This document shows positions 1-64,000 of a stretch of DNA of 64,000 nucleotides, piece after piece (positions within the stretch are counted from its first letter, which is position 1; every line of letters starts with the position of its first letter). The stretch is from Macrolepiota albuminosa. Its lineage: Eukaryota; Basidiomycota; Agaricomycetes; Agaricales; Agaricaceae. The notes below the pieces were generated by a model that saw only the letters and a list, made by a program, of their open reading frames with translations, did not search any database and was not told where the DNA came from. A program made the position numbers and the translations under genes. The stretch covers positions 2,133,042 to 2,197,041 of the forward strand of contig JAMWFC010000055.1 of NCBI GenBank assembly GCA_027475525.1. The letters run 5' to 3'.

Positions 1-2440
1 CATCAGAACGCCGCAAACCGTCAACACATTGTCAGCGGAGTGCCTCAGCAGGCATTGTCTGAAGTAGAGACTGTGACAACAACTCTGGCAGAGCCAGAGG
101 CACTACTTGCAGTGCAGGAGGTTAAGACACCTCAAAAGCAAGTCACTATCAAGGAAGAGGTGGACAAAGTCCACATTCTTGAGGAACAAACACAACCACG
201 ATACATAGTGCAATACATCCACCTAGTGGACAACTGGAATGAATGCATCAATTACCAAAGGATATGCAACCAGGACTTGTGCAATCATGGTAAGTCATTG
301 ATTGATGACCAGGGGGTAGTCTTTGAAGGGTGCAAGGGTGTAACGCCTGTCAATGACATGTGGCAACAATTTGCAGCTCGAACTGCTGAACTGGACAGAG
401 ATCTGGGTGGTAGTGATGATAGTAGTGATCACTATGAGAGGAGGGAGCCAAATCGTCGCAATAACAATGGTGGAGATTGTGATCGTAGAAATAACGATCG
501 AGACAATAATAGTTGTCATAATGGTGGCAGGCAGGCTGGTGGATTACCAGCAGAGCAAAAAGTGAGGCAACAGCCCACCCCACAGCTGGAAAGAACAGCC
601 AATGAACACCTGTTTTGCAGTCCCCAGGCCTTTTTGATGCTCGCACCTCATGAATTGCGTGAAACTACGCCTGGAATGAATGAGGCGGTCAGGATCCATA
701 TGGATCATATGCATGACCATTTCACTCATCTGGTGGATGACTCCCTTGGAGTCAGGTTTAAGTTCTCTGCTGGGGTAAGTCTGCACAAATCCAATGGTAA
801 GCACATATGTGCGTATGCCGGAGGGCATAGGTTCTTCCAGTTGGAAGACTGGGCCATGGACGTCTGCTACCACCTGGCAGCCTGCTGCTATGGTGGAGAT
901 GACATGGACCAGGAGAGGATATTTGTGCTACATGAATTTATGGAGGGAGAGGTGCAGAATTGGTTCCATCGCCATGTCCTCCACATTAATCGTGACAAAC
1001 CACATTGGACATTTAAAGAGGTCCTGATAGGACTGTATAATCGGTTCGTTAACGCTGCTACGATGCAGGAAGCTCGCGATGCCTTTAGAAAGGCAGTGTA
1101 TGACGCTAAGACTGGCATCCAGACATTTTACGATGACCTGGTGGGTCATGCACAGAATATGGTTGTCTATCCAGACAAATACACCATTTGCGAGACATTC
1201 CTAGATGGAATACCCGCAGACATGAGGAGAGTGTTAATATGTGATGACAATTTGTCTCCGGAGGTCAATACTGTGACCAAATTCTTGGCATATGCCATTT
1301 GTTATCAGCAGTCAACATGGCCTGTGAACTATTATGAGCAGTGTAGTTCATGCCAAGAAACCGTGAACCATCAGGCAGTGAAGGTGGGGACCTTCCTGGC
1401 CAAATGGACAGAGATGGAGAACAATTGCAATCTGCAATTTGTTGTCTGCAAGACAATCCCTGGAGGCCAACGGCCTTGATCAAAGCCTGCTGGACAATTT
1501 CCAGCAAAGGATAGTCGACCCTTTTTAGGTCAAAACCAAGTAGCAGCAAGAGGGGTAGTAGCACCTGCAGTGCGTATGGCAAGCAAACCCACTGGGGCTC
1601 CAGGAGTGGCCCAGAGAAGGCCTGTTGGAGACCCTTCAGCATGCTACAACTGTGGCAGGAGCAGGCATTTTGCTAAGGAATGTCCCACCCTGTCTAAGGC
1701 ACACATCCAAGCAGCCCATATGGCTGCAGCACCTAGCAATGTTGTCAGTGACGACAAGGACGATGAGATCATCAAAGAAGTGGAGGAAGAGCTGCAAGTA
1801 GAGGCTGATGGGTCAGAAGTAGATGACGCCAAGAGCATCCAGATTGATGGCAATGACTACATTGCAGTGGACGTGTACGACAGCGACTATTATGCTCATG
1901 AGGACGAGGAAGAACACCTGTTTGCACTGACTGAGTGCCGTGGAGATCAGCGCGTCCAAATGAGACGTGTAACCCTGCAGAAGGCAACGAATAAGTTGCA
2001 GCGGCCAGTGCTTGGTCACCTATGTTGATGTCAATGGACATCCAGCGTGGACGTTGTGGGACTCAGGGAGTACCACTACAGGCATTACGCCCCAGTTTGC
2101 TCACATCAACGCGATTTGTGTTCATAAACTGGAGAAGCCATTGATGCTCCAGCTAGGGACTGTAAGGAGTCGTGCCATAGTGCAGTTTGGTGCTGAAGTA
2201 CGAATAAAGACGTCAGGGATGTCGACCAAGGAGTATGTAGATATAGCAAATTTTGATCACTATGACATGATCATCAGTATGCCATTTATGCGTAAGAACA
2301 AGGTGTCGTTGGACTTTGTGAATGACATGGTCGTTGTAAATGGTACACCTGTAAAGGTGGAAAAAGTCGTGTTGAACAACACAGATGGTCGTCTGAAGCG
2401 CTATTGTGCAACTGAAAAGCAGCGTGATGAATGCAACTAA
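1..2440 (+). pseudogene. Gag-protease of gypsy copy A (5' partial, decayed)
   Basis: Matches ORF1 of copy C from about a quarter of the way in. The longest open stretch is 40-1479, ending in a TGA where copy C has CGA. The retrotransposon Gag region, a CCHC zinc knuckle (CYNCGRSRHFAKEC, near 1652) and the aspartic protease with its DSG catalytic triplet (near 2061) and a MIISMPFM segment are all recognisable. About 28 bp are missing near 2008 relative to copy C. ORF1 ends in TAA at 2438-2440, followed by CTAG, in frame with pol. In life the family protein would form the particle shell and process the polyproteins; this copy cannot be translated intact. Confidence 0.9.
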
Positions 2441-2444
2441 CTAG
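2438..2444 (+). promoter_or_regulatory. Gag-PR stop (TAA) followed by CTAG, copy A
   Basis: The gag-protease frame ends with TAA and then CTAG, and the pol frame continues open in the same frame. Copy B has TGA-CTAG at the homologous place, so the TAA is most simply a G-to-A change in an old copy. Confidence 0.6.
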
Positions 2445-4958
2445 ACGGTTGCAAGAGAGTGACTGTACAGGAGGTGGAGGACAAGCAGGTCCCACCAAAA
2501 GGCCTACTGGCAGATTTGCTGGCTATACTAATGTCTGAGGAAGAGTTTCAAGGAACCCTGAAGAAGGAGAAGCATCCAGATGTGATTGGGTGTACAAATG
2601 GACAGCCTAAACAGGCTGTACAGCATAAGAATGAGTGTGGTAAATGCGTGGTAGAGTTGCTGGAATGTCAGCTGACTAGCTCTTGAGTAAAGGTTGAGGA
2701 TCTCGTCAAGGACGAGGTATATAGTATGATGGAAACTGTGGGAAGCACAAGGTTACTAATGGATCAACCAGTGCCTTGGCCAGGAGTGCAATGGGCGTAT
2801 GACCCACGAATGCCACAGGAGTGGAATGAGTTGGTGGCATCAATGGTGACACAGACTATGGGAAGGGTGCAGGCAACCCAGATGGGAGAAGTATACCGTC
2901 ATGCATGAGAGGACAAGATTTCTGAAACATTAGATATCATATTTGATGGACTCTCACTGAAAGCAAGAAGTGTGCAGTCATCGTCAAGTACAACAAGAGT
3001 GGCGGAGAGACAACCAGTTGTAAGGTTGAATCTGAGAGATTTCACAGAAGAGCATGTACGTGCTTTACAGGAGTAATTTGAACCAAAGGTTCAGCCACGT
3101 ATAGCACACATAGTAAAAGGGAAAGGTAAGGCTGTGAGCCTTACAGAGGAGGATATTCCTCAATTGCACTAGCAATGGCAACATGAGTTTGCTGATATTG
3201 TCAACGGAACAAAGGAAGAGCTTCCTCCATGGCAGGAGGTTAACCATGAGATTAACCTTATTGACAATAATAAGCAGTACAAATATCATTTGCCTTGCTG
3301 TCTGCGAGCACTACAGGATCAACTTTGTGAAAAGACAAACAGATACATAAACGCAAAGTGGTGGGAACCATAACCAGCAGTGCAAGCTGCACCTTTACTT
3401 TGTATTCCCAAGAAGGATGGGACGTTAAGGACTGCGTTGGATGTGCAACAGCACAATGATAACACAGTCAAGAATGTAACACCTCTTCCAGATCAGGAAG
3501 TCATATGCAAAAATGTCGCAACAGCGAAGTATAGGTCAAAAATCGACCTAACAGATGTGTACAAACAGGTTTGCATACGCAAAGAGGATATACCAAAGAC
3601 GCTGTTTTCATTCTTGATGGGGACATTTGTGAGCAACATCATGCAGATTGGTGATTGCAATGCACCAGCGACATTCCAGAGGTTAATGACCTCAATCTTC
3701 CAAGATGTAATCGGGAAGTTTATGCATGTCTATTTAGACGATACATTCATCTTTTCTGACTTTATTGAGGAGCATGAGCAGCACCTACGAGTCATATTTG
3801 AACAACTACATAAGGCTAGCCTCTATCTCAAATGGAAGAAGTGCGAGTTGTATGCAACTAGTATAGATTGTCTTGGTCACGTCATTGACAAGAAGGATAT
3901 TCACCCAGACACAGATAAACTCGATTGAATTTGACAGTGGCGTACTCCACATACATATAATGATATCCAACAATTTGTTGGACTTGTAAACTATATTGGC
4001 AACTTTTTGCCAGACATCACGGCATACACAGGGCCACTTATGGCCATGACCCAGAATGGGTCCCCTTTTCACTGGAGACCGCTGCATCAGCAGTGCTTTG
4101 AGATGATTAAGCGCATTTGCATGAAGAAGCCAGTCATTCGGCCAATTGATCCACACATCGACAAGCCCATCTGACTCATATGCGACGCATCGAAGACTGG
4201 GGTTGGGGCCATGTTTGGCCAGGGTAAAACATGGCAGACTTGCCAACCAGCAGGATTTATGTCCTGTAAGTTCACTGCTGCCCAGCAGAATTATGCTGTA
4301 CACGAGTTAGAAACACTCACTATCCTGGAAGCCCTCCTAAAATGGGAAGATAAACTGATGGGATATAAGATCCATATCATTATGGATCACAAAGCACTCA
4401 AGTTTTTTAAGACTCAGGTGCACCTATCTCTGCAACAACGTTGCTGGATTGACTACATGTCATAGTACCAGTTTGACATCACCTATGTAAAAGATGAATT
4501 GAACAAAGTAGCAGATTGTTTGTCTCAATATTTTGAGAGCAATACTCGAGATGATGTCCATGACATGCATGACTATGTCCAGGCAGACAGACATATTGAC
4601 CCAGAGGGCAAAGACTTGCCTCTGCATAGGTTCCAGGAAATCAAGAAACATATAGTTGAGATACGTGCCATGCAAGTGCAAGAAACACGTCACAGTAAGT
4701 GACTGCACAAACAGCGAGAAGCTTGCAATATCAAGGCCCAGGTGCTAGTGGATCATGAGGTCTCTCAGCCAAGTGAAGAAACGAGGCAAGGGGTGCCTCC
4801 AAGGGGTACTGAGATGACGCTCCAGCAGGCGCTGGAGTCACAGAACCATAAGCCTGCACCGGCCAACTTAGGCAATGCGCAATTCCACACATATATCCAG
4901 CATGAATACAAGGATGATAATCTCTTTCTAGAGATTTTGAACAATATCCAAGCGCATC

Positions 4959-6006
4959 TGCTGATAGGCTTCTACTCGGACTGAGCACATCAAGGGACAT
5001 TATAGGTTGACCAACACTTGACACACTGGAGACTCTAGCAACCAGCTTGGGGTACAGAGCAGCCCTAGCGCTGGTGCTCTATGGCAAGACTTATCCATTC
5101 ATCTTAAACACCAGTATCAGCCCCTCAGCACACTCCACTCATTTATTTTGAAGACCAAGAAGGCTTAGAACTCATAGCGCTAGCACAATGGAGGGAAGTT
5201 GACTCTGACCAAACCCCGATCAATACCGAAAGGAGTTAGCAATTGGCGCTGTCAATCACCGAGGCACTTCAATCAGAAGTCTAAAGAAATCAATGATGAC
5301 GAGACAGGATACACGCAGACCCAACATTTAAATCTATCAAAAGATGGTACAATGTTTAGTGCCAGGATTAGTGCTCACGGTGTCTGTCAAGGATTCTCCA
5401 ACCATATCCTGGGATGGCATGGCCAATTAAATTACATCAAAAAGTGAGCAAATTTGTATCATTTCTAAGTAGTTTTAGAGTTGCCGTTGGTCGCTGTCAC
5501 CCATGTGCTGTAGGTCGCCGTTGACAGGTGGCCATTAGCTACAACCACAAGGAGAGGTGCTAATTGGTAGCGCCGTCAATGGACTTATTTTGGAAATACC
5601 GTAGTGCATAGTATAAAAACTAGCTACTTGCCATGTATATAGCAACGAATTGTAACCTCTTGAGCACCCAGTTACACTTAGCATTCAATTTGCACTAGCC
5701 TTGCCTAACTTCGTCACCAAGTTTGGCGCTAGCTTTGTCTATCTCGTCTTCGTCGTTTACAGTGCCACCTATAGGCACATTATGCTGCACTATTTGTTTT
5801 ACTCTCTATATCTTCACTTAAGCTATGGTGCTTACCATTTGCTAGGTAGCATCTGAGGCGCTAGCATCTAGCGCATCGCCCTATCACATCTACTTGAGCA
5901 CACCTGGACCCTGCCAGGACTCCTCACAAACCCGCACGCCAGGCACTGGAGACGGCGTCGTACTGCGTATACATCCAGCGCACCCAACCACAGTTGGCGT
6001 CATTAC
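4959..6006. mobile_element. Foreign 1.05-kb insertion in pol of copy A
   Basis: Copies B and C are continuous where A changes at about 4959 into unrelated sequence and returns at about 6007. The insert holds no convincing ORF, has a TATAAAA box at 5612 and a pyrimidine-rich stretch after it, which is compatible with a solo LTR. I could not settle the exact ends: the flanks (CTGC on the left, CCGC on the right) may be a damaged duplication, and the 3' end does not show the expected CA. Confidence 0.6.
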
Positions 6007-6308
6007 CGCGCTTCAAGGTGGAGCAGCAGCTTGTCTACCTTACCAGACCCACAGGGTCCAAAGTCATCTGCATTCCCCAGGAGAGGTTGTTGATCACGAT
6101 TATTCTGGACCAGGCCCATAGAATAGTGGGCCACTTCAGAACTCAGAAAATGCTGGACTATGTGTGACGCTGGTACTGGTAGCCACAAATGGCCAAAGAA
6201 ATGAGCCAATTCTGCTCGACAGGTGAGCTGTGGTCAACAGTCGAAAGTATTGACATTGAAGCCACCGGGAAAGCTTCACTCACTTCTTATACCGGTCAAA
6301 CCCTGGGA

Positions 6309-6315
6309 TTCAATC
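6309..6315. repeat. Left target-site duplication of KDZ element
   Basis: TTCAATC at the left junction matches TTTAATC at 40847-40853. The uninterrupted copies B and C read continuously through this point, so the duplication marks the KDZ insertion. One C-to-T difference fits the age of the site; an eighth base may belong to it. Confidence 0.75.
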
Positions 6316-6906
6316 CACATAGAGACATCACAACAGTATGTGTCATACATTGTATGGGAGCTCACTTTGTGCCATACCATATGTGTCCAGCGGAGTCCAC
6401 TACACTGCAGTGGAGCAGTGCCCACAGTGCTGTAGAATACAGAGCCACGGACATATCACAATGTGCTGTATGACACGGTCCAGTGGATCAATAAAAGGCA
6501 GGCACACACATGCGCATGCAGGCCCGGTGGATGCCAGCAGGCATCAGCGCATGAGTGAAAGCCTCCTCCATTGGCGGACATCATGGCATGAATCAACCCT
6601 CCTTGAGATTCCCCACTTCCCTCCCCTCTCCCTTCCTCCCCACAATAACTCAAGGCTGCACACCTCCCCTTCTCTACTTTTCCCACTCCCGATGCCAGCA
6701 TACATCCACAAAAGGGCCCCGCAGACCTATGCAGGCCTACGCAAGCCACCAGCAGACATCTACACAGACCTACATCAACCCACTCAAACCTACACAGGCC
6801 CTCCCAGGCCTGCACAGGGCACCAGCAAACATCTGCAGAGGCCTATGCAGGTCTACAGGGGCTGGTTGGACCAAAGAAAAAGAAACATTGTCTTGCCCAT
6901 CATATG

Positions 6907-6984
6907 CCTGTGGGGGGGAATCAAACCCCTGGCTTTGGGCAGGCCTCCAGCAACAGAGCGCACATTTAACCGTTGCATCACAGG
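6907..6984 (-). other. tRNA-like unit L0 in KDZ left arm
   Basis: Reverse-complement partner of 39632-39709. Reading on the minus strand, 78 nt run from CCTGTG to the matching CACAGG, with a T-arm-like GGGGTTTGATTCCCC and a pairing extra arm (GCCT/AGGC). The B box GGTTTGATTCC differs by one base from the pol III consensus. The D arm pairs poorly. Confidence 0.5.
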
Positions 6985-7824
6985 TCCGTTACCAACAATA
7001 GAGTCAAAGGTCGGATAACACAATGAACGGATGCCCACCTACGTCCCCACAGGTCCCTGTATGGATATTTTGAGATGGAAGGGGGGTGGCATACCTCCCA
7101 AAAGAGGTTTCATGGCTTGAAAGGGGCATTGGTATCATCTGCCATCAGCTGGCATCCATCGGAGTTTGTCAGCAGCCGTCGTGACCTGCTGGCATCTGTC
7201 AGACATCCATCGGCATCCGCTGGTATCTGTCAGCAATCTCCGGCATTGTCTGGCATTGCCCAGCATCAGGGCAGGAGAGAAGAAAAGGGGGTGTATGGGT
7301 GTCCACCGCATGGAGTGGCGTCTTGGAGAGCGTGGGAGGTGGCAGAGGAGGGATGGAGGTGGGGAAAAAGAGGGAAGGGGGAAGGGGAGGAATGTGAGTG
7401 TACCAGTGAACGTAGCAGACATCAGATGTCAGGTCAGGGATGAGGAGGGAAGCGGGGTGACATGTGAGGTAGTGTGGGGAGTGGAGAGGATATCATGGGG
7501 GAGAAAGAGGGGGAAGGGCAGAAGTGGGTGCATGAGTGTCTGCTGTCTGCTGGCAAGCCAGCGGACAGTAGCGGATGTCGGCATGTGACCCAGCTGACAT
7601 CAGCGGACGGTAGTTGATGTCCTCTTCCTGTGTAAAAATGACCAATATTTTAGTAGGGACGGTGCTAGGTTGAAAGAGGAGAAACAAGTCTGGTGGACCT
7701 GTGTTCATAGATCTGTTCATTAGCTTGCTCACATCATTAAGTTGATCCATTCAAAACTCTAGAAATTCCAGAAGAAGAATAGGTTAGAAGAGTTTGCATG
7801 TGTGTTAATTGCAGCGCACATGAC

Positions 7825-8705
7825 TGTCATGAGCCACACTTACGCTACCCTGACCCTCCAGTAAGTCTCACCTGGAACCCCTCCTTTGAAACCCAACCCC
7901 CCAGTGTGTCCCCAGGACACATCAGACCAAGACCGACTAGATCTGATGCCACCCTGACCAAGGCCAGCCTGGCCCAACCCGATGCTCAGCCCCTGGATAA
8001 GGCCCAAAGCCCCGCCAACGTGCCACGTGCCCTGAACGCCATCCCAAGCCTCGATCAATCAAGCTGGGGGCCGCCCCCCACTTGACGCCGCCCTCCCGGC
8101 GCCACTCCCAAACCCAGGCAATACACTGCAACCCATCTACACCCTCCGGGACCACACGACCGCAGAGGACTGATACCTGGACAATACACCGTACGGGATG
8201 CACCACATGGAGGGGGGGGTACGGACCTTGCCCAGGGGGCCTGGAACTCACCCGGCACCTGGTACTTAACCTGCAGCTTGTAGTACGTTACGGTAGTCTT
8301 GATATTGCTTTAAACTCGTCTCTATACTCTCTTGTCTACTTCATACTTATCTCAATCTATCTCTCTTATTCTCTCAAGTCTCTTGGCCCTCTAAAAGTCT
8401 CACTTCAATTCTAACTCAGTCTCCCGGTTCCAATCTCAGTCTTCCGGTCTTAGTCTCTGTCTCCAATCACCCCTCCCCTCCTCCACCTTAACAAGGCTCT
8501 GCCTACTCCCGCCCCATATTCTGGACTTAGCCCGGGATCCTGCTCTACCTCTCCCTACAAACTTCGGCGCTCCGTAGCCACCCCGCACCCCACCCAAAGC
8601 CCCAGAACTCACCCTCCGTTACTCGGAGACTCTCCATAGACTTCGAGTCCGCCTAGTAAGGACCCGCTTGCCCCCGGAGGCCCCCATCATCAGCGGAACC
8701 TGACA
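7825..8705. mobile_element. Solo LTR, 881 bp, in KDZ left arm
   Basis: Starts TGTCA and ends TGACA, flanked by ATGAC (7820-7824) and GTGAC (8706-8710), a 5-bp duplication with one transition. The KDZ right arm lacks this block. It is GC-rich at the start, with a pyrimidine-rich TCTC stretch near 8310-8480, and has no coding content. It is from a different family than gypsy A/B/C. Confidence 0.78.
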
Positions 8706-8914
8706 GTGACAAGTGACAAAGCACCAGGGCTGGCTATCTTTTTCACAGCACAAAGGTAGGCAGCCACAGTGCATCATCAGCTTATCACATGCGCTGGAAT
8801 CAACACATGTGCAGAATCATCCATCCTATCTGTCTGCAAAAATCTCTGGAGTTTTGAATGGATCAAATATATGACGCTAGCGGACGTCAGCAGCCTGCTG
8901 CTATTATATAATGT

Positions 8915-8993
8915 GCACTAGCAGGAGTCAAACCCACGTCTTGCGCACAACATGAAATATCAATGTATCAATATTCCATTGTACCACAGGCGC
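8915..8993 (-). other. tRNA-like unit L1
   Basis: Inverted counterpart of 37520-37598. On the minus strand it begins GCGCCTGTGGTACAATGG (A-box-like) and ends with GGGTTTGACTCC (B-box-like) and TAGTGC, the ends pairing in part as an acceptor stem. 79 nt. Confidence 0.5.
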
Positions 8994-9196
8994 TTACTAC
9001 AAGTCAGTATTGTACAGAATTAGAATGGATAGTGTTATCAATTTTTACTTGTAGTAAATTGACAAAGGGTGAAAGGGGTCCGCTGAAGTAGTATTCTGTA
9101 CATGGACAGATCCAAGAATTTACCGCAACTGGTTCATCTGAATTGAATTGACAATATTAGACTAATAATTATTTACATTATAGCAGTGCCCAGTGA

Positions 9197-9274
9197 GCAT
9201 CCATGGTGTAGTGGAATATTTTCAATTGGTATTCCTTGTATCTTGCAGTAGGTGGGTTTGACTCCCACTAGTGC
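9197..9274 (+). other. tRNA-like unit L2
   Basis: 78 nt with A box TGGTGTAGTGG, which fits the pol III consensus well, and T arm GTGGG-TTTGACT-CCCAC with five perfect pairs. The acceptor pairing is degenerate. It is repeated almost exactly 140 bp downstream. Confidence 0.55.
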
Positions 9275-9336
9275 ATTGACATCAAACTGTCAAGAATTTT
9301 TGACTAATTTATTTACATCATAGCACTGTCCAGTAA

Positions 9337-9414
9337 GCATCTGTGGTGTAGTGGAATATTCTCAATTGGTATTCCTTGTATCTTGCAGTAGGTGGGTTTG
9401 ACTCCCACTAGTGC
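9337..9414 (+). other. tRNA-like unit L3
   Basis: Second copy of the 9197-9274 unit, with a few substitutions and the same A box and T arm. The whole 140-bp block around it is a direct tandem duplication. Confidence 0.55.
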
Positions 9415-9748
9415 ATTGACATCAAACTGTCGAGAATTTTTGACTACACACAGAACATTAGACTGATATTTATTACCATGGTAGCCCATGGTGTATCATC
9501 ACTTGTCATGTGCGCTGCAATAAATACACATGCAAGTTCATCCATTCTATCTTTCTTCAGTAATTTTGAACGGATCAACTTCATGATGCTAGCATTTTAC
9601 TTGTAGTAAATTGATTGTGTAATCATTGAATAGTGTGTGGTTTTTTCCATCCATGAGAGCGGCATAATGGATCAAAACAACAGGACGGTTAATCTTAATG
9701 AAAAATAACCAACAGAAAAGCCATGAATTATAGTAACTAACGATTAAA

Positions 9749-11300
9749 TTACTCGTCCAATGTGTATTCCTCCTCTTTATTAGATCTGTGTAATGCATCT
9801 GAGCCCAAGAAATCCTCATCAAGCAGGTAGTCTGCAGTCAAAAATGCAAAGTCCTCCAGTATATATGGCCCCTGAGGTCTGATAAGTGTGATGTCTTCAT
9901 AGTTTGCTCTCAGGCATGACGATGAAGATGGTGAGGGTGACTCTGACACATCATCAGTATGATCAGCTTGATTTAAAGGGCCAATGGGCCTACATCAATC
10001 ATGTTTTGCTCTAGTGCAAAATTCTTGTTCTGTTGAAATAAATTAACTATGATTACCAGTGCCAAATTATAACTCACGTTGTTGATACAATTTGTTAATT
10101 CTTCTTTTATCCTCACGTCGAGTCATACATGTCTCATATTCCTCCCACTCCCGGACATTGTTACCAGTAGGTAAGGTTGGAGAAGGAGATTGTTGGAAGA
10201 GGAAAGACTGGAATTGAAGAGCCATTACATCAAAAAGCGGTGGAAGATTTTCTTCATCATTGGCTCGATTCATCTGTTCTGCCATCACAAGAAATAGCGG
10301 CAGAAGGTTTTCCTCATCCTTGCTCACCATACATCCACCCCTCCAGACTTCTGTTTGTCTGCTGTCACCGGCTGCCATGGTTTCTGCTCCTTCACCAACA
10401 ATGAATAGAGGTGGCAAAGAATTGTCATCCATCTGCTCTTCTACAGGAATGAACAAAGGGGGCAAATCATTGTCTTCTGTCTCCTCTGCCGCAGGAATGA
10501 ACAAAGGAGGCAAAGAATTGTCATTCATCTGCTCTTCTGCAGGAGGGATACCCTCTAAGTCAGGGTCACTAATGGATGGATTAGGGATATCCTCCTGGTC
10601 ATCGTCAGTTTCCCCCAGCTCCGTGAATGTCCAGCAGATATAAGCTGCTGGGGTGGAAGGAAGTTGGGATGCTGGTTGAACCACCACACAAGAGGGTTCC
10701 ATTGTAGGGCCATACACCAGTCCAGGTTTACTCTGACTGTAAAGGTGGTGGAATGGATGTTGTGGGTTCAAGAGTTCAATATGCGTCAAGGATGGCCATC
10801 AGAGAGAGTCGACATTGGGGAGAGTAGTAAGATGGGCCATGGAGAGGCAGTCTTGAGGGTCAGGCTGCTCACCATCAATACTGTTAGTATGGGAGTCAAT
10901 GCCTGTCAATTGGCCCAACCGAGCAGGATCCATGGACCTGGCAACGGAACTGACAACAGAAGCAGCAATGGACTTGCTGCCAGCAAACAGGCGGATCATA
11001 TCATTGGCCATTGGGACATGTTCCATCCTATCGAGCGACCACTACTTGTCTAGGGCTTGAAGCATCTGCTGGTGGCCCCTGGCAGATCCGCTACCTGCAA
11101 ATACATGGAGCAAATCGTCTGGTGGTGGGACAGACACCAATCCATCAGCAGATGGCAATGTCATGGGCGGCCGGCGGTTGCATGCCAAGAAGCTTTTAAC
11201 AGAGTGGAAGCCTTGCTGATGTACAAGAAGGCAATGCTCCAGCGTTTCATTGCTTAAGACCTGAACATCCTCTTGGCCAATGTGGTTCCACCAATTACAG
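9749..11300 (-). pseudogene. KDZ-element second gene, 3' part (split by gypsy B)
   Basis: Continues in the frame of the part at 34116-34526 across the gypsy B insertion. One minus-strand frame runs from 11300 to about 10078 with only two stops (TAG near 11040, TGA near 10798). A clean 48-nt intron (10077-10030, GTGAGT...ACAG) follows, then a last exon to 9749 with one internal TGA. The middle has imperfect repeats around the motif EEQMDDNSLPPLF (10280-10560) in an acidic context. I recognise no domain. The position next to the KDZ transposase on the same strand suggests an element-encoded accessory protein; that is inference. Confidence 0.65.
11296..11300. repeat. Left target-site duplication of gypsy B
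   Basis: TACAG before the 5' LTR pairs with CACAG at 34116-34120 after the 3' LTR. One C-to-T difference. Removing the element and one copy rejoins the reading frame of the KDZ second gene. Confidence 0.85.
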
Positions 11301-11486
11301 TGTAACAGAGTCATCCGTGTTATCATCTGTGTTACAAGCGTCAACGATGCTATAATCGTTTAATAGAGTATTACATAAGACAACATCTTGTTTTCACTCT
11401 AAGTACTAGTCAAATCCGATACTGTGGTCTGATTTAGTACTTGTGTGATACACAGAAGATAGTTCTAACCCGTAACTCTGGTTACA
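11301..11486 (+). repeat. 5' LTR of gypsy B
   Basis: 186 bp, TGTAAC...GGTTACA, near-identical to 33930-34115. The LTR is short for a gypsy element. Confidence 0.95.
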
Positions 11487-11597
11487 TTTTTTTAAATCTT
11501 CTGCTATTGGCTTTAAAATCTAGGCTTGTTACCGACTAGGCAACTATCATCAAAACCTTTTGACTCTCTGTTGGCATCACATTGAAAATGTGCTTCC

Positions 11598-14500
11598 ATG
11601 ACTGGCTCTCTTGATCTGGATCCTCCATTCCCAGCTGCAGACACAGGTGACCTACCTGCGCTTCAAGCTGTGAAGATGCAATCTGCGTCAGCATACCAAC
11701 CTCCACCAAAGCGGGACAAAAAGATTCCTCACGATGTCAGCGTGAGCTTTGGAATGCCTGGTGGGCTATCAGTATCACGGATGATGTCCATTGTACGACC
11801 TGGTGGTAAACCAGGAGAGAGATCCACGGTCTCAGGAGTGTGCTGCCAGCGAGCCAAATGCCTTCATTGATGTATCCGGTATTGCCCGAGAGCTCGTCAG
11901 CTCATTCTGAGGGTCAACCGGATATTACTCAGTACTTGGAAATGGTACAAGGCAGCGCATTTGCGCATAGTACTCCCTTCCGGACTGCACCTACTGAATG
12001 GCTTTTGGAATATGTGGCCGATGTGGCTACAGAACTGGGACCGTCATCACTGACGACACAAGGACAGGCGCAAGGACCAGCAATAGTGGTCAGTAGGCAG
12101 GACGACAATGTTGTAAGGTTGGAAAAGGCAACAACAGCGCCCAGAAGTCCAGAGTTGCACAGACGGGCCAGCAAACAGCCGCAAGTGAGGCATGACGGCC
12201 TCAGGAGAGTTATGGACTTAGAGTCCAAGCTGGAATCCTCAGATGATGAGGAAAGCAAAAGGTCGCATTTGACCTTGTCTATCCAGTTACAGCTGGTGTT
12301 GGACCGATATCCGGCGGTCGCGAAGGAATCGACGCAAAAGCGTCTGCAGCTTTATGTAGTAAAGCACTTACAGTTGCTGGCAGCTAGGAGCCACAATGTA
12401 CCCCGTGCAGATTCGAATGAATATATTGAATTGTTTGTGCGCATCTTCGAACTCAAAGTAGTGGAATACCTTAAGCGCAAAGCAGCGCAAGGGTCAGCAG
12501 TCTCAACAGCTACTCCAGCCGACTCCGTAGAATGTGAGATGAGTGTGCGCCGACGAGCGCCATTAATCGCGGAGGCGATGGAATTGCTCAATGCGCCTCG
12601 TCAGGCTAATAAGTCTCAGCAAAACTACGTTCGGCATCAGAACGCTGCACACCGTCAACACATTGTTAGCGGAGTGCCTCAGCAGGCATTGTCTGAGGTG
12701 GAGACTGTGACGACGACTCTGGCAGAGCCAGAGGCACTACTTGCAGTGCAGGAGGTTAAGACACCTTGTAAGCAAGTTACAATCAAGGAAGAGGTGGACA
12801 AAGTCCACATTCTTGAGGAGCGAACGCGACCACGACGCGTAGTGCGACGCGTCCACCTAGTGGACAACTGGAATGAACGCGTCAATTACCAAAGGATACG
12901 CAACCAGGACTTGCGCGATCATGGTGAGTCGTTCATTGACGACCAGGGGGTAGTCTTTGAAGGGCGTGAGGGCGTAACGCCTGTCGATGACATGCGGCGA
13001 CAATTCACGGCTCGGACTGCTGAACCGGACAGAGATCCGGGTGGTAGTGATGATAGTAGTAGTCACTACAAACAGAGGGAGCCAAGTTGTCGCATTAACG
13101 ACGGTGGAGGTCATGATCGTAAAAATAACGATCGAGATGATAATAATCGTCATGATAGTGGCAGGCAGGGTGGTGGAGTAACAGCAGAGCCACAAGTAGG
13201 GCAACAGCCCACCTCACAGCCAGAACAAACGGCCAATGAACACCTGTTTCGCAGTCCTTGGGCATTTTCGATGCCCGCACCTCATGAATTGCGTGAAACT
13301 ACGCCAGGAATGAATGAAGCGGTCAGGATCCACATGGATCATATGCATGACCGCCTCACTCATCTGGTGGACGACTCCCTTGGAGTCAGATTTAAGTTCC
13401 CTGCTGGGGTAAGTCCCTGTAAATCTGATGGTAAGCATATACGTGCGTACGCCGGAGGACATAGGTTCTCTCAACTGGAGGACTGGGCCATGGACGTGTG
13501 CTACCACCTCGCAGCCTGCTGCTATGGTGGAGACGACATGGACCAGGAGAGGATATTCGTGCTACACGAATTTATGGAGAGAGAGGCTCGGAATTGGTTC
13601 CGTCGCCATGTTCTCCACATTAATTGCGACAAGTCGCATTGGACATTTAAAGAAGTCCTGATAGGACTGTACAATCGTTTCGTCAATGCTGCTACGATGC
13701 AGGAAGCTCGTGATGCCTTTAGAAAGGCAGTGTATGACGCTAAGACTGGTGTCCAGACCTTTTATGATGACCTGGTGGGTCATGCACAGAATATGGCTGT
13801 CTATCCAGACGAATACACTATTTGCGAGACATTCCTGGACAGAATACCCGCAGACATGAGGAGAGCGTTGATACGCAACAACAATTTGTCCCCGGAGGTC
13901 AATACTGTGACCGAATTCTTGGTGTATGCCATCCATTATGAGCAGTCGACATGGACGGTGAACCATTATGAGCAGCGGAGTTCCCGCCGAGGAACTGTGA
14001 ACCGTCAGGCAGTGAAGGTGGGAACCTTCCTGGCCAAACGGACAGAGATGGAGAACAATCGCAATCCGCGATTCGTTGTTCATAAGACAATCCCTGGAGG
14101 CCAATGGCCTCAGTCGAAGCCTGCTGGAAAATTGCCAGCGAAGGATAGTCGACCCTTTTTGGGTCAGAATCCAGTAGCACCGAGAGGAGTGGTGGCGCCT
14201 GCAGCGCGTATAGCGGGCAAAGCCGCTGGGGTTCCAGGAGTGGCCCAGAGAAGGCCTGCCGGGGATCCCTCAGCGTGTTACAATTGTGGCAGGAGCGGAC
14301 ATTTCGCTAAGAAGTGCTCTGCCTCTCCTAAGGCACACATCCGAGCAGCCCATATGGCTGCGGCACCAAGCAATGTCAGTGATGACAAGGACGATGAGAT
14401 CGTCGACGAAATGGAGGAGGAGCCACAAGTAGAGGCTGACGGGTCAGAAGTAGATGATGCGGAGAGCGTCCAGATTGATGGCAACAAATACGTCGCAGTG

Positions 14501-15094
14501 GATGTGTACGACAGCGACTATTATGCTCATGAGGATGAGGAAGAACACCTGTTTGCACTGACTGAGTGCCGTGGAGATCAGCACGTCCAAATGAGATGTG
14601 TAACCCTGCAGAAGGCAACAAATAAGTTGCAGCGGCCATGCTATACTCCTGAAGAAAAGGAGTGCCTGGTCACGTATGTTGATGTCAATGGACATCCGGC
14701 ATGGACGTTGTGGGACTCAGGGAGTACCACTACGGGCATTACGCCCCAGTTTGCTCACGTCAACGCGATTTGCATTCATGAACTGGAGGAGCCATTGATG
14801 CTCCAACTGGGGACTGTTGGGAGTCGCACTATGGTACAGTTTGGCACGGAAGTGAGAATGAAGACGGCAGGAACGTCAACGAAAGAATATGTGGATATAG
14901 CAAATTTTGATCGCTACGACATGATCATCGGTATGCCATTCATGCGTAAGAACAAGGTGTAGCTAGATTTCATGAACGACATGGTCGTTGTGAATGGTAC
15001 GCCTTTGAAGGCGGAGAAAGTGTTGTTGAACGACACAAATGGTCGTTTGAGGCGCTATCGTGCAACTGAAAAGCGGCATAATAAGCGCAACTGA
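11598..15094 (+). pseudogene. Gag-aspartic protease of gypsy B
   Basis: ATG at 11598, 111 bp after the LTR, as in copy C. A one-base deletion near 11839 (copy C has TGTCGCTG, B has TGTGCTG) shifts the frame; the downstream frame 11840-14962 is open for 1040 codons. It contains the Gag core, the CCHC knuckle CYNCGRSGHFAKKC (about 14276) and the protease with WDSGSTTT (about 14710). A TAG at 14960 replaces TCG of the other copies. The natural end is TGA at 15092-15094, in frame with pol. Confidence 0.9.
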
Positions 15095-15098
15095 CTAG
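15092..15098 (+). promoter_or_regulatory. UGA-CUAG stop context between Gag-PR and Pol, copy B
   Basis: The gag-protease frame ends with TGA followed directly by CTAG, and pol continues in the same frame with no nearby ATG. UGA followed by CUAG is a known readthrough-promoting context in cellular mRNAs. Readthrough here is inferred from frame and context. Confidence 0.65.
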
Positions 15099-18000
15099 AT
15101 GGTCGCAGGAGAGCGACTGTACAGGAGGTGAAGGACGAACAGGCCCCACTGAAAAGCCTGCCGGCAGACTCGCCGGCTATACTGATGTCTGAGGAAGAGT
15201 TTCAAGGAACTCTGGAGAAGGGGAAGCACCCGGATATGATTGGGTGTACCAATGGAAAGCCTAAACAGGCTGTACAGTGCAAGAATGAGCGTAGTAAACG
15301 CGTGGTGGAGTCGCTGGAATGCCAGCCGACTAGCTCTCGAGTGAAGGTGGAGGATCTTGTCAAGAACAAGGTATACAGTACGATGGGAACTGTGGGTAGC
15401 ATTAGGTCGCTAATGGACCGACCAGTGCCTTGGCCAGAAGTGCAATGGGCATATGACCCACGAATGCCACGGGAGTGGAATGAGTTGGTAGCGTCAATGG
15501 TGACGCAGGCTATGGAAAGGGTGCAGGCGACCCAGATGGGAGAAGTGTACCGTCACACACAAGAGGACGAGATTTCCGAAACATCGGATATTGTATTTGA
15601 TGGACTCTCGCTGAAAGCGAGAAGCGTGCAGTTGTTGGCGAATACAACAAGGAAACAACTGGTTGTAAGGTTGAATCCGGGAGATCTCACAGAGGAGCAC
15701 GTACGTGCCTTACGGAAGCAATTTGAACCAAAGGTTCAACCACATATAGCACACGTAGCCAAAGGAAAAGGTAAGGCTGTGAGCCTTACAGAGGAGGATA
15801 TTCCTTGATTGCACCAGCAATGGCAACTGGAGTTTGCTGATATCGTCAATGGAACGAAGGAAGAGCTTCCTCCATGGCGGGAGGTTAATCATGAGATCAA
15901 CCTCATTGACAATAACAAGCAGTACAAATATCATTTGCCTCGCTGCTCGCGAGCACTACAGAATCAACTTCGTGAAAAGACAAATAGATACATAAATGCA
16001 AAGTGGTGGGAACCACGACCAGCGGTGCAAGCTGCACCATTACTTTGTATTCCCAAGAAGGATGGAACGTTAAGGACTGCATTGGATGCGCGACAGCGCA
16101 ATGATAATACAGTCAAGGATGTGACACCTCTTCCAGATCAGGAAGTAATATGAGAAGATGTCGCAACAGCAAAGTATAGGTCGAAAATCGACCTCACAGA
16201 CGCGTACGAACAGGTTCGTATCCGCGAAGAGGATATACCGAAGACGCTGTTCTCGTCCCTGATGGGGACATTTGTAAGTAACATCATGCAGATTGGTGAC
16301 TGTAATGCACCGGCGACATTTCAGAGGTTAATGACCTCAATCTTCTGAGATGTAATCGGGAAGTTCATGCACGTCTACTTAGATGATATATTCATATTTT
16401 CTGACTCCATTGAGGAGCATGAGCAGCACCTACGAGTCGTATTTGAACGGCTACGGAAGGCCAGTCTCTATCTCAAATGGAAGAAGTGCGAGTTGTACGC
16501 AACGAGTATAGATTGTCTCGGTCACGTCATTGACGAGAAGGGCATTCATCCGGATACGGATAAGCTCGACCAAATCTGAGAGTGGCGTACTCCACGCACA
16601 TATAATGATATCCAACGATTTGTCGGACTGGTGAACTATATTGGCAACTTCTTGCCAGACATCACTGCATACACCGGGCCACTTATGGCCATGACCCAGA
16701 ATGGGTCACCATTTCATTGGAGACCACTGCATCAGCGGTGTTTTGAGATGATTAAGCGCATATGCGCAAAAACACCAGTCATCCAGCCAATTGACCCACG
16801 CATCAACGAGCCCATCTGGCTCATTTGTGATGCGTCGAAGACTGGGGTTGGGGCCATGTTTGGCCAGGGTAAAACGTGGCAGACTTGCCGACCAGCAGGA
16901 TTTATGTCCCGTAAATTCACTGCTGCTCAGCAGAATTATGCTGTGCATGAGTTAGAAACACTCGCAATCCTGGAAGCCCTCCTAAAGTGGGAGGATAAAC
17001 TGATGGGATATAAGATCCACATTATTACGGATCACAAAGCACTAGAGTTCTTCAAGACTCAGGTGCACCTGTCCCCACGACAATGTCGCTGGATTGACTA
17101 CATGTCACAGTACCAGTTCGACATCACCTATGTAAAAGGTGAATTGAACAAAGTGGCGGATTGCCTATCTCGATATTTTGAGAGTGATACTCGAGATGAC
17201 GTCCATGACGCGCATGACTATGTCCAGGCGGACAAACGTATTGACCCAGAGGGCGAGGATTTGCCTCTGCATCGATTCCATGAAATCAGGGAACATAGGG
17301 TCGAGTTACACGCCATGCGAGCGCAGGAAACACGTCGCAGTAAGCGACTGCACGAACAGCGAGAGACTCGCGATATCAAAGCCCAGGTGCTAGTGGATCA
17401 TGAGGCCCCTCAGCCAAGTGAAGAGACGAGGCAAGGGGTGCCTACGGGAGGTACTGGTATGATGCTCCAGCAAGCGCTGGAGTCACAGGACCATATGCCT
17501 GCACCAGATGACTTAGGCAATGCGCAATTCTGCACACGTATCCAGCAAGGATACAAGGATGATAATCTCTTTTTAGAGATTCTGAACAATATCCAAGCAC
17601 ATCCGCGCTTCAGGGTGGAGCAGCAGATCATCTACCTTACCAGACCCACGGGGTCCAAAGTCATCTGCATTCCCTGGGAGAGGTCGTTGATTACGACTAT
17701 CCTGGACCAGGCCCATAGAGTAGTGGGCCACTTCGGAACTCAGGAAACGCTGGACTATGTGCGATGCTGGTACTGGTGGCCGCAAATGGCCAAAGAGACA
17801 AGCCAATTTTGCTCAACATGCGAGCTATGTCAACATTCGAAAGTCTCGACATTGAAGCCACCAGGAAAGCTTCACTCACTACCTATACCGGTCAAACCTT
17901 GGGATTTGATTGGGATGGACTTTATAGGTCCGTTCTCTGAGTCGAAAGGCTTTAACTACCTGTGGGTAGTGATCTGCAGAATGACCAGTATGGTCCATCT

Positions 18001-18997
18001 CATTCTGGTGAGAACCACCATGACAGCGTCGGACTTGTCATGGATCTATCTCAAGGAGATAGTACACCTCCATGGACTGCCAAGTTTGATCGTAAGCAAT
18101 TGAGATGCTAAGTTCACTTCCAAATGGTGGAAGGAGTTGCACAACCTGCTGGGAGCAAAGTTGCTCATGTCAACGTCGTTTCATCCGCAAATGGATGGTC
18201 AAACTGAACGCACAAATAGGAATATCGCGCAAATCCTGCGAGCGTTCGTACGTCCTGATCAGAAGGACTGGGTGGATAGATGTCCCCTCGTGGAATTCGC
18301 GATAAACGTGAGCATATCAGAAACTACAGGGTATTCACCCTTTGAACTCAACAATGGCTACATGCCATCCATGATTTGTGAACTTCGTACGGACAAAGTT
18401 ATTCATGTGGGAGTAAAGCAGTTTGCACGCAACATGCTAAGGAATCTGGCAGATGCCCATGACGCAATTATAGAATCGCGTGTATGGCAGACTAAACATG
18501 CAAATAATCGCAGACGTGATGAGCCAGACATCGAGAAAGGGAGCCTAGTGTACCTTTTGACGAAGAACTTGAACCTGCCGAAAGGCAGGGCGAGTAAGTT
18601 GTGTCCGAAGTGGATTGGACCATATAAGGTCCTCGAGGCGGAGCCGAGCACGTCTAACTACATGCTGGAACTACCCCAGGCGCTGCAAGCGCGCAGGATA
18701 GTGCCCAAGTTTCACGTGTCACTATTGCAACCGTATATGGTCAGTAGTGATGCGCTCTTCCCTAACCGCGCAACTCCGGAGCCGTATGACTTTGGAACTG
18801 GCAATGACCAGGAGTGGTTTGTAGATGACCTCATAGGGCATTGGTGGACAAAAGGAAACCTCGAATTTGAGGTAAGGTAGAGCTTAAGTGATACTACCTG
18901 GGAACCGCTAGTGAACTGCAAAGACCTTGCAGTGATGGACAGGTATCTAGAGTTGCAGGGCGTGAAACGTCCTTAACAGCTAGCAAAACGTGCATAA
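15095..18997 (+). pseudogene. Pol of gypsy B (RT, RNase H, integrase, chromodomain)
   Basis: Same order as copy C: RT with YLDD (about 16373), RNase H (about 16820-17170), integrase zinc finger (17710-17835), DDE core (about 17920-18215) and C-terminal chromodomain (18815-18950). In-frame stops at 15806, 16151, 16345, 16577 and 18101 replace CGA codons of copy C by TGA; two later ones are TGG to TAG (about 18879) and a CAG to TAA-type change (about 18974). The integrase and RT motifs are otherwise preserved, so the decay is recent and methylation-like. Confidence 0.92.
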
Positions 18998-19017
18998 CGT
19001 GCGTGTGGTGGTGGAAT

Positions 19018-19032
19018 GTGGACGAAGTCCAC
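19018..19032 (+). other. Conserved hairpin after pol, copy B
   Basis: GTGGAC-GAA-GTCCAC, a 6-bp perfect stem with a three-base loop just after the pol stop. It is identical in copies A (41960-41974) and C (29167-29181). Confidence 0.6.
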
Positions 19033-19113
19033 TTTGATCGCCGGTGAGAGGCCAGGTGGCATGTATTTGTGGTTGTTTACACCACTAGCAGAGTTGGGAG
19101 ATTGTTTTTTTTT

Positions 19114-19138
19114 TCTTTCTTTTCTCAGTCCCAATACA
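19114..19138 (+). promoter_or_regulatory. Candidate 3' splice site upstream of ORF3, copy B
   Basis: A long T/C tract ending CTCAG, 23 bp before the ORF3 ATG at 19162. The same tract and AG are present in copies A and C. Confidence 0.55.
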
Positions 19139-19161
19139 TGTAGTCTACGTGTCTAGTGAAA

Positions 19162-21430
19162 ATGGCCTATTGGGGGCCGCAAAAGGGTGATCAGAGCCGG
19201 CAAAGCTCTAGTGGAGGGGGGAGACCCCCGAATATACAAAACTGTGATTATCCCGATCAGTACCAGAGGCAGCCGCCCTATCCAGCGGTAAGCCAGTTTC
19301 AGTCAGCAGGCGTGGCTTATCCAGGCCATGACAAGCCGCTTCCATACCAGACACCCCTCCACTCGCAAGAGATGGAGGTCAATGACAAAGGGCGCTATGG
19401 GCGCCCAGAGGACAGCACGCACCGCGAGCGCTACTATCAGGAACCGTCGGCACGTCCAGCTGCGTCGCATCCGACGTATGCGGGTGTGGTGACGGGGCCG
19501 CCATCAGTACCATGGGCGCATCGGCCCGTGGAAGAGTCATATGGGGAGCCTGCGCCACAAGCGCAGAGTTTAGCAGTGTCAGACATGCTGTTGGGCAGAC
19601 TGGAAGCAGCAGGACAGCCAGTCCCTGCAACTGTGTCCTTCCTGCAGGACAGTTTGGCCGTGATGGTAATGGAGGGATTGCTCGACCAGATTGAGCTGAT
19701 GAAGAGGCAGCACGTCGCAGCGCTAAAACAGATCGAACGCGCGTCTAAGCGCAAAATCGCCACGGGTGAGGAACCGACTGCTGAGGTCAAGAGGGCTAAA
19801 TATCAGCCCAGTTGACCGGTCGACCCTCCACAGGCAAGGATGCCATCAGAAGTGCAATTCACATGCCATGAGCAGCCGGCTCAGCCTGTGGCTTCGTCAT
19901 CACGGTTGCCCGAGTCGGGCCCTCAGGCCTCCTCAGAGTTGCTGACTGCAGTCAGTGAACCCTTGGCAGGTCTGTCCCTGGGCCAGCAGGAAACCGCATC
20001 ATCCTGGGCCCCACCTAGGGGGCCCAAAACCATCGCTGTGGCACCAAAAGTGCCCGTTACCATCACTCCTCGTGCTGAGCCTGGAAGGAGAACTCTGGCG
20101 CGAAATGCGCCTGCCCCTCCGGTGGCTCAGCCACAACTAGAATCATCCACCCCGACCAAGGTCAGGGCCGTCTCATCAGCACCGCGGCCACAAGCCGCCG
20201 CTCGATGCCTCTAAATTGGAGGTGATAATATTTCCTGCTGGCATTCCCGCACGAGCAGGAGAAGTCCAGATGCTGTTTATGCTGCCGGTGTTTGTACCGG
20301 CCCCACCAGAACACTACCCTGTGGTCGTATTGACCCCAGACCCCCGCACGCCAGAGCAGTATGATGGTCTGGTGGCGACCTTGAGAGGGAAGACCATGCC
20401 TGAAAAAGGCAAAACACCAGTACCATCCCTGTCTGATGAGAGCGACTATGGAGAGTCGAGTTCGGAGCAGGAGGAGGACGGGAAGGAGGGGGAATTGGCC
20501 ACGGACCGATTCCAACGAGTATCACGCAATAAGCACATTGCAAAGAAGAAGGCAATTCGCGCCAAGGAGCTAAAGGCCCAGAAGTATAGGACCAAGGATG
20601 AATTCTCAGGGAGGATCCCCAATGGCTTGGGGGTGAAGGTGTGGGGTCCGCTTGATATCGAGTGAATGAACTCGTGCTTTAGAGGAGCACTCAGCCATTG
20701 CACCTATTATTCGTATGCTACGAATACGGTGCTGATAGGAGCTGACGCCAATAGAGCGGCGTCATATGAGTATTCCTCTGGCCATTCTGCCCACATCCTG
20801 GGTACGATTGTGTATAAGCACGCCCCACGTGGTCTTCTCCGCACTCTGCTAGAGCTGGACCGGCTCTATAAGTACTACGTAAATGTGCACGTCCCGCATC
20901 GTGACAGAATCATCGCATACATGTTGATCACAGAGCTCCAGATGTTTGCGCAGCGGACAGTTGAGGCTCTGCATGATCGAACCATGCAGCTCCTAATAAA
21001 GGAGCCTAAGTACCAGGAACTCATCAACCCGATGCAGGGCCCTGATGACCTCGCTCTTGTCGAGTGATGACACATTCCAGGGCGCTTCTTGCGCACAAAA
21101 GAAGATGGCACCACAGCATTGCACGTAATGCGCGCTCAGGATCTAGCCACACCGTTTGACCTCGACCAGCTGGCGCAGTACGCGCTGGTCTTTGGCTGAC
21201 CTGGGTTGGAAAATACCTATCAAGGTATCGCCGTGGATCATGCCTATCGCATGCACTGGTGGACCCTCTTTGGTTTCACCTTATGTCGAGCTCTGTGCGC
21301 TAACAGCGCAGCCAAGCCGGTGATCATGCGGCGCATGACCCTTGTCGTGGCCCGTCCAGGGCTTTATTGAGAGGCGATTGCCTTGTATGACGCCATGTTC
21401 CCCAAGCAGCCATTTGAGCCCCAACGTGGG
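19162..21430 (+). pseudogene. ORF3 of gypsy B, 5' part
   Basis: Begins MAYWGPQKGDQS like copies A and C. Stops at 19813, 20663 and 21065 are TGA where copy C has CGA, and one inserted base near 20160 shifts the frame. It is cut at 21430 by the insertion of copy C; the remainder lies at 32887-33567. See copy C for a description of the protein. Confidence 0.88.
21426..21430. repeat. Left target-site duplication of gypsy C
   Basis: GTGGG, identical to 32882-32886. The uninterrupted sequence CAACGTGGGCCGCAGCTC can be read in copy C itself at 31630-31647. Confidence 0.95.
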
Positions 21431-21606
21431 TGTAACGGGGTCATCCGTATTACCATCAGCATCAACGACGCTATAATCAATTAGTAGAGTATTACATAAG
21501 CCAACGTCTTGTTTTCGCACTAAGTACTAGTCAAATCCGATATTGCGGTCTGATTTAGCACTGTGTGAAATACACAGATAGTTCTAACTAGTAACCCCAG
21601 GTTATA
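21431..21606 (+). repeat. 5' LTR of gypsy C
   Basis: 176 bp, TGTAACGGGG...GGTTATA; the partner at 32706-32881 ends GGTTACA. The two bases before the last differ by a transition. What follows the LTR (T7 then AAATC) is not a classical tRNA primer site beginning TGG. Confidence 0.95.
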
Positions 21607-21717
21607 TTTTTTTAAATCTTCTGCTATCGGCTTTAGACTCTAGGCTTGTTACCGACTAGGCAACTCTCATCAAAACCTCTCGATTCTCTGTTGGCATCAC
21701 GCTGAAAACGTGCTTCC

Positions 21718-24700
21718 ATGACTGGCTCTCTTGATCCGGATCCTCCGTTCTCAGCTGCAGACGCAGGTGACTTACCTGTGCTTCAGGCTGTGAAGACGCA
21801 ATCTGCGTCAGCATACCAACCCCCGCCAAAGCGGGACGAAAAGACCCCTCGCGATGTCAGCGCGAGCTATGGAATGCCTGGTGGGCTATCCGTATCACGG
21901 ATGATGTCCATAGTACGACCTGGTGGAAAACCAGGAGATAGATCTGCGGTCTCAGGAGTGTCGCTGCCAGCGAGCCAAATGCCCTCACTGATGTATCCGG
22001 TATTGCCCGAGAGCTCTTCAGCTCCCTCGGAGGGTCAACCGGACGTTACCCAGTACTCGGAAATGGTACAAGGCAGCGCGTTTGCACATAGCACCCCATT
22101 CCGGACTGCACCTACGGAACGGCATTTGGAATATGTGGCCAATGCTGCCACTGAACCGGGACCGTCGTCGTTGACGACACAAGTACCGAAGCAAGGACCA
22201 GCAATAGTGGTCAGTAGGGAAGACGACAATGTCGTAAGGTTGGACAAGGCGTTAACAATGCCTGGAAGTCCAGAGTTGCACCGACGAGCCGGCAAACAGC
22301 CGCAAGTGAGGCATGACGGCCTCAGGAGAGTTATGGACTTAGAGTCCGAGTTGGAGTCCTCAGATGATGAGGAAAGCAAAAGGTCGCATTCGACCTTATC
22401 TATCCAGTTGCAGCTAGTATTGGACCGATATCCGGCAGTCGTGAAGGAATCGACGCGAAAGCGTCTTCAGCTTTATGTAGTGAAGCACTTACAGTTGCTG
22501 GCGGCTAGGAGCCACGATGTACCCCGTGCAGATTCGAGTGAATATATCAAATTGTTTGTGCGCATCTTCGAACTCGAAGTAGTGGAATACCTTAAGCGCA
22601 AAGCGGCGCGAGGGTCAGCAGTCTCAACGGCTACTCCAGCCGACTCCGTAGAATGTGAGATGAGTGTGCGCAGACGAGCGCCACTAATCGTGGAAGCGAT
22701 GGAATTGCTCAATGCGCCTCGTCAGGCTGATGAGTCTCAGCAAGACTACATTCGGCGCCAGAACGCCGCAAACCGTCAACGCATTGTTAGCGGAGTGCCT
22801 CAGCAGGCATTGTCTGAGGTGGAGACTGTAACGACGACTCCGGCAGAGCCAGAGGCAGCACTTGCAGTGCAGGAGGTTAAGACACCTCGTAAGCAAGTTA
22901 CAATCAAGGAAGAGGTGGACAAAGTCCACATTCTTGAGGAGCGAACGCGACCACGACGCGTAGTGCGACGCGTCCACCTAGTGGACAACTGGAATGAACG
23001 CGTCAATTACCAAAGGATACGCAACCAGGACTTGCGCGATCATGGTGAGTCGTTCATTGACGACCAGGGGGTAGTCTTTGAAGGGCGTGAGGGCGTAACG
23101 CCTGTCGATGACATGCGGCGACAATTCACAGCTCGGACTGCTGAACCGGACAGAGATCCGGGTGGTAGTGACGACAGTAGTGGTCACTACGAACGGAGGG
23201 AGCCAAATCATCGCAATCACGACGGTGGAGATCGTGATCATAGGAATGACGATCAGGACGATAATAATCGTTGTGACAGGGGCAGGCAGGCTGGTGGATT
23301 ACCAGCAGAGCAACAAATGAGGCAACAGCCCACCGCACGGCCGGAAAGAGTGGTCAATGAGCACCTGTTTCGCAGTCCTCGGGCATTTTTGATGCCCGCA
23401 CCTCATGATTTGCGTGAAACTACGCCGGGAATGAATGAAGCGGTCAGGATCCATATGGATCATATGCATGACCGCCTCACTCGTCTGGTGGATGACTCCC
23501 TTGGAGTCAGATTTAAGTTCCCTGCTGGGGTAAGCCCCCGTAAATCCGATGGTAAGCACATACGTGCGTACGCTGGAGGACATAGGTTCTCGCAACTGGA
23601 GGACTGGGCCATGGACGTGTGCTACCACCTCGCAGCCTGCTGCTATGGTGGAGACGACATGGACCAGGAAAGGATATTCGTGCTACACGAATTTATGGAA
23701 GGAGAGGCTCGGAATTGGTTCCGTCGCCATGTTCTCCACATTAATCGCAACAAATCGCACTGGACATTTAAAGAGGTCCTGATAGGACTGTATAATCGGT
23801 TCGTTAACGCTGCTACGATGCAGGAAGCTCGCGATGCCTTTAGAAAGGCAGTGTATGACGCTAAGACTGGCGTCCAGACCTTTTATGATGACCTGGTGGG
23901 TCATGCACAGAATATGGCCGTCTATCCAGACGAATACACTATCCGCGAGACATTCCTGGACGGAATACCCGCAGACATGAGGAGAGCGTTGATACGCGAC
24001 GATAACTTGTCTCCAGAGGTCAATACTGTGACTGAATTTTTGGCGTATGCCATCCGTTATGAGCAGTCGACACGGACTGCAAACCATTATGAGCAGCGTA
24101 GTTCACGCCGAGGACCAGTGAACCGTCAGGCAGTGAAGGTGGGAACCTTCCTAGCCAAGCGGACGGAGATGGAGAACAATCGCAATCCGCGATTTGTGGT
24201 TCGCAAGACAATTCCTGGAGGCCAACGGCCTCGATCGAAACCTGCTGGACAATTGCCAGCGAAGGACAGTCGACCTGTTTCGGGTCAGAATCAAGTAGCA
24301 CCAAGAGGAGTAGTGGCGCCTGCAGCGCGTATGGCGGGTAAAACTGCTGGAGTTCCAGGAGTGGGCCAGAGAAGGCCTGCCGGGGACCCCTCAGCGTGCT
24401 ACAATTGTGGCAGGAGCGGGCACTTTGCTAAGGAGTGTCCCGCCCCTCCTAAGGCACACATCCGAGCGGCCCATACGGCTGCGGCACCGAGCGATGTCGT
24501 CAGTGACGACGAGGACGATGAAATCGTCGAGGAAACCGAGGAGGAGCCGCAAGCAGAGGCTGACGGGTCGGAAGTGGATGACGCTGAGAGCGTCCAGATT
24601 GATGGCGATGAATACGTCGCAGTGGATGTGTACGACAGCGACTACTATGCTCGTGATGACGAGGAGGAACACCTGTTTGCACTGACGGAGTGCCGTGGAG

Positions 24701-25218
24701 ATCAGCGCGTCCGAATGAGACGTGTAACCCTGCAGAAGGCAACTAATAAGTTGCAGCGGCCACACTATACTCCTGAAGAGAAGGAGTGCCTGGTCACGTA
24801 TGTTGATGTCAACGGACATCCGGCATGGACGTTGTGGGACTCCGGAAGTACTACTACAGGCATTACGCCCCAGTTTGCTCACGTCAACGCGATTCGCGTT
24901 CATGAACTGGAGGAGCCCTTGATGCTCCAGCTGGGGACTGTGGGGAGTCACGCTATGGTGCAGTTTGGTGCGGAGGTGAGAATAAAGACGTCAGGAACGT
25001 CGACGAAGGAATACGTGGATATAGCAAATTTTGATCGCTATGACATGATTATCGGTACGCCGTTCATGCGTAAGAACAAGGTGTCGCTGGATTTCATGAA
25101 CGACATGGTCGTTGTGAATGGTACGCCGCTGAAGGCGGAGAAAGTGGTGTTGAACGATACAGATGGTCGTTTGAGGCGCTATCGCGCAACTGAGAAGCGG
25201 CGTGATGAGCGCAACTGA
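21718..25218 (+). CDS. Gag-aspartic protease polyprotein of gypsy C
   Basis: 1166 aa from the ATG at 21718, the first after the LTR and conserved in copy B. The N-terminal 600 residues are acidic and low in complexity. The Gag core is around residues 615-785 (from YAGGHRFSQLEDWAM), followed by a basic linker and a CCHC zinc knuckle CYNCGRSGHFAKEC near residue 894 that would bind genomic RNA. The protease lies around 1020-1125, with the catalytic triplet in WDSGSTTTGIT (about 1040) and the flap-side YDMIIGTPFM (about 1108). It builds the virus-like particle and cleaves itself and Pol. It ends at TGA 25216-25218 inside a duplicated 25-bp unit; in copies A and B the stop is in frame with pol. 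Confidence 0.93.
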   Translation: MTGSLDPDPPFSAADAGDLPVLQAVKTQSASAYQPPPKRDEKTPRDVSASYGMPGGLSVSRMMSIVRPGGKPGDRSAVSGVSLPASQMPSLMYPVLPESSSAPSEGQPDVTQYSEMVQGSAFAHSTPFRTAPTERHLEYVANAATEPGPSSLTTQVPKQGPAIVVSREDDNVVRLDKALTMPGSPELHRRAGKQPQVRHDGLRRVMDLESELESSDDEESKRSHSTLSIQLQLVLDRYPAVVKESTRKRLQLYVVKHLQLLAARSHDVPRADSSEYIKLFVRIFELEVVEYLKRKAARGSAVSTATPADSVECEMSVRRRAPLIVEAMELLNAPRQADESQQDYIRRQNAANRQRIVSGVPQQALSEVETVTTTPAEPEAALAVQEVKTPRKQVTIKEEVDKVHILEERTRPRRVVRRVHLVDNWNERVNYQRIRNQDLRDHGESFIDDQGVVFEGREGVTPVDDMRRQFTARTAEPDRDPGGSDDSSGHYERREPNHRNHDGGDRDHRNDDQDDNNRCDRGRQAGGLPAEQQMRQQPTARPERVVNEHLFRSPRAFLMPAPHDLRETTPGMNEAVRIHMDHMHDRLTRLVDDSLGVRFKFPAGVSPRKSDGKHIRAYAGGHRFSQLEDWAMDVCYHLAACCYGGDDMDQERIFVLHEFMEGEARNWFRRHVLHINRNKSHWTFKEVLIGLYNRFVNAATMQEARDAFRKAVYDAKTGVQTFYDDLVGHAQNMAVYPDEYTIRETFLDGIPADMRRALIRDDNLSPEVNTVTEFLAYAIRYEQSTRTANHYEQRSSRRGPVNRQAVKVGTFLAKRTEMENNRNPRFVVRKTIPGGQRPRSKPAGQLPAKDSRPVSGQNQVAPRGVVAPAARMAGKTAGVPGVGQRRPAGDPSACYNCGRSGHFAKECPAPPKAHIRAAHTAAAPSDVVSDDEDDEIVEETEEEPQAEADGSEVDDAESVQIDGDEYVAVDVYDSDYYARDDEEEHLFALTECRGDQRVRMRRVTLQKATNKLQRPHYTPEEKECLVTYVDVNGHPAWTLWDSGSTTTGITPQFAHVNAIRVHELEEPLMLQLGTVGSHAMVQFGAEVRIKTSGTSTKEYVDIANFDRYDMIIGTPFMRKNKVSLDFMNDMVVVNGTPLKAEKVVLNDTDGRLRRYRATEKRRDERN
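23044..23531 (+). promoter_or_regulatory. Candidate 5' splice donors in gag
   Basis: Two good donor-like sites are kept in all copies: ATG|GTGAGT at 23045 (GTAAGT in copy A) and GGG|GTAAGC at 23530 (GTAAGT in copies A and B). Either could pair with the acceptor before ORF3. They also encode Gag residues, so conservation alone does not prove splicing. Confidence 0.3.
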
Positions 25219-25233
25219 GAAGCGGCGTGATGA
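25184..25233 (+). repeat. 25-bp tandem duplication at the gag-pol junction of copy C
   Basis: Two perfect 25-bp copies (GCGCAACTGAGAAGCGGCGT...) at 25184-25208 and 25209-25233, then a partial third. Copies A and B have one. Because 25 is not a multiple of three, it moves pol out of the gag frame and puts TGA GAA and TGA TGA in the way. Confidence 0.9.
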
Positions 25234-25240
25234 GCGCAAC

Positions 25241-25247
25241 TGACTAG
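25241..25247 (+). promoter_or_regulatory. UGA-CUAG context before Pol, copy C
   Basis: TGA followed by CTAG, in the pol frame. In copy B the same signal is in frame with both gag and pol; here the upstream duplication disconnects it from gag. Confidence 0.55.
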
Positions 25248-28200
25248 ATGGTCGCAGGAGAGTGACTGTTCAGGAGGTGGAAGACGAACAGGCCCCACCG
25301 AAAAGCCTGCCGGCTGATTCGCCGGCTATACTGATGACTGAGGAAGAGTTTCAAGGAACTCTGAAGAAGGGGAAGCACCCGGATGTGACTGGGTGTACCA
25401 ATGGAAAGCCTAAACAGGCTGTGCAGTGCAAGAATGAGCGTAGTAAACGCATGGTGGAGTCGCTGGAATGCCAGCCGACTAGCTCTCGAGTAAAGGTGGA
25501 GGATCTCGTCAAGGACGAGGGATACAGTACGATGGGAACTGTGGGTAGCACTAGGTTGCTAATGGATCGACCAGTGCCTCGGCCAGGAGTGCAATGGGCG
25601 TATGACCCACGAATGCCACAGGAGTGGAACGAGCTGGTAGCGTCAATGGTGACGCACGCTATGGGAAGTGGGCAAGCGACCCAGACGGGAGAAGTGTACC
25701 GTTATGCACGAGAGGACGAGATATCCGAAACATTGGATATCATATGTGATGGATTCTCGCTGAAGGCGAGGAGTGTGCAGTCGTCGGCGAGTACGACGAG
25801 GAAACAACCGGTTGTAAGGTTGAATCCGGGAGACCTCACAGAGGAGCACGTACGTGCCTTACGGGAGCGATTTGAACCAAAGGTTCAACCGCGTATAGCA
25901 CGCGTAGCCAAAGGAAAAGGCAAGGCTTTGAGCCTTACAGAGGAGGATATTCCTCGATTGCACCAGCAATGGCAACGGGAGTTCGCTGATATTGTCAATG
26001 GAACGAAGGAGGAGCTTCCTCCGTGGCGGGAGGTTAATCATGAGATCAACCTCATTGACGATAACAAGCAGTACAAGTATCATTTGCCTCGCTGCCCACG
26101 AGCACTTCAGGATCAACTTCGTGAAAAGACGAATAGATACATAAACGCGAAGTGGTGGGAACCACGACCAGCGGTGCAAGCTGCACCATTGCTTTGTATC
26201 CCCAAGAAGGATGGAACGTTGCGGACGGCATTGGATGCGCGACAGCACAATGATAATACCGTCAAGGATGTAACACCTCTTCCAGATCAGGAAGTGATAC
26301 GAGAAGATGTTGCGACAGCGAAGTATCGGTCGAAAATCGACCTCACAGACGCGTACGAGCAGGTTTGCATCCGCGAAGAGGACATACCGAAGACACTGTT
26401 CTCGTCCCTGATGGGGACGTTCGTGAGTAACATCATGCAGATTGGTGATTGTAATGCACCGGCAACATTTCAGAGGTTAATGACCTCAATCTTCCGAGAT
26501 GTAATCGGGAAGTTTATGCACGTCTATTTAGACGATATATTCATATTTTCTGACTCCATTGAGGAGCATGAGCAGCACCTACGAGTCGTATTTGAACGAC
26601 TACGGAAGGCCAGCCTCTATCTCAAATGGAAGAAGTGCGAGTTGTATGCAACGAGTATAGATTGTCTCGGTCACGTCATTGACGAGAAGGGCATTCATCC
26701 TGATACGGATAAGCTCGACCAAATCCGAGAGTGGCGTACTCCACGCACATATAATGATATCCAACGATTTGTCGGACTGGTGAACTATATTGGCAATTTC
26801 TTGCCAGACGTCACTGCATACACTGGGCCACTTATGGCCATGACCCAGAATGGGTCACCGTTTCATTGGAGACCGCTGCATCAGCGGTGTTTTGAGATGA
26901 TTAAGCGCATATGCGCGAAAACGCCGGTCATCCGGCCAATTGACCCACGCATCGACGAGCCCATCTGGCTCATTTGCGATGCATCGAAGACTGGGGTTGG
27001 GGCCATGTTTGGCCAGGGTAAAACATGGCAGACTTGCCGACCAGCGGGATTTATGTCCCGTAAATTCACTGCTGCTCAGCAGAATTATGCTGTGCACGAG
27101 TTAGAAACACTCGCAATACTGGAAGCCCTCCTAAAGTGGGAGGATAAACTGATGGGATATAAGATCCATATTATCATGGATCACAAAGCACTAGAGTTCT
27201 TCAAGACTCAGGTGCACCTGTCCCCGCGACAACGTCGCTGGATCGACTACATGTCGCGGTACCAGTTCGACATCACCTATGTAAAAGGTGAATTGAACAA
27301 AGTGGCGGATTGCCTATCTCGATATTTCGAGAGTGATACTCGAGATGACGTCCATGACGCGCATGACTATGTCCAGGCGGACAAACGTATTGACCCAGAG
27401 GGCGAGGATTTGCCTCTGCATCGATTCCATGAAATCAGGGAACATAGGGTCGAGTTACACGCCATGCGAGCACAGGAAACACGTCGCAGTAAGCGACTGC
27501 AGGAGCAGCGAGAGACTCGCGATATCGAAGCTCAGGTGCTAGTGGACCATGAGGCCCCTCAGCCAAGGGAAGAGACGAGGCAAGAGGCGCCTATGAGAGG
27601 TACTGATATGACGCTCCAGCAAGCGCTGGAGTCACAGGACCATATGCCTGCACCAGATGACTTAGGCAATGCGCAATTCTGCACACGTATCCAGCAAGGA
27701 TACAAGGATGATAATCTCTTTGTAGAGATTCTGAACAATATCCAAGCGCATCCGCGCTTCAGGACGGAGCAGCAGCTTGTCTACCTTACCAGACCCACGG
27801 GGTCCAAAGTCATCTGCATTCCCCGGGAGAGGTCGTTGATTACGACTATCCTGGACCAGGCCCATAGAGTAGTGGGCCACTTCGGAACTCAGAAAACGCT
27901 GGATTATGTGCGACGCTGGTACTGGTGGCCGCAAATGGCCAAAGAGACGAGCCAGTTCTGCTCGACATGCGAGCTATGTCAACAGTCGAAAGTGTCGACT
28001 TTGAAGCCACCGGGAAAGCTGCATTTGCTACCCATCCCTGTCAAACCTTGGGATTCAATTGGGATGGACTTTATAGGTCCGTTCCCCGAGTCGAAAGGCT
28101 TTAACTACCTCTGGGTAGTGATCTGCAGAATGACCAGTATGGTCCATCTCATTCCGGTGAGAACCACCATGACCGCGTCAGACTTGTCGTGGATCTATCT

Positions 28201-29146
28201 CAAGGAGATAGTACGTCTCCATGGACTGCCCAGTTCGATCGTGAGCGATCGAGATGCTAAGTTTACTTCCAAATGGTGGAAGGAGTTGCACAAGCTGCTA
28301 GGAGCAAAGTTGCTCATGTCGACATCGTTTCATCCGCAAACGGATGGTCAAACGGAACGTGCGAATAGAAATATCACGCAAATCTTGCGCGCGTTCGTAC
28401 GTCCTGATCAGAAGGACTGGGTGGATAGATGTCCACTCGTGGAATTCGCGATAAACGCGAGTATATCGGAAACCACAGGGTACTCACCCTTTGAACTCAA
28501 CAATGGCTACATGCCATCCATGATTCGTGAACTTCGTACGGACGAAGTTATTCATGTGGGAGTCAAGCAGTTTGCGCGCAACGCGCTAAGGAATCTGGCA
28601 GATGCCCATGATGCGATTATAGAATTGCGCGTCTGGCAAACCAAACATGCGAATAATCGCAGACGCGAGGAACCAGAAATCGAGAAAGGGAACCTAGTGT
28701 ACCTTTCTACGAAGAACCTAAACCTGCTGAAAGGCAGAGCGAGTAAGTTGTGTCCAAAGTGGATTGGACCGTATAAGGTCCTTGAAGCGGAGCCGAGCAC
28801 GTCTAACTACGTGCTGGAACTACCCCATGCGCTGCAAGCGCAAAGGATAGTCCCCAAATTTCATGTGTCGCTATTGCGACCGTATATGGCCAGTAGTGAT
28901 GCGCTCTTTCCTAATCGAGCAACTCCGGAGCCGTATGATTTTGGAACTGGTAATGACCAGGAGTGGTTCGTAGATGACCTGATAGGTCATCGTTGGACAA
29001 GGGGAAGCCTCGAATTCGAGGTAAGGTGGAGCTTAGGTGATACTACCTGGGAACCGCTAGTAAACTGCAAAGACCTTGCAGCGATGGATAGGTATCTAGA
29101 GCTGCAGGGCGTGAAACACCCTCAGCAGCTAGCAAAACGCGCGTAA
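25244..29146 (+). CDS. Pol polyprotein of gypsy C (RT, RNase H, integrase, chromodomain)
   Basis: Open for 1300 codons after the TGA at 25241. RT: YLDDIFIFS near residue 427 is the catalytic box. RNase H: CDAS (about 578), ELETLAILEAL and MDHKAL carry its acidic residues. Integrase: zinc finger H-x4-H (HRVVGH, about 27862) and C-x2-C (CSTCELC), then the D-D-E core with GMDFIGPF (28061), VSDRDAKF (28241) and TDGQTERAN (28340). The C-terminal chromodomain (about 28970-29105, EWFVDDLIGHRW...FEVRW...TWEP) would direct integration to marked chromatin. There is no ATG at the start; the first in-frame ATG is about 25334. Expression is probably as a readthrough fusion to Gag, which the duplication in this copy should prevent. 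Confidence 0.93.
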   Translation, partial: LDGRRRVTVQEVEDEQAPPKSLPADSPAILMTEEEFQGTLKKGKHPDVTGCTNGKPKQAVQCKNERSKRMVESLECQPTSSRVKVEDLVKDEGYSTMGTVGSTRLLMDRPVPRPGVQWAYDPRMPQEWNELVASMVTHAMGSGQATQTGEVYRYAREDEISETLDIICDGFSLKARSVQSSASTTRKQPVVRLNPGDLTEEHVRALRERFEPKVQPRIARVAKGKGKALSLTEEDIPRLHQQWQREFADIVNGTKEELPPWREVNHEINLIDDNKQYKYHLPRCPRALQDQLREKTNRYINAKWWEPRPAVQAAPLLCIPKKDGTLRTALDARQHNDNTVKDVTPLPDQEVIREDVATAKYRSKIDLTDAYEQVCIREEDIPKTLFSSLMGTFVSNIMQIGDCNAPATFQRLMTSIFRDVIGKFMHVYLDDIFIFSDSIEEHEQHLRVVFERLRKASLYLKWKKCELYATSIDCLGHVIDEKGIHPDTDKLDQIREWRTPRTYNDIQRFVGLVNYIGNFLPDVTAYTGPLMAMTQNGSPFHWRPLHQRCFEMIKRICAKTPVIRPIDPRIDEPIWLICDASKTGVGAMFGQGKTWQTCRPAGFMSRKFTAAQQNYAVHELETLAILEALLKWEDKLMGYKIHIIMDHKALEFFKTQVHLSPRQRRWIDYMSRYQFDITYVKGELNKVADCLSRYFESDTRDDVHDAHDYVQADKRIDPEGEDLPLHRFHEIREHRVELHAMRAQETRRSKRLQEQRETRDIEAQVLVDHEAPQPREETRQEAPMRGTDMTLQQALESQDHMPAPDDLGNAQFCTRIQQGYKDDNLFVEILNNIQAHPRFRTEQQLVYLTRPTGSKVICIPRERSLITTILDQAHRVVGHFGTQKTLDYVRRWYWWPQMAKETSQFCSTCELCQQSKVSTLKPPGKLHLLPIPVKPWDSIGMDFIGPFPESKGFNYLWVVICRMTSMVHLIPVRTTMTASDLSWIYLKEIVRLHGLPSSIVSDRDAKFTSKWWKELHKLLGAKLLMSTSFHPQTDGQTERANRNITQILRAFVRPDQKDWVDRCPLVEFAINASISETTGYSPFELNNGYMPSMIRELRTDEVIHVGVKQFARNALRNLADAHDAIIELRVWQTKHANNRRREEPEIEKGNLVYLSTKNLNLLKGRASKLCPKWIGPYKVLEAEPSTSNYVLELPHALQAQRIVPKFHVSLLRPYMASSDALFPNRATPEPYDFGTGNDQEWFVDDLIGHRWTRGSLEFEVRWSLGDTTWEPLVNCKDLAAMDRYLELQGVKHPQQLAKRA

Positions 29147-29166
29147 TGCGCGTGTGGTGGTGGAAT

Positions 29167-29181
29167 GTGGACGAAGTCCAC
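29167..29181 (+). other. Conserved hairpin after pol, copy C
   Basis: GTGGAC-GAA-GTCCAC, 21 bp beyond the pol stop; unchanged in copies A and B. Confidence 0.6.
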
Positions 29182-29317
29182 TTTGATTGCCGGTAACTAA
29201 CCGGGTGGCCACTAATTGTGGCTGTGATTGTAACTGTTACGTGATTATGATCGCCGACGCGGCGCCGGGTGGCATGTGTTTGTGGTTGTTTACACCACTG
29301 GCGGAGTTGGGAGATTG

Positions 29318-29337
29318 TTTTTTCTTTCTTTCCCCAG
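29318..29337 (+). promoter_or_regulatory. Candidate 3' splice site upstream of ORF3, copy C
   Basis: T/C-rich tract TTTTTTCTTTCTTTCCCCAG ending 33 bp before the ORF3 ATG at 29371. Homologous tracts with a terminal CAG are at 19114-19138 and 42100-42122. Fits a subgenomic spliced mRNA for ORF3. Confidence 0.55.
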
Positions 29338-29370
29338 TCCCAATACACGTAGTCTACGTGTCGCTTTAGA

Positions 29371-32319
29371 ATGGCCTATTGGGGGCCGCAAAAGGGTGAT
29401 CAGAGCCGGCAAGGCTCTAGTGGAGGGGGGAGACCCCCGAATATACAGACGTCATCCCAGTTTCCCCAGTTTCAGAGGCAGCCGCCATATCCGGCGGCGA
29501 GTCAGTTGCAGTCAGCAGGCGTGGCCTATCCGGGCCGCGAGGAGCCGCTCCCCTACCAAACACCCCTCCACTCGCAAGAGATGGAGATCGATGATGATGG
29601 GCGCTATGGGCGCCCGGAGGATAGCTTGCGTCGAGAACGGTACTATCAGGAACCGTCCTCACGCTCGTCTGCGTCGTATCCGACGTATGCGGGTGTGGTG
29701 ACGGGGCCGCCGTCAGTTCCATGGGCTCATCGGCCCGCAGCAGAATCGTATGAGGAGCCTGCGCCACAAGCGCAGAGTGTAGCTGGGTCAGATGTGTTGT
29801 TGGGCAGACTGGAAGCAGCGGGACAGCCAGTCCCTGCAACTGCGTCCTTTCTGCAGGACAGTTTGGCCGTAATGGTAATGGAGGGACTGCTCGATCAGAT
29901 CGAGCTGATGAAGAGGCAGCGCGTCGCAGCGCTGGAGCAGATCGACCGCGCGTCTAAGCGCAAAATCGCCACGAGTGAGGAATCGACCGCTGAGGTCAAG
30001 AGGGCGAGATATCAGCCCAGTCGACCGGTCGCTCCTCCACAGGCAAGGATGCCGTCGGAAGCGCAATTCGCGCGCCATGAGCAGCCTCCTCAGCCCGTGG
30101 CTTCGTCATCGCGGCTACCCGAGTCGGGCCCGCAGGCCTCGTCAGAGTCGCTGGCTGCCGTCAGTGAACCCTTGGCAGGTCTGTCCTTGGGTCAGCGGGA
30201 ACCCGCATCATCTCGGGCCCCACCTAGGGGGTCCAAACCCGTCGCTGTGGTGCCAAGAGCGCCCGTTACTGTTACTCCTCGCGCTGGGCCTGGAGGGAAT
30301 ACTCTGGCGCGAAATGCGCCTGCCCCTCCGGTGGCTCAGCCACAACCAGAACCGTCCGCCCTGACCAAGTCGGGGCCGTCTCGTCAGCGTCGCGGCTGCA
30401 AGCCGCCCCTCGATGCCTCCAAATTGGAGGTTATACTCTTTCCTGCTGGCATTCCCGCATGAGCGGGAGAAGTCCAGATGTTGTTCATGTTGCCGGTGTT
30501 TGTACCGGCCCCTCCAGCAAAGTATCCCGTGGTCGTCTTGACCCCAGACCCCCGTACGCCGGAGCAGTATGATGGTCTGGTGGCGACCTCGAGGGGGAAG
30601 ACTAGGCCTGATAAAGGCAAAAACCCGGTACCATCCCTGTCCGACGAGAGCGACTATGGAGAGTCGAGCTCGGAGCAGGAGGAGGACGGGGAGGAGGGGG
30701 AATCGGCCGCAGACCGATTCCAACGAGTAGCGCGCAATAAGCGCATTGCAAAGAAGAAGGCGATTCACGCCAAGGAACTAAAGGCCCAGAAGTCGAGGGC
30801 CGAGGACGAATGTTCGGGGAGGATCCCCGATGGCTTGGGGGTGAAGGTGTGGGGTCCGCTCGATGTCGAGCGAATGAACTCGTGCTTTAGAGGAGCACTC
30901 AGCCACTGCACCTATTATTCGTATGCCACGAATACGGTGTTGATGGGAGCTGACGCCAATAGAGCGGCGTCATATGAATATTCCTCTGGCCATCCTGCCC
31001 ACATCCCGGGCATGATTGTATACAAGCATGCCCCACGCGGTCTTCCCCGCACCCCTCTAGAGCTGGACCGGCTCTACAAGTATTATGCTAATGTGCACGT
31101 CCCGCGGCGCGACAGAATTGTCGCCTATATGTTGATCACAGAGCTCCAGATGTTCGCGCAGCGAACAGTGGAGGCTCTGCATGATCGAACCATGCAGCTC
31201 CTGATGAAGGAGCCTCAGTATCAAGAACTTGTCAACCCGATGCAGGGCCCTGATGACCTCGCTCTTGTCGAGCGACAACACATTCCGGGGCGCTTTTTGC
31301 GCACGAAAGACGATGGCACCACGGCGTTGCGCGTAATGCGTGCTCAGGATCCAGCCACACCGTTCGACCTTGACCAACTAGCGCAGTACGCGCTGGTCTT
31401 TGGCCGACCTGGGCTGGAGAATACCTATCAAGGTATTGCCGTGGATCATGCCTACCGCATGCACTGGCGGACCCTCTTTGGGTTCGCCTTATGTCGAGCA
31501 TTGTGCGCTAACAGCGCAGCCAAGCCGGTGATTGTACGGCGCATGACCCTTGTCGTGGCCCGACCAGGGCTGTATCGAGAGGCGATTGCCTCGTATGACG
31601 CCATGTTCCCCGAGCAGCCATTTGAGCCCCAACGTGGGCCGCAGCTCGAAATTCACCAAGTTCACGTGCCCGACGACCATGCACGGAACTTCTCCGACGA
31701 CGACGCGTTACGCGTCCTTTTACACAACCGGATTCCGCTGGAATGGGTGGACCACGCGTACACGTACGGCGTAGTCTTCCTGGAACAGCAGTTCCATTCC
31801 CCCACGATGTCTATGGACATCTTTAAGCAGGTCGACGACGAGCGCATGGAGCGCCTCTCCAAGTATGGCACCCCCACCGCAATCCCGCAATGGGATGGAT
31901 GGCGGGAGATGACTGAAGACGATCACTATCGTCTGATGTTCAAGCACCACAAGGAGAGCAAGCTCCCGGAAAATCCTGAGGCCAATGGCCTCTATTACTT
32001 GATTGGCATGGACCCGAATCGGGTCAACCTCCTAAAACGCTCGGCAGCGCATGACCTGCCCGCAGCGGACATGGACCCAGGCCGGGTCAATCTCCTGCCA
32101 CGCACGGCAGAGCAGGGTACGCTTACCACCACCGCTTCAGCGATTAACGTCGCACTAACAGAGCCTATGGTGGTAGACACGCCTGCAGCCGAGGGGCCTA
32201 TAACCCCACCGAGGACGGAATCGGCGCCTCCCCCTCCCGCGATTAACGTCGCACTGGAGGAGGAGGCAATGGTGACTGAGACGGGCGCTGTTGCGGGAGC
32301 ATCGTCATCCGGGTCCTAG
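29371..32319 (+). pseudogene. ORF3 of gypsy C: unrecognised protein in env position (one nonsense codon)
   Basis: Reading frame of 983 codons from MAYWGPQKGDQ to the TAG at 32317, broken once by TGA at 30460-30462 where copy B has CGA. Residues 1-160 are Gly/Pro/Tyr-rich. About 170-200 form a charged helix that may coil (LLDQIELMKRQRVAALEQ). A Pro/Ala-rich linker follows, then an acidic patch (about 423-443, DESDYGESSSEQEEDGEEGE) and a Lys/Arg-rich stretch (about 455-480) resembling a nuclear signal. Residues 495-900 look globular (VWGPLDVERMNSCFRGALSH...). I see no signal peptide or membrane segment, so it does not look like Env. I recognise no family. It is kept in all three copies, so it is part of the element; its role is unknown. 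Confidence 0.85.
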
Positions 32320-32676
32320 ACCCTTGTATACAAAATTTTGTATGTACCTCTGAGTACTTAACTCGAGCCATTTCAGCTGATACGCACTTCAGAGTCGCGT
32401 GTAGATACAGCGGACCCAGAGGAGGGGTCACTCTTTTTGTTTTTCTATACTTTTATTATATACACCGTTTGCCTCTACTGCTGGCGTCCCCTGCGCCTGT
32501 GTCTGATAAGGACTGCTGTCTCTTGTGTCCGGCCGACACATCCTCAGTGCGCATGAGTACTAACGCCTTCCAGCCACGCAACACGCGTGCATTCATCCGT
32601 TGTTGCACTACCGTGCATCGTTCATCGTTGTTGCACTACCATGCATCTTTCATCTCTTTCTACCTCCCTTTCTCAA

Positions 32677-32692
32677 GACTGAGTATTCGGTC
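32677..32692 (+). other. Hairpin next to the polypurine tract, copy C
   Basis: GACTGA-GTAT-TCGGTC, with GACCGA in copy B making a full 6-bp stem (33901-33916; copy A 45342-45357). It stands immediately before CATTGGGGGGTA, the likely plus-strand primer. Confidence 0.5.
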
Positions 32693-32694
32693 TC

Positions 32695-32705
32695 ATTGGG
32701 GGGTA
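32695..32705 (+). other. Polypurine tract of gypsy C
   Basis: ATTGGGGGGTA directly before the 3' LTR, identical before the 3' LTRs of B (ends 33929) and A (ends 45370). It is short, but in the right place for plus-strand priming. Confidence 0.6.
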
Positions 32706-32881
32706 TGTAACGGGGTCATCCGTATTACCATCAGCGTCAACGACGCTATAATCAATTAGTAGAGTATTACGTAAGCCAACGTCTTGTTTTCGCACTAAGT
32801 ACTAGTCAAATCCAATATTGCGGTCTGATTTAGCACTGTGTGAAATACACAGATAGTTCTAACTAGTAACCCCAGGTTACA
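32706..32881 (+). repeat. 3' LTR of gypsy C
   Basis: 176 bp, TGTAACGGGG...GGTTACA, followed by the GTGGG duplication. Confidence 0.95.
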
Positions 32882-33567
32882 GTGGGCCGCAGCTCAAAAT
32901 TCACCAAGTTCATGTGCCCGACGACCATGCACAGAACTTCTCTGACAATGACGCGTTACGCGTCCTTCTACACAACCGGATCCCGCTGGAATGGGTGGAC
33001 CATGCATACACATACGGTGTAGTCTTCCTGGAACAGCAGTTCCATTTCCCCACGATGTCAATGGACATCTTCAAACAGGTCAATGACGAGTGCATGGAGT
33101 GCCTCTCCAAGTATGGCACCCCTGCTGCAATCCCGCAATGGGATGGATGGTGGGAGATGACTGAAGACAATCACTATTGTCTTATGTTCAAGCATCACAA
33201 GGAGAGCAAGCTCCCGGAAAACCCTGAGGCCAACAGCCTCTATTATTTGATTGACATGGACCCGAATTGGGTCAACCTTCTAAAACGCACAGCAGCGCAT
33301 GACCTGCCAACAGCGGACATGGACCCAGGCCGGGTCAATCTCCTGTCACGCATGGCAGAGCAGGGTATGCTCACCACCACAGCTTCAGCGATTAACGTCG
33401 CACTAACAGAGCCTATGGTGGTAGACACACCTGCAGTCGAGGGGCCTATAACCCCACCGAGGATGGAATTGGCGCCTCCCCCTCCTGTGATTAACGTCGC
33501 ACTGAAGGAGGAGTCAATGGTGACTGAGACGGGCATGGTTGCAGGAGCATCATCATCTGGGTCCTAG
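32882..33567 (+). pseudogene. ORF3 of gypsy B, 3' part
   Basis: After the GTGGG duplication (32882-32886) the ORF3 frame of copy B resumes and is open to TAG at 33565, matching the last 225 or so residues of ORF3 in copy C (for example SMDIFKQV and ALTEPMVVDTPA). Several Arg codons are Trp or Cys here, as expected from CpG decay. Confidence 0.9.
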
Positions 33568-33929
33568 ACCCATGTTAATACTTTATTGTGTATGTACTTC
33601 CGAGTATTTCACTCGAACCATTTCAGCTGATATGCACTCTAGAGTCGCGTGTAGATACAGTGGACCCAGAGGAGGGGTCATTTTTTTTTGTTTTTCTTAT
33701 TTGTTTATACATAAACATTTTTTATCTACTGCTAGCGCAACCTGCGCCCTTGTCTGATAAGGACTGCATTCTATTGTGTCCAGACGACACATCTATACTG
33801 CGCAAGAGTGCTAATGCCTTGCAGCCATGCCATACGCGTGTATTCATCTGTTGTTTGCACTATTGTGCATCCTTCATCTTGCTTTACCTCCCTTTCTAAA
33901 GACCGAGTATTCGGTCTCATTGGGGGGTA

Positions 33930-34115
33930 TGTAACGGAGTCATCCGTGTTATCATTCGTGTTACAAGCGTCAATGACGCTATAATCGTTTAATAGAGTAT
34001 TACATAAGACAACATCTTGTTTTCACTCTAAGTACTAGTCAAATCCGATACTGCGGTCTGATTTAGCACTTGTGTGATACACACAAGATAGTTCTAACCC
34101 GTAACTCTGGTTACA
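33930..34115 (+). repeat. 3' LTR of gypsy B
   Basis: 186 bp, TGTAACGGAG...GGTTACA, pairs with 11301-11486; followed by CACAG. Confidence 0.95.
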
Positions 34116-34526
34116 CACAGCCATACAGATTCCTGATAAGACCTTGATGGCTGTCAACAAACTCCAGGATCTTTGTGGGCAAAGTTTGCTGATTTTGGAG
34201 AGGGAAAAATTGGCTCATGCTTTTGATAATGTCTGGGACATTGCAGACCACATTATTCAGTGATGCTACCTCCAGATATGACAATACAAAGTTCTATGGC
34301 CCACATTCAGATCATAATATATTTACACATTTTAAAGTTATCTTACCAACTCCTTGTCTAGATGCTGGATAATCCATGCCTCTTCCACTTCAAGACTTGG
34401 TGCAAGATTGCCAAATATGGAAAGTGCTGCAATAAGGCACGATTCAATATAGTCAACAACCTCTTGCAAATTTTCTAGTACAGTAGCTTGGGACATAATA
34501 TTGTGTGGTACAGAGATAGATGCCAT
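34116..34526 (-). pseudogene. KDZ-element second gene, 5' part
   Basis: Starts at the ATG at 34526 (MASISVPHNIMSQ), about 200 bp downstream of the transposase C-terminus. First exon 34526-34347, then a 77-nt intron (34346-34270, GTAAGA...GAG) and a second exon from 34269 (VASLNNVVCNVPDIIK) that runs into the gypsy B insertion at 34116. Removing gypsy B and one duplication continues the same frame (RNLYGCNWWNHIGQEDV) at 11300. The joined coding length is about 610 codons. No recognised domain; mostly helical in appearance. Confidence 0.65.
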
Positions 34527-34734
34527 TGCACTGTTGCTTGTAGAAGCAGATACTGCTATGTATCAGATTTTTGTGCCTTGTAAACAAAAGTGATTTTCAA
34601 CAATTCCATTGCACGTGACTGTTACAAATCTGTTCCAATCTGCTGATGGCAGCAAGCTATAATAATGTTCTGCATCCATCAGTTCAATCCATTTCTGCAT
34701 CTGTCACATTAATCCGTCATTGCATCCACCATTT

Positions 34735-36955
34735 TCACTCTGAATCTCTTGCAGTTTGGGAGGCAATAAAATCAGGAAGCACCTGATTAAATTTATCAAT
34801 TGCCATTGAGGCCAATTCTTGCCACATGGCCACCTTTTTGTGGGCATATGACTGGAGACCTCTTTTCTTCACTGACATACCACACTTCAACCAAATATCT
34901 CCCTGGTTGAAGAAATACCGCACTGTCCACTCCATTTCACTCATGACAAGCTGACATTCCTCTGTCCATCTGTTGCATTGTGCTCTAGCACGTAGATAAT
35001 GAACATGATTAACTAAAGAGATATGTTCACGAACGGATGTAATGATAACGGAAATAGTAACGAGGACTCACATTCAAAAATAGTTGCAGATTCATTTTCT
35101 GTATCAGAATTTGAATGCCATATCCAAGATACCTTGATCCTTGATGAACCAGGAATATTGGAATCTTGTATAGCTGTGCTTGCATTTAAATCTGCTTTCT
35201 GTAGAACCGGATACTTTCTCTGAATGCTGGGGTCCAATCCCAGTCACAGCAGCGTACTGTGGCATTGTGCATAGGCATGAGCCTTCATCAGGATTGAGGC
35301 CTGGATTTTTTGAAGAGATGCGTGAGCTCAAGTTTTCACATTCTTGCTTGGGGTGACCTGGATGATGTGAGAATTTTCTCTGCAATGAATTCCCAAAGAG
35401 CTTGCAGGAGCCTTTCAATTTGAATCAAGCGCAGATTGCGCTCTATCATTGTTAATGGTGAGACATTACCCATGATCATAGATGGAAAGGAGATTTCAAA
35501 ACCTTCTGGAACAACTACATCTATTGGTCCAAGGTTATCTGCCGGCAGTACCAGCAGATCCGCTAGCTGTCCATCTTCCGCCATTTTTATTGTCGTCAAA
35601 GGCTCCGGGAACTTCATTTGGTTCCAGGGAGGCAGTCTGCCTTCCACTAGCAATAAACCTGCTCCTGTCCTGAAAAGCAGCAAGGACATTGAGTCGAACT
35701 CTTAATAGTTCTCTTTTTGCCTTGACCTTTTGCTGATCATCATTGCTTGCATGCCGATTCAAACGGCAAACCTGGTCCTGAATTGCAATGGCGAGCTTCC
35801 AATTAGTGGGATAGGTTGGGCTATCAGTAATACACCTTACTGCTGCTCCTCAATGTCAAGGGCAAGTTGAATCCAGAAGGAATGAATATCTGTCGCTGCA
35901 ACATCTGTTGAGTGGTTTCCACTGTCTGCTGCCATTCGGTCTTCACTTGCACTATTGAAGGTCATTGTATGAGCTTTCAAATTATCCATTGCTTTACGGT
36001 TCCCCTCCTCTCTGAGCCTTTCTGCCTTAGCTATTCCGGCTTCCCAGCTTGTTAGTAAATCCATTGATATTCTGACAGATTGCTTGGTAAAATATTGAAC
36101 GGCTGCATCTCTCATCTCAACAGCAGTCCTGTACTTTTGATTTAGGAATGGAACCATATCAAGCAGCTTCTTCCAGTTTGAGTCACACATGTGATCATCA
36201 AGGATTTCTGCCTGATGTGTCAAGGTAGCCGTATGTGCCATCTGTGAGACTTCATTTAGTGTAGACCAGAGACTTTCAATTATCTCCTCAGCCAAATGAC
36301 TGGCCCCAGGAATGAAGGACGGGGCAAAGCGGAAAAAACAATCCTCCTTATGCCCATGGACATGAAGAAGTCCGTCCTATTGCAAAGTCCATGAGTAGAT
36401 TATCTGGCAGGACTTCTCTGGCCTCAGCAAGCCGTTCAGAAAATTTGACACACCACTGGCATGCTATGTCATATACCAGTAGGAGATGCTGAATCCCATC
36501 CATGTTGGTCGTCTTAACTGCCCGTGTGATGGAAAAGTCTATGTAAACCTGGCCTTCACCACGGGTCAAGTTTGTTACACTATTAGGAGCAAAGCAGCCG
36601 TGCCATGTACATGCCATTGCAACAATACCAGTAATGTTGCATAACTTGTTCATCATCAGAGCCTTTTCAATAGCTTTGAATGTGTTTTCACAAGCTGCTC
36701 TCTGGACAGACAGAGGTCCAGCGGATGGCCAACGGACAGGATTGAATTGATGAGCAGATGGCGGACAGGTAGAGTTAAAGAATGTCACTCACCATTGGCT
36801 GTTCCTTTGCATGCTTGAGATAGTGGATGAGCTCATCCCTCCTGGCCATCATACCACCACCTTCTGAATGCCATACATCATGAGCAGGATTAGAATGTCA
36901 GACATGATCCGCCTTAAAGTTGCCATCTATCATTAAAGAACGATTGAACTTCTAC
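34735..36955 (-). pseudogene. KDZ transposase (5' truncated, frameshifted)
   Basis: Recognised by the KDZ signature series on the minus strand: MIDGNFKADHV (about 36930, first acidic residue), ARRDELIHYLKHAKEQP, GIVAMACTWHGCFAPNSV, LLLVYDIACQW (second Asp), HVHGHKEDCFFRFAPSFIP (about 36350), EEIIESLWSTLNEVS (catalytic Glu, about 36290), LDDHMCDSNWKK, and the C-terminal LNASTAIQDSNIPGSSRIKV and EMEWTVRYF. KDZ transposases are RNase H-fold enzymes that move large fungal DNA transposons. The usual N-terminal region with its Cys cluster is missing: the gene begins where the right inverted arm ends. There is a TGA in ADHV*HSNPAHDVW and a one-base frameshift at about 36363. A 48-150 nt intron starts with GTGAGT at 36792. 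It cannot be active. Confidence 0.85.
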
Positions 36956-36972
36956 TGCTATAGTGTAAATGT

Positions 36973-37092
36973 ATATCAGTCTAATATTCTGTCTGTGGTC
37001 AAAAATCTCAACAGTTTGATGTCAATGCACTAATATCAGTCTAATATTCTGTCTGTGGTCAAAAATCTCAACAGTTTGATGTCAATGCACTA
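36973..37092. repeat. Perfect 60-bp tandem duplication
   Basis: 36973-37032 and 37033-37092 are identical (ATATCAGTCTAATATTCTGT...). It lies right at the point where the transposase gene is cut by the arm. Confidence 0.93.
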
Positions 37093-37164
37093 GTGGGAGT
37101 CAAACCTACCTACTGCAAGATACAAGGAATACCAATTGAGAATATTCCACTACACCACTGACGC
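37087..37164 (-). other. tRNA-like unit R3
   Basis: 78 nt on the minus strand, counterpart of the L2/L3 units, with TGGTGTAGTGG and a GGTTTGACTCC B box. Confidence 0.5.
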
Positions 37165-37245
37165 TTAGTATATACTGCTACTGTGTAAATAAATATCAGT
37201 CTACTATTCTGTGTGTGGTCAAAAATTCTTGAGTTCGATGTCAAT

Positions 37246-37316
37246 GCACTAGCAGGAGTCAAATCCACCTACTGCAAGATACACCAATTGAGAATATTCC
37301 ACTACACTGTGGATGC
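37246..37316 (-). other. tRNA-like unit R2 (7-nt deletion)
   Basis: Shorter (71 nt) version of the same unit; the part between the boxes has lost several bases. B box GGATTTGACTCC. Confidence 0.45.
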
Positions 37317-37519
37317 TTACTGGACACTGCTATAATGTAAATAAATATCAGTCTAATATTGTCAATTCAATACAGATGAACCAGTTGCAGTAAATTCTTG
37401 GATCCGTCCATGTACAGAATACTACTTCAGCGGACCCCTTCCACCATTTGTCAATTTACTACAAGTAAAAATTGATAACACTATCCATTCTAATTCTGTA
37501 CAATCCTGACTTGTAGTAA

Positions 37520-37598
37520 GCGCCTGTGGTACAATGGAATATTGATACATTGATATTTCATATTGTGTGCAAGAGGTGGGTTTGACTCCCACTGGTGC
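37520..37598 (+). other. tRNA-like unit R1
   Basis: 79 nt, GCGCCTGTGGTACAATGG...GTGGGTTTGACTCCCACTGGTGC. T arm perfect; acceptor ends GCGCCTG/CTGGTGC pair at six of seven positions including G-U. Confidence 0.55.
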
Positions 37599-37961
37599 AC
37601 ACTATATAATAGCGGCAGGCTGCTGATGTCCGCTAGCATCATATATTTGATCTGTTCCAAAACTCCAGAGATTTCTGCAGTGGCATAAAGTGGATGACTT
37701 TGCGCATCTGTTTATTCCACTGCACATGACAGTGTCACATGCACTGGAATAATCACATGCACAAATTCCTCCATCCTATACCCGCTTCAATAATTTCTAG
37801 AGTTTTGAATTAATTGTTATTTACTACACAGTATGATAAAGTTGTAATTTTATGGTGTCTTTTTATACTGCTGCATTCCCTTCCACCCTCTGTCAATTTA
37901 CTACAAGTAAAAATTGATAACACTATCCATTCAAATTCTGTACAATACTGACTTTTGTTAA

Positions 37962-38040
37962 GCACCTGTAGTCAAATGGAATATTGATATATTCATATTT
38001 CATATCGTGCACAAGAGGCAGGTTCGACTCTCACTAGTGC
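37962..38040 (+). other. tRNA-like unit R1b
   Basis: Diverged tandem copy of the 37520 unit, 442 bp downstream. B box GGTTCGACTCT close to consensus. Confidence 0.45.
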
Positions 38041-38315
38041 ATATTATATAATAGCAGCAGGCTGGCTGACATCTGCTAGCATCATTAATGTGATCCATTT
38101 AAAATTCCAGAGATTTCTGCAGTGGCATGGATTGGTCATCTTTGAGCATCTGTTCATTCCAGTACATCCCATGTACTGGAATCCTCATGTGCGCAGATTC
38201 CGCCATCCTATACCTGCTTCAGTAATTTCTAGAATTTTGAACGGATCAACTTAATAATGCTAGCAAGTAATGAATGAATATTTTATTAGGGCTTACAGGC
38301 CCTATTAAAATATTT

Positions 38316-38398
38316 GTCACTAGCAGGAGTTGAACCCGCCTTTTGTGCAAAAATATGAAATATCAACCTATTAATATTCCAATGTCACCATTAGACCC
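38316..38398 (-). other. tRNA-like unit R0b
   Basis: Minus-strand unit with TCTAATGGTGACATTGG and a GGGTTCAACTCC B box; the most diverged of the set. Confidence 0.4.
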
Positions 38399-39055
38399 CA
38401 TTAAGGTGGAGTAGTAAAACCCGCTGCTGTACACAGTATTGAATATCAATAAATGAATATTCCACTGAACAACTGGGACTGGTTGCACCGCTGATGTCAG
38501 CTGGGTCACATGCCAACATCCGCTACTGTCTGCTGGCTTGCCAGCAGACAGCAGACACTCATGCACCCACTTCTGCCCTTCCCCCTCTTTCTCCCCCATG
38601 GTATCCTCTCCACTCCCCACACTACCTCACATGCCACCCCCGTCCACCACATGCACCCCGCTTTCCTCCTTACCCCTGACCTGACGTCCAATGTCTGCTA
38701 CATCCACTAGTACACCCACATTCCTCCCCTTCCCCCTTCTCTCTTTCTCCCCACCCCCATCCCTCCTCTGCCACCCCCCATGCTCTCCAAGACGCCACCC
38801 CATGCAGCAGACGCCCACGCACCCCCTTTCCTTCCCTCCCGCCCTGATGCTGGGCAATGCCAGACAATGCCAGACAATGCTGGGGGTTGCCGATGGATAC
38901 CAGCAGATATCCGGTGGATGCTGATGGATGCCAATGGATGCCAGCAGGTCACGATGGCTGCTGACAAACTCCGACGGATGCCAGCTGATGGCAGATGATA
39001 CCAACACCCCTTTCAAGCCACAAAACCTCTTTTGGGAGGTATGCCACCCCCCTTC

Positions 39056-39532
39056 TGTCAGGCGACTAGTCTCCAGACCACGTCCAAACCTATTCCGAGC
39101 TTAGTCTGATGATACGCCTATTCCTAGCAGATCTGACCAGCCACTCGGCCCACCCTTTCCCCTTCCGTCTCTTAGTAGTTAGCCTTAATGAGTCATATGC
39201 ATGGACCTTACTCAGCATTGATTATTGTTAGCCATACTCCATTACATACCGGGGCCTGCTTAGTAAACAGTATTAGTAATAGCACAGCCACTGATGTAGT
39301 ATATATAGGCAGCCTGTGGGATAGAATATCCCCAGGCTGAACAATAGCAGTGTTCTTCCGGCCTATACACTGAACCGACTGTAAGCTCTCTAGCGACGTC
39401 CGACCGCTCAGTTAGCCTTGCTGGTCCCTTGCCTGACTCTCGCCTGCTTCTATGCCTGCTCGACTCTCGCCCGCCACCTGTGCTTGCTAGTCTGTGGAAG
39501 AATTTCCGCAGACATTAAGTGTTGCCCTTACA
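39056..39532 (+). mobile_element. Solo LTR, 477 bp, in KDZ right arm
   Basis: TGTCAGGCGAC...GCCCTTACA, flanked by perfect CCTTC duplications (39051-39055, 39533-39537). The left arm is continuous at this place (near 7080). A TATATATA box at 39300 and a downstream C/T-rich region suggest plus orientation. Confidence 0.88.
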
Positions 39533-39631
39533 CCTTCCACCTCAAAATATCTATACGGAGACCTGCAGGAATGTAGATGGGCGTCCATTCATTGTGTTAT
39601 CTGACCTTTGACTCTATCCATTGGTAACAGA

Positions 39632-39709
39632 CCTGTGGTGCAACGGTTAAATGTGTGCTCCGTTGCTGGAGGCCTGCCCAAGGCTGGGGGTTCGATTCCC
39701 CCCCACAGG
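39632..39709 (+). other. tRNA-like unit (best preserved), KDZ right arm
   Basis: 78 nt. Acceptor CCTGTGG/CCACAGG pairs perfectly, the T arm GGGGG-TTCGATT-CCCCC is canonical, and an extra arm GCCT/AGGC suggests a class II (Ser/Leu-like) origin. The anticodon arm has CTCC/GGAG around a six-base loop, one short of normal, and the D arm pairs badly, so it is likely not a working tRNA. Confidence 0.6.
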
Positions 39710-40013
39710 CATATGATGGGCAAGACAATGTTTCTTTTTCTTTGGTCCAACCAGCCCCTGTGGAGCCACATAGGCCTCTGCAGATGTCCGCTGGTGCCCT
39801 GTGCAGGCCCGGGAGGGCCTGCGTAGGTTTGAGGGGGTTGACATAGGTCTGTGTAGATGTCTGGTGGTGGCTTGTGTAGGCCTGCGTAGGTCTGCAGGGC
39901 CCTTTTGTAGACATATGCTGGCATTGGAAGTGGGAAAAGGAGGGAAGGGGAGGCGTGCAGCCTTAAGTTATTGTGGGGAGGGAAGTGGGGAACTTTGAGG
40001 AGAGTTGATTCAT

Positions 40014-40531
40014 TGTAAGGGCGACCTCTAGACGCTGTGGCTCAGTCACACAGCTGGCAGAGGGAGATCCAAAGTGTATTAGAATATATACTGACAATAT
40101 CAAGGTAGCTACTCACCTGGCAGAGGGAGATCCAAAGAGAACAAGTCTGGGGATTCCCTATGCCAGGTTGGACGCTTCTGGGGCCTCTGAAGTGTGGGAA
40201 ACAACTGTACAGTACAACAAAACCTTAAAAACTCGAAAATTGACTAACCAAACAAGTGTGCAAACAAGGGAGGAAAACTCCGGACTTTAGAAGTCAGAAA
40301 GGCAAACTCCGGCTTATCTAAGCAGCCTGGAGCGGTGCTGAAGGGCCCACACTTGTCTGAGTGATAGCTAAAGAACCAGAGCACCTCAAAGATTGAGAAT
40401 AGTACTAACAGATAGTGTTGAAAAAGTAGTAACAGCAAAATGAGAGAATGATAGAAGAAATAAGGAAGTGAATGAAAGGAGAGTGAAGAAATAAAGAGTG
40501 AAAGAAGAAAGGAATGAGGAGTCCCCTGACA
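40014..40531. mobile_element. Solo LTR, 518 bp, in KDZ right arm
   Basis: TGTAAGGGCG...CCCCTGACA, flanked by perfect TTCAT duplications (40009-40013, 40532-40536). The left arm lacks it (junction near 6590). Its terminal sequences resemble those of the 39056-39532 LTR. Part of a related LTR occurs at 58764-58957. Confidence 0.87.
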
Positions 40532-40846
40532 TTCATGCCATGACGTCCGCCAATGGAGAAGGCTTTTACTCATGAACTGATGCCCGCTGGTGGCTGCTGA
40601 TGCACATTGACGTCCGCTAGTGTCCGCTGGCATCTGCCGGGCCTATGTGTGCATGTGTGCCCACCTTTTATTGATCCACTGGACCGTGTCATACAGCACA
40701 TTGTGATACATCTGCGGCTCTGTATTCTATGGCACTGTGGGCACTGCTCCGCTCCAGTGTAGCCGACTCTGCTGGACACGTATGGTACAGCACAAAGCAA
40801 GCTCCTGTACAACATATGACACGTACTATTGTGATGCCCTACCCTG

Positions 40847-40853
40847 TTTAATC
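40847..40853. repeat. Right target-site duplication of KDZ element
   Basis: TTTAATC, partner of TTCAATC at 6309-6315. Confidence 0.75.
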
Positions 40854-41939
40854 AGGATGGACTTTATAGGTCTGTTTTCTGAGTCAAAGGGCTTTAACTA
40901 CCTCTGGGTAGTGATCTGCAGAATGACCAGTATAGTCCATCTCATTCTGGTGAGAACCACCATGACAGCTTTGGACTTGTTGTGGATCTATCTCAAGGAG
41001 ATAGTACGTCTCCATGGATTGCCAAGTTCGATTGTAAGCGATCGAGATGCTAAGTTCACTTCCAAATGGTGGAAGGAGCTGCACAAACTGCTCAGAGTGG
41101 AGTTGCTCATGTCAACATCGTTTCATCCACAAATAGATGGTCAGACAGAACACACAAATAGAAATATTGCGCAAATATTGTGAGTGTTCATACGTCCTGA
41201 TCAGAAGGACTGGGTAGATAGATGTCCACTTGTTGAATTTGTGATAAACGCAAGCATCTCTGAAACCACAGGGTACTCACCCTTCGAACTCAATAATGGC
41301 TACATGCCATCCATGATTCGTGAACTTTGCACTGATGAAGCTATTCATGTGGGAGTAAAGCAGTTTGCACGCAATGCACTAGGGAACTTGGCAGATGCCC
41401 ATGATGCAATTATAGAATTGTGCATATGGCAGATCAAACATGCAAATAATCACAGACGTGATGATCTGTACATCGAGAAAGGGAACCTAGTGTACCTCTC
41501 AACAAAGAACTTGAACCTGCCAAAAGGCAGGGCGAGTAAGCTGTGTCTGAAGTGGATTGGACTATATAAGGTCCTTGAGGCCAAGCCGAGCACGTCTAAC
41601 TATGTGCTGGAACTACCCCATGCACTGCAAGCATGCAGGATAGTTCCCAAGTTCCATGTGTCGCTGTTGTGACCATACTTGGCCAGTAGTGATGCGCTCT
41701 TTCCTAATTGCGCAACTCTGGAGCCATATGACTTTGGAACTGGTAATGACCAGGAATGGTTTGTAGATGACCTCATAGGTCATATGTGGATGAGGAGAAA
41801 CCTCAAATTTGAGGTGAGGTGGAGCTTAGGTGATGCTACCTGGGAACTGCTAGTGAACTGCAAAGATCTTGCAGCAATGGACAGGTACCTCGAGCTGCAG
41901 GGCGTGAAACGCCCTCAACAGCTAGCAAAACGTGCATAA
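40854..41939 (+). pseudogene. Pol of gypsy A, 3' part (integrase core, chromodomain)
   Basis: Resumes with MDFIGLFSESKGF, the first catalytic Asp of integrase, immediately after the KDZ element. VSDRDAKF (about 41036) and TDGQTE-like DGQTEH (about 41138) follow. A TGA near 41181 and another at 41670 stand where B and C have CGA. The chromodomain region ends with TAA at 41937. Confidence 0.92.
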
Positions 41940-41959
41940 CGCATGTGTGGTGGTGGAAT

Positions 41960-41974
41960 GTGGACGAAGTCCAC
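41960..41974 (+). other. Conserved hairpin after pol, copy A
   Basis: GTGGAC-GAA-GTCCAC, unchanged even in this highly mutated copy, including its internal CpG. Confidence 0.6.
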
Positions 41975-42099
41975 TTTGATAGCTGGTAAATAACTGGGTG
42001 GCTACTAATTGTGGCTGTTTATGCGACTATGATTGCCAGTGAGAGGCCGGGTGGTGTGTATTTGTGGTTGTTTACACCACTGGTGGAGTTGGGAGATTG

Positions 42100-42122
42100 T
42101 TTTTTTTCTCTTCTTTCCTCAG
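42100..42122 (+). promoter_or_regulatory. Candidate 3' splice site upstream of ORF3, copy A
   Basis: T/C-rich tract ending CCTCAG, 33 bp before the ORF3 ATG at 42156. Confidence 0.5.
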
Positions 42123-42155
42123 TCCCAATACACATAGCTGATGTGTCACTTCAAG

Positions 42156-45026
42156 ATGGCCTATTGGGGGCCACAAAAGAGTGACCAGAGCCTGCAAGGC
42201 TCTAGTGGAGGGGAGAGACCCCTGAATATACACATGCAAGATTATCCTACTCAGTACCATTGGCAGCTGCCATATCTGGTGGCAAGCCAGTTTCAGTCAG
42301 CAGGCGTGGCCTATCCAGGCCACGAGGAACTGCTTCCATACCAGATGCCCCTCCACTTGCAAGAAATGGAGGTCGATGACAAAGGGCGCTACGAGCGCCC
42401 GGAGGACAGTATGCGCCATGAGTGCTATTACCAGGAACTGTCATCACACTCGTTTGCATCAAGACTGACGTATGCGGGTGCGGTGATGGGGCTGCCATCA
42501 GTACCATGGGTGCATTGGCCCGTGGTGGAACTGTATGTTGAACCTGTGCCACAAGCACAGGAGTTATTGGTGCCAGATGCACTCCTGAGCAGATTGGAAG
42601 CAGCGGGACAGCCAGTCTCTGCAACTGCATCCTTCCTGCAGGACAGTCTGGCCGTGATGGTGATGGAAGGATTGCTCAATCAGATCAAGCTGATGAAGAG
42701 GCAGCGCATCGTAGTGCTGGAACAGATCGAATGCGCATCTAAGCACAAAGTTTCCACTTTCAAGGAACTGACCGCCAAGATCAAGAGGGCCAAGTATCAG
42801 CCCACTCAAGCGGTCGACCCTCCATGGGCCAGGATGCCACTAGTCATGCAATCTGCACATCCTGAGCAGCCTGTTGAGCCCGTTGCGTCATCATTGCAGT
42901 TACCTGCTCTGGCCCTTCAGGCCTCCTCAGAGTCATTGAGCCCTTGGCAGGGCTGTCTCTGGGTCAGCGGGACCCCGCATCATCTCAGGCTCTACCTATG
43001 GGGCCCAAATCCATCGCTGTAGCACCAAGAGCACCCATTACCATCACTCCTCATGCTGAGCCTGGAGGGAGAACTCTGGCGCAAAATGTGCCTGCCCCTC
43101 CAGTGGCTCAGCCACCATTTGAACCATCTGCCCCAGCCAAGTCAGGGCCTTCACATCAACATCAAGGCCGTAAGCCGCCTCTTGATGCCTCCAAACTGGA
43201 GGTGATAGAGTTTCTGGCTGGCATTCCCACACAGGCCAGGAAAGTTTCGATGTTGTTCTTGTTGCCTGTTACCGTGCCTGCACTGCAGGCACACAATCCT
43301 GTGGTCACCTTGACCCCCGACCCTCACTCTCCAGAGCAATATGACGGTCTGGTGGCAACCTCAAGGAATCCACCCATGCCTGGAAAAGGCAAAGCGCCAG
43401 TTGTCTCCTTATCTGATGAGAGCGACTATGGAGAGTCGAGCTCAGAGCATGAGGAGGAGGCAGAGGAAGGGGAATTGGCAGCGGACCAATTCCAGCGAGT
43501 ATCATGCAATAAGCGCATTGCGAAGAAGAAGGCAAATTGCACCAAGGAGTTGCAGGCTCTGAAATATAGGGCCCAAGATGAGTTTTTGGGGAAGATCCCT
43601 GATGGACTGGGGGTGAAGGTGTGGGGCCTGCTTGACATCAAGCAGATGAACTCATGCTTCCAAGAAGCACTCAGCCACTGCACGTACTATTTGTATTGTT
43701 TGAATGCTGTGCTGTTGGGAGCTGATGCCAATCAGGCAGTGGCTTATGAGTTCTCATCTGGGCACCATGCTGGCCTACCAGCCAGTGTCATCTACAAGTT
43801 CTCCCCTTGCGGCCTCCCCTGCAGTCCATTAGAGCTTGACTGGCTCTTTAAATATTACTCAAACCCACATGCCCCTTGACACGACAGAATTACCGCATAT
43901 CTTCTCATTACAGAGCTCCAGATGTTCACCCAGCAAACAGATGAGTCTCTGCACAACTGAACCATGAGGCTCCTGATGGAGGACCCTCACTACCAAAACC
44001 TTGTCAGCCCAATTCAGGAGGCTGATGACCTAGCGCTCGTTGAGTGCTGACACATTCTGGGGTGCTATTTGCACACAAAAGAAGATGGTACCACCGCACT
44101 GCATGTAATGCGTGCTCAAAATCCAGCCACACCCTTTGACTTGGAACAGCTGGCACAGTACACGCTGATCTTTGGTTGTCCTGTGCTTGAGAACACCTAT
44201 CAGGGCATTGCGGTTGATCACGCATACTGCATGCACTGGCAAACCCTCTTTGGGTTCGCATTATGTTGAGCTCTCTGTGTGAACAGTGCAGCCAAACCCG
44301 GTGTGGTGCAGTGCATGACCCTCATCATGGCCTGCCTGGGTCTTTACCATGAGGCAATCGCCTCATATAATGCCATGTTCCCAGACCAGCCTTGTGAGCC
44401 CCACAGGGCCCCAGCTGGAACTCTGTCCTGTTCATGTGCCAGACGACTTCACACAGAACTTCTCCAATGACGATGCATTATGTGTCTTATTACACAACCG
44501 GATACCGCCTGACTGGGTGGACCACACATATACATATGGTGTGGTCTTCCTGGAACAGCAGTTCCATGCCCCAACGATGTCTATGGACATCTTCAAACAA
44601 ATTGACAACGAGTGCATAGAGCACTTGAACAAATATGGCACCCCTCCCGCAATCCCACAATGGGATGGATGGCGGGAGATGACCGAAGATGACCACTATT
44701 GTCTGATGTTCAAGCATGACAAAGAAAGTCATCTTTCCGAGAACCCTGAGGCCAATGGCCTCTATTATCTCATTGGCATGGACCTGAATTAGGTCAATCT
44801 CCTAAAATGCACAGCAGCGCATGGTATGCTACCCACCATTGCTTCAGCAATTAACGTCGCACTAACTGAGTCAATGGTGGTAGACACGCCTGCAGTCAAG
44901 GGGCCTATAACCCCACTGAGAACAGAATCGGCGCCTCCCCCTCCCATGATTAATGTCACACTGGAGGAGGAGTCAATAGTGACTGAGATGGGTGCAGTTG
45001 CGGGAACATTGTTGGACAGGTCCTAG
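42156..45026 (+). pseudogene. ORF3 of gypsy A
   Basis: Begins MAYWGPQKSDQS. Open to about 42940, then a deletion near 42935 shifts the frame; 42944-43879 and 44349-44792 carry further parts, ending with TAG at 45024. The acidic patch (DESDYGESSSEHEEEAEE, about 43415), the basic stretch and the VWGLLDIKQMNSCF region are recognisable. Several stops replace CGA. Confidence 0.88.
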
Positions 45027-45370
45027 ACCCATATTTTTGTTGTGTAGGTACCTCTGAGTAACCCACTCGAGATGTTCAAGCTGATACGCACCCCAGAGTA
45101 GCGTGTAGATACAGCGGACCCAGAGGAGGGGTCACATTATTTTGTTTTATTCTACATATTCATATTTTTTCACTGCTGGCATCATATGCACATCCGTCTG
45201 ATAAGAGACTGCCCTCTATTGTGTTCAGATGACACACCTACATCGCAAATGACGCTAACGTTTTGCAGCAACGCAAAGCACATGTTATTTTGCTGTTTGC
45301 ACTATTGTGCATCTTTCATTTCACTTCAACTCCCTTCCTAAGACCGAGTATTTGGTCTCATTGGGGGGTA

Positions 45371-45543
45371 TGTAATGGAGTCACACTTGTTACTAGCATC
45401 AACAATGCTATAATCGTTCAATAGAGTATTATGTAAGATAACATCTTGTATTCACTCTAGTTCTAGTCAAATCTGATACTGCGGTCTGATTTAGCACTGT
45501 GTGATACACACAAGATAGTTCTAGCTCATAACCACTGGTTACA
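45371..45543 (+). repeat. 3' LTR of gypsy A
   Basis: 173 bp, TGTAATGGAG...TGGTTACA, preceded by the GGGGGG tract. The next five bases, GCAAT, should be found before the 5' LTR upstream of the window. Confidence 0.92.
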
Positions 45544-47252
45544 GCAATGGCCTCTCAGATCCAATAAACCTTCACATCACAGTATTTGACCTTGCTGTAG
45601 CTATTCAAGTTCTTGGTCAGTGCAGTAGCAGTATTGCTGTTATATTTTATATAGAGAAGGTAATCCATACAAATATCTATCTTAGAAAGCCAAGAAAATT
45701 TTTACATGGATTGCTTGCTCACTTTACTTCTCCAATGTATCTAGTTTATCCTATCAACATGCTGATTCAATTTTGTATTTTTACTTTTCTGCTTATTGAC
45801 TTTTCTGCTATCACAAAAATATATGTCCCTATTCATTTCTTGGAGTAACATTGAAGTTTTAATGTTTTGATACAATTTTGATATGATAAACTTCTTTCAA
45901 GGAAGTTTGCATGTGAGCATTTAGCATAGATATAGCAATACCTTATCAAGAATCAAAAATGTTTTCTTATGTATATACTTGAGAAGACTAGAGACAATCA
46001 TTCTCAACACTGTGGCCTCGGCATGGGATGTGTCGCATCATCAATTTGTTCAAGAACACAACCTGACACATGTCCTCAACACTGATTGGCCAGACCTGCT
46101 CAGTTTCTCCATGTCATAAGAAGCACAGGCCTTTTAAACAAATTTTTTCCTCTACATGTACCAACACATCAATTTCCTTCACATCTTCTCATCTTGTAGG
46201 TCCCATCACCTTTCTACACTTTCCCATATCACATGTACAAGTACTGAATAAAATATACAAACATTCTATTCTTACAAGTCTTCACGCAATCGAGAGAACT
46301 GGGTTAAGTCCTAATAATTGGGAAGAAGCTACCGTACTCTATACTAGTTTATATATTCCCGGTAACGAGAGTACCCGGTAGCGACAGAAATCACAAGATA
46401 TAGAGGAAAGGAAAGTAGGGGTTGAATAACTAAAGGGGTCACGGCCGTTACAAATACACATGACTGTGAGATATTTTCCTCAGGAAATGTCAGTACTCTG
46501 TGGGGAGAGTTGGGCGAGCTCCGCATTGCTCGTGTCTCGCTCCCTCGATTTGCCGCCAACGAAAATTTGGGATTCACTTCCGTGGAGCACTGAATGCCTC
46601 ACGCCATCGGGGCCATGCAAGTGTCATCTTTTCAGTGTCGGATGCCGGCGGTCGACGGTGACAAGGGATTCCGCGCTGTCTGTCAGATGTCAGCGGGATA
46701 GGGCGGGCGAGGAGGGGGAGGAGGGTCGGGGGCACTTCAACCTCACGTACCCACGTACGTTTATGAATGTATGTTTTTGAATTTGGGTTAGAGTGTGGGG
46801 ATAACGAAGGAAGGGCCGCGGAGAAGGCAAAGAAGGCAAAGGAGTGTCGATTCTCCTGTCGGATGGTCGTCGGGCAACAGATTGCAATTGGGGACATTTG
46901 TGCAGGCACTATGTGCCATTGCTGGCGTGGCTTCTTCTTCTTGGCTTCTTGCACTTCGAGTTCCACGGGTCTGGATCTGACGTATGACGCATCCTTGGGT
47001 CGGTAAGCTGCATGTGGCCAAGGCTTGGGAGACTGGTGGGCGGCTGTGGCGGCGGGAGAGGGCGGGTGAATCGGGGAGTTGCTTGGTGAGTGAGTGTGTG
47101 TGCCTTTGTGCAGATCGTCGGTGAGTTGTGGGCAGGACAGGAGCTGTTGCGTTGGAGATGAAGTGCTTCTGGGGAGAAGCGCGGGTTGCGGGTGCGGGTC
47201 GGCGACTAAGTCCTCGGAGGACAGCTGCTTTTAACAAGTGGAGTGCAAATGA
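45544..47252. other. Intergenic region between gypsy A and the membrane protein gene
   Basis: The AT-rich first 900 bp show no gene. From about 46400 base composition turns GC-rich and coding-like in places (open frames on both strands at 46460-47237), but none has an ATG, splice sites and recognisable content together. Most likely promoter and 5' UTR of the gene at 47253. Confidence 0.5.
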
Positions 47253-48761
47253 ATGGGACTGGCAATGTACACTCCCGTCCCTGTTCTGGTCCTGCTGGCC
47301 TTGCTGGCAGGAGCGTTTGGCCTAGTCCCCAGCCCCAACGCGCAGGCCGTCGTCCACACGCTGCTCGTTGCCACCCTCGCTGTGTCCGTTCTCCATCTCC
47401 AGGTCCTCGCTGGTGCCCGTCTGCCCATGCTCGCTGTCCCTGGCGTGCTGCTCGTCTGCGGTATGTCTCCACACACCATGTGAGCATCGCCTGACGCCTC
47501 TGCAGCGACGCTCTTCTCCTTTGTCCCGCGCTTCTCCCGCATTACGCCAATCCTGTTCCTTGTGTCCATTGTCGCCACCCTCGCCACCACTGCCCGTCTC
47601 TTCCAGCTCTCGCCCGCGTCACATCCTTCCTCTGAGAAACCCCTCCCGTCGCCGCGCACCTCCCTTCCTCTCGTTCTTCTCCTCTCTGCACAGCTCTCCT
47701 ACACTCTCGCCACCGTATTCTGCATCCCACCAGCCCTCCACACATCCGGCCCGCCATCCCCGCTCGTGGTCTCCCTTGTCTCCGTCTCCCACCTCTCCTC
47801 CACTGACATCTTCCGAATCCTCGACACTGCATTCACCGTCCTCGCGCTCCTCTTTATCTGCGCCGCATACTACTATCCCTCTCGCGTCCCGCGCCGCCCC
47901 ACGCCCATTCTCACCAAACCCTCGTTCCCATCCCCATCCAGCGCCACCACATCCACCACATCATCCACTCCCCCTCCAACCCCGCCTCTACCTCTACCCC
48001 CGCTCTGCCTCCCCCCAGGCACATGCATATCCCCAGGCCCCGCCCCGCGCAGCCCCGTCCTCATCACGCCCCCTCCCTCGCCCGTACCATACAAACGCGC
48101 GTGGTCCTGGCACACCACGACCGACGACCCGAACGAGCACGAGGAAGGCGACTTCCGCGACCTCAGGGACCCATTCGCTCCTGTCCCCTTGCCCGCGGCC
48201 GCGGCCGTAAGCGCCGCCCCCCCGAGCGCGTATCGTCGCTGGGCCGGCCCGTGTGCGTGTGCGTTTGACACTGACACTGAGACCCAAGGAGGTGTGCGTG
48301 CGAGTTGTGCTCGTAGACCGCGCAGCTCGTCGTATGATGCTTGTGTGCCCCCGCCGATGCAGCCGCTCGCCCGGACCCAGCCCCGGCCCCGGATGAGCGC
48401 GTGGGGTCGTTTGCCTCTGCCTCTGCCTCTCCCGCTGAACCTTCCTCTTTCGAGTCCGGATCCAAGTCCGAGCCATAGAGTACATTTCACCGTCTCGAGC
48501 TCTAGTGCTCCTACGCATTCTGCACGGCCTTTCACGATGAGGAACGTGCGCCCACGCACACCCCCGCCTCCGCCCTGTCTAGACGTCGCAGAGGATTTGT
48601 CTTTAGCACGCGCGCGTGCGCGTGCGCGTGACAAAGATAGGGACAGGGACCCGGATAGGGATGAGAGCGCAGCACGGGACCAAGGCGCAGCACACGTACA
48701 CGAGGACGCGTTGATTGCACAGAAGCTCTTGGTTCGTCTTGGCGGTCCTACCGCGGTCTGA
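47253..48761 (+). CDS. Multi-pass membrane protein, paralogue 1
   Basis: Two exons, 47253-47460 and 47506-48761, with a 45-nt intron (GTATGT...TGCAG), give 487 aa. I see about six hydrophobic segments in the first 190 residues: roughly 8-25, 32-50, 57-76, 80-98, 115-136 and 165-187. The rest is a Pro/Ser/Arg-rich, probably disordered tail with RAWSWHT, DLRDPFAP, PSAYRRWAG and MSAWGRLP. The second copy at 56041-57725 has the same intron position and phase, the same segment order and the same tail motifs. I do not recognise the family. Codon use is very GC-rich compared with its paralogue. Confidence 0.8.
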
Positions 48762-49527
48762 GTCTGATTCATTTTTCGTTTGTGTGTCGTTTCGGACGTC
48801 CCCTCCTCCCCACTTGCCTTGATTAAAGGCTTGTATTTGTATACGTAGAAAAAGAAAAAGACAGAACAGTTTGTATAACCTTTGTAGCTACAAGTTAGTG
48901 TGTTTTGTTCGTTCGTTCGTTCGTTCGCTTTTTTTTTTATAGGACTCAGTAGATTCCTCCTTAGTTTAGTTTAATGTATGATCAACAGTGGGTTGTTCTC
49001 CTGTCGTTTTGGTGTGAAGTGATTATTGTATGCATGCCAATGGCGAGAACATGGACGCCAAGAAACTTGCTCGTCCCACCAGACCGTCTCACAGTACCCC
49101 TCCTACCTCGGAACCATACGGAACTCGAAGCATAATCATATCACCTTACTTAGCTTATCTACTCACAACGAAACCCCATCCTTTCAATCATCGCATCCTT
49201 TCACGTATTATCATACGTGAGGGTTGTATGTAATCCCAAGGCTGAGGTAAAAGTAAAAAGCGTTACGTCGCGTGTAAGCAAAAGTTCCAAGGAAGAATAA
49301 TGAAGGAGAAGGATCCGGAAGATGGTGAGCAAAGCAACCCTGACTCGGACGCTGTGCCCTGTGGTCCAAGGAGAAGAACACTAAATACATCGAGAACTTG
49401 CCTTGCGTCCTTGATATGAACGTATATACGTATGCAATATATATCTTCGATGGATCAACGATCAGTCTAAAGCTTTTTCGTTAGGATTAGCCAAGCTTAC
49501 GCACTTAATGAACCCAGGCGGAAATAC
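48762..49527. other. Intergenic stretch
   Basis: Downstream of the membrane protein gene; it holds a (GTTC)5 microsatellite at 48907-48926 followed by a T run. No gene seen. Confidence 0.6.
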
Positions 49528-49742
49528 TTACAGCTGTTTTCATAACAATAGACCCTTTGACTTTGGCTCCTTGAAGTTTAGTTGTTTGGCTGGTATTAGC
49601 TTCTGCCGGGCTCGCCGGGATACAACCATTCTATACCACTGAAAGGTCGTATCCCGGCAAGCCCGGCAGAAGCTAATATCAGCCAAACAACTAAACAAGG
49701 AGCCGAAGTCGAAGGGGTCTATCGTTATGAAAACAGCTGTAA
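49528..49742. mobile_element. Foldback element (MITE-like), 215 bp
   Basis: Arms of about 95 bp (49528-49624 and 49649-49742) are near-perfect inverted repeats from TTACAGCTG to CCGGGATAC, separated by a 24-nt loop. No coding content. A TA flanks the right end; the left flank is ambiguous by one base, so the target duplication is unsettled. Confidence 0.85.
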
Positions 49743-50855
49743 TAATTACTACCAAATCAGCCCGGAGATTCAATTTTCAAAGTCCTATTTCCCGCCAGCC
49801 ATAAATCCGGTTACTTCAAGTTATACTTGAGTATATTCCGTCTGCGATTTGGTTTCATGACATGACAGACTTTGTCGTTGGGAGTCGACAGTTTCGTCAT
49901 CTAGACTATCTTTCTCAGAGTTTATCCGCTTATCTATTATTTATTTCGGGCTCAACCAAAGGAATCCAGCGCAAGAGGATCAACTTGACAAGATTCGTTG
50001 ATCTCGATCAACCATAACAACGTGTAAACCCCGTTCCCGAATGAGGAGAATGGAGGATGTAAACACAGGGATTGAATGAGTCTCGGTATAGACACATAAT
50101 TGAGCAAGTTCGACAGGCTTTTTGTATGGAGGGAGGGAACGAGCCGCAATATTTGGCTTTTCGGCTCACTGATGCCTTGCATACTTGACCAACAGATGTG
50201 ATATATCTAGCGAAGCTTGCTATCAAAGAATTCTTTCTTTTCTTCTGTTGAAGGTAGGGGCTTACGCTAGCGTCGGACACTTCCTTTTTAGGAATACCTC
50301 TCTCTTGGCTATGACATAAGCCACAGTACGACGATCGGTATTTGCTATTCCTTGCGAATAAACTTTAATTATTTTTCTTTACCTATCTTGGATATACGAA
50401 TTGCCACCCTCAGTCGACTACATTACACGGAGTCACTGAGGGTGAGCCTAATTTATTTTTACTTACGCATACAGTTACTTACTCACCCTGTAGACTAAAA
50501 CCTTGTTTTCTCTACACCTTCTTAAACTGGCGAGAAAAGTAAAAATTCGCCTTACAAGATTATTGATCAACATTAGTATAACCAGCAAAGCTCAGACTCA
50601 GAGGGCTGGGCTAGCTAAGCTATGGTATAAACAGAAATAGACACAGTATTGGAAATTATAGCAGTTGTCTGGGGTGATGAGCCAATGGATCAATATAAAA
50701 AATTCCAATTGGAATATATAGAGATCATCAATACTATGAAAACCCTCTACTTGCGCCACATTGAAAGACCTACTATGGTCTGATGGTCGGCTTTATACCA
50801 AAGATGTCTTCACAGATAAAATGCATAAATTAAAAACCACTACTTCAAATTTGGA
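49743..50855. other. Intergenic stretch
   Basis: No gene seen. A short stem-loop (CACCCTCAGT at 50405-50414, its complement at 50435-50444) is present. Confidence 0.5.
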
Positions 50856-52102
50856 TCAACGTGGATTACAGATTGGCTTTTTTAAGGACACTGACCGGGG
50901 AAGCAAAACAACCTTTCTACTCCGTTGAATTTCCAGGCCATCATTGGCGAAGTACCTGTGGCTCTCAAAACTCCAACAATCATTTGCCCTCACCCAGTTT
51001 CCCAGTCCGTCCAAGTAATGGTCCACCCCACTTTGATACTTTTCACCAAATGAGGGGACATCGTGTAGGTCATTCAAGAAATTGTCTACAAGCTTTGCAT
51101 GGTATTTATCGATCCAACTCATTGCTTCACTCAAACCAAGGTTGTTATTATGCATAACGATAGTGACGATGTTGTGGCCTTCATCACCACGGGCTTGCTC
51201 GATGTTATAAGAACACAAATCCTAGCTCAAAGTTGAAGTGGGAAGAATAAGCAGCGAGAAAGCACGAGTTACATTACCGATCAAGATCATATCAACGCAG
51301 GCAGTGGTAAGTCTACGAATGACAGGATCATCGAGGACTTCATCTGGGAGATTGAGCTCAAATCGAAGAAGCGCAAACGACGGATGTGCCCCAATTGTTT
51401 TTCGGCGGACGAGAAGATAGTCATCAATGGTCCTGATGTGATTCTGAGCACGATCTTGAGCTTGTTGAGCGACTGAGGTAGTGTATTCCTCAAACGTCTC
51501 AATAAATCCACGACGTGCACTCTCGCATCCGAACTTCGACGACAGCTTCCAGAATCTAAGCTATAGCATATAACACTAATACCAAATCGATGGATACATT
51601 TGGACTTACTGTCTGGCAACTTCTCCGACAATGGACTCGCCAGCTGGCCTTGCCTTGTCAGGATTGCGTATAGCGTCCATAACGACTGTAGCCAGATGTT
51701 GAGCTTCGTATGGCGTCGCAACGTCAGTATATTCATCAAAGAAAAAATATAGGTGCATGAGATCGCAACCCGCCCGGAGGATGTCTGACGCATGATTGGC
51801 GAGTGTCTTGACATCCAGAGGATTAGCACACCTTTACTCTCCAAGGGATATGCGAGAGAAGCGAGCAGCGCTAAAGACCGAACAATTGAGACCACTTTCA
51901 AGTACGCAAGTATGCAAAAGTTACCAAAGTTACCGAGGTCAAAAGTTCGTTGCATATGGGGCGCGAATGTCGTGAACTTCTGAATCCACACTGACGATTC
52001 TGCTTTGACCTCATGGTAATGTGGATTGATCTTACGCTTCCAGGGCCAGCTTGCAAGGGTATCAGGCATCATGAAAACAGAGTCCAGAAAGTCAGTGGTC
52101 AT
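50856..52102 (-). CDS. Sesquiterpene synthase (class I terpene cyclase), copy 1
   Basis: Five exons on the minus strand: 52102-51925, 51870-51832, 51784-51610, 51555-51273, 51221-50856, with GT-AG introns of 47-55 nt, 346 aa in one frame. The first exon has [14 protein letters not shown], typical of basidiomycete sesquiterpene synthases. The metal-binding motif is FFFDEYTD (exon 3). The NSE motif NDLCSYNIE is formed across intron 4. WSFESHRYF is the C-terminal RY signature. It should ionise and cyclise farnesyl diphosphate in the cytosol with Mg2+; the product cannot be told from sequence. No stop or frameshift. It shares exon lengths 178/39/175/283 with copy 2, so they arose by tandem duplication. 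Confidence 0.93.
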
Positions 52103-52481
52103 CGTTGCTGAGGACAACGACTGTCAGGACTAGACTAGCAGATGTCCATTCCTCCTGTAAACCTATTCATAGTTTTCCTCATGATACAGAAAGGATGGAT
52201 GGGGATGAATTATGAAGCGTGAATTTTGAGACGTGACACATTGTGACGTGAGCCAGCCGGATTAGGCTATGCTAGTCAGGCCTGATTAAGAAGATCTGAT
52301 GGTTTGATCTGATCTGATTTAACCGGATTCAGTAGTAGTCCTGATGGAGCACCTGGGATTTTTCCAACATACAACTTCAATGATGCAATATATGGCAAGT
52401 CAATATAGAGCGTTACTAGACAATACTATGTACATGCTTTAAAAGTTTGCTTCTTAAGAATTTTAACTTTGATTCTTGAAT

Positions 52482-53708
52482 TCAGGACGCCGATCGAGGA
52501 ATCAAAGTAACCTTTCTACTCTGTTGTATTTCCATCCCCCTCCCTGCGAAGTACCTGTGACTTTCGAAGTGCCAGCAATTGTTCGCTGTAACCCAGTTCC
52601 CCAGGCCATCCAAGTAGCGTTCGACTCCACCTTGAAACTTGTTGCCAAATGATGGGACATCATGTAAGTCGTCCAAGAAATTCCATACACGCTTTGCGTG
52701 GTAGTTTCCGATCCATTGCATTGCTTCATTCAAATTGAAGTTTTCACTATGCATCACGGTAGTGACAATGTTATGGCCGTCATCACCACGGGCTTGCTCG
52801 ATGTTGTAAGAACACAGATCCTAGTTTTCATGTTGAAAACAGTTGCATACTAAACGTCAAAAAACTCGCAGACTTACATTATCAATCAAGATCATGTCGA
52901 TACATGCATCCGTAAGTTTCTGAATGACTGGATTTTCAAATATCTCATCTGGAAGATTGAGCCCGAATTGAAGGATAACCAACGACGGCTTTACACCGAT
53001 TGTGTTACGGCGAACAAGAAGATAGTCCTCAATGTTTCTGATATAATTTTGAGCACGATCCTGAGCTTGTTGAACGACTGCGGTAGTGTATTCCTCAAAC
53101 GTCTGGATAAATCGACGGCGTGAACCTTCGCAAGCACATTTTGATGACAGTATCCAAAATCTAGACGGTCCACATCGTGATCAATTCTCAAAGTCATTGA
53201 ACACACCCGGGACTTACTGTCGCACAGCTTCTCCCAGGACACACTCGCCGACTGGCCTTGCCTTATTGGGATCTCGTATAGCATCCATGACTATGTTTTT
53301 CTGTTCCTGGGCTTCGTGTGGCGTCGCCACATCAGTATATTCATCAAATAAGAAAAAAAGTTTCATGAGATAGCAGCTCGCGCGAAAGACGTCTGCTTAA
53401 AAGATGCGTAATTGAGGATGGACTAGAAGACGATGTGCAAACCTTTGGTCTCTAATGGATATGCGAGAGCAGCCAAGAGATCTAATGCTAAAAGTCCAGA
53501 TCATCCTCTAGCACGAGGCAGACGACTCACCAAAATTTCCTGAGTCAAACGATCGTTGCACATGGGGGGTGAAGGTGGTGAAATTTCGAATCCACGCTGA
53601 TGATTCTGCTTTGACCTCGAGGTAATGCGAATTGATATTACGCTTCCAGGGCCAGTTGTCGAGGACATTTGGGAGGGTAAAGACGGATTCTGAGGGGTCA
53701 ATGCTCAT
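52482..53708 (-). pseudogene. Sesquiterpene synthase, copy 2 (one-base insertion in the metal-binding motif)
   Basis: Same exon plan: 53708-53531, 53481-53443, 53393-53218, 53160-52878, 52820-52482. Exon 3 is 176 nt against 175 in copy 1 because of one extra base near 53340, inside the codons for the DEYTD motif, which shifts everything after it. Apart from that, the exons translate without stops: [30 protein letters not shown] (split by intron 4) and WHFESHRYF are present. If the extra base is real, the gene is dead though very recently so; if it is an assembly error, it is a functional 337-aa enzyme. Confidence 0.88.
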
Positions 53709-56040
53709 CTTTAGTGTGGTTTTCTGTCCAAAACCTGTCGTCTTAAACCTGCCCACAAAGTCTTATATATAAGTGAGGATGTTCCTCTGACCCTGGCATT
53801 TCCTAACAAGTAGGAACGTTCATCCTACTCTCCTCTGCTCCGACACATTCAATCATTCACTGTCATTGGCACGTAACGTTGCACCTCCACAACTGTTTTG
53901 GAGACGACTTAACTTTATCACACCTTTTACATGCAGATTGTTGTAATGATAGAGTATCCGGATTCATATTTGAAGGATCTAGGGACTCTGCCGTCATCTA
54001 CGGTCCCCAATATTAATTTTCTTTGTTAATCATTGTAAAGCAGCTGTCGGGTCATTACGCGCACAAGAAACAGATCCCGGAAGGAAACTGAAACTCACTG
54101 GGGTATAAGTGGCCCTTGTAGTAGGTGTATGATGTCCCAAAGATATGGTAGGAATATTACCTTCTTGATTTTAATCGTGCTGCAAAGAATCGAGGCATGC
54201 GAACTCACATAATGATTTGAACGTCGAATGAAGCTTGATAACGAGTATCTGTCTTTGACGACCAGTTATTGTACTCTGTCACGGTACAGAAGACAGATTA
54301 CATAGTACCAACGATATGGACTGCACATACGTGCACGTACCGTGGGCTGTAATACAGATGGAGAAAGCCTAAAATGGTGTGACACAGGTGACCCACCTCG
54401 AGTAGTCAATTCGGTAGATATGTTTTCCTTAAGCTTTATCTATTCCATTTTAGGAGTGTACGGACATCTTTAATAGCTACGCTCCTACAATACATTTTCA
54501 TTTCAGAGCTTACGACGCGATTCACTGGTCGGCACCTACATGTAGCAGGGACGAATGACATTTCGAAGACAGAACTTTAAACGTTCATAATCGAGCGACA
54601 GCCCTCATCAAGGCAACAGCTTCGGTGAATCAAGTTTGGCATCGAGTATCGAACCAAGAGTATAAGGAGTGACCTCGTAGGAAAAGACTGACGAATGATA
54701 TTATAGATACATAGGAAGGCCGTCGAGTTGGCTTAGGGATAAAACACCATTATTACTTAACTCGTCTTCGGCTCATGACCCAGTGTAGTTCACTCAATCG
54801 ATGCGAGCAAAACGGCTATTAACACCTATTATTATATCTGCGCGTAGCGTGTGACTTGGTTCTTACCTTCGCCATTTATAGATATATAGCGGTGATTTCC
54901 AATCTTTCTCGTCTTTATTCCATTGAGACGATGGGTGAAGTATGTGATGAGGAAAATGGTCCGCACAGTGGCACCCATCCCGAGGACTAAGTGGAGAAAC
55001 TCCGGGTCTTTGCTGGAATCGTGATTAGTCCAAATTTTCATTCCCAGAGCTTACATTTACTGTATCTTGACCTTGAGGATAAGATAATCAGCCGTAGAAG
55101 ATGATCGACTCAGTCAGAATTCGCTCCAGTGACGTGATTTTTGCGCTTGAGAGGTTCACAAAAGATCATGCGCCAACTTTCACCTCGTAATATTGCGCAA
55201 TAGTGATATCTTAAGGCAACATTTGTATTGCACTAGAACAACTTACCCGGTCCGTCTTTGTTCGGTGAACATGTGGTCCATGAAGTGAATTTTAGGTTTG
55301 ATATCTTACCAAGATAACGTAGCTACATGTGCGAAAAGTTTGCGGTGTCAGTGAGGCGAAGACGCCGACCTAGTTGCCGAGAAAGCGACTTTATCAGAAA
55401 TACGTATCTGAAGGTAAAGTTTGCTTTCAGTGCAGTCATGACCGCGCCCATCCTTTCCTTAACCTTACATCTCTTACTCTTTTCTTATCTACTCTTCTTA
55501 CACGTTGATTTTGTAAAGTCCGCAGGTTCACACATATGCATATGACACGGGTGTTCGCTCTGGCCCAGATTGGATACTCGTCCTTTCAGAACACACTGCC
55601 TAAGGGTCGGTGACTTGGGTCAAGTGACGATACTCTAAGAGCAGCTGAATCCTTGTGACTTATCTTGGGATGACAAGCTCCGATTTGATGCGTAGGAAGA
55701 AGAGGTTGAGAAGCGTGATTAAGATGAGCATTTCTTTACTAGGTGGGATTCATGGTGATAGCATCTCTTGGCCTGCTCAGTTGTAGAAGGTGCTGTGTGA
55801 ACCGGAAAACACCGACGTGGTGTCCTGGCTCTTTATTCGTTTACAAGAGTGCAGGCACGAGTCTGGTGCAGAGGTCTCTACAATAGTTGCTGTGGAGATG
55901 ATCAACAGAACTGGAAGGATGCATTTTGTGGGTGAATCCATGAAAAGGCAAACAGCGCGTGGTTGCCAAACATCGGACTCGCCATCACGTGAAGAAGCCT
56001 CGATGCTCTTAATTATGCCGCCACCATTCATGTATCGTTT
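53709..56040. other. Intergenic stretch upstream of terpene synthase 2
   Basis: Apart from the TATA element at 53762 I find no gene in this 2.3 kb. Short open frames here lack splice sites or recognisable content. The last part is presumably the promoter of the membrane protein gene at 56041. Confidence 0.5.
53762..53773 (-). promoter_or_regulatory. TATA element of terpene synthase copy 2
   Basis: CTTATATATAAG, about 55-65 bp upstream of the ATG at 53708. I see no equivalent before copy 1. Confidence 0.5.
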
Positions 56041-57725
56041 ATGGCTCCCCCTTACCTGTCTGTCTTCTACCTGGTTGTGACCCCCTTCGCCGTCCCCGTA
56101 GTCCTTCGCATTGGAATTCGTTCAATATGCACACCAATACCACTCTTAGCCTTGCTTTCTCTGGTGTCTGGGGGTTTGGGGCTGATTGAGGAATCCCTAG
56201 TACAGGCTGTTCTGCAGACTTTGATTGCTGCAGCTCTGGGTGGGTCCGTTTTGCATTTACAAGGATTGGCCCGTGCGCCCGTGCCGATGTTGGCTACGAC
56301 TGCCCTGCTTCTCATATGTGGTAAGTGTCAGAGTAATTTATCAGAACATGTTCTAACGAGTCTGCAGCCACCTTTCTTTCAATCTTACCTCGTCTCTCTC
56401 AAGTCTCCCCCATACTATTCCTCATATTCATCGTTGCTAGTCTGAGTACTACTGTTCTTCTCTTCCTTGCAAGTCGAAGGACTCGATTCCTCCCCGTAAT
56501 GCTCACCCCAATTCCTCCGTCTCCTACACCTTCGCATGTATCGTTCCAATTCACAAACTTTGAAGTCAAGCAATCTCAGTTTTCATCAGAGCCTGCTCTC
56601 TCCCAGTGGCACCACTCTCCACAACAGCGCGTAATCCTTGCACCCTATAGCAAAACCAATCTCTTCCTTATCCTTTCTGTCCAACTGTCGTTCATAATTT
56701 CTACTTCGTTCTGCATCCCTACAGCCATTGGCTCACCCGCAGCCTCTTCGACACTTGTCTCCCTCTTCGCCATCTCATCTGATCACGTTCCCATCGCCAC
56801 GTACATTTTCCACATCTTTGACATTGCATTTACGATTATCGCTCTACTCCTTGTGTTTGTAGCGTACTACAAATGTTCTGGCAACCTGGCCCTCCGCGAT
56901 ATACGGGAAGGATCAACTTCGACGTCTAACGGGACTCCACATGTTCCTCGCCGCCCCATGACGCGTATACGTTCTTCGCCTCCCTCGCCGACGCCCATGC
57001 GTCTCGACCCCCTCATCCCCCCGTCGTCCCCGACAAACACTTTTATTTCCCCGATCAAGCTCAATCTCTTCAAGCCAAGACACAAACGCGACGGCATTTC
57101 AGCCTCTTCTTCGTTCTTCTCTCCCTATCCAAAACGGTCACCTCTCAAACGGATATCTCTTGCACCGACTTCCGACCTAGAACGCGAATTTGAAATCGGC
57201 AAACCTTCCCCATACATACTAAAACAAATATCACCATCACCTTCCTCCAGCGTGACATGCATAGCAACAAACCCCATCGTCCCAGCACCAGATGTCAAGG
57301 AGCACTCCTCAATTATCAATAACGCCGTGCCATTCCCGAGTCCTGCGTGTAACCCGGCATTGGTACGCGTTGCGACGCCGATGCCTGTCCTTTGCAGAGA
57401 GAGAGCGTGGTCCTGGGCGCACTCGGCGCATGTCCCGAAAAACAAGCGGGATGCGACGGATGTCACATTTGACGATGAGGACTGCACGGACCTCAAGGAC
57501 CCGTTCGCCTCTGGTCTTGTACGACCGACTGTGGCGCCGAGCGCCTATCGACGATGGGCTGAGTCTGTTGAGGGGTCATTAGCCGAGGTGAGGAGGTGGT
57601 CACAGCACGAAGTATATCCACAGACACGAATGAGCACGTGGGGACACCTCCCGTCCGATCCACCACGCCAAGGGGGGATGGAGCCGAGTAAGAGAATCAA
57701 TACGACTGTATGCGCTTCAACTTAG
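56041..57725 (+). CDS. Multi-pass membrane protein, paralogue 2
   Basis: Exons 56041-56320 and 56368-57725 with a 47-nt intron (GTAAGT...TGCAG) give 545 aa. It has about six hydrophobic segments in the N-terminal half, longer at the start than paralogue 1. Conserved stretches against paralogue 1: SVLHLQGLARAPVPML, LLICGATFLSILPR (across the intron), SPILFLIFIVASLSTT, and in the tail RERAWSWAH, DLKDPFA, APSAYRRWAES and MSTWGHLP. Function unknown; probably a membrane protein with a cytosolic tail. The two paralogues flank the terpene synthase pair. Confidence 0.85.
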
Positions 57726-58265
57726 ATAGCAACATCTTTCGGACACTTACTCTCTCCTTCCTCCGTCCACGAGATTCCAGTTTAAGTCAGTAATCACGCA
57801 CGCTATAGCCTTAGATCATGCACTGGGATGTGCAGTCGCTGGGAGTACCTGCTCAAAACTTAGAAGGAACCCAGCACAAGACTTCGCTGCACCCATTGCT
57901 AAAAAGAACCGGACGTTCAATTCAGATCATTATCGGGACACTGGGATCACCTTTGTATGTATGTGTACCTCAATGGACTGTTTCTTACTGTAGAATTTAA
58001 ACTGGAGATTGGGATGGTGAGAACTTATTTACGTATCTGAGTTGATTTAACAGCTATGCACACTCATCGCACATGCTGTCTTCCTCTGCTCCTCACTCCC
58101 AATTTCATTGTTCCGTCTCTAGACATTGACTTCCTTAAACAACAATGATTACTCTTAAATATTTGTACTTGTGCTTGTTCTCGAGATGATATGAATGTTG
58201 GTGTAAAGGAATTGTGGGGTCTCACTTTACTGCAGAGCAAGCCAAATGACAGAGATTTAGTTTGT
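57726..58265. other. Intergenic stretch
   Basis: No gene seen; 3' flank of the membrane protein gene. Confidence 0.5.
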
Positions 58266-58380
58266 GTAACTGTTGGTTACAGTAGCTGAAACAGACTGAA
58301 TTATTAGATTAGACTAGATACATTGTGAATACAAGATGTTGTCCTTACATAAGCTAATATTCTGGTAATGTATGATCACA
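58266..58380 (-). repeat. Possible remote LTR relative of the gypsy family
   Basis: On the minus strand it shares with the gypsy B LTR the stretch around ACAACATCTTGT (58331-58345) and an end like GTTACA, over 115 bp. No target duplication is visible. Confidence 0.35.
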
Positions 58381-58763
58381 GACACAAAGATGCAAGGGAC
58401 TATTCTTTTTGAGAATGACTGGTCAGTCTAAGAGACACAGAATAGGTAGGATGTCTTCCTGAGACACATGGATATCTATCTGTACAAATTGAACAAAAGA
58501 GTGTGCATCCAGCACATGATGCTCAGTGGTACATGCTGGAGGCAGAGGAAAAGTCAAAGCAGGTGCAACTGTGCCACACAGATGAGCAAAGTGTTTTGTA
58601 GTGTCATGACTATGGATGAGGGTGCCAAATGACACCAGGAAAATTGATCCAGTGGCACTGGAACTTAATTATGATGGTGCAACTGTTAGTCAAGTTGAAA
58701 ACTTGCATTTACTCACAAGTAACTACTCAGATTATATTAATCCATGGTGTTGACCTCTTAGAT
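58381..58763. other. AT-rich stretch without gene
   Basis: A short minus-strand open frame (58423-58635) has no recognisable content. Nothing else seen. Confidence 0.4.
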
Positions 58764-58957
58764 TGTCAGGGGACTCCTCATTCCTTCCTTTGTTCACTCC
58801 TCATTCCTTCATTCTCCCTTCATTCATTTTCTTATTTCTTCTGACATTCTGTCACTTTACTGTTTCTATTTTTTCAGCACTATCTATTAGTACTACTTTT
58901 AGCCTTTGAGGTGCTCTGGTCCTTTAGCTATTATTCAGACAAGTGTGGCCCCTTCAA
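58764..58957 (+). repeat. Partial LTR related to the 40014-40531 solo LTR
   Basis: Starts TGTCAGGGGACTCCTCATTCC and matches the reverse complement of about 40335-40531, then breaks off. 194 of 518 bp are left. Confidence 0.8.
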
Positions 58958-58960
58958 CTG

Positions 58961-58988
58961 ACAAATGACAAATGACAAATGACAAATG
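58961..58988. repeat. (ACAAATG)4 tandem repeat
   Basis: Four perfect 7-bp units right at the break of the LTR fragment. Confidence 0.9.
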
Positions 58989-59023
58989 AATTCCCAGCTA
59001 CATTATATAACATAATTCAGATA

Positions 59024-60467
59024 TTAACCTTTCTGGGATATAAACTGTATAATAAAGGTGAAAAATTTCACAGAGAAAATGTTTTCCACAACCTCTGGAA
59101 TTTGTTGTTGTAGCCTCTTTTCTGACAAGAACTTGTCCTGAAATCCTTTCCTCCTAACAGTAGCCCAGATATGCCCTGCTGGCCTAATGGACTTGATATG
59201 CCATAGACTTAACACACTTTGTCTAGAATGCCATGGCAAGTCTGTAATAATTGGAGTGAAGCCCAGATATTATTTAGAATAATATGCAGGCCAGACAATA
59301 GAGTCCTGAAAGAGAGAGTGGGCAATGCTTGCAATGTGAAGTTTTATTTGTGACTCATTTGTGAGGAGAAAATATCATTCATTGTCTCCAAAACATGTGT
59401 AGAAGTGGCTGTGCAAAGAAAATCAAACTGCAGACAGCAGATGAACAAATAGTGCATAGTTTTGATGTGGTCACAGCCAAATCTACACCAAAGAGAACAG
59501 CCATTGTTTAAATGAGTGGACAAGATATCCCCAGAGTCCAATTGAGCACTTTGGGTGTATAATTGGATAACTGCTAAATAAGTGTATGGGGATCACTCAT
59601 AGGAAAAAGAAGGGAGATGGCACAGATTGTAAAGGTTGGAGACTACAAGGAGCTTTGACCAAACAGAATAAGTGTTAAAGAATGTTGTGTGTTTGTGTCA
59701 ATGATCTGTTGCAAGTTGCCCTCTACAAAACCCTCTGAATTTGAGAAGATGCAAAATGGCTGAAGGATAAACAAAGATGTGGGGAAGACAGGTGGAGGGT
59801 TTGATAGAGAGTATGCATGCAAAGCCAAGAAGCTTGTGGCTTTATTAAGCCAAGCCAGTCAGAAGCTGTTATGCATGCGTGATTTCATGTGAGATATGTA
59901 ATTCTGGGATTGTTGGCAGGAAAGAATGTCTTTAAGCCAATAGTGGAAGGCAGTAATATTTCCAGAAGAAGTTATTGACCATCTTACAAGGGGTAGGTAG
60001 TCTGAGAAAACAATATGCAGTCCTTCACCATGAACAAGAAGTGCTGCTACAAAGCATCCAGCAACTTCAGCATGCAAAGTAGAAGCTTGATATTTGGTTT
60101 GAGAGAGCAAGGTGACAATGGAATGTTTATTGGCAATTGCTGAACAAGTGAGGGAAGAATTGTTGAACAGTATGAGTGAAATGTAGGAAATCAAAAGTTT
60201 GGAACATGTCAGATGTGGAAGTTTGATAAGGAATGTTGTTGAATAAAGAGAACATGAATGGAATGTTGAAAGGAGGGATGCCAATGTTGTTAGATATGTT
60301 TCAGTGATCTTTTGGAGCCTGAAGAGAAGTGGGGTGATGTTTGCAAACCAAGTGAGCAGGATTTGCCAATCTCTTGAGAGAGAAGGAGAAGAGAAAAAAA
60401 GAGGTTTGTATGTAAATTTGATATTGGGGAAAAAGCACTGAGTTGTGAAAACCAAGGCCTTAACCAA
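59024..60467 (-). pseudogene. Decayed LINE (non-LTR retrotransposon) 3' portion
   Basis: The minus-strand open frame 60467-59859 (202 aa) contains TLHAEVAGCFVAALLVHG...IVFSDYLPLVRW and YWLKDIL, resembling the RNase H domain of basidiomycete LINEs. Downstream, CSLWCRFGCDHIKTMHYLF (59490-59430) looks like the zinc-binding tail, and SLWHIKSIRPAGHIWATVRR (about 59210-59140) like its C-terminal end. The pieces are in different frames. Assignment is by motif appearance only. Confidence 0.5.
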
Positions 60468-60619
60468 ACAAAGTGAGGTTGAGGCTGGGATTAAGCACTG
60501 AGTTGTCTATACATACTTGGAGCCCTAACCAAACAAAGTGAGATTGGGGTAGAGGCTAAGTTACTTATATATACTTGGAGCCCTAACCAAACAAAGTGAG
60601 GTGAGAGTAGAGGCTGTGT
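60431..60619. repeat. Imperfect tandem repeat, about three units of 60-70 bp
   Basis: Each unit contains CCTAACCAAACAAAGTGAG or a one-base variant. Followed by a G12 run near 60620. Confidence 0.8.
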
Positions 60620-63423
60620 TGGGGGGGGGGGAAGTTTGAGGGCTTTGCTCCCAAAAGCACCAACAATATCAAGCTTTGTTTTTTGATGACTGCAAGGTGG
60701 ACAGGAACAAGAAAAGATGATAGTCCACATTCACACTAGAAATAATTAACAAAGGGAATGAGATAGAGCTGAGCTAGATGTCAAGCTGACAGACAGAAGG
60801 CTAGAAAAGAAAACCATCCTTCAACGTGTAATAGTGGAGACCTGAAACGGCACAAGAATAATAGATCTGAGGAGTTTGGAAGAGCCAGAAAACGGCTCAC
60901 CAGGTGGGGTTTTAATGGCTAGTAGGCCATATCAGGGGATGAAACGGGCTCCAAGCTGTTAGCCCCACATACGTGCATAAAAGACCCTAATTTGAACCCC
61001 AGATGAGCAGCACAGCAGGCAAGAGGGCCTTGCCAAGGATATAGGCCATTGAGCCACTCAAAATGCTACTCCAAAAAAAAAACTCACACCCCATTTTTGA
61101 AATAGAAATAGAAATTAAATTAAACTCCACATATGATTATATAAGCATTTGTCTGGATGAAGGATTACATAAGCATTCATCTGTATGAAGGATTATATAA
61201 TCAGTTGTCGTCTTGTCAAACTTAATCGATGTATAGATGACTGAGATATTCCTGATCTCCAGATCTAATTCTACTATGTCCTTCATCATCAATTGTATAG
61301 TTTATCCTAATTTGTCTATTTGTCTACTCTGTCTCTCTTGCAACAACTACTCAACTTGGTTGCCTGCATGACATACGTGTACCACAATCCTCTCGTCCAA
61401 ATCAGAGGCTCTTCGTTGAGCTTCAATTGCATTATTAGTACAATTAGTTAAAAACATTGCTAGCTACCTGGAGTCAAACTATTCTCGATATCTTGATTTC
61501 AGGTGAGAACCTTACCCTATTTTACTTATATTATAGTTTGTATGTATATATTATATATTAACAAATTGTTCTGATTTCTGATTCTTTGATGACTCCACAC
61601 TTATATTATTTCATATGCAAATACTAATTGTGATATACTATTTCACCCCTTTAGCTAGGAGAAGTCTCCTCTAAATTGGATGTCACTAATTCATACTTAA
61701 GAAGATGAATTCACACTCCACTACCTTGTAAAGAACTAGTCAATGAGACTAAGATGTGAGAGACTCTATTTTGAATTAATTAGCAGGCATGACAACTGGC
61801 TTGACCTTTTACTACTAAAGGACTCAGCAACAAGAGAGACTTCATCTCAACCCTGGACTAAGTCAAAAACATATTAGGTATGTTATGTTATGTTTGTTCT
61901 ATGTCTTGTTTGAAGTAATAGAATAGCTAGTAATAGCTGGTTGCGGTAAAAAAATCATATTAGTTGGGAAAAAAGAGACTCTATGCTAAAAGGTGGAATA
62001 GTACTTCAACAAACAACAATTATACCAAGTCTTCTTCATCTTCTACTTCTTCAATTTCAACATATTCATCATCTATTGGCAGATCAACCTTGTCTATGGC
62101 TTACCTGAATCTCTGTATGGTCTTACTATATCAGACCAAGATAACTTGGTGTGGCTGCAATCACTCTTCTTTGTTGGAGAAGCAAGAGCTAGTCTCATAG
62201 ATAAACCCGGTTTTTCTGAAGAGTTGTTAGCTTTCTATATTAAGTAATGATTGTTAATTATACTGTATATCTGAACCTGAACAATTTGTATTCTTTCTCA
62301 TAAGCATTGTTGTAAGAGACATGCCATCCTGTTGTATGATTACTGATAAATTCTCCTTGTTGGAAACCACTCCAATAAAGACCATTGTATGAGAAAAGGT
62401 GCGATCTGAAAAAGCAACTGATATATAATGTGGGTCTTCTTCGTCAAGCAGATGGCTAAACATGACCATTCCAACTAGATAAAAGATGGAAAAGTTTTGC
62501 TTGGCCATAGAAGATTTTTTTCATTGAAAGACAAATTCTTGTTGGAAGTCTTAAGGGTTAGCAGCAGCGAGATTGACCACTTGAACATTCCTTGATTTAG
62601 ATACACAGACATCCAATTCCATAAGACAACTTGCTACACCAAAAAAGGAGTATTCAAGATTGACAACAGCCTCTTCAGATACTTGAGAAGTTTTAGTGTC
62701 ATAGCATGTATAATTGCTAGTTTCTAGAACAATAGATTGTGTATTGTTGGACTTAATGTTTTGTCTAGAGTAATATATAAAAAAAGTCAGTTGATGAAAT
62801 GATTCAAATATTTTGACTTACGTGTTTTGTGGAGTTGAATTGTTCATAAATTCAGCGTAAAGTAGTTGCAATACAACATTTTTAGCATGTAGCATTCTAT
62901 AGATTATAGTTCAATTAATTGCAGTGGTTGCAGGACATTGACATTTAAATATTCAACATGTACTGATTGCTAGAATTGGAAATATTTTTTCCTTTATCAA
63001 GAATATAACTCAAGCTGCTTTCATCTATTTCTTCTCTACAATGTCAATAAGCCTTATCATATCAAGAAAAGGGGTACAATTGAAAACAAACCTCGAGTCC
63101 AACTTATTAATATCTTCTTGCATGTTAGCTTCATTGGAAGTCATTCATTTGTACTTTTTTTTTGTTGTCTGCTCTAACATGGTAGTTTTAATGTCTGATT
63201 CAGATTTTATTTGTTGTTTCCTGTACCATTACTCATTAGAATCAAATGCTAATATTAATGATAAAAATAAAGCAACATACTTAGCTGAAAGTCGGGCCAT
63301 TTGGTTGTTTTTAAGCATGTCAATTTAACTAGAATTAGAAATTACTTTCATACTTGTGTTGATTAGAAGTCGTTTATTTTGCTTTCAACATTGTTTTGCT
63401 AAAGTGAGGTGATTTTTAGTAAG
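60620..63423. other. AT-rich stretch without recognisable gene
   Basis: Short open frames (61964-62200 plus, 62254-62508 minus) lack motifs or splice structure I can name. Probably transposon debris or intergenic DNA. Confidence 0.45.
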
Positions 63424-63543
63424 TTTCAACTATTATGTTAGCAAGCAATGTGGCCTATTTCTATCAAAAGCAGTCTGGTAGTTTTTATCAAGTTTCAAGT
63501 TTTATGTTAGCAAGCAATGAAACTTATTTCTATCAGAAGCAGC
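63424..63543 (+). repeat. Imperfect direct repeat, 50-bp units, period 70
   Basis: 63424-63473 and 63494-63543 share ATGTTAGCAAGCAATG and TATTTCTATCA. Confidence 0.85.
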
Positions 63544-64000
63544 ATCAGAAAATCATCAAAAGTATCTTTGGTGGCATTGCAATGTCATTTTACCTGTTGA
63601 ATATCAAATTAGAATTAGAAGTAGCATCACAAGATCATTAATAGTATCTTCAGTAGCGCTTATCATTGATGCAATGTCACTATACTTGTTGAAAATCTAC
63701 CAATATCAATTAGAAGTTGTGTCATAGGATCATAAATGTATACTCTATATCTATAATAATGTAATCAATGCAAGTGGCAACTTTGCCGTAGTATAAGTTT
63801 TTAAATGGTAAGACACTTATTCTTATATAATCATTATAGGGGACAACATGCTTTATTGCAAGTTTACTGATGCCATATTTATAGTTTCATTTAGATGTTC
63901 GAAATGAACAACCATCAAAATGCAATCACTGTCGCAACTTTCTATGGATAAGAGGATTGAAATTTTAAATTGCAGAGATGCAGGAAAATCAAAATATACC
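63544..64000. other. AT-rich end of window, no gene seen
   Basis: No ORF or RNA feature is supported. Confidence 0.45.

Follow-up and report, generated by a model that had tools for sequence, protein, structure and literature searches.

A maintained third gene behind pol in a Ty3/Gypsy-type retrotransposon of Macrolepiota albuminosa

Introduction

Sense ORFs located between pol and the 3' LTR, which are referred to as aORF-3S or 'env-like', have been described in plant LTR retrotransposons (PMC7264820, in excerpt). The plant elements Retand, Grande, and RIRE2 have a long region between pol and the 3' LTR, and its conserved protein has been proposed to be a regulator; according to the excerpted text of PMC11963269, their ORFs are antisense and mostly encode TRP28 (PF04195). 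LTR retrotransposons of bdelloid rotifers likewise carry a third ORF behind pol, and many of these ORF3s are not Env. Where a function has been assigned, it is that of an esterase, an exonuclease, or a fusion protein (PMC5408684, in the passages on ORF3). With respect to fungal Gypsy elements, a figure legend in PMC2864245 lists, among the elements depicted, an 'add. ORF' of unknown function, which may or may not correspond to ORF3, and a survey of fungal LTR elements mentions no additional ORF in its accessible passages (PMC3248453).

Here we describe ORF3, a sense frame behind pol in an LTR element of the fungus Macrolepiota albuminosa, which was located in a stretch of 64,000 nucleotides (contig JAMWFC010000055.1), hereafter the window. 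ORF3 is similar to the plant aORF-3S in place, orientation, upkeep in many copies, and unsettled function. It differs from them in its fungal host and in lacking membrane spans by hydropathy, whereas some aORF-3S possess transmembrane spans; the comparison of their sequences was through Pfam only. Like Retand, Grande, and RIRE2, the element has a long region behind pol with a conserved protein, but ORF3 is in sense orientation and has no Pfam family. Domains of the kinds assigned to the bdelloid ORF3s were not found in it. No published description of the ORF3 protein was found in the open-licence part of the PMC literature.

Results

Three nested copies of the element

Self-comparison of the window revealed three nested copies of one LTR element family. 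Copy 2 (21431–32881, + strand), whose ends and flanks were read directly, is a complete nested element of 11.45 kb. It is flanked by the target-site duplication GTGGG (21426–21430 and 32882–32886) and has the termini TGTAAC..GTTACA. Its LTRs, at 21431–21606 (5', +) and 32706–32881 (3', +), match each other; they are 176 bp in length and 98.3% identical over 174 columns. Behind the 5' LTR (21605–21625) lies a T-run without the TGG that is expected at the start of the usual tRNA primer site, so that no such site is evident.

The first ORF of copy 2 (21718–25218, +) encodes gag and protease, with a zinc knuckle (PF00098, 2.9e-7) and RVP_2 (PF08284, 6.9e-9). The pol ORF (25262–29146, +) contains reverse transcriptase, RNase H, integrase, and a C-end chromodomain according to Pfam, and it matches Ty3 Gag-Pol in the PDB (1.6e-113). 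The chromodomain match (Chromo, PF00385) in the pol tail of copy 2 has an E value of 2.7e-4 and a score of 21.2 bits, which is below the curated cut-off of 25.1. The pol tails of all three families of the element, termed A (with copy 2), B, and C, match PF00385 with E values of 2.7e-4, 4.5e-4, and 5.1e-4 at 20–21 bits, under the same curated cut-off, and HP1 chromodomains are among the PDB matches to the pol tail from E 0.002. Judged from the LTR ends, target-site duplication, domain order, and C-end chromodomain, the carrier of ORF3 is classed as a Ty3/Gypsy chromovirus.

Copy 1 occupies 11301–21430 and 32882–34115, and its LTRs are 95.7% identical. The insertion point of copy 2 is within ORF3 of copy 1, which is thereby cut in two: by alignment, the decayed 5' part (19162–21430, +), counted from its start codon, ends at the insertion, and the 3' part (32887–33567, +) resumes past it. 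The older copy 3 is in parts (1–6310 and 40855–45543), and its decayed ORF3 was aligned to 42156–45026 (+), the end being approximate. Two inverted arms of about 3 kb (6326–9474 and 36973–40836), with pieces 84–92% identical, lie on either side of the nest that copies 1 and 2 form, and break into copy 3. The arms are another element, whose ORF at 6338–7018 has no Pfam match. Further to the right, a 1.2-kb direct duplication (50882–53658) is 74% identical, and its ORF at 51287–52117 (− strand) has no Pfam match either.

ORF3 in the window and in the genome

The initial annotation reported a 980-aa third ORF in the env position. A sense frame of 982 codons plus stop (29371–32319, +, by translation) does lie between pol, which ends at 29146, and the 3' LTR of copy 2, 386 nt away from the latter, but it is not a single uninterrupted ORF. 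Specifically, an internal TGA at 30460–30462, which is codon 364, leaves stretches of 363 and 618 codons, the second of which has 613 when counted from its first ATG. The accompanying claim that a long ORF is retained in every copy had to be given up: each of the three contains the homologous DNA, and in each of them ORF3 is broken. In-frame stops number six in ORF3 of copy 1, which also carries a 1-nt insertion, and five in that of copy 3, which has lost 13, 2, and 63 nt in three deletions; 10 of these 11 stops are TGA.

The decay bears a CpG signature, for which copy 2 or a young genome copy served as the reference. In copy 1, CpG has changed to TpG or CpA at 32–39% of sites and GpC has changed likewise at 10–15%; the corresponding values for copy 3 are 64–69% and 18–21%. 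The CpG loss in the old copies is as expected if the host methylates the element.

We then searched the same genome (100.1 Mb in 129 contigs) with the ORF3 core and obtained at least 95 matches (94 of the 1761 candidates were scored). An open ORF3 of at least 960 aa is present at 19 of the 30 genome loci examined, the window copy being counted in the 30. These loci are partly identical, with 23 distinct sequences among 26 compared. Near-identical copies are common, some places agree in score and length, and certain contig pairs may stem from duplicated assembly; the copies are therefore not independent. ORF3 is a real, maintained gene, though broken in this window.

Linkage to pol and relatives in other fungi

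For 78 of the 94 scored ORF3 cores, a family A pol end is found at most 5 kb upstream on the same strand, and in 74 of these 78 the distance from pol end to core is 1.52–1.73 kb. Conversely, at least 150 family A pol ends were listed, of which 78 are followed by a scored core and 72 are not. Three of the 72 were fetched; ORF3 begins at the usual place in all three, and in one of them an internal ORF3 deletion removes the core. At least 64 matches to the family B ORF3 were scored in the genome, and the family C ORF3 was found among 48 matches listed; the single copy fetched for each family lies behind a chromodomain pol. Behind ORF3 of family C (L043, L044), a run of about 20 A is located some 100 nt downstream.

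The pol sequences of the families are 68–69% identical, B and C each being 69.2% identical to copy 2. Their ORF3 proteins share only 34% (A–B), 40% (A–C), and 32% (B–C) identity over 768–867 columns. Hence, ORF3 has travelled with pol and has changed faster.

Three protein searches, each of which scored about 8000 candidates sharing most words, yielded at least 153 relatives of ORF3. Of the 153 listed, 119 are hypothetical proteins of Termitomyces, one is a hypothetical protein of Arthromyces matolae (Lyophyllaceae), and the remaining 33 are environmental sequences, several of which (820–955 aa) have the same order of parts. Judged from these relatives, the host is probably Termitomyces or closely related to it. 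None of the 153 relatives listed bears a functional name, and neither half of ORF3 matches a Pfam family. The earlier statement that no homologue is recognized holds for Pfam families and is otherwise wrong or incomplete, as homologues do exist in the form of hypothetical or unnamed proteins. The counter-scenario of the initial annotation, a host gene captured once and confined to this copy lineage, does not agree with three families, many copies, and relatives elsewhere.

Purifying selection on ORF3

In the dN/dS comparisons, changes outside CpG sites were counted and stop codons were skipped. Among the window copies, the ratio for the whole ORF3 is 0.25–0.33, values that are raised by decay after insertion. 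It varies along the frame: 0.36–0.59 for codons 1–140, 0.22–0.25 for codons 140–215, 0.49–0.54 for codons 215–363, 0.23–0.28 for codons 363–480, and 0.12–0.26 for the core (codons 480–900), the tail having 0.48–1.30, which is not distinguishable from 1. The same copies give 0.10–0.21 for pol and 0.17–0.24 for gag. When copy 2 is compared with five genome copies, dN/dS of the core falls to 0.03–0.08 (binomial p 4e-8 to 2e-12), which shows that ORF3 is coding. Pooling of 249 pairs from 24 distinct copies gave 0.20 for ORF3 and 0.07 for the core, figures that carry no p-value because the pairs are not independent.

ORF3 is under purifying selection, the core about as strongly as gag and pol. The possibility raised at the outset that constraint would not exceed neutral decay once CpG sites are masked is contradicted by the core values against the five genome copies. 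The proposal that ORF3 serves the element is borne out by purifying selection in combination with three families and many copies.

Anatomy of the ORF3 protein

The protein had been described as having a disordered N-half with acidic and basic patches and a globular C-half, and our inspection agrees with this description. The charged N-half looks disordered from its composition, which was read by eye, and the C-half was examined with AlphaFold2. Within the N-half, alignment delineates a conserved module at codons 140–215 (29788–30015, +), which appears helical by eye and ends in a basic pair resembling a bipartite NLS. The pair consists of two basic clusters with a spacer of 10–12 residues; Lys196 and Arg197 of the first cluster are invariant in 14 of 14 aligned proteins, while the stretch around this cluster varies. 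At the homologous site, 13 of 19 proteins, with members of families A, B, and C among them, have the strict bipartite pattern, and the other 6, one young A copy (L022) among them, lack it. In shuffled N-halves, the pattern occurs somewhere in 8–44%, so that taken by itself it says little. From these sequence features, ORF3 is likely to contain an NLS. Past the pair, an acidic patch with S-D-Y-G and then a basic patch are seen by eye.

The globular core spans approximately codons 480–900 (30808–32070, +), as delimited by AlphaFold2 and dN/dS. The model of codons 467–913 is mostly helical and has a mean pLDDT of 78.3 and a pTM of 0.76; codons 659–894 alone reach 84.7 and 0.84, respectively. Prediction gives a globular model of the C-half, and the structure and family searches provide it with no identity: no Pfam family was recognized, and comparison of the core model with solved structures and predicted viral folds returned no match of note. 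The modelled core has no recognized fold, which does not establish a new one. In the tail, short x-N-V-x-L motifs, noted by eye, are repeated in families A and C, and similar ones are found in environmental relatives.

Hydropathy was inspected with 19-residue Kyte-Doolittle windows, for which the usual cut-off for a membrane span is 1.6. The maximum is 1.06–1.42 in five full or nearly full ORF3 proteins, being 1.39 in A, 1.42 in B, and 1.34 in C (the C protein lacking the first ~40 residues), and the start of the A protein is hydrophilic by eye. These values bear out the view that ORF3, with neither signal peptide nor membrane span, is not a classical Env. The A, B, and C proteins contain 5, 4, and 3 cysteines, respectively, and one NxS/T site each, the C protein again without its first ~40 residues.

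Expression of ORF3

A pyrimidine tract followed by AG (29317–29337, +), located 33 nt before the ORF3 start codon, is a candidate 3' splice site by sequence. An acceptor-like tract is also present in copies 1 and 3, and one with at least six pyrimidines and AG is found at 29 of 30 genome loci, of which L005 and L008 share little beyond its end. Upstream in copy 2 there are 31 donor-like sites, none of which could be singled out. Since the acceptor-like tract is present in families A and C and absent from B, the families show no common mode of ORF3 expression. In-frame splicing from the chromodomain to ORF3 was considered and dropped; many A loci have an in-frame TAG before the ORF3 start, where others have TCG. 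Stop-codon readthrough from pol to ORF3 does not apply to A, in which the frames differ, and is possible in B. In the one family B copy (L055:3987-5101), the pol frame is open past its TAG, up to and into ORF3. The spacer between pol and ORF3 (29147–29370) holds several short palindromes. One of them, ACACGTAGTCTACGTGT, lies just before the ORF3 start; some copies keep it intact and the others almost intact.

Short hairpins in the coding sequences

Hairpins were defined as perfect inverted repeats with an arm of at least 6 and a loop of 3–8, and each coding sequence was compared with 200 codon shuffles of its own. The coding sequences at 21718–32316 and those of families B and C (L055, L056, L032, L043) hold three- to sevenfold more hairpins than the shuffles. 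In copy 2, gag has 30, pol 36, and ORF3 30, against shuffle averages of 5.5–5.7 and a maximum of 12. Family B has 39 in pol and 31 in ORF3, and family C has 18 and 14, against 4.4–5.9. With loops of 3–5 in copy 2, inverted repeats are enriched 8.7-fold and direct repeats of the same spacing 1.8-fold. Two copia ORFs have no hairpin excess (1 and 2 observed, 1.4 and 2.3 expected), and no significant excess was found in one RNA-polymerase host gene (6 vs 3.7, reached by 34 of 200 shuffles) or in the window to the right of the elements (46 vs 39.5, loops 3–12). Another element's stretch (6400–11200) has a slight excess (18 vs 11.8, z 1.7).

Folding of the sense RNA found no support as the explanation in two observations. 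In near-perfect stems (arm 8 with a single inner mismatch), A-C mismatches are as much in excess as G-U mismatches (21 vs 7.0 expected and 24 vs 7.8 expected, respectively), and the loops are A+T-rich with A not favoured over T (295 A, 240 T; p 0.90 vs outside). This absence of strand bias argues against selection for sense-RNA folding and leaves template switching at the DNA level, for which the excerpted PMC8604942 offers a comparison, or selection at the DNA level. Between copy 2 and L003, hairpin arms differ by 1.3% and 0.3% depending on direction and sequence outside by 4.0–4.1%, which is a modest sign only, as the hairpins were picked for being perfect. Because CpG decay confounds them, matched double changes seen between copies were set aside. 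Palindromes within coding sequence have been recorded in mitochondria of nematomorphs (PMC6649704, in excerpt). Coding sequence packed with hairpins is relevant to the shaping of silent sites by copying errors or by selection on the DNA, and may or may not be connected with ORF3.

Discussion

That ORF3 encodes a non-Env accessory protein is the best-supported statement on it. The fuller reading that we favour, with confidence that is about evenly balanced, is that ORF3 is a sense accessory gene of a chromodomain Ty3/Gypsy lineage in Lyophyllaceae-like and other hosts, and that its non-Env product is probably a nuclear factor aiding the element.

The competing reading that deserves most weight, while being unlikely, takes ORF3 for a cytoplasmic protein with a part in the structure or assembly of virus-like particles, either a second Gag-like protein or a scaffold. 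Its large size, charged patches, helical core, and place among structural genes would fit. Against this, the NLS-like pair is conserved, hhalign with the element's own Gag gave a probability of 0.1% (a weak test, the Gag side being one sequence), and HIV-type capsid chains appeared in Foldseek only at E 3.3–3.5, which is chance level. An Env-like protein that serves in membrane fusion or cell-to-cell passage is, in our view, a very unlikely identity for ORF3: hydropathy maxima are 1.34–1.42 in A, B, and C, cysteines are few, each protein has one NxS/T site, the A protein starts hydrophilic by eye, and neither Pfam nor the predicted viral folds provided a match. Such a protein would agree with the env position, the sense orientation, and the acceptor-like site before ORF3 in A and C.

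Uptake of host genes by LTR elements is known, and ORF3, whose origin is unsettled, might be a captured gene that the element carries as a passenger and does not need. As a passenger it is refuted by the selection signal, the core being constrained about as strongly as gag and pol. ORF3 is moreover present in three divergent families and many copies, and the 153 relatives listed include none with a functional name; we regard this reading as highly improbable. The 28–30 short perfect hairpins in ORF3 DNA, compared with about 5 in codon shuffles, could be taken to mean that the open frame is a by-product of nucleic-acid constraint and encodes no protein. This we hardly credit at all: the dN/dS values lie well under 1, and silent-site constraint would push them up rather than down. 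The core is also kept in relatives at 30–40% protein identity, and the conservation of amino acids between families tells against this reading as a complete account.

To return to the nuclear accessory factor, it corresponds to a product of some 980 aa that has no membrane span by hydropathy and comprises a seemingly disordered N-half, a helical module with the basic pair, the patches, a helical globular domain of about 400 residues, and a tail. It would be made as a separate protein, enter the nucleus, bind itself or partners via the helical module, and help the element there in trans. The likeliest role would be to oppose host silencing or otherwise to regulate transcription or RNA of the element; help with cDNA import or integration would be the next guess. 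The nuclear regulatory role is suggested by the NLS-like pair, the lack of membrane features, and the analogy to VANC-like factors. VANC of the VANDAL transposons is encoded by the element and counters silencing, as described in the excerpts of PMC10398659 and PMC5735166. It serves as a working analogy only, as VANDALs are DNA transposons of Arabidopsis and VANC is likened to ORF3 by description, not by sequence.

The CpG loss, being of the kind seen under host methylation, would provide a target for an anti-silencing factor. The heavy CpG decay also shows that, over long times, ORF3 fails to keep methylation away. A more far-reaching version, in which ORF3 represents a novel protein family, whose fold may be novel too, and acts against silencing in the nucleus, and in which the coding-sequence hairpins are a record of template switching or sites for ORF3, is one that we hold to be distinctly doubtful, less probable even than the particle protein.

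Genes behind pol are known in plant and animal LTR elements, with roles that are mostly open, and ORF3 is such a gene in a fungus, where an envelope is of little obvious use. Because many copies are open, three families can be set side by side, and the signal of selection is clean, the benefit that an element draws from a third, non-Env gene becomes testable within one genome.
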